From contig NC_092675.1 of assembly GCF_964355755.1 (NCBI RefSeq), positions 16,195,312-16,259,311 on the forward strand: a stretch of DNA of 64,000 bases, read 5' to 3'. Positions within the stretch are counted from its first letter, which is position 1, and each line of letters opens with the position of its first letter. Source of the stretch: Antedon mediterranea (taxonomy: Eukaryota > Echinodermata > Crinoidea > Comatulida > Antedonidae). Shown here piece after piece: positions 1 to 64,000 of the stretch. The position numbers and the translations under genes were made by a program. The notes beneath the pieces are model-generated. The model searched no databases and was not told the DNA's origin. It saw only the letters and a program-made list of their open reading frames with translations.

Positions 1-1423
1 AAGCCTGACTTTGCATAGGCTGAGCCGGTGGCGGCGGGGGAGGCTGCATCTGCTGAGGAGCAGCAGGGACAGGCGGCGGTCGTGCGGCTGTCCTTGAGCG
101 TGAATTGCTAGCTCGGCGTTTTTGCGGGAAGCGCGCTCTTGTCTCCCGACGAGCTTCCCTCTCACGAGCCCATTTATCCTCCTTCTGTGAGAAGGAGCCA
201 AAGAACAAGTCCTGCGCCCCGAAGGAGTCAGACGTAGTAAACCTACGGAAATCGGTCGGTGCGATGTCAGTTGCACCCAAGACGTTAACGCGACGGGCCG
301 CGGCCGCAGATAATGAGATCGTTGCCTGTTGATCAACAACCAGGCCCATGATCTGCTGTAGTAGAGCTATCACGTCCGAATCGCCCTGGGGCGGATGTTC
401 TGGATCAGCCAGAAAGGATAGCAAGTACCCGGCCATAGAGGCGGCTCTAAGCGTCTCGCGTGCGGCCCTGTCGACGGACGTAAGGACGTCCTCTGTCCGG
501 GATTCCGAAGGCTTCAAAAAATTAGTCCTGGACGGGTCCAGGTTCTGGTCCTTACGGACCCGTTCCTTCGCTGCCTCCGGGACGCTCGGCGCCGCGATGT
601 ACAGTTCGAATTGTTTCTGCGGCACCGGAAAAGCCGATGACAGGCTATAAGGCATAGGCCTACGAATCTTGGACTCTTTAGCGATCAGCTCCACACGTTC
701 CACAAGTTCTGGATCGAGAGGCGTAACCGGGCACGAAGATACCTTCTTAAAGGGCGTGCGTACGCCAAAAGTGGAAAACCGCTTAGACGAAGGAGTATGC
801 TTAGGCTCGCGATACGTGAAATCGACGCCGAGAAAGGACAGCACCGCGGGGACCGTCCGCATAACTAGCGCCTGCAGACCTTCCTCCCCTGGCCCGGCCT
901 GCTCTCGTAAGCTATCTCTATCATCGTCAGAGAGCGAGGCCATCGTCCTGTCACTATCGTAATCCCTTTGCCGGACGGACGAACCATCGAAAAACGAGGT
1001 CTGCTGTGGGCCAACATCAATGTATGGAATATGGGGAGGAGGTCTAATCTGAGAGGGTACCTCAGGCTCATCCCTCGGCAGAGCTCTCACAGCTGCAACA
1101 ATGGCTTGCAGTAACCCCGGAGAAAACTCATTCACCCCCGGAACCGCAGAGGCCGCAGCCGGTGCAGGCATATCTGGAAGGCTAACTTCCGGCGCGACGA
1201 CAGGAGGGCCTGCCGTATCAACGGTACCCACCTCCGAAGGTGGTGCCGCTTCCGTGCGCTCTTTAGGCTTAGGGAGCGATTTGAACTTGGACGGTGTCCA
1301 GCGGACACAAACATCGCACGGCGACAACTCGGTACACGTGCGGCAATTTATACACTCCAAGTGGCGGTCCCACTTCACGGTAGAGCGGGGACCCCTACAT
1401 TTAATACAGTCCTGCTTAGGCAT
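1..1423 (-). CDS. DIRS-like retrotransposon ORF1 (gag-like), partial
   Basis: An open frame on the minus strand runs from ATG at 1423-1421 to the window edge (about 474 codons) without a stop; I checked it codon by codon. The N-terminus (MPKQDCIKCRG...) has a Cys/His-rich knuckle of form CxxC...HxxCxxC...CxxC within the first 45 residues. A Pro/Ala-rich linker follows, and the visible end is rich in Pro and Gln (PPPVPAAPQQMQPPPPPP). This layout resembles ORF1 of DIRS/Ngaro tyrosine-recombinase retrotransposons, where a Cys/His knuckle opens a gag-like protein; I did not compare sequences. GC content is far above the flanking DNA, as expected for a recent insertion. The reverse transcriptase, RNase H and recombinase ORFs would lie left of the window. 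Another retroelement gag is the alternative. Confidence 0.6.
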   Translation of the reverse strand, partial: MPKQDCIKCRGPRSTVKWDRHLECINCRTCTELSPCDVCVRWTPSKFKSLPKPKERTEAAPPSEVGTVDTAGPPVVAPEVSLPDMPAPAAASAVPGVNEFSPGLLQAIVAAVRALPRDEPEVPSQIRPPPHIPYIDVGPQQTSFFDGSSVRQRDYDSDRTMASLSDDDRDSLREQAGPGEEGLQALVMRTVPAVLSFLGVDFTYREPKHTPSSKRFSTFGVRTPFKKVSSCPVTPLDPELVERVELIAKESKIRRPMPYSLSSAFPVPQKQFELYIAAPSVPEAAKERVRKDQNLDPSRTNFLKPSESRTEDVLTSVDRAARETLRAASMAGYLLSFLADPEHPPQGDSDVIALLQQIMGLVVDQQATISLSAAAARRVNVLGATDIAPTDFRRFTTSDSFGAQDLFFGSFSQKEDKWAREREARRETRARFPQKRRASNSRSRTAARPPPVPAAPQQMQPPPPPPAQPMQSQA

Positions 1424-3400
1424 GGTGATCTAACAGACCTACTTTTCCCCACTAGCCTAACGAACAACAAAGATCTTCCAGTATTTCTATCCAGGTGAAA
1501 CACACTGGATAACGGCTTACAACGCTAAATTTTAACTCCTGGCAACCAGCCAAGGGTAACGATTCTAAACGTATCCACCACAAGATAACGATCTACTACA
1601 CTTAGCTTCGTTTTCTTGCTCTATTCTTCTCTTCCAGTCTACAGTATAAAGGTCTTTATCGCAAATTCCTCAGGAATTCCAGGAATGTGTTCAAAAAGAC
1701 GTACGTACACAACGACGTTACGAAAAGAAATGATGACGATGATAAGTGGGTGTGTCTCACTTGAGGGCGTACTGGTGGCGGACTGATCCATTATCCGACG
1801 GGGGTGGGGAAAAATTAATGTTATTAATGTTCTTCTTTTCGTAATGTTTACCTCTCGTCGGAGAGAGAGGCTTATGTTGGTTTATCCAGGTAAGCTAGGC
1901 ACGATATAGACAATTAAAATTACGTATCTATTATAATTTAATAATATACTGTATTGTAGTTTGTACATTTGAACAATAATTACAGTAATTCAGCAAATTA
2001 TTTATTACACACAAAATACATAACATGAATGTAATTAAACATAGGCCTAATCTACTATCAGGCTGTAGGCCACATAATTAATACTAAGTAGTAGATTCAG
2101 ATTTTATTACCACCGTAAAATGATGTCGATAATTGAGAAAAACAAAAACCAAAAACATACTAGCCCCTATTTTATTTGGTTTATAGTATAACTAGGGAGT
2201 TGTTAATTAGAAACTCCCTGGTATAATAACTTCAAATAAGAGCCGAGAGTTCAACGCTTCCTATTTCGCGATCAATGGATGCCGCAAGAGACCGCGTGCT
2301 ATATGACAGACCTGGAAACTCTATACGCAACGACTTGATACGCCCGACTGCATAGAAACACGTGTTTTGGCTCCTGGAGATAACGTTCCATACCACCGAA
2401 TTCCGATCCATACATTTACTTAACAAACACTACACTGGTCTCGACGTCAAGAGAATTCGTTCGTGCGCGACTATTATTTTCATTGTTACAGTTTTTCACA
2501 ACCCCTGTAAAACATCGTGGACATTTTCGGTGATTTTAAGAGGTTGCCCGTCGGGACATGACATGTTAAATTTTAGTTGCCCGACGTATTTATTTGGTTG
2601 CCGCGGGACGTTGGGCAAGCGATTCTGCGAGCCCTGAGATGGGTACGATGCGAGGATTGGAGTACACCAAAGAAAGACATGCCTTCTGGCCAACTCTCCC
2701 GACTGTACTGAAGGCCTTGGTGCGCTCCAGTACTACCCGGGTGCTCTGGGAAATTGGCTTGACTACTCAATATCTGATTGATTGGTTTCCAGGAGATGTT
2801 TCGCTGCCTTCTCTTGCAGGGGTTCTCGTCAAGACATCACCTAGCAATCTGCCTGCACCTGAGAGGCAGCCGAAATTATTATTGCACTCAACAAAATTAC
2901 AACAACACACTCACTTAATTTTTTTTATTTTATTTTTTTTAAATTCAGAAATAAATACATTTTTAATTAGGCTAGGCCTAGACTAGCTTATTTACAAATA
3001 AGAAAATATCTATAACAAATGTAATATTAAAAAGTGATAGGCTAGGCCTAGGCCCGCCCAGGCTACCCTACATGCACTGGACACCAGCTCTCACTGGCTA
3101 GGCGTCCCATCTAGACCTCAAAAATCCTTCTTTATTGAGAGAGAGGCTAGCCGCTATAGCCTAGCTAGCACTCGCTCTAATTTTTGCAGTTACTTTAATA
3201 TATATCTGTATAAATTTTAACTTTAATCAACTAAAATGAGAATAAAGTACACATACCATTTAAATCAACAGTTATATTCATTTCGTAATAATATGAAATT
3301 GCAGTTTAAAGGATCAAAATAACACAAGCTTACTTGCTTCAAGTAGTCAAATCAGCCTGCAGTCACACGAAGAAGAAAGAGAAGTACAAAACAAACACAA
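1424..3400. other. Retroelement leader and unassigned AT-rich DNA
   Basis: The first 400-450 bases (1424 to about 1880) are probably the 5' leader or terminal repeat of the minus-strand retroelement. They remain GC-richer than what follows and contain a TATA-like CAGTATAAAGG near 1640. From 1900 to 3400 I see no recognisable gene. There is an imperfect hairpin at about 2187-2223 (arms around AGGGAGTT/AACTCCCT) and a GC-richer island at 2490-2870 with an open frame (2594-2986) that resembles nothing I know. TAGGCCTA words occur at 2972-2985 and 3036-3055. Confidence 0.4.
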
Positions 3401-4091
3401 CACGTCACACTATGGAACGCCATTACTGCCTTCTTTGGCTCTTTTACCATTCGGCTGGCTCTTTCAACATTTTATACGGCTCTTTCACCACTTTTACCAT
3501 TACGTTCGGCACTTTTACCAATTCATATGGCTCTTTTTCCATTTCATACGGCTCTTTCATCATTTCATACGGCTCTTTCATCGTTTGGTGCTTTTCTATT
3601 TAACCCTTTTACCATTTACGTTCAGTGCTTTCATCATTCAGTGCTTTTACCTTTCGGCCCTTTTCACGTCTCAACAAATATGACCCTTGACATCGGGTCA
3701 ACTGAGAAAATGTGACTGAAGGAGCCTAGTCAAACTTGCTCAAACTTGCCCAAGTACACGCGCGACACATCAAGTTCCTACGGTAAGAGGTTGTTTTAGT
3801 GTGGGTTCGAATGCCTTTAAAAATTACTATAATAGCAAAATCAAACATGTTTCTGGTTTTTCTCTCGAAGAAATTGACGAGAGCCTTATCGAAGAGGAAT
3901 TGAGAAATCTCAACCCATCTAAAAGTGTAGGCCTTGATCAGATTCCTGCAAAATTTCTTAGAGACGGAGCTCCTAATTTTAAAATACCAATAACACATAT
4001 AATTAACCTCTCCATTAAATACGAACGTATTCCCTCGGATTTTAAACTCGCAAAAGTCACGCCCCTTCATAAAAAGAATTCCAGAACTGAG

Positions 4092-5724
4092 CAGGCCCGT
4101 AGCCAGGGGGGGGTTTTATGGTTCGGGCGAACCCCCCCTTTATAGCGAACCCCCCTTAACCAACTGCGAACCCCCATCCCCGACATGCCCAATACCTCAC
4201 CCTCATCTCCAAAAATCCTCCAAATACGTGCCCCACAGTACAAAAAGTTGTTTGTAAATTGAAAAATTCGTAAACTTGTTCGTGAACCTTCTTCTCTGTA
4301 TGATGAGCGTCAACTAGTGATACGTGTCTGTAAATTTCTAAAAGCTTCAAATGAATTGCCGATTTTAACCTGAAAAATAAATGTTTGGTCCCTGCATGTA
4401 ACATGATCTGTTGACTGTTTATATGGCGTATATAAGACCTATTTTAGAATATGCTGCCCCTGTTTGGCATGGCGCTATCACTAAGGACATGTCCAAGTCT
4501 ATTGAAAAGGTACAAAAGAGAGCATTGCGTATCATGCTAGGTAACAACTATTTGTGCTATGATCATGCATTGTCTGTTACTGGTTTACCTACTCTTGTTG
4601 AGAGAAGAAACAAACTTGTGTTGCCTTTCGGGGAAGGCTTTTTAAAATCCGGTCTCTCAGAGTCAACCGCTTTCTAGAAGTACCTCATTGTAAAACCAGC
4701 AGACTTAGGTCGTCTCCAGTTCCCACCATGGTGGATATAATTAATAGGCACCACTAGCTTTTTTTTTGATATGTAATAAGTGAATGTTTTTAAGGTTTTT
4801 TATTCATGTATGTTTTTAACTCTATGGTACGATATCTAATTTTATTAAGATGTTTCTATTTTTATAGCAATTTTAACTAATTTTTAGTCATTTGTAATAC
4901 ATTTCATTTCAGTCCTTGACTGTCGTTTTGTAATATATTTTTATATACCGAATAAATTAAAAAAAATAAAAAACATGATATTGACGCGTCTCATAGCGAG
5001 CTGACGCACGAACGATTCGTACAAAGGACACCGCCAGACAACTGCGTACCTATAATTGTTTAGATCACTGGCAGTCAGGCAGCATGCATAAAGTATATTA
5101 TAGCCTTCCGACGTACATCAGTATTTATGTGCGACTATGAAGTATAATGTATCATAGAGGATTATAGTGAATATTAATATTTTACACTATAATATCTATG
5201 GTATCAAGTACTGTAGTTCACATTATGGCATCCGATTATTTTTTTCTAGACCACGCCGATACGTTCTAAAATGTATCAATATCACCTATTTACATATTTA
5301 TATTCCTCAACAAATTGCTGTAAATAAATATTATAGATAGAGCTAGCAAATAGCATTTGCCTTCACCCAGTGTGCTTTTTTCGGGGCTGCTCCTAGATAT
5401 ACGTTCGCATTGAACTTGAACGCAAACAAAATACGAAGTAAATGATCAAACAATCGGTGGTTCCGCACAGAGCACGCGCATCTAACATACGGCAACAAAT
5501 AGTTATCGTCATTTAAATTATCGACGTGTTTGAGGAGGAGGAAAAAAGTACGATCTTTTTGCTCATTGGTTATATAGCATGCTGCACGAGAGTGTCTTTT
5601 CCGGCCATCTAGGGTGTCATTTAACAAAATTCGCTTCGCATCAGGCTGGGGGAGGGGGGGGGGGGGGTTGACCCAAATATTTAGTGTCCGAACCCCCCCT
5701 TGACAGATCCTGGCTACGGCCCTG
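4092..5724. mobile_element. Non-autonomous hAT-like DNA transposon inside the LINE
   Basis: The ends are inverted repeats: left CAGGCCCGTAGCCAGG, right CCTGGCTACGGCCCTG, followed inward by G-tract/C-tract stretches and GTTCG..GAACCCCCC. CTGAG is duplicated at both borders (4087-4091 and 5725-5729). No transposase is present. A stretch at 4980-5080, read in reverse complement, matches internal sequence of the two hAT copies at 54307-56190 and 56774-58403 (TTTGTACGAATCGTTC, GACGCG, GTCTGGCGG), so all three belong to related families. The duplication is 5 bp rather than the 8 bp usual for hAT, which leaves the superfamily call open. Confidence 0.7.
4405..4975 (+). mobile_element. LINE 3'-end fragment nested in the DNA transposon
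   Basis: Codons from about 4411 to 4677 give YIRPILEYAAPVWHG, EKVQKRALRIMLG and LPTLVERRNKL, the conserved C-terminal region after the reverse transcriptase in CR1/jockey LINEs. The fragment is 5'-truncated, is broken after about 4640 and ends in A-rich AATAAA-like repeats near 4950-4975. It differs from the surrounding LINE, so it is an independent insertion into the hAT-like element. Confidence 0.75.
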
Positions 5725-5729
5725 CTGAG

Positions 5730-7064
5730 GCTAATAATTACAGACCTATAAGCATTCTCTCCTCAGTTTCGAAAATTCTGGAGAAGGTGGTATATATACA
5801 AGTTTCCGATTACCTTGAAAGGAATCAACTTATCTACGATCATCAATCCGGTTTTCGTAGATCATTTTCTACCGACACATGTCTTATTCATCTTAGAGAT
5901 CACCTTAGAGTTCAAATGTCAAATGGTTTATTTACGGGTATGGTTTTACTCGATGTCCAAAAGGCCTTTGACTCGGTCAATCATGATATTTTGTGTAAAA
6001 AACTTAAGTATCTAGGATGCCGGTCTATCGGTTGGTTTCAAGCGTACCTGTCTGGGCGAAATCAGATTGTCGATATTAAAGGTACCAAATCGGACTCTAT
6101 TGAGATTGGATGTGGAGTCCCCCAGGGTAGCCTTTTGGGTCCTCTCTTGTTTCTTATTTACGTAAATGACCTACCATCTAGTATCGAAAGTGATTGTAAA
6201 GTTGTTTTGTACGCTGACGATTGTGCAATTTTTTACTCCCATAAAGATCCAATCTCAATCCAATCTAAACTCCAAAACAATCTCGTATCATGCAATAATT
6301 GGCTGATCGACAATCAACTTTCGCTTCATATGGGTAAGACCGAATGCATCCTGTTTGGTTCTAAACGTAGATTAAGCAAAGTGAACGAATTCTATATTGA
6401 TTGCTTTGGAACGACTATAAATGGATCAAAATCTATCAAATATCTAGGTATTGAGATTGACCAAAATGTATCAGGTGACGTCATTGCCCGCTCTGTTATA
6501 AACAAAGCAAACGGCAGACTGAAATTTCTGTACCGACAATCATCATTTCTTAATTCACATTGTCGCAAAATTCTTAGTTTTGCTTTAATCCAACCGATGT
6601 TCGATTATTCGGTTTGCTTATGGTCTTCTACGGTTAATAAAAATTTAAAATCAAAATTACAAACGACTCAAAACAAAATGGTTCGTTTTATAAAAAAGTT
6701 AGGTCCCCGATCTCATGTTGGTCAATCTCAGCTAAACGACGTTGGTATGTTAAAAGTCCAAGACCGTGTCGAATTTCTTAGAGTCTGTCATGTTTTTAAA
6801 ATATATAATCATTGTTGTCGACCTTATTTATGCAATCGCTTTATTAGAATTTCAGACAGTCATAATTACAATACTAGGGGATGCAATTTTAATTTTAGAA
6901 TCCCAACTATCAAGCCAATGGCACATGTGACCTTTTTTTACAATGCTATTAAAGAATGGAATAATTTACCAATTAACATTAAGGAATCACAAACTGTTTG
7001 TTGTTTTAAAAGTAAAGTTAAAAAGTATCTACAGGAACGTTCACTAGCTCTAGAAACTATTTAA
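5730..7064 (+). pseudogene. LINE reverse transcriptase, main fragment
   Basis: This uninterrupted 445-codon stretch holds the RT fingers/palm and C-terminal domain of the LINE. The palm motif D(V)QKAFDSVNHD, the GVPQGS turn and the YADD box are all present, so the catalytic carboxylates appear intact. It is separated from its upstream part (3806-4091) by the DNA transposon at 4092-5724. Joining codon 4089-4091 to 5730-5732 keeps the frame, so the split is due only to that insertion. Without the endonuclease and N-terminus the copy is not expected to be autonomous. Confidence 0.85.
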
Positions 7065-8321
7065 TAAGCGCTTCTTCTTTTTTCGATTGTCCTTTTTTGC
7101 TGTTTTTTGTAATTTTTATATGTTGCATTGTTTGTCTTTTTTGCTGTTCTTTCAAAGGACCTCATTGGAAACAAGTCCGTAGAGGACTTTTATGAGTTAT
7201 CCTTGGCATCCTTGTTTTATTTTGGTATTTTTATATTTGCCAATTTTAATTGTATGTCTGTGATATTTTATGTACTGATGCCGAAATAAATCAAATCAAA
7301 TCAAATTTCCACCCCACCCGCCACCAATAGGTGAAAAATTGTTCAACCAATCAAAACTTTTTCGGTTCGTGTGAATATATTCTATATCTTATACACTGTC
7401 TCTGTCTCTATAGGCCTAAACTGTTAGCGTAGTTTAGACCTATTGGAACGACCTGCATCGGACTCAATGTGCCGCGTGTGTACTTGGGCAAGTTTGAGAA
7501 AGTTAGACTAGGCTCCAGGCAGCAGTCACATTTTCTCATTTGACCCAATGTCAAGGGTCATATTTGTTGAGACGTAAAAAGGGCCGAAAGGTAAAAGCAC
7601 TGAATGATGAAAGCACCGAACGTAATGGTAAAAGGGTCAAATAGAAAAGCACCAACTGATTAAAGAACCGTATGAAATGATGAAAGAGCCGTGTGAAATG
7701 GTAAAAGAGCAGTATGAAATGGTAAAAGAGCCATATGAAATGGTAAAAGTGCCAAACGTAATGGTAAAAGTGCCGAACGTAATGGTGAAAGAGCCGTATA
7801 AAATGGTGAAAGTGCCAAATGGTAAAGGGCCGAATGGTAAAAGAGCCGAAGAAGGCAGTAACGGCGTTCCATATAACACTCGATCCTGTCTGTGGCTTGG
7901 TGGTTGGTGGTACGGAGTGGTGTATGAGGCGCCATACGCAGCAAAAGTGTCACGCAAAAATACAAGTGGAAATTTTAAAAGTACTGTGTAATTGACCAAA
8001 TGAACATTTTAAAATACTATGTCTGATTTCTTAAAACGTACTGTGTAATTTTTAAAATACAAATGAACATTTTAAAATACTATGTATGATTTCTTAAAAC
8101 GTACTGTTTATGTGTAATTTTTAAAATACAGGTCTGATTTTCGCCTCAAACGTACGGTCTAATTAAATGCAATGTTTAAAATGCGATGTCACGCTCAGTT
8201 AGACACCTCTAACTGAGCGTGACGGATCATTCCATTTTTTTTGGGGGAGGCAATAGGTAAATTAAACATACGTCGCAAACGCACATGTGGTAGTGGTGTA
8301 TAGTACGTGGATTGCGTCGAT

Positions 8322-8392
8322 GAAAATTGCGTCGATGAAAACTGCATCGATGAAAACTGCATCGATGAAACTGCATCAATGAAAACTGCGAT
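8322..8392. repeat. 17-bp tandem repeat, TGCRTCGATGAAAACTG type
   Basis: Five imperfect units of 15-17 bp around GCGTCGATGAAAACT lie in the spacer of the palindromic element. They have the same character as the arm repeats of the other foldback elements here: short units that differ at a few positions. Confidence 0.8.
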
Positions 8393-8834
8393 CTCCTGCC
8401 GGTATGATTTGAATATGATGTCTTGGATGCTGGACATTTTAAGTTTATGTAGGCCTACTGTACTGGTGGATTAACACGGAAGCAATTCCGCATCTCATCC
8501 ACTACACTCGCGCATTTGGTAATAATCCACGTACCATACACCACTACCACATGTGCGTTTGTGACGTATGTTTAATTTACCTATTGCCTCCCCACCAAAA
8601 AATGGAATGACCCGTCACGCTCAGTTAGAGATGTCTAACTGAGCGTGACGAATTGCTTCCATTTTAAACATTGCATTTAGACCGTACGTTTGAGGCGAAA
8701 ATCAGACCTGTATTTAAAAAATTACACAGTACGTTTTAAGAAATCAGACATAGTATTTTAAAATATTCATTTGTATTTTAAAAATTACACAGTACGTTTA
8801 AGAAATCAGACATAGTATTTTAAAATGTTCATTT

Positions 8835-9180
8835 GTATTGTCCCCAAAAACATGAAAAATGAAAATTAATTAAATCAGACTTTGAATATGTTATATTGTA
8901 GTTTTAATAAAGTTAATCACTTCCAATGAAAAAAAACGAAAAAAAAAACTTTTTCACTTATAAAATGACAAAATAAATGGTTAAATTCAACCAAAAATTC
9001 ATTGGCTGGCAGCCAATTTGACCATGTTTTGCTTTAAATCATATCTTTTCAGGTAAATACATTTTTTTTTCGATCCAATTTTTGGTCAAAGTGGATAACT
9101 ATTGTGTTACATTAATCTGGAATATTTAAAAAAAAAATTTGTAAGAATTATTTTTTCAGGGGGACAATACATCTTTAACA
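8835..9180. mobile_element. MITE, TTAAAGATGTATTGTCC family
   Basis: The ends read TTGTATTGTCCCC and GGGGACAATACATCTTTAA. The interior contains GCTGGCAGCCAATTTGAC and TTTGGTCAAAGTGGATAACT. The same sequence recurs at 39509-39712 (vitellogenin intron), in part at about 38465-38560, and at 61562-61815, so this is a dispersed family of about 200-350 bp. It is non-coding. Confidence 0.75.
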
Positions 9181-10199
9181 ATTAGTATTTTTGCGTGACA
9201 CTTTTGCCAAAGAATATATATCACAAGAATGAGTATTCCGCGATTTTTGCATGAGAAATTTGTAACAGAGAGCTCCAGTGAGTGATGCCCGCCCTCATAA
9301 GGGCGGATGTATACATACTAAATAAGACTTGATTTAATAGATATTATACATGTCACATTAAATAGAATTATGATAATAGTTTTTGCAATTGTAAACTATT
9401 TTATAATACATATTTATTAACAAACTAGTGTACATTCACTTTTACAGACAATTATTTACTAACATGCTAAGTTAGTTCACAAAAAAGGCCTAACACAGCA
9501 ACACCAAAAATCAACAAATCGTTACTCAGCACGGCCTATTCTTTACCATTGCCGTGTACTACTCTACGCCCGGTAAATTAAGTATTGTTTTTATGATATA
9601 AATTAGTATAAAATACATGTTATTAATAGGAAAAAATGTTAAATGTCATTAACATTTATTTGTTTTACCAGAAACAGGTTAAATATAGGAATATTATTAA
9701 ACTATCCTACGTGAACACGCCCGGTCACGCTATCGTAGCGCCCGGTTGATAAAGCAAACTGTTTATACGGCAGTTTTTACTAAATAAATTGCATAAAACG
9801 AACAATTAAATATCCAAAAAGTATTTAACATGATGTTGGCATGTAGTTGATAACATTTTTTATCATGAAAATACTACCGGTGGTCCAGCCTTTGATTAGT
9901 GAAACCGTCACAAAAAGTTGTATACATCCCAGATACATCCACACTTATGGCGGCGCCTACCACATGGACAATATTACTGTTACAGGGAAAATCGCGGATT
10001 ACTCATTCTTGTGATATATATTCTTTGCTTTTGCTGCGTATGGCGCCTCATAGCGGTGAACACACGAAAATTAAACCTAAAAAAAAACTTGCAGCTACTA
10101 CTGTAATCATCATCAAAAGGCATAATTTGCAACTTGGTACATTATTAGATAATATAGTAATACATTATGATTGTTTAATTTTAATTTGTATAATAACTA

Positions 10200-10420
10200 G
10201 GCCTAGTCCTAGCCTAGGAAGCATATAAATACTAGAGTAGTTAGGCTAGGCAAGCTAGGCTCCTACCTAGCCTAGTAGCCTAGTAGGCCTAGGCCTAGTA
10301 GTATAGTAGTAGTAGTAGTAGTACGGTGAAACTGCAGTAGCGCCCGGTGAACCTGTACTAGAGTAGTAGTAAGCCTATTTAGAATAGTACAGTAGGCCTA
10401 GTAGAGACCAACATCATGTG
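10200..10420. repeat. TAGGCC-rich low-complexity tract
   Basis: Overlapping TAGGCCTA, CTAGCCTAG and TAGTAG words form a degenerate tract. Similar tracts lie at 3036-3060, 18380-18680, 19055-19260, 27125-27200 and 63275-63400. The word also occurs singly in most introns. Confidence 0.8.
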
Positions 10421-10477
10421 TGTAGTCCTTCCTCTTTGATGACATGGCCAGACCTACGTAATCCCTGTAATGTATGG

Positions 10478-12262
10478 GATGGGATGCTAGCCAAGTCGGG
10501 CCAAAACAAATTCACCCCCGACACAGTCTCCCCAAAACAAAGTCGTCTCAACACAAAGTTTCCCCCATCGCAAAGTCAGCCCTAAATTAAACGTTTAAAT
10601 AGTTTACAAGTGCGTAAAATTACTTGAAGCTTGCGGTCGCACTTACTAAACGCGCTAGCTCCCACCAGGGAGAAACCCCCGTAATTACTCCGCCAGGAAA
10701 AACCCCTCCCGGAGTCACTCACTTGTAAAACAATTTATTAATAAACATTCAGTTTACTAACTATTCTATTGTGTTATGGTAGTATAGTATTACAATGAAC
10801 ATTGATTAATAACCCAGAAAAGCCATCCCAGCAGCATTATCCATTAAAAAATTGCATCATACTGTATATCATTCCAAATATGTTTTAAAAACTAAGACAT
10901 AATTAAGTATGTCAATTAATTTAATCGGACCTGCGCCTTCTGGCAGCTGTTTCCTCACAACAACTGGCTACTGTACGTGTTTCTGCTAACTTTAAAAAAA
11001 ACATGCACTAGACAAAACGATATGTACAATCGTTTATAATGGTCAAATTGTGGCGTCTTCTTATTTACTAAAATAAAATATCATTTTTTATTTGAGTATT
11101 TTTTACTAACTTCTTCATTTTGAAAATCGTTAATAGTCATAACCATAATAATATTAAATAGTATAACTCATTGTTTTACATAACGCTGTTTGTTTTAACT
11201 AATCTATATGGTAGGCCTAAGATCATAGTATCATTTATACATTTATTATTATATTATCCTAATAAACTACTAAATGAGCTGGTATTCACTTTTAGGCATC
11301 ATAGAAAGATTTGCAATTGTGGTTTACAAAAATACGTAATAGGAAGGCTCTTGTGGTAACTAATTTTTAATCACTGGTAATCTTTTAGAAACTTGCAAAA
11401 CAAGACTCATTTTTTTAAATGATTTTCAAAAAGCACATTACTTCATTGGAACGTGTAAAATTAAAATGAAAACACTAATTATGTATATGTAGCAGACCTA
11501 CCACATAGCTTTTATTAAACAATTCAACAATTACTTTTAATTTTATTATTTATACATCCTCTATATCTCTTTATTTAACCTCACATTGACAGGTTACCTT
11601 CCTGTTACCTTCACTTTTCTAGCTAATGGATTTTAAGAATGTTAATGACTCTAACAGAAAACCACATTAATTCTCTTAATCCTAATTGGTCAGATGAGAT
11701 GGGCCAAGCCCAATATTACCATGCACTGACCACATTATTAACACACTCTTTTCTCAACTAGTCATGTAGCTACACCGTTTTATTGCTCTGTCTTATCAAA
11801 CATTGTATATTGTATATTTTATCTGTTTATTGAGAATCCTCACTTGATTCACTTGGAATAAATGGCATACTTACTTTATACATTTAGTAGTTGTTTTATT
11901 TTACCGTTGCGCCGACAAATACTAAATATATAAGGATAAACATAAATAATATTCATAATGTATACAACATTTAGTAGAGCAACCAAAATAAGATATCAAA
12001 TGCAACCGATATGATTAAAACAGCTCCATAAAGGTTATACCAAACCAAAATAAAACCGATCATAGGTAGCCTAGCTAAGCATACTATTACTACTACTACT
12101 AGTTTGGTAAGATATTTTCCATTAGCAAAAAAAATAAATAAAAAACGATATTTGAATTTAAAACTATTTAACGCAAGGGGAGAGTTTTCGATGGGGCAAC
12201 TTTGTGTTGGGGCGACTTTGCGATGAGGCGACTCTGCGATGGGACAACATGACTGGATCCCA
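10478..12262. mobile_element. Foldback element with 15-bp tandem arms
   Basis: The left arm (about 10485-10620) is a degenerate array of about 15-bp units such as ACACAAAGTTTCCCCCATCG and CAAAACAAAGTCGTCTC. The right arm (about 12160-12262) has the inverse units (GATGAGGCGACTCTGC, GTTGGGGCGACTTTGC). Inside each arm lies a matching AAATAGTTT segment. The 1.5-kb loop is AT-rich with no recognisable gene; short frames at 11171-11359 and 11971-12303 have no familiar features. The right end lies only 200 bp upstream of the IPP start codon. Confidence 0.65.
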
Positions 12263-12460
12263 CTGTATGAATAGCTATCTAAAGAGGAAATAAGATGCAA
12301 CATACAAATTCAAGCTAGTAGAATACTGCCTGTAGTCACATATTTGAAAGAAGGGTTTTCTGTATCAGTCATACGTTTCTTTATATAAATACAAAATTTG
12401 AAAAATACAGAAAATATTGAATATTTTTTATTGATTTCTCTTTTTTTAGATTTGATTCAG

Positions 12461-15416
12461 ATGAATAGCACGGACAAATCACCAGTGAAACCAAACCAAT
12501 GTCTAAGTTACAGAGCTGCAGGTCATGCACAGAGTCTTTTACAACAACTATGCATGTTGCATTCCGAAAAAACTTTCTGTGATGCTACTATCATAGTTGG
12601 TAGCCAGATTTTCACAGCTCATTGCGTCGTCTTGTCGGCATGTAGCCAATATTTTAAAGTGATGTTTTGTGGTGGATTGTTAGAGTCACTTTCAAAACAA
12701 GTAGAGCTTCATGGCGTTGAAGCTGCTGTGTTTGACAAATTACTAGAATTTATTTATACCGGTAATTTAGTTTGGTATTTTGCATAGTAAAAAGTATATT
12801 TGTAGTAAATTAATCAAATAGAAACAACATGATGATGGTATTATGTTTTAATAGAACCCCAAGGGTACACCTTTGGGACCTAAAATAATGTCCTCTAAAG
12901 AGTGGTATTCCCTGGATTAGGGTTGGCCCTGAATAGTGGTGTCTTCTGAATAGGGGTTGGCTGTGTGTTACAAAATACAAAACAAATTGCCGGTCATTTC
13001 ACAGAAAAGTTTCTACTGTATACTGTGTATCAATACACTTTATCGTCGTTAGACATACTCATGGGCCAATTTGTCTTTAAGTGGGCCAATGTAATTTAGT
13101 GCTGTTTTGAAGACTGTATAAAGCCACTACAGTCTAATTCATGAAAGCATATAGAAATTTGATATGAAAGTGAGCAGACAATATAAATCAATTTTAAGTA
13201 AACAGGTTTTTTGTTTTTGCAGGAGAAATTGATATTACATCTGAGAATGTTCAGGATTTATTATCAGCTGCAGATATGTTACAAATTCCAGAGATAATCC
13301 AAGCATGCTGTAACTTTCTTCGATCTCATCTACATCCTGCAAACTGTCTTGGTATCTACAAATTTGCATCCGCACGTTCATGCATTGAGCTGTGTGCAGC
13401 TTGCGATGTTTACACACATATGCACTTCTTACAAGTCATCCAACATGACGAATTCATTGAACTTGAGTGTACTGAACTCTTGGCACTTCTAAGCAGTGAG
13501 AAATTACGAATTGAAAATGAACTACAAGTCTTTAAAGCAGGTTTAAAATGGATTTTACATGATGCAACACAGAGAAAGAAATGTTTAGTTCAAATCTTAG
13601 ATCGTGTGCGATTCCCTATTATTTCATGTGAAGAATTATTTGATTACATTGAAACACATTGTACCAATCTTAATATCAAAGTTGCACTAGGTGCTTTATT
13701 AGCCGAATATAATCCTAAACGAAGGTTTAGGAAATCATCAAACCGACCGCCTACTTATAAAATGAAACCAAGATTAAGTGCACGTAAATACCTGTACGTG
13801 ATTGGTGGTTATAACCGTGAACCAGGTGGCTGTTGGAGTAACAACCAAACATTAGAAAGTGTTGATCGACTAGATTCATTTAATCGTGTTTGGAATTCTA
13901 AACCGAAACTAAATCATCCAAGAAGTTCTCACACTGTAGAAACACTCGACGGTGTAATATACGCAATCGGTGGCGAGGATGATTTGCTGTTGTATGACAG
14001 CGTCGAAGCGTTTGACCCACTTGAAGAGAAGTGGGTTATGAAATCGCCAATGACAGTGCCACGAAGCGGACATTGCTCGTGTGTCTTTGAAGGTGCAATA
14101 TATGTTTTTGGAGGGTGCATTGGAACTGAAATTGGCCAAACTATTGAGTACTACTGTCCGAAAAGACAAAAGTGGAGAGAATCTGGCAAAATGCTGTCTC
14201 CCCGTACCTCCTTTGGACTAATTGAAAGTGAAGGTAGTGTTATTTATCAGAAAAAAACATTTATACTATAGCTTGACAAATTAGTTTATTTACTTAATTA
14301 CAAAATTCATGTTGAGCAGCTGGCAAAGTGGGGGATTGGAGGATGAAGAAAAACAACTGATAATGGAAATCCATAGCTGTTCTTAAAATAAAGAAATCAA
14401 CAATTGCGCCTAAATCTGTTGAATAAGTTGCTATAAAGAATACGGTAATGAATAAAATAAAAAAAACCTCCTATTAAGGCACATTATTTATATTAATATA
14501 TTATTATTAATATACATGTACATATGTGGAAACTTTGTTGGGTCCCAAGTCAGTTCTTCTATATGAAGACACTTTTGGAAAAGCACTGAAATAATACAAA
14601 TATTAGACTTTATAATAATAATCATATTACTTTTTCACTTCAGGCCTCATCTATCTGTTTGGTGGAATGACTGCTGTAGGAGCAGAACTTAGAACGGCAG
14701 AGAGTTATAATCCTATCACCAAGGAAACGGCATCATTAGCAGATATGAGAAGCCGTCGGATAGGCTGTAGCGCTGTGGTGATTGATGACAATATATTTGT
14801 GGTTGGAGGATCCAATGCAAGGAAAGGTGCACTCAATACAGTTGAACAATATTCAATAATAAATGTAATTTATGTTTTGTTATTTTTTTTTTTTTAAATT
14901 TAAACCTGGAGCTACCCTTTAAGGTATATTATAGGGCTAAGTGCGTCCCACAGCTTAGCTAACAAATTTATTGATCTTATGTATTCTAGTAGAACAGTAT
15001 CATCTGATTGTGCAACTTTAGCACAGTGGGACTGAGAGTAAACTGAATGCAGCAAAAAATGTATTGGCTTGTGTTGATTTTTGTGTTCTGAAAACATTGA
15101 CAACTATCTGGCTGAAATGGTGCATGTCTTTTCCTGATGTAATGAAATACAATTTGACAGTTATAACTTCCAATTGTTCTTTACATAGGAAAAATGGACA
15201 ACACTACCATGTATGTCTACTGCACGTACTGGCGCCAGAACAGCAACTGTCAATGGCCTTCTGTATGTTGTTGGTGGTCGCACAGTAAATAGAGGATTTG
15301 GATCAGCAGTAACATTTCTGGATACGGTAGAATGTTATGACCCTCGAACTCAGTGTTGGACAAACCTTGATAAGATGTCTGTAGCTCGATGTGAAGCTGC
15401 TATTGCAGTCTTATAA
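12461..15416 (+). CDS. IPP: Kelch-repeat BTB protein IPP
   Basis: Four coding exons (12461-12761, 13223-14233, 14644-14864, 15189-15416) sum to 1761 nt, or 586 aa; human IPP is 584 aa. BTB domain at about residues 25-135 (FCDATIIVGSQIFTAHCVVL, EFIYTG), BACK at about 140-240 (LGIYKFASARSC, RVRFPIIS), then six kelch blades with GG doublets (KYLYVIGGY, VIYAIGGED, AIYVFGGC, LIYLFGGM, NIFVVGGS, LLYVVGGR). The C-terminus SVARCEAAIAVL mirrors human IPP, and KYLYVIGGYNREPGGCWS is closer to IPP than to other KLHL proteins I recall. IPP is an actin-binding kelch protein of the CUL3-adaptor class. The start follows an acceptor at 12449-12450; the longer upstream reading begins at TTG and crosses that splice site. 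An AATAAA lies at 16189-16194. Confidence 0.93.
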
Positions 15417-15956
15417 TTATTTTCTTACAGATAAACTTTTTTTCTGATCATAAATGCTGGACCATCTTTTATTATAGGTGCATAAGTACTAGCAACCCAA
15501 AACCAATTATACTAGAATTTCTCCAATGTGACATGCCAAGCTCCACATATATTAGTTCGTATCAAAACAATTAAATACAAAATCCCTTGCTAACCTTATG
15601 TACATAGACCAGTCGTATTTGAGGTAATAGGTACAGTATGTCACTTATTGCAGAATTTACTTCACCTATTTTTTCTGGGGTAATTTTGGCTGTAGAATAT
15701 GAGTAACAGACAACAGACCATTTCATTAATAGGGATACTGTAATAAATTAATTTTTAGGTGTGGTGCTTGGAATTTGACAATTAAATTATCAAACAGTAA
15801 AAAGTATTTTAGCATTATATATTAATTTAAAAAGCTACTTATTATTTATGCACAATAATAGTTATGATAAAACATTACAATTGTGCATTCATTGTTGGGA
15901 AAAGCTGGTTTTATGTTATTTATGTTGTGATCATACAGAATCCCAACATTTTAATC

Positions 15957-16085
15957 TTAAAGCTCTGTATAAACTATCAAACTTTATGGACATGATGAAT
16001 ACTACCATATTTAAGCATATCACTACCATATTTAGGTACATCACACTTTTTTGTCACATAAAGTTTGATAGTGTAGACAGCTTTA
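15957..16085. mobile_element. MITE, CTCTGTCTACACTATCAAAC family
   Basis: Inverted ends TTAAAGCTCTGT.TA.ACTATCAAAC and GTTTGATAGTGTAGACAGCTTTA flank ACTACCATATTTAGG-type sequence. The family recurs at 27551-27606, 38823-38976, 41409-41544, 53968-54033 and 61824-61985. Confidence 0.8.
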
Positions 16086-16710
16086 CTGTATGGCAATACC
16101 TATTCACATGCAGATGTTTAAAAAAAAGGTGTAGTAGCCACCACTTAAAATAGTATATTTAATGAAAACTATCGATATGTTTATGTGCAATAAAGATATT
16201 TTATATATGATCATTAAATTGTATTTATTCATTTGATGAATACCATTCAGTTATTGTTCTCTGCACTTACAGAAGGTATTTCTTGGCAAAATTCCAATAC
16301 TGGTGAATTGAAGATTAGACAGGTGAATTTTTCGGATGGCAAAACATTTTTATTAACACCTTTCATGAACAAAAATAAGTCAAACGACAGTTGAATTATA
16401 TTGCTGCGTTTTATTTTTTTAATCTTAAGGTAAAAAACAAGTACACTTTCCCAACACAGAAAACCACAATCAATATGATTAACCAAAAAACAGTTATTTA
16501 AAACTTGAAGAGAATTTGAGAGAATATCAATAACAGCACACTATCAAAAACACTAAAAAATGTACAGTATCAGCCAATTTGGACCAAATTATTAGTTGTC
16601 ATGCAACTAATGCATATTATATTATATATTGTTAGTTCATTACTTACAGTATTTTGTTAAATTAATATTTTTACTGCAAAATATGAATTTATTTTTCTAA
16701 TAAGATGCAT

Positions 16711-16860
16711 CAACGCCAATTTACAGACAAGCGATAAAGATAAGCGGAAAACTGTGTAGCCTGTTCGGAGGGGAAACCACCCATCTGCTTAGCGTTGTGT
16801 GTAAATGGTCATAAATATAGATTCTATATTTTTACCGCTCATCTGTGTAAATTGGCCTTA
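16711..16860. mobile_element. MITE, GGCCAATTTACACAG family
   Basis: The left end CGCCAATTTACAGACAAGCG and right end CGCTCATCTGTGTAAATTGGC are inverted copies. A second, longer copy lies at 29182-29375 in the last ARMH1 intron. Confidence 0.75.
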
Positions 16861-17099
16861 TTACAGTACTTGTTTATAACAATGTTAAATGTTTTACAAA
16901 AAAACTTCACTGTTTAGACATTTCTTTAAAAAAAAAAATTAAGACTCCAACCAATTAAAGATTACATCTGTTTTGCCTTGATTTAACAATGAAATGTTAA
17001 ATGGGAGTGAAACAAAGTTTTATTTAGTATGCAAGTTTATTTGACAGTTTCAGTTTGTAAATATAGAGAGATAGTCATATTTAAAAGCAATGCATTTGT

Positions 17100-18005
17100 T
17101 TACAATACAGTATACTGTATTTCAGCATTTTCTGGTACTGGTAGACATTTCTCAACAAAATTGTGGCACAACTCGATATACTGTTGAGGATGAAGTTTCA
17201 TGTGAGTGCAATGTCCAGAATCTGTCCAGCACTGCTCTTCTACCATTATCCCAAGTTTTCGTCTTTCAGCAATAACATCACCGATTGTAATATAATTACA
17301 AATGATATCGGCTTTGGAGTAGAGGTAAAGTTGAGGGTATCGACCACGATCTTTTTTCAAAGCAGAAATAAACGAGAATCCATAGCGAAATACTGCCCAT
17401 GCTGGTGGGTAGAAGAAAGATGCGATTATTCCCATTATAATAACAAAAGCATTGAAAATTCTTTTAAAGTTAAAAATTCCTCCTTTTGTATTTTCTGGGT
17501 TGGAGTAGAATCGCGACATAAATAGAACTTTCAAAGTTATAGGACTTGGGCAACTATCGTAAATGCAACCTTTTACTTGGAGCAAAGTGAGCTCTCCACT
17601 TTTATGATCATGCAGAATTTCAGTAATATGTCGATAGAGAAATCCTCCTCCATTACTGAATACGTGAAAAAATATGTTGCATTCCTCCAAACCAAATTCA
17701 AATAATAGTTCAAGAATTTTTTTAGCAGTTTCACGCAATTTTTCTCCCTGGAAAAATACTTGTTTGATGGGTGCTGTATAACGAATCGTACCATAACCTT
17801 TCTGCTGATAAATCGCACTATACTTTGCGAGATGTTTATCTAAGCAGCCAACCCAACCCAGAAGAATGACAACTGTCTCTCTGTTGCTGGTGGGGCTCTC
17901 TTCTTCTTGGCCATCACCACCAAAACCATCTTCTGGACCACATGATGGTACAGTCGGAGGAAAAACAATATGATACTCAAAATCTTCCGAATTATTTTCC
18001 TCCAT
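17100..18005 (-). CDS. TMEM53: Transmembrane protein 53 (NET4, DUF829)
   Basis: An intronless frame of 301 codons starts at ATG 18005-18003. Human TMEM53 is 277 aa, a nuclear-envelope protein of the DUF829 alpha/beta-hydrolase-like family. Recognisable blocks are ETVVILLGWVGCLDKHLAKY (residues about 45-64), KGYGTIRYTAP, the nucleophile-elbow-like HVFSNGGGFLYRHI (about 113-126), a hydrophobic stretch FVIIMGIIASFFYPPAWAVF (about 186-207), LYSKADIICNY (Asp position) and DSGHCTHMKLHPQQY (His position). The Ser, Asp and His places are therefore filled, although the enzymatic activity of the family is unclear. The gene is divergent from ARMH1, as in human. Absence of introns could reflect intron loss or a retrocopy; the conserved position favours the true locus. 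Confidence 0.93.
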   Translation of the reverse strand: MEENNSEDFEYHIVFPPTVPSCGPEDGFGGDGQEEESPTSNRETVVILLGWVGCLDKHLAKYSAIYQQKGYGTIRYTAPIKQVFFQGEKLRETAKKILELLFEFGLEECNIFFHVFSNGGGFLYRHITEILHDHKSGELTLLQVKGCIYDSCPSPITLKVLFMSRFYSNPENTKGGIFNFKRIFNAFVIIMGIIASFFYPPAWAVFRYGFSFISALKKDRGRYPQLYLYSKADIICNYITIGDVIAERRKLGIMVEEQCWTDSGHCTHMKLHPQQYIELCHNFVEKCLPVPENAEIQYTVL

Positions 18006-19330
18006 GATGATAACCAGTTAACCTACAGAGCAGGCAAGGGAGGTACGCCCTATGTTTATAGAGTTTTCAATAAACTACACAACAAAAAAGCTAAGCCTGT
18101 CAAGGTCAATTTGCCGAAGAAAAGAAGCCGGGCGGACGTGACAAGCAGGAGGGTCAAACAACACCACCTTTTTGATGATCAATGAACCGTGATGATGAGG
18201 AGAGAGATTCTTTTTAGTAAACAATTCTGGTCTGCGCATGGTCACTGACCTCTGACCGATGGTGGCAACCGTCAACAAAAAACAACACGCCGATCGAGCT
18301 CTTCTTTCTCTCTCTAAAAACGGAAAGTAGTTTTTTAAAATGTGATAATTAAGCCTAGACAACTAAGAAAAAGATTTTGAATTGTATGTAGGCCTACAAC
18401 ATCCAACTGACATAGGTAAGGCATGTAGTATAGTTATATAGGCCTAGGCCTAGGCCCAAAAAAGAGCTATTTACTACCTACCTACTAGGTAGGCATAGAT
18501 AGCCTACTAGAGTAGGCCTACTAGGCTAGTACTAGCCTTGAGAGGGATCTAGAGAGGCCTAGCTAACTATAGCCTAGGCCTAGCTAGGCTAGTAGTAGTA
18601 GGCGCGGCCCAGAGGGCCTTATTAGCTAGACAAGTGACTATAGGCCTAGTGTAGTAGTAAGCCTAGGCTAGTAGTAGTATTACATAGCCTTTTATTATTT
18701 ATTTCTTTATTCTGACATATCATATCGATATTTTTAATGATAGACTTGGTTATTTTAAGAGGACGATTATGTGTTCACTTCTTGAACATCCTGCATAACC
18801 TGTTTTAATTGAAATTGTTTATGGCATGCCAATCTATGTTTTATTATATTTTATCTGTATTTTATTGTTAACCGTTTTTGATGTTGTATTGTTTTATGTT
18901 TCAAACCTGTTAGTGGCGGTATTTATCGCTGTTGGTTTTGATTGAATAAAATAAAAAAAATAAAATTAAAATAAAACCATAGCCTATACTAGGATAAAAA
19001 ACACAATAAAGTACCGAGACGGCAAACTTATTTCCATTGTGGTCCTAAACAAATAGGCCTAGCCCTAGGCCTATAACAGAAAAAACAAGAAAACCACATT
19101 TAATTAAACATAATAAACATACATATAGCAAATTAAATTTCTCACAATCTAAGAATTTCACGAAAGTATTTAGCCTACATTAGCATTCTTCTAGGTAGCC
19201 TAGGACTAGGCCTACCTAGCTAGAGGCTAGGCCTATCTGGCTGGGTGGGTCGGCTATCTAGCCAGTACGGTAGTGTTGTTGGATGACAGCAGGCAGCATG
19301 GATGATACTGATAGAGCTAAGCCCTTCCAG
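18006..19330. promoter_or_regulatory. Possible TMEM53/ARMH1 divergent promoter, then TAGGCC tract
   Basis: Bases 18006-18300 upstream of TMEM53 are less AT-rich and non-repetitive, with a CRE-like GGACGTGAC near 18133 and two TGACC half-sites around 18244-18258. If the human arrangement is kept, a non-coding first exon of ARMH1 could start here, since its first coding exon is 3.8 kb away behind an acceptor. From about 18380 to 18680 the sequence is a degenerate TAGGCC tract. The part near 18680-18960 ends in A-rich repeats and may be an old retroposon. I saw no coding sequence. Confidence 0.35.
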
Positions 19331-20113
19331 CCAGTGACGGGACATTTTGCCGACAGACTACTGGCCGACAGACTATTCACCGACTGGACATTTTGCCTAC
19401 AGGACAATTGTCCGGATGTTTAAACTGTGGGTTAAGGTTGGTATTCTCGCAAGCGGGCTAATTATTCCCACAACTAAAATCAGATTTATATTACCGTATT
19501 TATTCGAATAAACAGTCCGCTTTGAATAAACACTCCTCGCAACGCCCCCACCCACAGGAACTGCTTTAAAATAATCAATGCCTAGACGTTTATTTTATTC
19601 CTCAAATAAGCACACATTATTGTATTTTAACACATTTCTATTTGTAATAGAATTTATTGACTTTTACAATTTACCAAGCAAAATGTATTTTCTCACTTAA
19701 GATTACTCTTGTCTTGATTTTTGGTGTATTTATTTAATTGTGTTACCATATTGATTACACCAAAAAAAACGTCTCCCTCGAATAAACGCCCCCTAAAAAC
19801 TCAATACGGTATAATTTCATGCCTTATTTCTAAGTGGAGGATCAATGAATTTTGAGTAGAAAGAGTATTTAGTGCTATTGAACTGTGTAGGTAAGGTTGC
19901 GGCGGAATTTCATAAAATAAATTGCCATGTCAGCTAATTGTCTGTCGGCCAATTGTATTTCGGCAAAATGGCCTTTTGGCTAAATAGCGAAATATCCTGT
20001 CAGCCAATTGTCCTGTCGGTGAAATTTCTTGCTGGGAATTGTCCGGTCGGCAAAATGTCTGTTGACGAAATATCTGTTGATGAAATGGCACTCGGCGAAA
20101 TGTCCTAGCAGCG
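19331..20113. mobile_element. MULE-like foldback element with 10-bp target duplication
   Basis: GCCCTTCCAG flanks the element on both sides (19321-19330 and 20114-20123), a perfect 10-bp duplication. The termini are inverted (CCAGTGACGGGACA versus, in reverse complement, CGCTGCTAGGACA). The arms consist of degenerate 14-18 bp units such as TCGGCAAAATGTC and GACAGGACAATTG. An inner TIR element at about 19490-19812 (ACCGTATTTATTCGAATAAAC end) sits in the loop. Long direct duplications of 9-11 bp are typical of Mutator-like elements. No transposase is present. Confidence 0.75.
19490..19812. mobile_element. Nested TIR element, TTATTCGAATAAACG type
   Basis: The left end ACCGTATTTATTCGAATAAA and the right part CTCGAATAAACGCC...AATACGGT are inverted copies. 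The unit lies wholly inside the loop of the foldback element. It is AT-rich and non-coding. Confidence 0.65.
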
Positions 20114-20152
20114 GCCCTTCCAGGACCAACTAGCTAGGGCTACTACTAAGTG

Positions 20153-21445
20153 GAAGTGGCCGCCAACCAAGCGGCCGCCAGTTTAATATCGTTACTTGTA
20201 TGGTCGTGGATGGAACGCCATGTGTGCTTTGATTGCCGTTGTCATTGTACTATTGAACCTTTATATCTCATTTACATACTATTGAATTTTCATATCTTTT
20301 TTTTAATGTATTGGTAGAAAAAATAACGTTAAACTCACCCGTTTCTCCGAGCACTCCTGTCGAATCTATATTTGGTAAAATTAGATGTTTACCTTTTGAC
20401 CTTTATTGGTCATGTGACTTGTTTTAATGCAAAATAACTATGAATTTTTTTATATGGGTGTAATGGAATAACCGTATCAAATTCTCTTTCCAAATGACAC
20501 TATTGATGCCTATGTTTCAGTGTGCAGTGTTTCGGCCATTTTGAAATCCAAAATGGCTGCTTTTCTCTGGCCAAATTTTGTGCAACCCTTCCATTCTATG
20601 TTTTTGATACCCTAATGAACAACTGTGCCAAGTTTCAGAATGTTATCACAATTCGAAGGATTGGTTCCCTTGACACGTCTACTATAGCAGTAAGCGAGAG
20701 GTCGCAAGTTCGAATCCCGCCAGAGACATTTTTTCATACAACTAAAAATACGGAACATTCGCCAATGAGCTATGCTCGACGCGATTATGAGATCATGTTC
20801 CGAAATATAAGCACTGTTTCTATAATTTGAGAGTATGATTTACTATAGCAGAAATCCGCGTACAGATACATCTAATTTTAGTTATTAAAACTCATTTTGA
20901 TAAATATTTGTATATCAGAAGGTATAAATGATGTAGGATATTAAAATAATAAATAAATAAATTGCTGTCATCATGTTATTGTAAATAAATTAAAAGTTAA
21001 CAAATTATGATTGCGAACACTATAGTTACTTTACTAATTAATTATATACAATAACAAAAATATATATATATTTTGATATACTTTATTGAAAAAAATATAT
21101 ATAATTCTTAATTATTGGCTTATTATATATTATATTATATACAATACAAACACCACAATGTATTTTATTGATATAATATATATCATTTACAACAGTTAAA
21201 ATAAGTAATATCATCGATTCGCCATTTAGTTTAAAAGAACGTATCACATTCAATCTGTAAAAAAGAGAATAAATTACATAATAATGTATTTTAATTGTTA
21301 TTTACATCCAAGGTAAAAAAAGGTTAATTAAAGATTAAAGCACATGGGCCAATGGCGTGGTAACAAACAACAATCAAACCCTACACAGCGTTCCATATAG
21401 ATTACCGTTATTAAACTAGCGGCCGCTTTGGTTGGCGGTCGCTTC
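20153..21445. mobile_element. TIR element with GGCCGCCAACCAA ends
   Basis: The left terminus (about 20153-20243: GAAGTGGCCGCCAACCAA, then GCGGCCGCCAGTTTAAT and ATGGAACGCC) and the right terminus (about 21345-21445) are inverted copies of about 90 bp. The interior is AT-rich. It contains a tRNA-like B-box (AGTTCGAATCCCGCC, 20707-20721), suggesting an embedded tRNA-derived repeat. No coding sequence was recognised. Confidence 0.65.
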
Positions 21446-21641
21446 GACCGTATCCTAGTCATGGCCTATTAGTATTAGGCCTTGCTTTCTTCTATATAGG
21501 TAGGCCTAATATTTAATATACAATAACGATTAAATAATACTTTTTTTTACGCATCCCCTATAATTTTTGTTTCAGCATAGTTCTTTATTTTATTATTTAA
21601 CTATGTTTTCTTGTCTGTCGTGAAAAATTTTTTTAAATCTT

Positions 21642-21692
21642 ATTATATTACTTAAATCTCAGTTCCAGGAACTGAGATTTAAGTAATATAAT
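21642..21692. repeat. Perfect 25-bp palindrome, 1-nt loop
   Basis: Bases 21642-21666 and 21668-21692 are exact reverse complements (core CTTAAATCTCAGTTCC). The structure lies 100 bp upstream of the first coding exon of ARMH1 and would form a strong hairpin or cruciform. Confidence 0.85.
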
Positions 21693-21791
21693 TGTACTGT
21701 ATACAAAAGAATGTTTTTTTTTAATAAGCTTTTTTCTGGAAGTTTTAAATAGTAAATACTAATGTTTTGTTTTATCTACAGAACCTTAAAC

Positions 21792-24700
21792 ATGGCTAAG
21801 AATTTGTCAAGTACATCCAAGGTAATGTCCCTTCTTCAACAATGGGATAAAGGTTCAAAAACAGTACGAGCTCAGATTTTAACAGATTTTATTGCAAACA
21901 ATCAAAATAAGACTGGCCCTGAGTTGGAAGCAGAGTTTGCACAGGCTGCAAGCTTGTTTTTTACTAGGTTGACAGCATGGCTTCGCTTAACGTATCCTTT
22001 TAATTGATTAAATTTAGGATTGTTTTGTTCAGATCTGAAGAAAGAAAACATCGCAGAACAAAATGAAGGGATTTTTGTTAAGCCTTATGTTCCAGCCATG
22101 GGATAATTAACTAATGCTGAGTGGGTCAAAATCAGAATTAATTCTTCGACCGTTGCTAAATGCAAAAAAAAATGTATCAAACGGAACCTAAGAACCTGTT
22201 TAATAATCTATCTTGATGTCTATTTTATTATGTTTCCTAACCCACATTAAAAATAGGTATATGATAGGAACATGTCTGAAACTTCAGCTACAAGCAATCA
22301 ACATATTTGTATCTTCATCAAGTGGGTATGTATTCTCCTTTACATAACAAAGTAGAGGGTACTCCGAGAGTACAAACCTCCGCCTACTGTAAAATTCCCC
22401 TACATAAAATGTGTCCGGAAAATATATATATATTTTTTTTAATTTTTTTTTATTAGTTCTAAGTGTAAAGAGGCTAACTGCAAACTACAAAGTTGTGGAT
22501 GAGAGTTTGGTGTAATGATTATGTATCCAGCCTCTCACAGTTGAGATCGCTGGTTCAAGTCCCGCTGAAGGTTTTTTTTTTTGTTTTTTTTATTAAAAGA
22601 AAGTACGTTTTCCAATCAGAAATTTAACTTTGGTACTCAAATTGTGATGGTTTTCTAAATAAGAAGTCAGAGTTACTTTCTCGTTTGGTTTCAGAAAAAG
22701 TTGATTTTATTGCATTGACAGAGATTTTACCAAATCATTGTTTGTACCCGCCACTGATAAATGAATTTCGTGTCCAAGGTTACCAAGCATTTTTTCGAAT
22801 GAGTATTTTACTTCTGGTCGTGGTGTTTTAATTTATGTCAGAAATGGAATTTCAGTTTATCAAATTTTCTTTAAGAAGAATAAGTTTGTAGAGTCAGTTT
22901 GGGTTAGAGTAAAAGAAATAAAAACGGATCTTTTCTTAGGTTGTGTTTACCGTAGCCCGACTTGTAGTATGGATAATAACATCAAGCTGAACTCATTGTT
23001 CCGTGAAGTACATAAATCATCTTTTTCTGATTTAATCGTTGTCGGTGATTTTAACTATAACAGTATTAATGGGAATTAAATTTTGTGTCTTCGGAAGATG
23101 GAGATTCCAGCAGAAGTTTCTTTGACACCATCAACGATCTATTTTTAATTCAACACGTTATGGAACCTACTAGATACAGAGAAGGCGAAACACCCAATGT
23201 TTTGGATCTGGTTTTTACAGACAAAGAGAATACTATAAATGGCATTATGTCAGTCTCCACCACTGGGTAAAAGCGACCATATGATGTTACAATTTTCATT
23301 GGATCTTGTACGAGATGACAGAATTGAACCAAATATTCGAAGTTACAGGCATGGTAACTATGATTTGCTGCGCGAGAAAATTGGTTTGGTAGATTGGGAT
23401 GTGGTTTTCAATGATAAATCAGGTATTCAATCGTGGGACGAGTTCGAGCATATACTTGCGAAGAATATTGATGAGTGTATCCCGATGAGGAAGGTTTGCC
23501 ACGGAAGAAAACCCCTTTGGATGAACAAAAAAATTGAAAAGCAGATTGCCAAAAAAAATAAATGTTGGAAACAGTATGTAAAGGCCAAGAGAAAACAAAA
23601 AGTATGTGTGTCAGCAAAATGGTCGAAGTTTGTCCAAATAAGAAATCAAACAGTAGATCTGATTCGATGTAGTAAATCTGACTTCGAAAATAAAATAGCA
23701 ATTGAGATCAAATCTAATGAAAAGTCTTTTTGGAGGTATCTCAGTTATCAGATCAATATAAAGTCTGGTATACCCAACTTAACTGATAGTAATGGAAGAC
23801 ATGTGTCTGATGACAAGGATAAGGCTGATTTGCTAAACACGTTTTTTAGTAGTGTATTTGTCGATGAAAATTTTTCGAATGTTGATGACATTTCAGGGGA
23901 TTTTTTATCTCAAGTTGACTTTCCTTGTGACGAAATCTTAAATATTTTATCAACGTTGAATATTACTAAAACAGCTGGACCTGATGGTATTCACCCACGC
24001 ATCTTAGTCGAACTAAAGGATATCATTTGCTATCCCCTCCATATTATTTTTACGAAATTGTTTCAAGAAGGAGCCGTCCCTAATAGTTGGAAACGGGCTA
24101 CAGTGGTACCGATTTTTAAAAAAGGACTGAAGTCTGACCCAAGCAACAATAGACCGGTGAGTTTAACTTCGGTAGTTGGTAAAATTATGGAGAGAATTAT
24201 CAGGAAGGAATTATTGGACTTTCTTGAACATCACTCACTTATTTGTTATGAGCAATTTGGTTTCCGGCAAGGTCATTCCTGTGCTTTACAATTACTTGAT
24301 GTTCTTGAAAACTGGTTTTCTTGTTTTGATAATCAGGATTGTTTTGATTGTATCTACCTTGACTACAAGAAGGCTTTCGATAGTGTGCCTCATCATAGAC
24401 TCCTTCTGAAAATGAGTGCATTGGGTATTAGAGGTAAACTTCTAAACTGGTTTCAAGAATTTCTTAACGATGGACAACAACGGGTTAGTGTCAATGGATG
24501 TGTTTCAGATTGGGCTGATGTTCGTAGTGGTATCCCGCAAGGAAGCGTTGTTGGACCTGTTCTTTTCATTATGTTTATAAATGATTTACCTTCTGTTATT
24601 TCTTCCTCTGTACGCATGTTTGCAGATGATACTAAATTGTGTAGAGTAGTTAACACTGTGAATGATGCTCAAGTTTTACAAGAAGATTTAGAGAGAGCAT

Positions 24701-27700
24701 GTGACTGGTCTGACAAATGGCAATACCTTGTAACGAGGGTAAGTGCAAAGTAATGCACTTTGGGAAGAAAAACAACAAGCATCTGTATGCCATGCGTGGT
24801 TTCTTATTGAATGAAGTTGATCATGAAAAAGACCTCGGTGTTACTATTGACTCTAAACTTGTTTTTAATGTACATGTGGCAGATGTAGCAATGAGAGCAA
24901 GTCGGAAGTTGGGCATGGTATATCGAGCTTTCAAGTTTTTAAATATTGATGGGTTTCTTTGTTTATATAAAGCTATTATTCGTCCGACCCTGGAATACTG
25001 CAACGTTGTTTTTAACTTACTACATTGCAAGGAGGAAGACCTATTGGAAAAAGTCCAAGAACGTGCCACCAAGCTTATTTTTTCCATTTGTCATTTACCT
25101 TATTCAGAAAGGCTGAAAATTCTCAACCTACCTACTCTCGCATATAGAAGGCAAAGAGCTCATTTGATACAGATTTTTAATTATCAAAAGGGGTTTATAG
25201 GCATAGCCTAGCCTTGACTCCGGACCCAGCATTGCTGAGCTCCGGAAACAAGTAAACAAGTAAGTAAACAAATTCGAACTCGTCCGAGCTTTTGGGGTAT
25301 AGATCATTGTGGCCAAATTTGGTGAGAATCGGATAAAAACTGTGGCCTCCAGGCTGTTCACAGACACACACACAAACATACAGGGGTGAAAATATAACCT
25401 CCTTGGCGGAGGTAATTACAGATATTTTTAAAAAAATAAATTTATTGACAACATACTTCTTTTTGGGATCATCTTTTCTAGGCATAAATTTCTATCGGAA
25501 TTCATGGAAGTTGGTGGTGTTTTAACTTCCCTTGAAATTCTAGGCCTAAAAGATGGAAAGGATGAGGACAAGGCGCAGTCACTGCAGCTTCTAATGGGCA
25601 TTGCAAGTGTCGGCCGCAACTACAAAGAGCTTATCTGTGAAAGCTATGGTGAGTAAGGAAGGAAAGCAATGCAATGATTTTTCCTGGGTGGCTTCAAAAA
25701 TTGGAGTGTCAAAGGGCAGTTGGGAGTGTGTGGATTTGATGCTTTTTGTTTACACCACTTCAAAGATCACTATAAACTTATATGAATGCAAATTGGACAG
25801 ATTATATTAGAATTGGCCGTTGTTTTGTAAATTTGTTAACAGGCACAATGGCAGTCGCTGAATGCTTGGCTCGATCAAAGTCTGAGGAGACACAAGATGC
25901 TGCAAGAATGCTCTTGCAAATGCTTGCTGAGGGAAACCCTAAATTCCAGGTTCAAGTGTATAAGGGGTTGATAGCGTTGTTGTCAAGCTCATCTCCTAAA
26001 GCACAACAGATGGCAGCACAAACATTACGCATTGTACAGGTTATTTTATTTTCTTATCAGATAGTATGGATTACGATGTTTAGCATGGGCAGAATTTGTC
26101 TTTAAGGGTCTTTCGCACCTGTTCCGGCACGGTTCCAGTCCGGTGCCGGAAAATCAAATTGAACGTGAATGTTTTGTTTTCACAAGACTCCACAAAGCAA
26201 TAGGCCAATAGATATGCCCGTAGCTGCAGGAAAACAAAACAAGGATGTTCAAATTTTATTTGCCGGTGCTGGACCGGAACTGTGTCGGAACAGATGTGAA
26301 AGACCATTAAGGCCGTAATGGTAAAGGTATTGTCAGCATTCAAGTCATAAACTTTCATTATTTGACTCTTGTTCTCAGAAAATTGTTGGACATGCAATAC
26401 CATCTATTGTTGAACCTGTAATCTCATTGCTTAAAAGCTATCATTTGGAAGTTCAGTATGAAGGTAACTATGACTTATTTTCCCCTTTCAGTCAATTCAT
26501 CAGGAAGGGTTAGGGCCACTTCAGCAATCACAAACACTGTGCATGGTACTGTACATTTTTGTTTTTCTTATCTAGTATCACCTAAAAGATGCTTTTATTT
26601 TTATGTTTTATTTTTTTATAGCTATTGAATTGATAAAAGATCTAATGGACTTTGAAGTGCAAGAATCTCTACTGAAAAGCCTTGTATCAGCTTTGGCGCC
26701 AACCAAGGATGAGATAAGAAAACAACCGGAAATACTAGATGGTATGATATCAAGTATCATATAACACCTAAATAAATTCCTGTCATTTGATTGGACGAAT
26801 GTGGGTCACATGGTGTGCAATAGTACACACTAATAAACGATCGTTTAATAGTACTTTTTTTCGTGTTTGGAAAATATTTTGTTTTATACTATTGCTTTTG
26901 AAATACAACAGTGCCACCTATTTTGTACTTTCGCGGCGATTTGAATGTTAAGACTGATTTTTCGCGACGGAAGTACATTTCTGGAGAGATATATGTGCTA
27001 ATTTAGATCAAAAAGGCATTTAAATTAGCTTTAGATTGTTTGTAGGATTTTGATTAATTACTAAAGACGTGGAATCGTTGGAAAAAACATAATTAACCTA
27101 GATGAGTTCCATTCAGCCAAGCAAGTACTAGGCCTAGCCTAGGCCTGTTAGTATTAGGCTATAGGCCTAGCCTAGGCGTTTTAGCCTTGCTAGGCCTAGG
27201 TCGTTTGTTGACATAATTAACACTAAAGTAGGTGTGTTTATAAAATCCATATAAATATAACATTTAATATAGTATTATTAAAAACCAAATGTTTCTGTTT
27301 TAATCAATGTGAATCAAATGTAGACTATGGCTGATTCAAATTTGAATCAAATGACAGGAATCTATTTAGATGTTATATAAAACGAATAATGAATGTTTTG
27401 TATTCATGTAAATGATGAAAGGTTAAATATTAACTTGGCTTTGCCTCGTTGATATATAACCTTTCATCATTCACCTTATGCCATTATTTGTACCATTACA
27501 TTCATAAACATTTATTATTTGTATTTTTTTAATCCATATACTACTACTATACTCTATCTACACTTTTTTTTTCAAACTAGTTTGATAGTGTAGACAGAGC
27601 TTTAGATCTTTAGAAAAATTCCCATGACCATAAAAAATGTACAGTACTTGTTTAAATACCAAAAAGTACTATATTGTTTAAAGTTTATTTTTATTTGATT

Positions 27701-29605
27701 CAAAAGCAATAAGTGGTCCCTAGTTTTATGGACCAATTCCATGTTTAGGAACCCCTGCCTAATCATATTCAATTTTATTTCTATTAATAAATATTAATCT
27801 TCAATCTTTTTTATGTCTTCAAGATCCAAATGTTCCAGAATTAAAACGTCCGCTTCCGGTTTATGTTCAGCAAGCTGCAGCAGCTAAGTTAATTGGGTAA
27901 GATGAAATTGCTTAAATGTATTATTATGACCATAATGGAAGAAAAAACTTTCTTTTTTATATATATTAATTAGCAATAGAAATTTAACAAAGAAATAATT
28001 TGCTAACATTATAAAACTGTTTCTGTCTTTAGAATTTTATCTCACGAATCAAACAAAATGTGTGAGCGTTTGGTGCAGCTAAAATGCGTTCACAATTTGA
28101 TGATTGCCATGGGAAACGAGAGCCATGCTGATAGTCAAAGGCAAGGCAGCATCACTTTAGAGGTAGATATATATTTGATTTCAACAATATTTAACAAATG
28201 TGGTCCATCCAGCTGAAGCTAATAACAGTGCTTGCAGATCTTCACTGGTTACCAGTACAACAAAGAATTCAGTACAAGGTGTTAATCCTTCCATACTAGG
28301 CACAGCACAAGTTGGTGCCAGTCTACCTATCTAAGCCTGTGCATATTTACCAGCCTACTAGATCTCTTAGATCAGGTGGCCAATGTCTACTAGTAGTTCC
28401 TAAGACTAGGACACCTACATATGATGGAAGATTTGGCTTAGTAATATCCATGAAAGAAAACATTTAATGCATTTACCATGTCATACCTATATTTAAGTAG
28501 GAAGTAAAGTAAATTTAAGTATAATACTTTTGACAAATTCAGTTTTTCTTTTCATTCCTTAGTACCTTGTCCGCACATTTCCTATTGTTGATGAAAATGT
28601 AAATGAAGCAATGGGTGACAACCTTTATCATATGTTCTTGGTAACTATCATTCTCTTTATATTTATTTTATATACTATTTCATTACACACAGTCTGCTGT
28701 ACTGTAGTAGGAAGCAAATATGCTGAAATTACATTAAATTGCAAGTTGACACTTTTAGTGACATGCCCAATAGTAATCTTTTTTGTTTATAGAAAAATCC
28801 TGAAAGTCTATACATGACAATGAATGCCGTCCAAGCTGATGTTCTTAGGTCAAACAAAGTTAACATTCCAGGAAGTAAGTACATTTGGGTAGTCGAGTGG
28901 TTAGGACACTTGACTGTCACACAGAGAGACCCATGGTTTCAATTCCAAGTCAACTCCCAGTCTAATCAGCTGTAATTGAGTAAGGTTAAAAATACTAGGG
29001 AGGATAAGGCAGCGTGGAAAGGAACTGGCCAACCTACCACAAAATGCCGAGGCTTGTCAAATGAGCTCATAACAGCTCATTACCCTACTGTATGTTCAAA
29101 ATTGAATATGCAACCTTTACCTTTTTAAGTATATTTGGAAATTATTTTTATGTTAAAACTGAAAAAATAGATTTTAACATTTTAATGTAAAGTCCAATTT
29201 ACAGACGAGCGGTAAGTGGAAAACGAAAATATAGATATGTTATTTCTTATGACAATTTACACAAACGTGGAACGGATGGGCAGTTTACCAGAAATCCGCT
29301 AAGGATAGATACAGATTCTATGTTGGACAAGCTGGTGTTCCTCTTACAATTACCACTGTCTGTGTAAATTGGCCTTAATGCTTGGTTCCTACTAGAAACG
29401 CAACACAACGACGTAATGCAATGTAAGTGATTTGACCAATCACAAATGAACTGTCCCTCTGTCATTGGTCAACTCGCGTGTGTTGTGTCTATAGTCTAGG
29501 TCCTTGTGTTGTGTCCAAGTAGGAAACAAGCTTTAGGCTGCTTCTGCAACCAAAAGACTAAACATTTATATATTTGTTCTTTCAGTTGTAGATGGTTTGG
29601 ATTAA
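21792..29605 (+). CDS. ARMH1: Armadillo-like helical domain-containing protein 1
   Basis: Eleven coding exons: 21792-21991, 22257-22325, 25482-25648, 25843-26039, 26379-26463, 26622-26741, 27824-27896, 28033-28162, 28563-28640, 28793-28874 and 29586-29605. They total 1221 nt and 406 aa; human ARMH1 (C1orf228) is about 440 aa. Diagnostic blocks are LLQQWDKGSKTVRAQILTDF, NKTGPELEAEFAQAASLF, RNYKELICESYG, LARSKSEETQDAARMLLQ, GNPKFQVQVYKGLIALL, LEVQYEAIELIKDL and YVQQAAAAKLIG, all aligned with the human protein as I recall it. The product is a predicted alpha-solenoid of unknown function; the vertebrate gene is linked to ciliated tissues in expression surveys. The last exon encodes only six residues and the stop. 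Intron 2 holds a LINE, and introns 4, 6 and 10 hold MITEs, a TIR element and a SINE. An AATAAA lies at 29983-29988. Confidence 0.93.
22352..22600 (+). mobile_element. tRNA-derived SINE-like sequence
   Basis: Around 22500-22570 a Pol III-type arrangement is visible: an A-box-like TTTGGTGTAATGATTATG and a good B-box, GGTTCAAGTCC (22552-22562), followed by a T-rich tail. It cannot be an active tRNA gene because the arms do not pair well. It lies immediately 5' of the LINE in the same intron. Confidence 0.5.
22640..25420 (+). mobile_element. Decayed CR1/L2-type LINE in ARMH1 intron 2
   Basis: Fragments of an apurinic-like endonuclease are readable from about 22640 to 23270 in more than one frame (DFIALTE, GCVYRSP, LIVVGDFN, PTRYREGETPNVLDLVFTD). 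A long frame at 23239-24753 carries the linker and reverse transcriptase (TAGPDGIHPR, DYKKAFDSVPH, GIPQGSVVGPVLF, MFADDTK), and 24717-25200 the C-terminal region (YRAFKFLNIDGFLCLYKAIIRPTLEYCNVV fragments). Frameshifts near 22800, 23080, 23260 and 24740 make it a dead copy. Its 3' flank (25250-25420) ends in AACCTCCTTGGCGGAGGT, a short inverted repeat. It differs from the LINE at 3806-7310 (FADD rather than YADD). Confidence 0.85.
26102..26310. mobile_element. TTAA-flanked palindromic MITE
   Basis: TTAA at 26102-26105 and 26307-26310 borders near-perfect 50-60 bp inverted arms (GGGTCTTTCGCACCTGTTCC / GGAACAGATGTGAAAGACCA). TTAA targets are typical of piggyBac and Kolobok elements, so this is probably a non-autonomous derivative of one of these. 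It lies in ARMH1 intron 4. Confidence 0.8.
26756..27385. mobile_element. TIR element in ARMH1 intron 6
   Basis: The ends (about 40 bp: ATAACACCTAAATAAATTCC and TGTCATTTGATTGG) are repeated inverted at 27340-27385. The interior is non-coding, with a TAGGCC tract at 27125-27200. A separate hairpin with arms AATGATGAAAGGTTA / TAACCTTTCATCATT lies just outside, at about 27412-27475. Confidence 0.65.
27551..27606. mobile_element. Internally deleted MITE, CTCTGTCTACACTATCAAAC family
   Basis: Only the two inverted termini remain, ACTCTATCTACAC and TTTGATAGTGTAGACAGAGC, separated by about 20 bases. It lies in ARMH1 intron 6. Confidence 0.65.
28876..29100 (+). mobile_element. tRNA-derived SINE in the last ARMH1 intron
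   Basis: GGTAGTCGAGTGGTTAGGAC (28889-28908) matches a Pol III A-box and GGTTTCAATTCC (28935-28946) a B-box at the usual spacing. The unrelated body runs to about 29100 and contains CTCATAACAGCTCATTACCC. The head begins directly after the splice donor of exon 10. Confidence 0.65.
29182..29375. mobile_element. MITE, GGCCAATTTACACAG family (second copy)
   Basis: Ends AGTCCAATTTACAGACGAGC and CTGTCTGTGTAAATTGGCC are inverted. It abuts the next MITE within a few bases. Confidence 0.75.
29374..29534. mobile_element. MITE, GCTTGGTTCCYACTAG family
   Basis: Left AATGCTTGGTTCCTACTAG and right CCAAGTAGGAAACAAGCTTTA are inverted, with an interior rich in GTTGTGT/ACAACAC words. A second copy, with GGTTCCCACTAG, lies at 61988-62160. 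Confidence 0.7.
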
Positions 29606-29982
29606 TTTTAAGATAGCTATCTTGGAAGATAGCTATACAGAAATAGTTTTACACAGCAGTGTTCATCATAGACAGTTTTACACAGCAGCAGTGTTCATCA
29701 TAGATAAATTATTTATCTTGAGTCAAAATGCCTAATATTCTACTTCATAACTATATATATATACTAGTTTCTGTCTAATAAATTAAAAGCAACCATTCGA
29801 GAATACTATAAAAAATCACCAAAATACAACACACAAGTTATTTTTTATTTCTGTAAATATGTTTAAAATGTAAAATACTATATTTGTAACTAATAATCCG
29901 ACTACTGTATTAAGCTAAAGATCTGTTTCACTCATTCAAATACAAGTTGTTAAAACACAGAACATATATTCAACTTTGTAAC

Positions 29983-29988
29983 AATAAA
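29983..29988 (+). terminator. Candidate ARMH1 poly(A) signal
   Basis: AATAAA lies 378 bases after the ARMH1 stop codon, followed by a GT-rich stretch (TTTGGGGTTTTTTGG) typical of a downstream element. Confidence 0.55.
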
Positions 29989-30312
29989 ACATTTGGGGTT
30001 TTTTGGAATTGATTGTTTTGTGTTTTTTTTTTTTTTTTGTCTCTTGCTATAGTTGGTTGATTACAATTTAAAATGTGCGTTGTATAAGCGATTATTGATT
30101 TGCCGTTTTCAAATCAAGTTTAGTTTAGATAAACTGTAATGGGTAAGTTTAGGCGATGTGTGCCTTTTTAACCCCATGTCTACAACGAATCTAATCGGTT
30201 TTTAAATGTGTTGGTGGTTTCAGATATGCCGACGTAAAATATATTATCAACAGTTATCTTGATGTCCTCATATTGTTGACTTTTGATAGATCACGTTTCA
30301 CAACCCCTTCTC

Positions 30313-30319
30313 TATATAA
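30313..30319 (+). promoter_or_regulatory. TATA box of the vitellogenin gene
   Basis: TATATAA lies about 95 bases upstream of the start codon, predicting a start site near 30345 and a 5' UTR of about 65 bases. A TATA promoter fits a strongly induced, tissue-specific gene. I did not find a convincing palindromic estrogen-response element nearby. Confidence 0.6.
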
Positions 30320-30410
30320 CTAGTTTAAACCACCCATTCGACAGATTCCGTCTGTACTCTGCAGACAAACTTCAGATCCACTGTTGTCGGGCTGAGCTAT
30401 AGTAACCAAC

Positions 30411-33400
30411 ATGAGATACGCTGTATTTATTTTACTCTCAGCCACAATAGTAGGCCTATATGCACGTGAGTTTATCAACAATTATACTAAGTAATAAGAG
30501 CTACAATAATTTAGCTACATCAATTGAACGACGCCTTATTTTGTTGCTTGAAAGTATGATTGTAGCTTTCCAAAACAGAAATTCGATGTTTGCCAAATTG
30601 TTCCCTTTCATTGTTTTCTTTCATTAGATATAGGGCTATCAAGTGTTTTCCAGCTTTTGAAACTCTCAACAACATTTTTAGGCCTAACTTTCTGCTTTAT
30701 TACCTAGAAGAATCAGATTCTAAGTAATGTCGCTTGTATGAAATAGAATCAGAAGGTAAATATCATTTAAAATGTCGATTCTTCTAGAATTCAGTCCAAA
30801 TAAGGTATTGTGGTATAACTATGAGGGAGAGCTACTGACTGGGATTCCAGGAACTAGTCAAGAACATTCTGGCTTAAAGATTATATGTACAGTCCTTATA
30901 CAGCAAGATTTGAATACTGTTCGAATGAAGGTAAGACATGGATACCTTTCACCCGAATATTTCGCAAAATGATTTTAACATGCACGGATAGCATGCTTAT
31001 TCGTTTAATTACATATTGCTGAAATGATTTATTTTCATATCTGAATACCTGTAACTTACTTCTCCATGGCAGGCATTATTTCTCTGAGGAGAGAACGTTC
31101 TTCTTTTATATTGTGTCATCCATTATTATTTTATTGAAAAAACAGATATACGAAATCACTTTCAGTAGTTTTCAACCACTTTAAAGCTGTTGTCAACATG
31201 TTTATTGGTGACATTTTTTGTTGGTATTTATTTTTATTTTAATCACTGTTAAAGTTTCGCATACAAAAACAAACATGAAATGTTAACAATAGGTCAATCG
31301 AGGCTCATGCGATACCATAATGTGCCATATGCTAACATATGATGTGTTTGCAATAGATTTATATCTCCTATTGTTTGATACACATTTCATGTACAGTATG
31401 TGTCCATTTTTATCTGACGAATAATGTTTTAATCTATGTTTTATCCCAATTATATCAGTATCATTCATTCATATTTATATTACTTATATATTACTTTCTA
31501 TGGACCTGAGATTCCGAAATAAAAGATTGAATGAAGGAATGAATGAATATTCCGTTTTTTAAAATCATGAATATATAATAAAATGCAATATACAATAATG
31601 TTAAATTACATAAAATGGGATGAGCAAGAAAAAGTCTGTACCGTACTTCTAAAAAATTGAAAACAAAATATCTAATATTTTTTATATTGTAGTTGAGTGA
31701 AGTTTCTCTAAAATATTTGCAAGAAAAGGTCACAAATCCTGTAGAGAAAGTAAATGATGAGCTCTTTACTGACACATCTGAAGAAGAGCTTTGGCGATTG
31801 ACAGAACAACTTCAGAAACCTACTCAGTTCCAATATCGACGAGGTTTGGTAAGTGAATTTATGTACATCATCATAGGCCTTAATAATGTTATTCATTTTT
31901 AAAGTCTTTGCTCTGCAATCAGATTTCTGACCTGTTCCCAATTTAAAACGACATTTTTAGATGCAATTACTTTATCAGGAACAAATAAAAAATGTAATAA
32001 TAATTTAATCTATACTTCAATAAAAGATGAACATGAAAACACGAACTGGGAGGCAACAGGTATTTTGTTATACAGTCGGTAATAGTATTATGAAAGGCAT
32101 TTTATTATTAATTAACAAAAATATTTCTTATATCATTATTACAAGATTTCGGATATAGAGGGATCGATTGATGAACCACATTGGTCTGTAAACATAAAAC
32201 GTGGTGTTCTCAATTTACTTCAAGTTAATCTAGAAGGCCGCAACAGAGTTGATGACCGTCCAGTTGATATCAATCGAGCTGGAAAAGATGATCACATTTT
32301 AGGAGACAAACTTTTCAAAGTTATTGAGGTATGATTTAGTGTATTATTCAAGTTCACTTTGTAAATAGATAAAATATAAAGAAACACAATCAATGCTGTC
32401 CACTTGCGGATAGATTGTTCTTAATTCAATAAGTATAATCTTTTACTTGTAGGCCTTAAGTTCTTTTTAAGTTTCTTCATTAGGGCCTATTATGATGTAC
32501 ATAAATTCACTTACCAAACCTCGTCGATATTGGATAATTGAATCCCATTTTTTATTGTATGTGCAGGGATTTTGGCCTTATGACTTCCCAAATTGGTGAC
32601 GTGTGCAACTACTGTATTAAATTGCAGGCCATATGTTATACTATCAATATTATAATGTTAGAAATGACCTTATCCACGAAACAATGCAAAGAAATGTTAT
32701 CGTAGTTCAGGTTTATTGATTTGATAACCCATTGTAATCTTAATCGGTTGAAAGTGTATACTTGTCTGATAAATAACAAGGGCTGTAGACCGTACTTGGC
32801 AAGTTAACAAGGGGTTCAAATTAATCTAGTAGACATATATGATCAGTCAATAGGCTTCAAATTTACTCTTAGGCTTAGCTATAACAATACTTTAAATGTA
32901 GTATAGCCTTGCCCGATAACGATAAAAATGGGCTGAAACCACAGTACAGTCATTACTTTTCAGTTACTTCATTCATCAGTCAAATCAAATTCGGCAAATA
33001 ATTGTAGGCCGTATGGTTTGATATCGCGAGTATTATAATAGAAGTAATCAATCATAATAAAATTATATAATATTATGTTATTTAGGCCTATAACCGTTGT
33101 GTATAAATAATATATCATTTCAACTATGTTTTTATGATATAGGCGTACAGTATGTTGCCATGATAGTCGTTTGTATACGAACAGTGTATTTTCTTTGTGA
33201 TGATGGACGAATCAAATGTGACTTTGACATTATAACTATAGATCATTGCACACAGCATTATTTATATTTTTAGGAGGGAATTAGTGGAGAATGTGAATCT
33301 CAATATGTCATCAAATCCTGGAAATCAATCCCAGACTATAACAATGGACAGCTAACAGGTAAGAAGCAATGTGTTGGACCCTGGCTAAATATTGTGGAAC

Positions 33401-36400
33401 ATACACAGTACTGTATATTATTTAATCTGTGGGCCTACGTCCATATGTGTGAAAGAGTGTTTCCATAGGTTTATTTATTCTGTATTTTAATGCCCACCTT
33501 GATTTTGAAAAGTACAGAAGAAAATATACAATTCAACGATGTTATGTTCTTATTTGCCGTGACGTCATTTGATTGGCTCCAAGATATAGTATAAATGGTT
33601 ATATTATCCTTTTAGTTCTTAGAAGAAAACTTTGGAATGGACTTTCTGTAGAAAAATGCATTTCGTAGTACAAATGGGGCTTTATTCTTTGTACATACTG
33701 GAGAAACATCGGTAGCTTCGTAAAACAAGGTTCTTTCATTCAGACATACTCTTGTGTTGAAGACGAACTTATTTTTCAGAAACTAAGAAAGGCTATAACG
33801 TCACAAAGGTGATTAACTACGATAACTGCAAAACCCGCAGCTTGTTAACTACTACTTCAGTGCGAGGATTTAAATGTGCACGTTGTAACGACCAAAATCT
33901 ACTTAAGTCAGATGGACTCATTCGACAGAACATCATACGAGAACAAGATGGAGACGTGATTGAATCCGTCATTGCAGAAGGTCAGCATGTCTTTACTCCT
34001 TACAGAACTGAGGATGGAGGAATTGTGACATTTATTAAGTATGTATGAACATTGTCCATCGTATGTGTTATTGCATAATGTTAATAACATTAATAATATT
34101 TTCTTTCTTTCTCTTGTAACGGGAAAAACACTGGGTTAGAGTTAGGCTACGACCAGGTCATAAAACAAAATGAATGATACAGTTATAGAACAAAAAATAG
34201 ATTAATAAAAACCGTAAGGTGTTATTTAAAGTAAGAAATGAAAATCAGCCATACAATAAGACAATCAGTAAATCAATTAGTTAAAACTAGAACTCACGTT
34301 TGAAACTCGGAGACTTTGCTTCTATTATTAAAAAAAACTATATAATAATAATAATCATTATTTTTACGATAGACAAATGTTAAGGCTAACAATTTTAGAA
34401 CGAGAAGACATTCAACCGGATCAATTAATTCCGGAACCAGAAAATAAACAGCTAAAGGGAGGACTGAAATATGTCTTCCAAAAGACATCAGAGGAGGAAG
34501 ACCTGTCGAATGACATTAATGATGTAACGTCAACAAATACAGAGGTATGGTTTTGCCATTTTGTTGCGTACGCGCATTATTCCTATTTTGTGTCATGTGG
34601 TCACAGTATGTATATCCAGAATTTTGAGTGGAGAAAAATATAGTGCTATAATGTATAATCATTACTTCTCTGTAGCTGATACAATATATAATATAGTGTG
34701 GTGTGGTGTGGTGCTGTAAAAAACTGTAGACATAGATAGTAAAATCTAGTAATAGTAATTTGTGGGTGTTGGAATATAATTTAGTAAGTGTTATTATTTT
34801 GATTAATACAGGTAATTCACTTATTAAAACTACTATCTGAAAGTGTTCTTAAAAACGAGCTCACAAAAGCTACTCCAGAATTCTTTCTACAATTGATCCA
34901 ACGTCTTAGAAAATGCACTCTTGTGGAGTTACAGAATATAATGGAGGAGTTTGAAGAGGAACTTCCTCATTTTAAAGATCAAAAACGTATTACTGATAAA
35001 GATCTATACGACTTGGAGAAAAAGATGAAGATACAATCGCGGTATGTAACAATTATACTTTGGAACATAGTTCAATGTTGAGTACAGTATCGATGTGTGT
35101 AATTAAGCTTGTAATATACATTATATATCATAATGTGCTGTTTATTCGAAACATATTATTATACCGTGTATAATATAAGGCACTGACACAGCAAATGTGG
35201 GGGCCGTGTTGATCAATTTGACCCTTTGGCACTACCATCTTTGTACCACCTAAAGCAGTATGTCAAATAATTTATTCCAAAAATCTCTGATCAATGAAAT
35301 CTAACAACAGGATGCTGAGTTCCGGAGATATAAGAGTGTGTGTGTGTTTGCGACACGATCAGCTCTACACCCCCTAAACCTTTTGACTAATTTCGATTGG
35401 CCAATTGGCTTTTTCAAAATGTGTGAACAACGACAACGCGCCGCAGATATTGTAGGCCTACATAGTACAATAGGCCTACATAGTACAATAGGCCTACTGT
35501 TGGTATTTGTCGCAGCCAGACAAACTTTTACGAGTTTCTATCTTGACAATGCGAGCTCGGCGTTAGATTGCCTTTCTCTGATCTTGTTTTATTTCGTTAT
35601 TGTTGGTTTAGGAGGTTTTTGCATGATGCTCTACCACTTGTCAGCACCATATCTTCAAATTCCTTGATAAAGACACTTATTGAGGAAAAGAAAATCACAG
35701 GAGAAGCAGCCATCCAGATTCTTTCATCCACAGCTCTAACGGCAAAACCAACACAACAGTTTGTTAATAAAACTCGGGTACATCTTATCCATTTATTTGT
35801 TTATGTTTTTTTAAATATCGTTTGTGAATAGAATAGTTTGGTTGATATTAAATGTTAAGAGATAATGAATATAATCTTCAACAATCTTCAATCAGATCAA
35901 GCGTTGCCTTTTTTAGTTAAGCTTTTTGTTTCCGTACTAATATTAAGTATGACTGTTCGTTGTTAGGAACTTTGTACAAGTAAAGCTGTGATAGCAAACA
36001 TCCAGTTAAGAGCAACCTGCTTACTGTCATTTGGTTCACTGGTGAATACACTCTGTACTGGCGAACAACAACAAAGAAATTGCCAAGCTTGGATTCGTGA
36101 GTCCCATAAAGAGGTAAATATACGCCGTCAGCTGTGGGGGTTTTTACCGCTAAAGATAGCTCCGGAAGAGAGATAGCAATTATCTATTCATAAGTCTAAG
36201 AGTGTAGTTTTGTGAAGAGATTTGAACCAGGGATCGGTAGCCTGAGGACCTAAACCACCAAGCTACAACTCATTTCCTCTTTTAGTTTTATTAACCGGGT
36301 CCAACTCTTTTAGTTGTAGGCTTATGTATTATAACTTTTTTATATTTTTTTTATAGTTTTTGTTGACCGGAATTCAGCTAAGCCAGCCGAGACACGTACA

Positions 36401-39400
36401 GTTGATGCACCTGAAAGCTATTGGGAATGCGGGGATGTCGGAGACAATTAACGATCTCCAACAGCTAATTGAAAGTACCAATGCGGATGTTGAGCTAAGA
36501 GTTACTGCTGTGTATGCTTTACGCCGTATGACAATTTTACAACAAAACAAGGTAAACATTATTCTGTTTGGTGACAGTAGTTAAGAATGTTATTTTTAGT
36601 CGCATGCAACGCGACTCTACAGTTCACTATGTCGGTCGGTTGGTCAGTCGGTCGGTCTGTTGGTCGGTAAACACTAACTAAAATTTGAGCACGCGACTGC
36701 AGCCATGTATATGGCCTTGTTTATTTTATTCTACTTCTTTTGAGCTGAAGAATCCGTATGGTTAAGGGGTATATCGGTATTTCTGTCTGTCTATTTGAAA
36801 GTGTCCATTAATTAGTAATGTTCCTATCATTTCATATCAGTTTATTATTTCAAATATCGTTTGACAAAGCAGGGAAAAGTATAACTAGAATTTAAGAAAA
36901 CTTTAAGAGAAAAAAGATCTATAATGATAACGATATTTTAAAATTGCTTCGTATAAAAGTATACAATTAGGCAGTTCCTTATAATTTGTCTATAAAAAAA
37001 CTTTAATAATCATTTTACCCAATAAAAAGGCATTTAAATTTCAGATTCGTACTATTCTTCTTCCGATATTTTTGAATCAAAGAATTGCAGTTGAATTGCG
37101 CATCGCAGCATACTACATCTTAATGGAAACCAAGCCCGATTTGGCCATTGTTCAGATGATTGCCGAATCTCTCCGTAAAGAAAATAGCAACCAAGTTGGA
37201 AGTTTCGTCTTCTCTCATTTAACTAGTCTAAGTAACTCAACGATACCGTGCAACAACGAAATGTAAGGTTTAATATTGAACACATGGTGATAATTACTAA
37301 GGTTTATATTAAAGGTCACAAATTATAACTGAAATTACACAGGTCGAACTTTAGCTTCTATTTACCGAAGATTGGCACTGCATTATTATAACTTCGCCTC
37401 AAATTCAAATGTCTTGTGTACAAGGGGTATATAGCCTACTATCGAAGGATACAAAGTTGAATTCTATATTTTATTAACTTTAAGAACACTTAAGATAAAA
37501 AAACTTTAAGAACACTTTTTTTATCATCAGTTCTGCAATTGCAAAACAAGTTCTTCGATATTCTAAACCTTTTCGAAATGGAGCACAATTCTCAAAGCAT
37601 ATTCCTATTGGCAAGATGTCTGGTGAGTTTTTTTTATTTAGCATTTGTTTTAGTTATGCCGATAACATACATTTTGATACTTCTGCTCTTTCTTCTGTCT
37701 TTTATTCCATTTGTTCATTGATGCCTTCGGCATTTAATTGTAAACTCCGTCGTTAGAACATAAAATGTTATGAGTATATCTCTTCTTTTTGTACCAATAC
37801 AGTACAGTATTATTTCTTATTTCAAAAAGATATTGGTAATTTTAGGCCGTATTCACCAATCACACTTAAGTGAGGTGTTTCCCTTAAACATTAAGTATCT
37901 TACTTAACTCAATAAATATTTAAGTATTTCCCTTAAATTTTATTCACTTAGATGGGAGGTTTTTTTAATTTTAAGGGTGTTTTCCTTAGCCTAAGTGTGA
38001 ATGGGGAATACGGCCACTGAGCTTTAGTTCAGAGACACATCGCAGTGCCAATCATAATGCCATATACATAATATAATATAGTAGGCATGTTATTGGTCAT
38101 AGTCAAAATCCGGGGATCAGGCAGATCAACCAATGTTTCGTCTTTCTATATTTTTTAAACAATTTTTATAAATGATAAGAACTATTGTTACTTTCTTATT
38201 TAGATGATTTGAAATTAGGAGCCTTCTTAGAGATTAACCATATCGGCCAAAAAGCTGCGCCATTCCCATTGTCAATGAATGCTAAACTGAGTGCTAACAT
38301 CCTAGGCTACCAAACTAGCATCGCAGAAGCAGGAATGCGTACCGAGTCTCTTCACTATATTTTAAACAATATTTTTGGCACTGCGACCAAGAGCAATGCT
38401 ATCAAGAAATGGATAGATGACCTGGTATGATTTGTTTTATGTTTAAGACCATAATTACTTAATGATATATTGTCCCCCCGAAAAAAATTATTTTTTTAAA
38501 TGTTTTTTTAATACGCAATTGTAATGTCACATAATAGTTATCCACTTCAACCAAACATTTGATAGAAAAAGAAAGTGATTGGCCTATTCAAAGTCTTTTT
38601 TTTTTTATTAATCATCTTTTTTCATGCTTTTGGAGGACCCTCTTGTTGGAGCCTACCTTAATTCATTTATCTTTATACGTTTTTACCAGGTTCCAGTGGA
38701 AGCCCGAGATAAGGTTCCAGATCCTAAATTCCTTGGTTACCTGAAAATATTTGGAAGGGAAATTCGATTTGCATCACTTGACAAGCTCATATTTGATTCT
38801 ATTACGAAAAAGGGTTTGACAGCACACTACACTATCAAACTATTTTGACCAAAAAAAAGTGTGATGTGCATAAATAGTGTTATGGCCAAATATGGTAGTG
38901 GAATGAACATCATCAGGTCCATGGGCACATCACATTTTGTTGTCACATATAGTTTGATAGTGTAGACAGAACTTTATAGTACGTCATAGAACATACCATA
39001 CAATCTATAGATTAAATTTAGATAAAGTGAATTATCAATAAGTTTTAGGTTTTTTGGGGTAACTACGTAAAATTTACAATAGTTTGAATCGTTCGAGTTA
39101 AATTTGTTGTGTTATAAACAATAATTTTAATATATATTTAATAGATTTCAACTTGTTGAAAATAATCGAAACAAAACTTAAGAAGCTTACCGAGCAATTG
39201 GATCTTCAGAAAGCTTTTGTGCTGTTTGAGGGTACGCACCAGATAGCCTCAGAGCTTGGACTTCCATTGGCTCTCAACATCACATCTGCTGGTGTTATGA
39301 CTGTCAATTATGTTGGCCGTATTGCTGCCCGACCCCCTTTGTCTGAAATACTTCGTGGTCAAGCGATCCCTAAAAGTTTAGTAATTGAAGGAGCCATCAA

Positions 39401-42400
39401 ACCAAGGTACGATGTTTTTTTATTGTTATATTCAAACAGTATTTTGTGTTTCTACTTCGGCACTATTTTAACTTTGAAATGAGATTCGGCATTATTATGA
39501 ATCTCGAGTTAAAGATGTATTTAACAAAAAAACCATTAACTGGCAGCCAATTTGACTAGTTTTTGCTTTAATTTTTTCGGGTAAATACATTTTTTTTTCG
39601 ATCCAATTTTTGGTCAAAGTGGATAACTATTAGGCCTTACGTGAAATAAAAATGGCATATTCAACAAAAATTGTTTTAAGAAATATTTTTTAGGCGAACA
39701 ATACATCTTTCAATGTTTATAATTTCCACTTGTCCTCATAGGTTGGCTTTAAAAATGACGGGAAAGATGGGAGTGGATTCTATTATATTGAAAACAGGGG
39801 TTGCCATCGACGCAAATGCGAACGTTAATTTACCAATAAATGGAAAACTAAAGGTTGACCTTTCCGAAGGAATCTATGATGTTAAGGTCAAAACGCCCTC
39901 AGAAAACAGACAACTTGTAATACTTCAAACTAAACCATACACATTCAAAGAAGAAGAAAAAGAAGATGTAAGTCTCATTATGATAAAGATGACCCAGTGT
40001 ACTAATAGAACATCAATGTAATAATAATTATTTCCTAAATAATCACTCGTTAATTATAATTATCACGTCATCTGTCGTCAATTCACCACTAACTTATAAA
40101 TAACGAACTCATCAATTACCCAAGTATTGCTTTGTCGTTTGTATCCTATTTGTTTTTATAAAAATTCAATTGCTTTTCTACCTCTTCTACCCATTTTTAG
40201 GCTTTTTAACAAACAAATTAAAAAAAAACATTATAACAATATTTTCCACGAGACTATAATAAGTATAGATATTTAATAATACATTTTTAGTGGGGTTTTT
40301 TTTAGTATATGTTTCACTGCAGGATTACTTATAAGATTTGCAATATAATAATGGTGTAATTAAACATTTTTACAGATTACAACATATAGAAATGAGGTGA
40401 AGAAACCAATTGAAGGACAACTTATCAAAAGAAAGCCATGCATTGTAAGAAAAAAAGAATTATCACATACATAGCATAATAAACAAACATATCAATGAGA
40501 ATTGTGTTAAACAGGTACTTTTAGTTCATTTTTTCAAATTCAACAAAATCAATATTTTTACAGAAGGCTATCAGTGTGGGTAAAGAAAGTATTGGTGTTG
40601 AGATAGAAGTGAGAAGTAAGTGGATCTCCTCTACTGGCGTACCATCTGCCCCGCGGTTCCCGTTATCTGGACCAGTTGACTTTAACATCACTACTCGGAG
40701 TGGAGTAAATCGACCAGAAGAGTATTCAATCACTTTAGAAGTATCCACTGTTAATGTATCATCAGAATTTATCAAAGAATCGATGGAGATTAACACATTT
40801 AGACAATGGATCACATCCAGCTCAAGTAGCTTGGAACAGAATGAGTACGTCTCATATTTGGATACATACCGTAATCATAAAAGTATGCCATTTCTATTAA
40901 AATTGCCTAGTCGCAAATACTCAGGCAACATACACTAGGTGTTCGGAATATCAGTCTTTATACACTAAAATAAGCTAAATAGTAAAAGAATACTGAAAGT
41001 AACTATGCCCTGTATGACAAATATGGTTGATGGATTGTTTTATATAAGTTTTTGATTTTATTTTAGGGGACTAGAGAGTAAAAGTAATGAAGACGAATGG
41101 ACATTTGTTCCAGCCTGGATAGGTACTATTATAGAAAAGGCTAAGGAAAAAATCATGTGTGAGATTTCTTCAAAAAGCACAGGTCGCAGTGGACGGTTAG
41201 AACTTGATGATAGAAAGTTAAGTAGGAGTAATGAAGAAAGAGCAGATTCGAAACTGGCTATTAGGTTACTTGTCACGGTGAGATTCTAAAACAGTGTTTT
41301 TCTTTTTAAATTAAACTTTAATTAAATGAAAATGGTTGAGAGACGCGTTTTCAGACAGGTAAGAATAATGTGTTTTGTCCTACAACAGAGCAGAACATTG
41401 AGTTAGGCTAAAGCTCTGTCTACACTACCAAACTACAGTGGTTGACAAATATGATATGCCCAAATATGGTAGTGAAATGACAATCATGTCGATATATGGG
41501 TAGGCCTACATCACATCAAGTTTGATAGTGTATACAGAGCTTTACACATTGTGAAATTTAAAAAGCAATAGGCCCTAATATATAGTAATTATACTATTAA
41601 ACATGTTGAGCAGATTGTTGGCATCCACGAAGAAAGAACAGAATTACAGCGAAAGATTGTCGCAGAGTTACTAATCAATGGCAATGAAGAAGGTTTTAAG
41701 ACCGTTACCATGGAACTTGTGCAGTCACCAACAAAAGCTGGAGAGATACCGCTGAAGGTAATTTTTATCTGGAGTGCCATGCAAAAATAAGATTATTCTT
41801 GGCTTTATATTCGCATTTGATTTCTGATTGAAATAACATTCCGTAATGATTTGAAACACAACATACAGATAAATCTATTTAAAAAGTGGGAAATACAATT
41901 TGATGTGATTGTGGTTGTTAAGATTAGTACAACGTTTGTTATTTTCAGTTGTGTATGCAGAATGAAATTCTTTTCCCAGCTCCAGACTTCGTTATTCCTG
42001 ATAATTTAAAGAGCTCCTCTTCTGGTTCTGGTAGTGATGCGTCAAAATCTGGAGAATCTTGGTCTGATTCAAGCGAAGAGATGAAACACCTCAGCCTTGA
42101 TGAAAGGTTACGCATCATGACAAAACAAGTCCGTAGCAAGTTGAACATTCAATGGGGCGTTAGTTGTATCAACGATAAGAAACTCGAAATTAAGGTATTT
42201 ATATAATTTACCAGCCCTAAAATTAAATGTATTTTACTATGCAATTGTTACATTCTACATGGTCTGTAGGCTTTAACAATAATTAACATGATGAAGGCTA
42301 TGTTGAATCTTTATATGATAAACAGTGAATATCCTCCTACAAAAGACAAACAATTAATACATTATTTCTCTTTCTAGGCTCGTTTTGAACAAAGCCAGAT

Positions 42401-45400
42401 GCAGCGTCAAGAACTTAAGGACAAGTTAAACCCGGTTCGAATCCAGTGTAATAAGGATCGCTCAGACGGGCTTCGATTCAGTCCCGCATGTCTAGAAATT
42501 ATCAAACAAGAGAATGAACTTCGTTCAATGCACGTTATGATGACATATGTCAACGTGAGAAAAATTATATAACTATCTATTTTAATACAGTATAATGGAA
42601 GATATGTTGCGTCCGTACCTATTTTTAATCTATTTTTTAACTATCTCAATATCAATATACACTTTCGAACGCCACGAAAATTGCATATACATTAAATATT
42701 CGATGGATAATGTAACTAGAGAAAACATTTTGTTATTGTTGGATGGGTGTGCTTACATACTCGTCACCATTAATCATAATGACGTCATTCATTTTACAGA
42801 TACCTCTATGGTACAGGATAATGTATTCTAAGATGATCTTACTTTTTGAAAAAGAAACAATGGACAATTTGGTGATCGATACCGTTGATCAAAAGAACAA
42901 AGGAGGAACGGTATATCCATGTTTATTATAACAATAATTTTGGTGGAATAATGTTTTATATAATAATAGGCCTAATGCCTATACAGTGAATACAAGTGTG
43001 GTTCAAACATTTTGTATAAAATTAATATGAAAAATAAGGACTATTTTGTAATCTTGTATTTAGGTTTTGATATCTGGGGCTATTGACAAGACTCATACAA
43101 AGATGGATTTAGTCATCAAGCATCCTTACAAAACCCTCACATGGCATGATGTATCGCTTCCAGTTCATCTAGAGCCGCTCTCAGCACGTTACAGTCTGAT
43201 TAGCCAGTACAGGCAGAGAATGTTCAACAACAAATTTCCGCGTGAGTTTTAGTTACGATAGTTAGGTATTCAACCGGGTCCTATTTTAATTATTATTTTA
43301 ATTTAGAAAATGTATAGTTTATATTGATATAATTTAGAAATAGTAGGTAGGCATAATAAATTCATACCTGTGCCGGATTATCAACATCACTATATATTAC
43401 AGCAACAACATATTTCAATTTATTATTTAGCTACGTGTAAGGTGGTAAAAGATCAAGTCAAAACTTTTGATGACCTAGAATACAACTATAATATCACCAC
43501 ATGCCCTCATATTCTTGCCAAAGACTGTTCATCGTCTGGTCTTTACACGGTCACCGCTCGCAGAAGTCCAGTTCATTCAGACAAGAAGGTGAGTTTTATC
43601 ATTGTATAGTTCTGTTCTTGGAATAACTGACAGTTCCCATTTAGCAATTGAGATTAAGCTTTATCTTCCCTGACATTGTGGAATGATGATTGTTGATTAC
43701 AATTTATGGTTACAATGAACAATAATGAGGAAAACATACAGTCGACAAAGTGTAATAATCTAACCTCATTTCCCTGTAAGGCATTTTATAGTTTAATTTC
43801 CTCATTACAAGACAGTGATCAATTTGTTTATACCATTTACTTTTCTTCTCTTTAAAAGGAAGTCATGATCCTCACTGAAGGAAATACCATTGAACTTAAA
43901 CCTCATAGTGACGTTGATAATGCAGATATCATCGTGATTGTGGATGCCATCCCCTTGGAGATCAGAAACAACCAGCAGATAACTATTTTCAGTAACGGTA
44001 AAATACTTACAGAGACCATTTTTCCACATATGGATAAAATAGAGGTCTTGAGGAAAAAGCCGTCTCCCATCACCGGATCAGCAAGCAGTGAGGAACGTCA
44101 CATAGAAGAAATCATGGTGGAAGAACTAGCCACAATTTCATTTCAAGACACTATGTCTAACTTAGATGTTATAAAATCTTCTGGAGTGACTAGGCCTACT
44201 ACTCAATTACATCCTACAGTCACACCTGAAACTGTAAAATCCTCTGTAGAACCTTCACTAAAGCCAAATGTCGACAGTGAGTCAGCCGACTCGTTAAGCA
44301 TGAGCAGAGAACGCCATGAGGAACGTGAAATAGACAGCGAAGAACGCAAATATTGGCAAGATTTTAAGATTCGAATGGAAACAATGAAAGCTGTCAACAG
44401 AACCGATTTTGGTCGAGTCGATCACGTTATCAGAAAAACAAATGATACGGTTGAAGTTGAGTGTGTATCCGTTGGACTGACGATTAAATTCAACCAGAGA
44501 TACATCAAAACTCAAGTAAGAAATCTTTCTTATCTTTTATTTTGGGAGAAGAATATTCTATTATTTTTCAGCTTAATTGATACATTTCTTCACATATCAA
44601 AGACACTTGCACATTTTTGTTAAGAAACAAAACTATTTGATATATGGCCAAGTTTTATTAATCATTGTTTTGTCATTACAGGTCTCTCCATGGTATCATG
44701 GACTACAGTGTGGTCTCTGTGGTGAATATGATGGTGAGCAAACCAATGATCTCGTGGGGCCAGAGGGGTTGAGTTACGACGACAGCCAGATTTTCGGAAT
44801 TACTTACCGTGTTTCGGATGTCAAACTATGTTCGCTTGTTACAGGTAAGATGTTAACCACTCCATGAACGAATTGTACGAATTACACGCTGTTCTTCACT
44901 CGGGTCGCGGTAAAATGTATCTTTCTAAAGAATATTGAGTATACTTCCCGTATTTCTAAACATTTTAGAAGCCCTGGCAGAGGTACAATGCACTGCAATC
45001 AAATTCAGTAATAAGGTACAGGTACGCGTAGCTACGGTGCTATATAATGATATTATTATTATGTTCTATCAAGGAAATCTAACCACTGGACACTGAGCTC
45101 GCTTTGCCAAGATAGGAACTCGTATGGCTGGTCTTATGTCTGGTTGTGATAAATACTAACAGCAGTGTACTATCCTATTATCCTCGGCGCGCGTTGCATG
45201 TATGTGGAACTGATCGTGTCGCAGCCACAGTTAAACTCTTGATCTCCGAAGCTCAGCATCCGGTTGTTAGATTGCCTCGGTTCTATCCAATAAGAAATAT
45301 CACAAGGTGTATACGCTTTGTGTAGAAACTATTTATACTCTAGCAAAGAACACGTGTAGTAGGCTATAGCATTTCATTGCTTGAAGTTGCCTGCCTATTA

Positions 45401-45708
45401 AGTGTTACGATTTTGTTGTTTTAACAGAAATGTTTGAATGCCTGCCAAAAATGAAAACAATCGTCATAGATGATGTCATTTTAGACAATGTTGAATCAAC
45501 CTGTTTCTCCAAGATACCAGTACCAAGATGTGATTCATGCACTCCGACTAAACGTCATCAAGAACTAATTGAGTTTAGTTGTCTTGAGAAGAATAGTGGA
45601 ACGCGTTACATGACAGAAAGAGCAGAGAATGAGGTTATTACCAAGGTTTCGTATCTTAAGACAGATATTGTTTCCGTCGTTGATACCCAGCTGAAATGCG
45701 TTAAATAA
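30411..45708 (+). CDS. VTG: Vitellogenin (large lipid-transfer yolk protein)
   Basis: My model has 29 exons: 30411-30465, 30788-30930, 31693-31848, 32146-32328, 33274-33358, 33780-34038, 34373-34544, 34812-35041, 35612-35777, 35967-36113, 36357-36551, 37045-37262, 37531-37622, 38204-38424, 38690-38813, 39145-39406, 39742-39967, 40376-40444, 40564-40844, 41067-41277, 41614-41757, 41949-42194, 42378-42554, 42800-42910, 43064-43241, 43431-43588, 43859-44515, 44682-44844, 45428-45708; 5610 nt, 1869 aa. Signal peptide MRYAVFILLSATIVGLYA; lipoprotein N-terminal domain to about residue 620 (WYNYEGELLTGIP, WSVNIKRGVLNLLQVNL, AYYILMETKPD); DUF1943-like region about 650-1000; VWD about 1450-1760 (VKTFDDLEYNYNI, CGLCGEYDGEQTNDLVGP); Cys-rich C-terminus. 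There is no long polyserine phosvitin, only a short acidic Ser cluster (about 1232-1250). The VWD carries a Ser/Thr/Glu-rich insertion of about 120 residues. Secreted and lipid-carrying, normally taken up by oocytes. Confidence 0.94.
35285..35545 (+). repeat. Dispersed SINE-like repeat, CAGGATGCTGAGTTCCGGAGA
   Basis: The segment starts ATCTAACAACAGGATGCTGA and continues through TGCGACACGATCAG. A reverse-complement copy lies at about 45180-45290 in the last vitellogenin intron, and a shorter direct copy at about 56620-56700 in receptor B. It is retroposon-like, but I cannot assign a tRNA head. Confidence 0.6.
36195..36275 (-). mobile_element. tRNA-derived SINE head (minus strand)
   Basis: Read on the minus strand, GTAGCTTGGTGGTTTAGGTC (A-box) and GATCCCTGGTTCAAATCT (B-box) are properly spaced. 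The sequence lies in vitellogenin intron 10. A functional tRNA is unlikely because the acceptor stem does not pair. Confidence 0.5.
37844..38016. mobile_element. MITE, GGCCGTATTCACCAATCAC family
   Basis: Inverted ends GGCCGTATTCACCAATCACA / TGTGAATGGGGAATACGGCC enclose CTTAA-rich tandem words. It lies in vitellogenin intron 13. It is the only copy of this family I noticed. Confidence 0.7.
38823..38976. mobile_element. MITE at the edge of vitellogenin exon 15
   Basis: This is a copy of the CTCTGTCTACACTATCAAAC family with ends CACTACACTATCAAACT and GTTTGATAGTGTAGACAGAA. Its left end starts only about 9 bases after the predicted splice donor of exon 15 (38814). Confidence 0.8.
39509..39712. 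mobile_element. MITE, TTAAAGATGTATTGTCC family
   Basis: Ends GTTAAAGATGTATT and GAACAATACATCTTTCAA are inverted, and the interior TTTTTGGTCAAAGTGGATAA is shared with 8835-9180. It lies in vitellogenin intron 16 and stops about 30 bases before the acceptor of exon 17. A partial related copy at about 38465-38560 lies in intron 14. Confidence 0.75.
41409..41544. mobile_element. MITE, CTCTGTCTACACTATCAAAC family
   Basis: Ends AAAGCTCTGTCTACACTACC and GATAGTGTATACAGAGCTTT are inverted. It lies in vitellogenin intron 20. Confidence 0.8.
45100..45290 (-). repeat. Reverse copy of the SINE-like repeat
   Basis: GATCTCCGAAGCTCAGCATC, then CGGTTGTTAGAT, is the reverse complement of the start of the 35285 repeat; GATCGTGTCGCA upstream matches its next part. 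It lies in the last vitellogenin intron. Confidence 0.55.
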
Positions 45709-46015
45709 CCGTTACACTTAAACCTATTATATAATAGGTCTACATTACCTTAAAGTAGATTTCAGTTGTTGTTAACCTATAAAGTATAAGTAGCCCTACT
45801 TATGAATTGTGTAGAAATAATGTGACTTTCCATAATCCTAGTTGATTGAGCGTGAGACTCGTCAGCATGTATTTACTCTTTTTTTTTCAAGTAAAATAAT
45901 ATCTATAGGCATATACCTACTAATAAAACACGAAACGTCTACAGAATGGTACCTTCTTATAACCTCTTTATAAGCCTAATCTTCTTCTGCTATGTATAAC
46001 CTGTGCTTCGTCATA

Positions 46016-46021
46016 AATAAA
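46016..46021 (+). terminator. Candidate vitellogenin poly(A) signal
   Basis: AATAAA lies 308 bases after the stop codon. A GGTGG-rich stretch follows at 46032-46060. No stronger signal lies closer to the stop. Confidence 0.5.
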
Positions 46022-46335
46022 GAGTATCATGAGGTGGAAAAAAGAACACATTGGTGGTCTATATAGTATCATTGAATATATTTGAGGAAAAAATACGCAC
46101 TATGGATTGAGAAACACTCCCTCCTCCACCACCTCATCCCGGAATTTCTATTTTTTTTTATCCATGGTGCATTTTTTTTGGTATAATTAATGAATACATT
46201 TGTATGCCTATAACCAAAAGTAGTGAGCAATTTGACGTAGCCTACACTAAATAATATTCCAAATTACGCCAGTTGCATATATTAATTAGCTAAGAATAAA
46301 AACAAAAGATTAAAAAATGTATTTAGTACAGTAGA

Positions 46336-46374
46336 CCATGGAGGTATAAAATATTTTATTTTATACCTCCATGG
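46336..46374. repeat. Perfect 18-bp hairpin between vitellogenin and receptor A
   Basis: Arms 46336-46353 and 46357-46374 (CCATGGAGGTATAAAATA and its complement) flank a TTT loop. TAGACC words lie on both sides. Its place 3' of vitellogenin and 5' of receptor A leaves its role open. Confidence 0.85.
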
Positions 46375-46663
46375 TAGACCGGACTATAATCTATAGAGCG
46401 TTTCACATTGTATTATAAGTAATGGTGGAACTTAACCCTCACTAGATAATACCAGGAAAGAGTAATTTTCTTTCCAGATTATACTCACTTTGTATTTGGT
46501 TCGGTTTATTTTGATTATAATGGAATTAATTATGCATAACTGGTAAAGATTCCAGACTTAAACCTTTTGTTACATACGCTCACTTGGATAAGGATTTGCC
46601 GCCGTCATAACAATGGTAGGAAAGCCAATGTCAACAATGACTTCCAATATATAAGGGTATCAG

Positions 46664-46791
46664 GTAAGCAGTAAGCAGTGTGAATCCTGGAATGCAACGT
46701 GACACATTTCCGTACCTCATGATCGACAGCAGGAAGTCTAGATTTTGTTCTTTAAACTTACGATGACATTTACTTCCGTCATTATTTCTAG
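46664..46791 (+). promoter_or_regulatory. Putative 5' UTR intron of receptor A, shared with receptor B
   Basis: CAG|GTAAGC (46664) and TTATTTCTAG (ending 46791) bound a possible leader intron. The equivalent CAG|GTAAGG (51544) and TTTTTCTAG (ending 51641) lie in the same place before receptor B. Flanking words are shared between the genes: ACAATGGTAG(G/A)AAAG, GTGACACATTTCCGTA and GTAACTTCCC. A TATATAAG at about 46648 is present only in the A copy. The whole 5' region therefore seems to have been duplicated together with the coding exons. Confidence 0.5.
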
Positions 46792-46954
46792 AACGAAAAG
46801 TAACTTCCCATACATGTGATCGGGTACGAAGACAAAACAAAAGGAAACGCTAGTCATATAAAACAAAAAACATAAGTAGGGCCTATCAAATAGATGTGAT
46901 CGTAGTAGAATCATCATTTCAACTGTGTCACTGGAAGCTTTAACAAGTCGTATA

Positions 46955-49900
46955 ATGGGCTCTAATATGTTACATCGTTTCATCGAGTGGATCATATGCA
47001 TTACCTTGTTTTTAATACATGTTGAATCGAATTGCCCAACGTAAGTGACAGTTCATACTTATTTTTATGATTTATTTTTACAATTGTGCATGATAGAACC
47101 TTGATTTTTAAGGAACCCGTATTCGAGCTCAATGCATTTGGAACTTTGGAGGTCATTATATTTTTCATTGGTGTTAAGTACTCTTCATTTGTAAAAAAAA
47201 ACCGTTTACAATTGAGTCGGAGAGTTTATAATTTTAGATAGTCTGATCATAACAAATTACCTCCGTTATTTGAGAGCTCATTGGAACTAAATATAACGGT
47301 ATAAAGAGTTCAATCGGAATTTGAATTGTTTTAACAGTCTATTGTATTAAGCCTACAACTCTTAATATCATATTTTGCTATTTCAGTTAAGTTTTAAATT
47401 AAGTCATAATCAAGTTTTAACAACGATATCAGCATGGAGAAAATATTAAACTACAGTATTTTACTGGAGTCGTTTCCTGTCCTTCAAACTTCCAATCTGT
47501 GTAATTCGGTTTTATTCTTTTAAACCTATTGTTGTTGTTGTTCCGGACGACAACGTTTGTATTTATTTTATCTATTCACATTAATTAATGGTACATCCAT
47601 TTTACCATACTCCGTGATTTTACAAAATAGCAAGAAAGGTAACAAATACAAAAAAACATATTAGACTATAGAAACAAATACAGTTTATAAATACTAATAC
47701 AGGTTCAGCTGGAAGGGTTACACTCTCTAAATAAAGTGGTAATAAAATAAATAATTACATTGTTTAAACCGCAAATGCACAGTACAGTGTGTTTATTTGG
47801 AAGTTCTAATTTATCCGGTGTTACGTATAATATTTGTGAACAATTTATTGAATTAATAGTTTAGGTTTACACATAGCCTCATTGTGTTTGCGATATATAA
47901 TTTTGTTATGGAACACTAATCAATGCATTGTCGCCTTTTCCATAGTGAGATAACCTGCAATGGTGTCAACAATTGTTATGTAATCTATACTGGAAACAAT
48001 GATTGGTATTATTATCATAAACAACCGGGAAATAGTAAACACATTGGTAAGTTACATGGATTGTTACCGCCTGATGACAGACCTATCGACTGACTCTTTT
48101 TGCAATGACTACTATTAACAAATATACTAGTTCTTATATTATTATAATCTACTTTTCAGGAGGAGATCCGCCCTCTTCAGCAAGTTCATACGTACTAAAG
48201 CGTTTATCTACAAAAACGCGTTCTCCATCCGACATTGAACGCGAATGTCAAGAAGCTGGTGCAAAAACTGTCGTTATAAACAACGATCAAGAATATGACC
48301 AACTAACTCACAATATAATACATATACTGAGTACTGGTCAAAAGAGTTCATTTTACGTGAAAGTTGGGAGCTTGCAAGGATTTTCTTCTCCGTGTGGCAA
48401 GGTTACCATCGAAGATGGTTTTTTCGTTAATGAAGATGAAATTAATGAAATCCTATGCAATCAAGCTCAAAGTGTCAACGATATAGTTTGCGAGTCAATC
48501 AGTAAGTAACATACAATAGCAACATTGTGATCAATGTAAAATTCGTTTTTATTGCTTTAATTGATAATACCAGGGAAGAGTTAACTCTTCCCTGTATTGT
48601 CGCAAGATTATGATCTGAAGTTATGCATACTTCGTTGTCCTTATATAAAAGAAACAGAAAGTTAAATCCAATGATAAAATCAATCATTTGTTCTTTAGTG
48701 TTTTAGTTGTATTGTATGACTACCGGTCACGCAATGAATGCCAACAGTTTCCTGAACCTTGATTTAAAGGAAATCTATAACCTTTCAACTTTGTTACTAT
48801 AATGATTATTCTGTATGACATTTATTAATTTAAATAATCAGTATTTTATGAACTATTACGAAGAAAACTTAATAGTATAATATTATGTCCTAGGTGCTTC
48901 TGAATGTCCTGAACCGACTACTATAACTCCGACGATAACGCACCCGTCAAGTTCAGTGTCCACTGTAACTACATCACCAACCACATCAGTTTCACCAACA
49001 TCAATTACATTGACTACAAGTAGACCTACTGTTGAAGTATTAGCCAGAGAGACAACGCGTCAAGCAAAAAATATATCTGTCTTTGAATCAGAGAACCAAC
49101 CTATACAACAAACAAATGAATTTTTCACTCACACGTTCCTATATATCGTGTTGTCTGCATCGTTTGTTGTACTTTTAGTTGTGATTGGAATTACTTGTTT
49201 TCTCGTTAAGCGTCGGAAAAAGAAACGGTAAGCATTTCAACACATCCTTACTGTTTGAATTGTTGAATGTGAAGAAATTTAGTACAAAATACAGAGTATA
49301 TAAAATACAACGATAGGTGACCAAGTGGAAATATACTTGGATCATCTGCTATAGCTTGAAACTATAGTACCGTATTATCTGGATCAGTTCAGTTTATTTA
49401 CCATAGTCCTTAGTTCGACCGTGTAATTCCTATCGAAGGCCGCTTGAGTGGCTATGATAGGAAGCTCTCCATTAAACATTATCTATCCACTAGGTTCTTC
49501 TTCTACCTCGCCTTCCTTTTGCACAGTATCTCTCCGTCTGTTTTAATGGGCTTTCTGAAATTAAAGTAGTCGTGTTCGAGTCCGGTAACTGGTTCGATGC
49601 GATTTACTATGTCCTTTTCCAGCATACCACTGGTTTAGCGTTTCATATATATAATTGATTTATTAAAAAATCTTCTCTTCCAGAAAATCTGCTTGTTTTG
49701 TTGCAGTCGAACAAGATCAAAATACATATGGCGAAGCGGGCGAAGCGTCTGTGTCATTAAATGTAGCCAGCGAAACGATTCAAGTTCACTTGGACAACGA
49801 GTACCAAGATGTTGATCATCGAATGCCTAACCAGGATACGAATGTTAATCAGAAACAAGAAGTTCATTATAAAGTTCCAAAAGAACAGAATGTTTACGAG

Positions 49901-50980
49901 TCCATGCCACATGAGAGTGGTTATAATCGTGAAAAGGATTCCAAGCTCGAACAAGGAGATGCCATTGACGCCCATGTAGGACATTATTCAATCCCACGAA
50001 AAAGTGTCGACAAATATACCTCTGCTGAATGTATATACCAAGAACCAGATTTGACAGTTAATAACGATATCAAAAATAGTCGAAGTGTTAACGAAATCGA
50101 CGACGATAAATGCAACAGTAAATACCACGAGCCGTCTCCATTGAAGAACGTGACTGTGCCTGTTTATGATCTACCGAAACCAAAAGTGAAACAAGAGGAT
50201 TCAAATCGGAGTTTAGGTAAACAGAATAGTCTAAGCAATAATTGTGAAAACGAGGAAAAAATCAGCACAAAACCTCACACTCCTATGAAACCACCAAGTG
50301 CACAATTTAAAAGCAAGACAAATACTGCAAATACTGACAATAAGAAGAAGGCTAAACCAAAATACAAGATTCCATCTACTTATGACATTCATGTTCCATT
50401 CGAAATAGCAAATGAAAAGAAAGACAACCGGGAACTTAACTCAAAAGCAACGGCAAAACCATGTTTCACTCAAAAAGGTAATCAACATAATTATATTAGT
50501 ATGGACAAAAATCACGAAAAAGAGGAACGTGCCGAGCAATACTATACTCAAGAGAGTGTGAATCAATATGAGAATTACTTTGCTAAACCTGTGGATTGTT
50601 TAAGCTCAAATTATGACGTGCCACGGAAAGCTAATGAATACGAAACGTGTGATGATATGGAGGGACAAAAGGGACAAAGTGACAGCACTTATGATGTACC
50701 TAGATTACCTAACGAATATGAATCATGCGATGATAACATGAACAAGGAACGAGCTGTTAACATTTCTAACGCGTTTTATGAAGCCCTTGAACAGGGTGTG
50801 AATGACAGTAAATCACCCAAGGAAAGTGGGAAGAAAAAAACAAAAAGTAAACCAAAGACCGGTGCCAAACCAAAATCCCAGAATCCAGTGAGTGGCTACA
50901 TGTCATACGATAGTGAATCCCATGATGATCATTATCAAGAACTTGATAAATCAGCAGTTAAGATAATAAAGTTTCGATAG
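46955..50980 (+). CDS. Receptor A: lectin-like ectodomain, TM, YxxP-rich tail
   Basis: Five exons (46955-47040, 47946-48046, 48160-48501, 48894-49227, 49684-50980) give 2160 nt, 719 aa. I do not know a named homologue. Signal peptide at residues 1-25 (WIICITLFLIHVES). Exons 2-3 (about 29-176) resemble a divergent C-type lectin fold: CNGVNNCYVIY, then an ERECQEAGAKTVVINNDQEY helix/strand pair, FYVKV in place of WIGL, and a final IVCESI; EPN/QPD and WND sugar motifs are absent. Exon 4 is a Thr/Ser/Pro stalk followed by TM segment FLYIVLSASFVVLLVVIGITCFLV and a KRRKKKR stop-transfer. Exon 5 (about 432 residues) is the cytoplasmic tail, Lys/Glu/Asn-rich, with YKVP, YSIP, YQEP, YHEP, YDLP, YKIP and two YDVP. 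YDxP/YxxP are known ligands of CRK-family SH2 domains, so I infer tyrosine-phosphorylation signalling. Confidence 0.75.
48571..48594. repeat. Perfect 24-bp palindrome
   Basis: CAGGGAAGAGTT followed directly by AACTCTTCCCTG, with no loop, lies in intron 3 of receptor A. One arm (ACCAGGGAAGAGTTAAC) recurs at 56607-56623 in receptor B, joined to the SINE-like CAGGATACTGAGCTCCGG sequence. It is therefore probably the end of a repeat family. Confidence 0.75.
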
Positions 50981-51346
50981 AATATAAAGAACTTCGAAAT
51001 TCGTACGAATAATCTGGACATAGGCCTACAACCAAGAAAGACGTATTAGATAGCACGGTTCCCTTTGAGAACAAATGGAAATGTACCATCAGGGACTCTG
51101 TCTTTCTTTTATGTTTAGGCTCGATACTGTACACTTTACCTTATGAACTAATTTCCCCACGTAGCACATTCCAAATGTAAGACCATGAGGTAACTTATTG
51201 GATTCCTTGTACAGTTATTGTTGACTTGTTTGGATTTTTGTTTTTTCTTTGTTGTTGTTAGTTTCCCTGATTAATCGTTCAACAGTCATTCCTTATATTT
51301 TATATTCTGATTTTAATATTAGTTTGTAATATAAAGTATCAATGTT

Positions 51347-51352
51347 AATAAA
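51347..51352 (+). terminator. Candidate receptor A poly(A) signal
   Basis: AATAAA lies 367 bases after the stop codon, followed by T-rich sequence (GTTTTTATTTGCTTTTC). Confidence 0.55.
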
Positions 51353-51802
51353 TATGTTTTAATTGAAACTGTTTTTATTTGCTTTTCTTCGTTTTTGAGT
51401 AAACTTTATAGCATAATTGTTGCCCTCTGTTGACGTTTATTCAGGTTTTAATAATAATTATTCTAAAGCATCCACTTTTTCGTCAGAACAATGGTAGAAA
51501 AGTTAATGCTAACACAAACGATGGTTTCCGTGGTTGGGTACAGGTAAGGTAGCAGTCAGTGACACATTTCCGTATTAGTTGATAAAAGGAAATAATATTA
51601 TTTTCCTTAATTCAGTTTGCCTACCAGTTCCATTTTTCTAGATGTAAAGGTAACTTCCCTAAAAATGTATTCTATGAAGTAATTAGATAAAAATAACAGG
51701 AAAGAGTACTCAATACTGCGGCATGTGTCATGTCAATGATACATACAAAAGAGCTGTGAGGAAGTATTTATTTATCATTTGTGAAACATTCAGAACACCA
51801 TC

Positions 51803-54800
51803 ATGTTACATGGTCGTATCAAGTGGAACATTTGTATTGTCTTGCTTTCATTGCGCATTAAAGCACATCCAATGTAAGTAACATTATTTAACGATTGAGA
51901 TCGTTCAAAATCTAAATTATTGGTTAATTCAATTCGATTTACTATAATGTAGTTTTATTACTTTTTTCCATAAAACTTTTATTTTATTTTTACGTGTTGT
52001 ACGGTAACTCGATATTTTAACAATAGGAATAAAAGTGGGACGGTCACATATAATACCAACACGAAACTTTCTTTTGATTAAGACAAAACCTGTGATTTTA
52101 CCTTGATTACGATGCTGTCATTAACTAATTGATTCAGCAATATTAAAGACAGGACATGTGTCATTAATAAGCGATATAATAACGGGTACGTTGTAATTTG
52201 TCAACTACTACCTTCGTACACTCAGTGACATTTCATGATTTGTTTCTTAATCTAAATTTAACTTGATTTAAAGAAAAATCTGAATTTCAAAGCTCAGGTA
52301 CAGACATGAATTTTAAATATGCTATCTGGTTAATTGTACATAAATCAGATATTTGTAATAGAAATCAAGACGAAAAAACATGAATTTCCCTTAAAATGGT
52401 AAAATACAAAATTTGGCAAAATTCTGCTATAAACGACGTTTTCCAGTAGTTTTAACTAAACTTAAAAGTAGTTTAACCTAATGTAATAACATGTCTGGTA
52501 ACTCCTTATAAGGTGAAAAAGATGGTGGATATACGGTGGATAATTTTTGCTATATCATAAATATATAAGTTGTATAAAAATACTAAAAAACATTTTTTAC
52601 CACACCGTTTATTTTTCATATTTTTTTTAAAATGCCTCTTTATTTACAACATTTGTGTACAAAAGAATAGAGATTTTACTGTGTAATTTGAACTATTCAC
52701 CCTCTGATAAGACAGTGCTTATTTTCAACAAGCTCGTGTAACACAAATAAAATCACAATAATTATAAAACATGGGAAACTATCGATTGATAATTATTGGA
52801 ATGTATGATCAATAGAAATTTGTTGCCCGCACATGGCCTTCAATACAGTCCTCTCTACAGCATACATTACCAGATATAGGCCTACTATAACATATAGGCC
52901 TACTATTTTTATTTTATAACACCTTTTGTACGTAGGCATAGGTAATTCAAGTATTATATGTATATGTGCCATATATATATTTTTAACGTGATGTTACAAC
53001 TACAATGAAATTCCTTTTCACAGTGATGCAAGGTGTGGTGATCTAAAGCATTGTTTTATAATATACCCACTCAACAATAATTGGCGTTACTATGACCCAA
53101 TAGGCCTACCTGGAGATTGTCGAAACCTTGGTACGTAAAATAATATATTTCATTGGAGATTAGCAGCCTTCAAGATTTAAGCACACTTCTTATATTTTCT
53201 TAGACTTTAATGATTTAATCTAAATTAAAATTTATTAAAAGTGGATAACTCAACATCAATGAACGGTTGTTGACACACCTAATTCGTTCTTTTGTATTTT
53301 AGACAATTGTATTATATGTCTTCGTTCAATATTGAATTACCACCCACCCCTCCAACCACTTAGACACAAGATGGTGCACCCACCCATCATGGACAATGAT
53401 CATTAAGGACCAAATTAGTATTTCTCTGTATCGTCACCAATAATTAAAATTAAGGCATGGTTTAAACAATAGTTGATTGATTTACTAATTTCATACACCC
53501 CAGTACTCCTTTTTATTTATAAATATTAAATACAACATTTTAATGTATACTTCTCATAGGAGGAACACCACCTTATTCAGCAAGTTCATACGTGCTGATG
53601 AGTTTATCTGAAGTGCAAACTCGTTCTGGATCATATATTGAAGGCGAATGTCTTAAAGCTGATGCAAAAATTGCCGAGATAAATAGCAATCAAGAATATA
53701 ATCAACTGACAAAGAATATACTAAGCGTACTTGAATTTAGTAAGCAGAGTATATTTTTTATGAGAGTACAAGATCTACCAAAGGAAAATATTACGGATTC
53801 TTGTGGTCGGATTTCAGTTAAGAAAACCAGTCATAAAAATGAAATAACAGATGAAATAAACATTGTTGAAAATAGATGCCATCTACAACAAAATTTCAAC
53901 TATTTAATTTGCGAGTCAATCAGTAAGTATATTTACAATATATAATGTAATATCAGGTATAAATATATGTCCATATATGGGCACAACACATTTTGTTGTC
54001 AAATAAAGTTTGATAGTGTAGACAGAGCTTTAGTTGTATTGAACAGAGATAAGTGGAGTGGTGAAGTAACATTTGAAACAGTAATCATGTTTTTTACGGA
54101 GCGAATATAGTGTTTTTATAGCTTGCATCACGTTTGATATACTCTGACGCAAAGCAAATCAGTTTTTACTTTTTCAACAATCACGATCACTGTATACAAT
54201 AAAAATACTGTATCAATAATTTGCAGTTCTTGCTATCCATGTTGATTCAGAATGATACCGAACTAAAAGGCGAGGAATCCCCACTCTTGCGTTCTCGACC
54301 CTCATCCAGTGGTGGCGCCAGCGGGGGGGCTACGGGGGCTCTAGCCCCCTCGTCGGGGAGCCTAGCCCCCCGTCGGGGAACACGGGTACTTTTTGTCGGG
54401 GAATATAACATACAGTAAAAAACGTTCGCGTTCACTTCATATAGCTTCAGCGCCTAGAAAACCACGACGTTCCATTGACCGTGAAAGTACGTCAGAGGGC
54501 TATTATGCACTTTTATGCATTCATTATTGTCAGAGATCTAACTACTAAACAATAGCTAGTACGTACTTGTTTGGCGGTATCCCTTTGTACGAATCGTTCA
54601 CCGTTGGGTCGAGACGCGTGATATCATGTTCCATCCAGGGACCAAAATGTGTAATGTAGTTATTTTCCAGGCGAAGTTTACCGACGGTTACCGAAGGGAA
54701 CACGGGTACTTTTTGTCGGGGAATATAATATACAGTAAAAAACGTTCGCGTTCACTGGGTAGCTTCAGCGCCTAGAAAACCGCGACGTCTCATTGACCGT

Positions 54801-57800
54801 GAGAGTACGTCAGAGTGCTATTATGCAATTTATATGCATTCATTATTGCCAGCGATCTAACTTACTACTAAACATTAGCTAGGTACGCACTTGTCTGGCG
54901 GTATTCTATTGTACGAATCGTTCAACGTTGGGTCGAGACGCGTGATATCAAGTTCCATCCAGGGACCAAAATGTGTAATGTAGTTATTTTCCAGGCGAAG
55001 TTTACCGACGGTTCGGGTACTTTTTGTCGGGGAATATAATTCGTTCGCGTTCACTTCGTAGCTTCAGCGCCTAGAAAACCTCGACGTTTCATTGACCGTG
55101 AGAGTACGTCAGAGTGAAATTATGCACTTTATATGCATTCATTATTGCCAGCGATCTAAATTACTACTATAAACAATAGCTATAGGTACGCACTTGTCTG
55201 GCGGTATCCCTTTGTACGAATCGTTCAACGTTGGGTCGTGATATCATGTTCCATCCAGGGACCAAAATGTGTACTGTAGTTATTTTCCAGGCGAAGTTTA
55301 CCGACGGTTACGTCGTGTACTGTGTCGACGTACGCTACACTAGTTACAGCAAAAACGAATTATGTTAATTGTTCGTATGTTCACCAATTTTTTAATTTAC
55401 AAGTAACCTTCTGTACCGTGGGGCACATAAAATAAATATTATTACTAAACAAAAAAACATGCCATTTTCGCTTAGCCAACATCTTATTATAGCTAAGTTA
55501 TTAAATTTTCAATGTCCTGTATGTCATGAATTTCTCACCACTCGGAAGTCCAGATGGTACGCAGGCATACACTTGGGAGGAATAAACTTATTTCCCCGAC
55601 TGAAAAAGGTCTACGCTTGCGTTTTTTAAGCCTCTGGGCCTAATGTTTCCAAAGTATAAAATGCAATTTTTTGAAGACCTGCAGCTCTAGTTTTAAACAT
55701 TTTCTTAGCTCAGCCCCAACAATAAAGCTGGTCATATTTCGAAGTACAAGAAGTGCATTTTCCGGGACCTAACATCTCTATTTTTTATTTCTTAGCTCAG
55801 TCACAACCATGATAGGGACTTATATATTTTGTTTCATGTTTTGAAGTATAATAAGTCCAATTTCCAGGACCTCCAACTCTATTTTTCTAAATTTTCTTTG
55901 AACTTTTATTTTTTAAATTGAAAAAGATGGATTGAAACAGTCATCGCGCATCGTTTTTTTGCACGCAGTATTTTATTTATGCATTATAAAAAATGGAAAA
56001 AATGGCTACCCTAAATCTGATTAAAATGACCTCAAATGACGCTAGAACGCGTTGCTTCCGGGGGCTTTACCCCCTCGACCCCCACCGGGGGCCCTTAGCG
56101 GCCCCCTGGCCCCCAGCCTTGTGATGCTCGCATAGCCCCCTCGTCGGGGAATGTAGCCCCCGCGTCGGGAAGATCCTGGCGCCACCCCTGCCCTCATCAG
56201 CGTAATCATGCTTAATTAATTACGATACAATTACATTTCTATAGGTTCTTCCTATGTTCCTGAGCCGACTACTATAACTCAGACGACACAACGCACAAAT
56301 ACTGCAAATGCAGTCGCCACTACATCACCCATCACGAGAATGTTCTCCACCACGTCCTTCACCGCCAACGTCCCAACGACCACCAACATAAACTTGACTA
56401 CAAGTGGGACAATTACCCGGACAGAGAAAACATCTTTCATTCAATCGGAGATTCCACTAATAACAACAACCGATGATCCCATTAGTGATGATGATATGGC
56501 TATCTATATTGGGATACCTGTGTCACTAATTGTAGTTTTGGTAATGTGTACAGTGATGATCGGGTTTCTTGTTCAACGTCATAAAGAGAAACGGTAAGTG
56601 ATTGTACCAGGGAAGAGTTAACAACAGGATACTGAGCTCCGGAGATCAAAGGGTTTATCCGTGGCAAGGCGACCTCAGTGTCGTGTTGTTATATTCATGC
56701 CTTGGTTCTACGTTACAGTATCGTTTTAGTCATTCTTTTTACTTGCTAAAGGTTAAGTTGTTTTACATTCTTGCAGTGGTGGCGCCAGCGGGGGGGGGGG
56801 GGGGAGCCTGTGAGTGTTGCCACACGAAATTTACACAGTCAATATCATCGTACTCGAGAATTGATATGATTAATGACAGGGGACACGATAATTACGCGAA
56901 AAATACTCAGTCAATGTCATCGTTCTCGAGGATATATACGATTTACGATCCTCGCAGCGGTAGTCATGTGATGCAGTTTCAACCAATCACGTTCGCGTAT
57001 TTACATAGGCTATGTAATATTATGCACTATGCATTCATTATTGCCAGCGATCTAGCTATTAAACAGTAGCTAGGTACGTACGCACTTCTGGCGGTATCCC
57101 TTTGTACGAATCGTTCAACGTTGGGTCCAGACGCGTGATATCATGTTCCAAAATGTGTATTGTAGTTACTTTTCAGGCGAAGTTTACCGACGGTTACGTC
57201 GTGTACTGTGTGTCGACGTACGCTACACTACAGGAAAAACGAATTATGTTAATTGTTCGTATGTTCACAAATAAATGTTTTGATTTACAAGTAACCCTGT
57301 ACCATGGGGCACTTAAAATATATATTTCATACATTACTAAACAAAAAAACATGCTATTTTCGCTTAGCCAACATCTTATTATAGCTAATAAGTTATTAAA
57401 TTTTCAATGTCCTGTATGAACTTCTCATCACTCGGAAGTCCAGATGGACGTACGCACGCATACACTTGGGAAGTAGGCTATAAACTGATTTCCCCGACTA
57501 AAAGGTTCTACGCTTGCGGACGCACCCCACCTCCCCCTCTAAAATAAAGGCAAAACGGACCACTTTTTTTAAGCCTCTAGGCCCGATGTTTCCATAGTAT
57601 AAGATGCAATTTTTTAAGACCTGCAGCTCTAGTTTTAAACATTTTCTTAGCTCAGCTCCAACCATAAAGCTGGTCATATTTCGAAGAATAATAAGTGCAT
57701 TTTCCGGGACCTAACAGCTCTATTTTTCAAAAATGTCACAACCATTTTGTTTCTTGTTTTGAAGTATAATAAGTCCAATTTCCGGGACCTCCAACTCTAT

Positions 57801-59828
57801 TTTTCTAAATTTTCTTAGCTCCATCCCAACCACGGTTGTCTGTTTCTGTAGACTTGTAATTTCGTTTCATAGTATCATTAATATGTATATAAATTAATTG
57901 CAACTTCCGGGGACCTAGCAGCTCTATTTTTCAAAATTTTCTTACAGATCAGCCCAAGGCACGCATTTACCATTTTTGCACCCCCAGACAGCAACCACCA
58001 GCATACGGTACGCCTATGCGATAAACAATATAGGCACACCTCTTCGCCTGTGGGTAGCCTTTACGTTTGCGTATATTAATTTTTCTAAGCTACAATTTAC
58101 CCGATAAATATAGCCATATTTTGAACTTTTTTTTTTAAATTGAAAAATATGGATTGAAACAGTCATCATCGCGCATCGTGTTTTTGCACGCAGTATTTTA
58201 TTTATGCATTATAAAAAATGGAAAAAGTGGCTACCCTAAATCTTATTAAAATGGCCTCAAATGACGCTAGAACGCGTTGCTTCCGGGGGCTTCGCCACCT
58301 GGACCCCACCGGGGGCCCTTGGCCCCCAGCCTAGTGATGCTCGCATAGCCCCCTCGTCCGGGAATGTAGCCCCCGCTTCTGGAAAATCCTGCCGCCACCG
58401 CTGCATTCTTGTGATAGTAATGTGTCATGTTGTGACATAATGGAAATGTATGTGACATTGTTTTAAATAATCACTGCCCATTATGTATTTGATCTGTATA
58501 TGAATACTTTTGAAGATACTTAAAGTGGTACGAAACACACAAGATTTGTAAAATTTGTTATTTTACAGAAATAATTATGAATAGGCCTAACTAAGAAAGT
58601 AGTTTATAACGTTGTTGAAAATCTAGAATGCGCAATAAACACAGGTAATATTATATTCTGAGATTAATTACTTTAGGCATAAACTGAAATATTCTTTATC
58701 ACATTTCTCTATTTGAATAGAAATTCAAGGCTTTCTCCATCAGTCAAACCTGAAACAAATATATATGCTGATGATGATCAGATAGGGCAATCGCCTGTGT
58801 CTTTGCACTTAGCCAGTGGAGTGGATCAAATTCATTTGAACAGTGAGAATGAACATGCTAATCGGCAACAAGTATCTAAGCCGAAACAAAATGTCAAGAA
58901 TAATCAACTTAAAGATGCTACACATGTTTATTCACCACACAGTCCTCATGCTAGTGTAAATAACGAATGCGAGAGAAACGTTACCAAACAACCTCATATT
59001 GCCATGAAGCCACCGTCACGCACACCTTTTAAGAGTAGACCTAATTACGTTGAACAACAATCACGTAAGGTTCCTTCTATCTATGACGTTCCTGTGATCT
59101 CTAAAAATAAGAAAGACAGTGAAGACATTAACTCAAACTCAACGTGTGGAATAAATGGCACTAGAACAAGTGTTGATAGTCAAGAACATGGATGTGCACA
59201 TCACTATGAAAATTATTTCGGTTGTATTAATCCGCTTAGATCTCCAACACATTATGACGTCCCACGGATATCCCATGAATATGAGAATATAGAGAGGCAT
59301 AACAAATCAAACAAAGAGCATTACGATGCGCCAAGAGTACATAAAGCATGTGATGTTAAAGATAAAGAACAAACGATGTCAGATAATGAGTACGAATTAT
59401 TTGATATAGGTGTCGATGATGATAATGAATCACACAAGGAAAGTGGGAATAAATACAAAAAAGGCAAATCTTCTAAAACTCCAAATGTAGTGGGCCTGCG
59501 ATGCGATCGTGCATCTCAACATGGTGATGACCAGTTAGATCTCAATAGATCAGGACTATCTAACGAAAATGAAAACGCAAATAAAGAACAACCTGTTGAT
59601 ATTACAAACGCGTTTTATGAAGCACTTGAAACGGCTTTGAGTGAAAATATACAACCGAAGCCGAAGGAGGAAATTGCGACGAAAAATAAAAAAAGTAAAC
59701 ACAATATAGGCAAAAAAATAAAGGATAGTGATGCAAGCACCTACATGTCATACGATGCTGAACCTCAACAAAATCACCATTATCAAGATCTGGATAAATC
59801 TTCAATGACAATTATAAAGTTGCATTGA
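51803..59828 (+). CDS. Receptor B: tandem paralogue of receptor A
   Basis: Five exons (51803-51873, 53024-53130, 53560-53922, 56245-56593, 58721-59828) give 1998 nt, 665 aa, with the same intron phases as receptor A. Signal peptide WNICIVLLSLRIKAHP. Exon 2 keeps CGDLKHCFIIYPLNNNWRYY (compare NNCYVIYTGNNDWYYY). Exon 3 starts GGTPPYSASSYVL and ends LICESIS, both nearly as in A, and adds an extra Cys pair (NRCHLQ, SCGRI). Stalk and TM (MAIYIGIPVSLIVVLVMCTV) are followed by QRHKEKR. The tail shares MKPPS, YENYF, two YDVP (IYDVPVI, HYDVPRI), NAFYEALE, YMSYDAE and a HYQDLDKS...IIK terminus with A, but has only about three YxxP motifs (including YDAP). Intron 3 holds one hAT element, intron 4 another. 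Sequence divergence is moderate, so the duplication is not recent. Confidence 0.75.
53968..54033. mobile_element. Half MITE, CTCTGTCTACACTATCAAAC family
   Basis: Only the right half remains (ATATGGGCACAACACATTTTG, then GTTTGATAGTGTAGACAGAG). It starts about 45 bases after exon 3 of receptor B. Confidence 0.7.
54307..56190. mobile_element. Non-autonomous hAT element, copy 1
   Basis: CCCTCATC is duplicated exactly at 54299-54306 and 56191-56198, the 8-bp target duplication of hAT elements. Ends are CAGTGGTGGCGCCAGCG and CTGGCGCCACCCCTG. The subterminal regions are rich in GGGGGCT / AGCCCCC and CCCCTCGTCGGGG words. The interior has three tandem copies of a roughly 315-bp unit (from 54379, 54699 and about 55014 to 55312) and no transposase. 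It lies in intron 3 of receptor B and is shared with copy 2. Confidence 0.9.
54379..55312. repeat. Three tandem copies of a ~315-bp unit inside hAT copy 1
   Basis: Units begin near 54379, 54699 and 55014, each with GGGTACTTTTTGTCGGGGAA, GTTCGCGTTCACT, TTTGTACGAATCGTTC and GGCGAAGTTTACCGACGG at the same spacing. Copy 2 of the element (56774-58403) has only one, partly degenerate unit, so the array expanded within this lineage. Confidence 0.9.
56774..58403. mobile_element. Non-autonomous hAT element, copy 2
   Basis: CATTCTTG is duplicated at 56766-56773 and 58404-58411. Ends are CAGTGGTGGCGCCAGCG and, in the slightly mutated right end, CTGCCGCCACCGCTG. Internal sequence follows copy 1 closely (the AGCTCTAGTTTTAAACATTT and AATTTCCGGGACCTCCAACT blocks, GGGGGCTTCGCC near the right end). 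The poly-G run after the left end is longer. It lies in intron 4 of receptor B. Confidence 0.9.
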
Positions 59829-59943
59829 AGAATGGATAAAACATTACATTTCTTAAGGGGCGCCTAAAGTAAACATCGTAAAAATTGGTTGTTTTATGTA
59901 TTGTTATGAGTAGGCATCGTAATATTAGGCCTATATTTAAAAC

Positions 59944-60696
59944 GGGTGTCTAGAAAACTCAGATCTAGAAAACTCAGATCTCAGATATATCTGAGTTTTC
60001 TAGATTTATAAAACTCAGATATCTGGGTTTTCTAGATCTATAAAACTTAGATATCAAGATCTGAGTTTTCTAGTTCCAAAATGGAACTAGAAAGCCCAGA
60101 TCGTATTTTCTTTATGATTTAAGCCATAAGCCACTTCTACATGTTATAATATTAGTAAAGCCTGGTTTCCATAAAATCGCTACACCGTGTCGCCGACTCA
60201 GCTGTCGCCGACAGAGCGTAGCGATTCTATGGAAACGCTAGAATTTATCGGGGATCTAGTACGCGAGCGCTACATATTCTTTGGTACACACGCATATACG
60301 ATTCATCGCCGACAAAAATCGGCAAAGTTGAACATGGTTGAACTTTGCCGATTTGTCTGCGATGAATCGGGGAGACCTCCCCGATGCGCGTCGGCGACAT
60401 CTGCGCGTGTAGCGATTTCAATGGAAACGGTGTAGCGATTTTATGGAAACCAGGCTTAAGAAAACTTTATCAGTTTTAATAATACTCTAGTATTTCAAAT
60501 GACTTAGGCCTACCTTCTGATTAATATTAATGGAATGATCCAAATGACCTACCGACCAATCATTTGATGATCTGAGTTTTCTAGTTCCATTCTGGAACTA
60601 GAAAAGTCAGATATTGATATCTGAGTTTTCTAGATCTAGAAAACTCAGATATATCTGAGATCTGAGTGTTCCTAGATCTGAGTTTTCTAGACACCC
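59944..60696. mobile_element. MULE-like foldback element with 9-bp duplication
   Basis: ATTTAAAAC is duplicated at 59935-59943 and 60697-60705. The element begins GGGTGTCTAGAAAACTCAG and ends CTGAGTTTTCTAGACACCC. Both arms are arrays of TCTAGAAAACTCAGAT and its complement, about 150 bp each, which are themselves locally palindromic. A PIF/Harbinger-like MITE (60159-60456) occupies the loop. It lies 115 bases after the stop codon of receptor B, so probably in its 3' UTR or just beyond. Confidence 0.85.
60159..60456. mobile_element. MITE with TAA duplication, nested in the foldback
   Basis: TAA flanks both ends (60156-60158 and 60457-60459), as for PIF/Harbinger-type elements. The terminal inverted repeats are about 28 bp and nearly perfect (AGCCTGGTTTCCATAAAATC, then GCTACACCGT). 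The interior has further inverted GCCGAC/GTCGGC and GATGAATCG words. The short open frame across it (60187-60435) follows from these repeats and is not a gene. Confidence 0.8.
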
Positions 60697-60705
60697 ATTT
60701 AAAAC

Positions 60706-62760
60706 CGTATATATTTTCTTCGGGAAAAGATCACATTTTAATATTATGCGGAGAATTAAGTACCTGATCGCATGCGTGCAGGCTACGATCTTTAGTTTTA
60801 AAATGTATCTAACTAAAGCCTGTTTTCCTGTCGATCGATGAGTTGCGTTGAGTTTCGTTAAGTTGCGTTGAGTTTAAAATCGTTAAATATAAGGTTGAAA
60901 ATAAAATAACGATGACGATGATCGAGCCGGATCGCTAATAATATGTTAATATAATAATTATATCAATTTGATTTGTTTTTAGATTGAAAAAAAAAAGAAA
61001 ATGTATAATGATAGATAATTAAACAATATGGTTAAAAAATTGTTTCTAATTGGCAACAAAGGAAACTTGTTTCTACATTTAAAATGCACCTCTTTCTCTC
61101 GTTCATTTTCCCTGGCAGCCCTCCTATTTTCTTAATATTCTTCTGCAAATTTGCTGTACATAGGCAATGTTGTTTTAATTGATATTATTCAGAAAAGAAA
61201 AATAAACGTTAATCTGCTTTTACTGAATTGAAATACGAGGAAATTAAAAACAGCAGTATTACCTTTACCAAATGATCTTATAATGATGTTAATTATTGTA
61301 CTATATTTCCATTTTAATTAAATGAGGCAGAAAATCCGTAGATTTCGACGTCTTCTATTTCCTCAGTTATGCATTTTTACTTGTTTAAAACAATTAATAT
61401 TATTACATTTTCCATTTATATTAAAATCAGTTACCTCTGCACCACAGTTGTATTTCTAGTACATACAGCTTATTAACAAGAAATTCGTTTAGTCAGAAAT
61501 GAATTGTAGCGATACATTTGAATATGTGTTTTATTTTCCTGACTGACATTAAATGACAATTAAAGATGTATTGTGCCACAAAAACAGAAAAACTGCAGAT
61601 TAATTACAAAAAAAAAGTAGGCCTACTTTGAATAGGCCATTTCACCGTTTATACAGAATTAATCACTTCCGTTAACAAAAATTTAAAAAAAAAACAATGT
61701 TTAATTTCACTTCAAAAAGACAAAATAAACGGGTAAATTCAACTAAATGACTTCCAGCCAATTTGACTGTGTGTTTTGCTTTTATACAATAAAAACATTT
61801 CCGATCCAATTATTGATTTTTAAAAAGCTGTCTACACTCAAACTTTATGTGAAAAAAAAATGTCCCATATGGACATGATGATGTCATATTATCACTACCA
61901 TATTTGGGCGTATCACCAACATATTTGAGCACATCACACCATTTTTATGAAACTATTTTCATAGTAGTAAGTGTAGACAGAGCTTGAAGCTTAATGGTTC
62001 CCACTAGAGGACTCATCTTGAATTAAATTAATCCATGGACGCATGAAACACAAGTAAATATTAAACGATGAATGTATTCGATTGCGTGTCATTAGGTCAA
62101 CTCGCTTGCGTTGCGCTTACGTCGTTGCGTTGCGTCCTAGTGTGGGAACCACGCTTTATAGTGCAATAATAATTCTGAATTAAAGATATATGTAGGTAGG
62201 CTAATGAATTGGTTTTTTTTGTTGAACATGCTATTTTAATGTCCCTTAGTTATACATTTTTACCAAAGATTGGATGAAAATACAATATTTACATGATAAA
62301 AAAATGACGCTTATTTGAAGCTAAAAAAAGGCTCATTTAATATTTTCTTTAATAAATATTAGGAGCTAACTAGGCCTAAACTTAATTGCCTAGCACATCA
62401 CATTCACATTCATGATATCAATAATCCCATTAGCTATATACTGTTTTATCCCAAATTTATGAAACGTCTATTTTCCTTTCCAATATAATTAAATTATATT
62501 AAATAGTAAATATTGAAATATGATTGGCGTTTGACCTACCTAACTTAGACATCTAGGTCAAAAGTCGGGAAGCCACTGCCCACTACTATGAATAATCGTG
62601 AACACATTTACAATTTATTGACGATACAATCAATATTTATTTATAAGATTTTGATATATATTAGATTGTAATTATTGATTTATCAAAGTTGAAGTTGAAT
62701 AGATAAACATGTTTTTGAACGACTAATATATAAAGTACCGAAACTACATAGTGTTATTCT
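60706..62760. other. Intergenic region before USP24 with three MITEs
   Basis: I see no gene here. A copy of the TTAAAGATGTATTGTCC family lies at 61562-61815, a copy of the CTCTGTCTACACTATCAAAC family at 61824-61985 and a GGTTCCCACTAG-family copy at 61988-62160, nearly end to end. AGTTGCGTTGAGTTTCGTTA at 60841-60878 is a short direct repeat. Confidence 0.6.
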
Positions 62761-62777
62761 CCCCGGAATTATTCCCG

Positions 62778-62789
62778 CAAGATGGCGAC
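62778..62789 (+). promoter_or_regulatory. YY1-type site in the USP24 promoter
   Basis: CAAGATGGCGAC matches the YY1 core (AAGATGGCGGC) that often sits at or just after the start site of housekeeping genes. It lies 120-130 bases upstream of the start codon; its ATG is out of context with the main frame. CCCCGGAA (62760-62767) just upstream resembles an ETS site. Confidence 0.5.
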
Positions 62790-62908
62790 GTAGTGTAGAA
62801 GTTGGGAGTATTATGCGTGGGAGACACAGTTAAAACAATTTTTCGTGTAAATACGATATTAATTGTAAGTTTTAAGGTGCTACCCCATTTGCTGTATATA
62901 TTTTCATA

Positions 62909-63166
62909 ATGGAACCAAGTGAAGAACGTGTAAATACTCTTGTTAACATGGGGTTTTCTAACGTAGAACAAGTTAGGCGGGCACTGAAATTGAGTCATGA
63001 CGATGTTAACGAGGCAGTGGCCATCCTCACAAACGAGCATTCGACCAATTCATTTGATACCCTGGATGATATTGAAATGAAGGATATGGACGGTGGTCGC
63101 TCTAATGTTCATTACGGTCCAGATCCACCCCCTCCTTCGTACGATGAAGCTGTAGAACCAATCGAG
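62909..63166 (+). CDS. USP24: USP24 first coding exon (partial gene)
   Basis: The exon encodes 86 residues, from ATG 62909 to donor GTATAT at 63167. It starts MEPSEERVNTLVNMGFSNVE, with a UBA domain at about residues 5-45 (MGFS loop, VRRALKLSHDDVNEAVAILTNE). DPPPPSYDEAVEP follows. Human USP24, a ubiquitin-specific cysteine protease of about 2600 aa, opens with a UBA of the same kind (MGFS, RKALRLA.NDINEAVALLTNE) and a Pro-rich DPPP.Y segment. The catalytic domain lies far beyond the window. The identification rests on this N-terminus only; another UBA-containing deubiquitinase is the alternative. Confidence 0.8.
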
Positions 63167-64000
63167 GTATATGTTCATACATTTTCTGAGGAAAATACTT
63201 CCTGTTTTTATTTACAGTAATTAAATTAAATTGTAAACGATGAGCATGCTACTTCCATCCATAAATCCATACTACTTTCTAGGCCTAGGCCTAATTACTA
63301 TACTTTACTAGGCCTAGCCTAGACCTGGTTGTGGTCCTATAAGGCTATGCTACTCTTCTAGTAGTAGCCTAGGCTAGTACTAGGCCTAGCCCTACTAGTA
63401 GTAGTAGAGGGTGTGTCGAAAGCGAAGACCTCGAAAGCAAAGATCGAAGACCTCGAAAGTGAAGACCCTACGAAATGGTAGTGTGCACAAAATCCGACCA
63501 AAATCATACAAAATCATGATAACACCTTGAATTTACAGATTCTAAAAAAATATTTCGATTTTAATCGTTATGTTATCAAAAAACATGACTTTATCTATGA
63601 ACAAGCTTACGTGTTTTCGCCAATGGAGTTAGGCCTAATATGTGATATGGTTTTACGAACAAACATGCTATTTGCAAGGCGACGGACGCACAAGAAGGAC
63701 ATCGCACATACTGTAGCATTGAATTGAATATAATTATTAATATATATTAATATATTAATTAATATAGTATTACTACGGTACCGATAACTTTATGTCACAC
63801 GTCGCCTACAATTTAAAACCATAGCCAATTGTAGTATAGAAAAGTATAGAAATAAACTACAGTAAGTAAATTGTAAGAAGTAAAGGATTGCGATAGGCAT
63901 ATTTAGGCTAATTTTAGAGCCTATATAAAAAGTGTCCGTATCATAGATTTTACACTTGTTTTTAAAAATGTTATACGCGTGAATACAAATTAGAGATCCT
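63167..64000 (+). other. USP24 first intron (start), with repeats
   Basis: The intron begins at 63167 and runs off the window. It contains a TAGGCC tract (63275-63400) and a short tandem array of CTCGAAAGCGAAGAC-like units (63416-63472). The frame at 63527-63727 has no recognisable features. An AT-rich palindromic stretch of ATTAATATA words lies at 63728-63770. Confidence 0.55.
63416..63472. repeat. 15-bp tandem repeat, TCGAAAGCGAAGACC type
   Basis: Four degenerate units (GTCGAAAGCGAAGACC, TCGAAAGCAAAGA, TCGAAGACC, TCGAAAGTGAAGACC) resemble the arms of the foldback elements. No inverted partner is visible before the window ends. Confidence 0.6.

Follow-up and report, generated by a model that had tools for sequence, protein, structure and literature searches.

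Two genes of the crinoid Antedon mediterranea, A and B, encode receptors in which an extracellular C-type-lectin-like domain (CTLD) is joined to a long cytoplasmic tail carrying YxxP motifs, and we put the probability that these receptors dock CRK when phosphorylated at roughly 60%. Each gene has five exons, joined in frame at GT/AG splice sites with common intron phases of 2, 1, 1 and 2, and the predicted proteins comprise 719 amino acids in A and 665 in B. The exon models uphold the anatomy that an initial annotation of this DNA had proposed, with a signal peptide, an ectodomain, a Thr-rich stalk, one transmembrane (TM) helix and a tail encoded in a single exon. Positions below refer to the window, the 64-kb stretch of DNA that was analysed.

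46955-47040, + strand: gene A exon 1, start codon and signal peptide, as far as the Cys-Pro at the start of the ectodomain; GT donor, in frame
47946-48046, + strand: gene A exon 2, N-terminal part of the CTLD (CNGVNNCYVIY...W); relatives have similar exons
48160-48501, + strand: gene A exon 3, main part of the CTLD (IERECQEAGAKTVVINNDQEY ... C ... C ... CES)
48894-49227, + strand: gene A exon 4, Ser/Thr-rich stalk, TM helix (modelled helix 251-288) and basic stop-transfer sequence KRRKKKR
49684-50980, + strand: gene A exon 5, cytoplasmic tail, in which 8 of the 25 tyrosines belong to YxxP motifs
49868-50701, + strand: gene A YxxP array, Tyr codons at 49868, 49985, 50036, 50123, 50165, 50363, 50612 (YDVPR) and 50690 (YDVPR)
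51803-51873, + strand: gene B exon 1, signal peptide
53024-53130, + strand: gene B exon 2, N-terminal part of the CTLD
53560-53922, + strand: gene B exon 3, main part of the CTLD (E 4.9e-20 to A)
56245-56593, + strand: gene B exon 4, Thr-rich stalk and TM helix
58721-59828, + strand: gene B exon 5, cytoplasmic tail with YDVP (59082), YDVPR (59253) and YDAPR (59322)

The Tyr codon positions in A were derived from the exon coordinates, and the last two were confirmed against the sequence. The protein of gene A is a letter-for-letter match to an NCBI entry named "uncharacterized protein [Antedon mediterranea]" (P0001). Two profile searches whose profile included B returned no protein of comparable length for that gene, and its splicing is therefore read from the DNA itself. 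Comparison of A with B gave a dN/dS of ~0.46 (dS 0.97, dN 0.45), which argues that both genes are coding. Neither Rfam nor tRNA scanning produced a match in the window.

The divergent lectin-like ectodomain first suggested by the initial annotation is confirmed, and relatives, profiles and models support a CTLD fold. Family profiles searched against the PDB matched chains of CTLD proteins in 40 of 50 and 25 of 27 cases, mainly across the N-terminal half. Structure prediction and comparison with CTLDs, a check that had been proposed, returned a CTLD-like fold: the AF2 model of the relative P0002 has the complete CTLD order, and the model of A, which is of low confidence, agrees with it in order, but toward the C-terminal end its strands are shorter and less numerous. 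Both models align to CTLDs across the ectodomain, and for each of them 49 of the best 50 structure matches are CTLD proteins; one match of P0002 titled as a TNF antagonist, 3l9j_C, is built on a tetranectin CTLD. The fold match not placed as a CTLD protein was 8oks_B, a Bdellovibrio domain. As a single sequence, the A ectodomain had no match in the PDB better than E 0.1, and Pfam Lectin_C is missing from the matches of both A and B up to E 10; it appears below the Pfam cut-off in 3 of 10 exon-3 relatives and, among the six database relatives, in P0002 only (E 0.61; for P0005 this covers the best 25 of 29 Pfam matches). Pfam matches to TMEM154, RIFIN, Orf78 and the like fall on the stalk and TM region and were set aside as low-complexity TM matches; TMEM154 lies narrowly above its Pfam cut-off in P0002, P0004 and P0005.

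Cysteines C92, C141, C162 and C173 of A are all kept in B, and across 18 exon-3 rows the positions of C92 and C173 are invariant and that of C141 nearly so; these four residues would be expected to pair as disulfides. The motifs of a calcium-dependent sugar-binding C-type lectin are lacking in A and B: EPN or QPD occurs in none of 25 rows (18 exon-3 and 7 ectodomain rows, overlapping sets), and WND in two rows, neither of which is A or B.

The initial annotation presented A and B as an undescribed receptor pair; searches for relatives, which it had suggested, showed that the pair is not isolated. A and B are two diverged and atypical members of a larger crinoid CTLD receptor family, as yet without a name, that has at least 19 loci in the A. 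mediterranea genome, A and B included, and relatives in Anneissia japonica (LOC117119950, LOC117117346 and LOC117117365). Homologue searches with A alone or with A and B together matched A only; the relatives were reached only with a four-row profile, and those scored were the 7990 candidates sharing most words. Against 17 exon-3 loci (B excluded), the A ectodomain gave a best E of 2.9e-13 and identities of 25-37%. The uncharacterized Antedon paralogues P0002-P0005, P0009 and P0010 and the three Anneissia relatives have a CTLD ectodomain, a stalk and a TM. The two completed Antedon relative models, G47 and G39, each consist of five exons, and their first three introns agree in phase with those of A and B. 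One alignment (A2) held 16 of the 17 relatives, a partial locus at 26.85 Mb being left out; P0007, two fused copies, was excluded from two others (A4 and A5), and P0003, P0009 and P0010 were kept despite being annotated without a normal N-terminus. Phylogenetic reconstruction placed A and B in one clade (support 100/99), and the same tree leaves their placement relative to Anneissia unfixed, with bootstrap not settled and B flagged as a long branch. We take the ectodomain, not the tail, as the defining part of this family.

We counted eight YxxP motifs in the A tail (residues 350, 389, 406, 435, 449, 515, 598 and 624) against a shuffle mean of 1.5, a number reached in 0 of 20000 shuffles and, in a second run, in 1 of 5000. 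The B tail has three (residues 418, 475 and 498) against a mean of 0.9, reached in 1036 of 20000 and 266 of 5000 shuffles. These counts agree with the about eight, YDVP among them, and three previously noted; the excess is strong in A and marginal by number in B. Only sites 598 and 624 of A align with YxxP in B (475 and 498), both pairs reading YD(V/A)PR. Y418 of B aligns with Y521 of A, which reads YDIH, and six of the eight A sites have no YxxP counterpart in B, which weakens the argument from conservation. One may postulate that the tail is disordered and drifts fast, and that its number of YxxP is mostly lineage noise and has no CRK function; the marginal count in B, the unshared A sites, the lower conservation of the N-terminal part of the tail between A and B (38% identity, dN 0.54) and a structure model of A in which nearly the whole tail is without structure are consistent with this scenario. 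We regard it as very unlikely, however, given the near absence of shuffles that reach the A count and the retention of YDVPR, YD(V/A)PR and NAFYEALE blocks between A and B at a dS of ~1.

The tails of the relatives bear on what the motifs may recruit. Five long-tailed relatives, P0002, P0003, P0006, P0007 (two tails) and P0008, carry 5-8 YxxL/I/V motifs where 1.1-2.7 are expected, together with 1-4 YxxP per tail, including the YAVP/YDVP type; their YxxP counts were reached in 805 (P0002), 2405 (P0003), 811 (P0006), 107 and 46 (P0007) and 22 (P0008) of 5000 shuffles. Other family members have short tails. The tails could thus be general phosphotyrosine scaffolds that mix YxxL/I/V, YxN and YxxP for several SH2 proteins (phosphatase, Grb2 and CRK types), A and B being one version in which CRK is minor or incidental, and both do retain YENY, FYEAL (within the NAFYEALE block) and HYQ(E/D)L. 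This explanation appears unlikely to us: in the A tail YxxL/I/V and YxN are at chance whereas YxxP is far above it, and the YDVPR core is reported to bind a CRK-family SH2 domain in vitro (PMC5043372).

A tail common to A, B and their relatives was rejected at the sensitivity of our searches: a profile of six long tails did not list A or B at E<=10 (shuffled tails were listed in 4 of 100 cases), hhalign gave a probability of 0.1%, and the A tail searched against the genome found only A and B. The TM-to-tail intron (intron 4) is in phase 2 in A and B and in phase 1 in G47 and G39, a difference that favours tail exchange. A tentative extension, which we think has a rather poor chance of holding in full, is that this clustered family swaps signalling tails, most long-tailed members using YxxL/I/V, YxN and a few YxxP and others being short, and that the A/B branch took up another tail exon bearing a substrate array like that of p130Cas. 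Recognition of the lectin type would then feed directly into CRK-DOCK-Rac engulfment or motility, with no docking protein in between.

Some of the YxxP motifs of p130Cas/BCAR1 are YDVP, and this protein is not known to have a TM or a CTLD. Its substrate array has 15 motifs and is accompanied by SH3 and FAT-like domains (PMC5043372); Pfam scanning showed neither an SH3 nor a C-terminal FAT-like domain in A or B. DCBLD1 and DCBLD2 are transmembrane receptors with 7-8 intracellular YxxP needed for CRKL-SH2 binding (PMC6029619), similar in this to A with its eight and, less clearly, to B with its marginal three, but their ectodomain consists of CUB, LCCL and FV/FVIII domains rather than a CTLD. 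Pfam lists no CUB, LCCL or discoidin domain for either protein at E 10, and the ectodomain models as a CTLD. Choanoflagellates likewise have transmembrane proteins with YxxP repeats (PTSG_05573 and others), whose pYDVP-R peptides bind a CRK-family SH2 domain in vitro (PMC5043372); these are pre-metazoan proteins with DUF5011, thrombospondin or growth-factor-receptor-like extracellular parts, some with SH2-like domains of their own. CD93 shares with A and B a CTLD, a mucin-like region and one TM, and its part in the adhesion and migration of endothelial cells involves Src, Cbl, Crk and DOCK180, with a route to Rac1; it differs in its 47-residue tail, its EGF-like and sushi-like domains and its access to Crk via Cbl, no YxxP array being described in the available part of PMC12428824. 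Multi-YxxP transmembrane CRK dockers and a link between a CTLD receptor and Crk are already known; A and B are a variant in which a CTLD is joined to a multi-YxxP tail. The earlier statement that no lectin-like receptor with such a tail was known survives a limited literature check, in which one term pair (YxxP with C-type lectin) found no paper, but CD93 and the known dockers with other ectodomains are to be set against it.

For A and B, phosphorylation, CRK docking, ligand, cell type and outcome are what we infer. As CRK-docking type I receptors of the crinoid CTLD family, they would present one CTLD, probably a long-form one and lacking the calcium-site motifs EPN and QPD, on a mucin-like stalk to a ligand that is probably protein or matrix. 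Clustering would then allow Src- or Abl-family kinases to phosphorylate the YxxP tyrosines, and the phosphorylated array, above all the shared YD(V/A)PR pair, would dock the SH2 domain of CRK, for which the Antedon genome contains a CRK-like candidate gene. CRK would recruit exchange factors of the DOCK or C3G type to the membrane, and these could drive a Rac/Rap-dependent actin change in adhesion, spreading or uptake. The coelomocyte immune or phagocytic role first envisaged competes here with a setting in non-immune tissue, in which A and B would serve in adhesion or endocytosis, much like CD93, layilin or DCBLD2, and CRK docking may still hold. We give this alternative a serious chance, if somewhat short of even: the endothelial use of CD93 speaks for it and no result here indicates immune cells, although a family of many clustered and diverged genes, some with long tails and others with short ones, may more closely resemble immune-type receptor families.

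Should the tail indeed dock CRK, one receptor would unite recognition by a CTLD with a substrate array of the p130Cas type, a combination for which our limited check of the literature gave no precedent. A and B would in that case be an independent animal case beside the YxxP transmembrane dockers of choanoflagellates and vertebrates, and crinoids would gain a concrete example of a multigene receptor family whose tails can be exchanged, the layout of which may be comparable to that of the vertebrate paired NK-type receptors.

The model of gene A (719 aa; exons in 46955-50980 of the window), which comprises five exons spliced by eye and by script, was identical to an NCBI protein of the comatulid crinoid Antedon mediterranea annotated as "uncharacterized", and its splicing is supported by this identity. 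For gene B (665 aa; exons in 51803-59828), neither of the two profile searches in which it was included yielded a protein of comparable length, and the B model is therefore based on its splice sites, on phase, and on its resemblance to A. Both products begin with a signal peptide and an ectodomain, continue through a stalk rich in Ser/Thr and a single hydrophobic helix followed by basic residues, and end in a long polar tail encoded in one exon; the receptor layout with a one-exon tail proposed in the initial annotation was thus borne out for both genes, through the exon models and, for A, the identical NCBI protein. A and B are 42% identical with a dN/dS of ~0.46, values that, at the level of sequence comparison, match expectation for fast-evolving coding duplicates. 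The window is part of contig C6 in the 354-Mb genome, and its other features are as follows.

5685-7064, forward strand: reverse-transcriptase-like open frame, recognized by eye only
12389-14897, forward strand: BTB-BACK-Kelch gene (frame 13198-14268 tested)
17100-18017, reverse strand: DUF829 gene, domain match
23239-24753, forward strand: reverse-transcriptase-like open frame, RVT_1 confirmed
25776-26105, forward strand: DUF5578 gene, domain match
33761-45708, forward strand: exons of a vitellogenin-type gene that end just upstream of gene A, Pfam-type domain matches
62876-63220, forward strand: UBA-domain start of a gene, domain match

Within 33761-45708, Vitellogenin_N fell slightly below its cut-off, Vit_open_b-sht and VWD exceeded theirs, and two of the five frames tested gave no match. 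Long insertions lie at 54290-56200 and 56770-58410, in the third and fourth introns of gene B; they appear alike by eye, have ends rich in GGGGGCTAGCCCCC-type sequence, and are perhaps copies of one mobile element. Downstream of gene B, at 59940-60700, several TCTAGAAAACTCAGAT-like motif copies were seen by eye in both orientations.

The tails had been described as carrying arrays of YxxP, the motif bound by CRK/CRKL SH2 domains when phosphorylated. This held firmly for A, in which 8 of 25 tyrosines lie in YxxP, far above the counts obtained by shuffling the tail residues; the three YxxP of B (among 15 tyrosines) are present but only marginal relative to shuffles. Other tyrosine-to-proline spacings (1 to 7) occur 0-3 times each in the A tail, as raw counts. 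The two tails have the blocks YENYF, YDVPR, YD(V/A)PR, NEYE, NAFYEALE, YMSYD, and HYQ(E/D)LDKS in common, and six of the eight YxxP sites of A have no YxxP partner in B when the two are aligned. A search of the genome with the A tail matched A and B only.

As whole proteins, A and B are not the isolated pair they had been taken for, as a third protein search recovered six more proteins from Antedon (P0002-P0005, P0009, and P0010) and three from Anneissia japonica (P0006-P0008), all named uncharacterized. P0002 is letter for letter the earlier gene model G39. Homologs outside crinoids were absent among the matches listed in this search, which relies on shared 5-residue words. One Anneissia protein, P0007 (LOC117117346, 954 aa), has two TM segments and two tails, and its annotation looks like a merger of two adjacent family genes. 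Tail motifs were counted in ten database proteins, A included, with the two fused copies of P0007 counted as two tails.

Tyrosine motifs in the long tails of relatives of A and B
P0002 (Antedon): YxxP 2; YxxL/I/V 6
P0003 (Antedon): YxxP 1; YxxL/I/V 5
P0006 (Anneissia): YxxP 2; YxxL/I/V 8
P0007 (Anneissia): YxxP 3+3; YxxL/I/V 8+8
P0008 (Anneissia): YxxP 4; YxxL/I/V 6

YxxL/I/V was above chance in every long-tailed relative (the count was reached in 3-75 of 5000 shuffles), and among these proteins YxxP was clearly above chance only in P0007 (107 and 46 of 5000) and P0008 (22 of 5000); the Anneissia tails are close copies and do not represent independent cases. In the remaining relatives, P0004, P0005, P0009, and P0010, the tails are short and lack YxxP. 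Tyrosine-rich open frames were also noted beside two outlying relatives, with 14 tyrosines in 147 residues (G000:C6:15786321-15786761) and 14 in 217 (C6:726070-726720), and these are perhaps further tail types.

Introns 1-3 have phases 2, 1, and 1 in A, B, and two further Antedon models, G39 and G47, and intron 4, at the TM/tail junction, is in phase 2 in A and B and in phase 1 in G39 and G47. Similarity between the A/B tail and the long tails of the relatives was not detectable, which together with the phase difference fits a scenario in which the A/B branch carries an exchanged tail exon. One may postulate an alternative in which extreme divergence erased tail similarity and intron 4 moved, and the same two observations could also have arisen in this way. 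In the tree, A and B formed a single clade (100/99) subtended by a long branch, and the position of this clade among the relatives was not settled.

CTLD receptors and transmembrane YxxP dockers are each already known kinds. CD93 is a CTLD receptor already linked to Crk, the link being indirect, via Cbl, and the CD93 tail being 47 aa long (PMC12428824), and DCBLD1 and DCBLD2, with 8 and 7 YxxP, are transmembrane dockers resembling the role proposed for A that bind CRKL-SH2 once phosphorylated by Src-family kinases or Abl (PMC6029619). The suggestion that no lectin-like receptor is known to have such a tail withstood a limited search of mostly open-access papers, in which none paired YxxP with a C-type lectin, but CD93 already connects a CTLD receptor with Crk. 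Among the matches listed for Anneissia japonica immune receptors, for crinoid coelomocyte phagocytosis, and for C-type lectins, echinoderms, and tyrosine, titles and abstract openings made no mention of the crinoid family. Both the direct combination of a CTLD with a YxxP array and a crinoid family with exchangeable tails thus appear undescribed in the literature searched.

It is established in other systems that CRK-family SH2 domains bind phospho-YxxP, and crka1 binds pYDVP-R peptides taken from a transmembrane protein of a choanoflagellate (PMC5043372); CRK in turn signals via DOCK180 to Rac during migration and engulfment (PMC2689226). The genome holds a CRK-like candidate gene in which SH2 and SH3 pieces occur in order. 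The product of gene A, and less surely that of gene B, would dock CRK directly on its tail, and may do so in immunity, in adhesion, or in another role. We infer that A, and with less confidence B, is a putative direct CRK-docking CTLD receptor.
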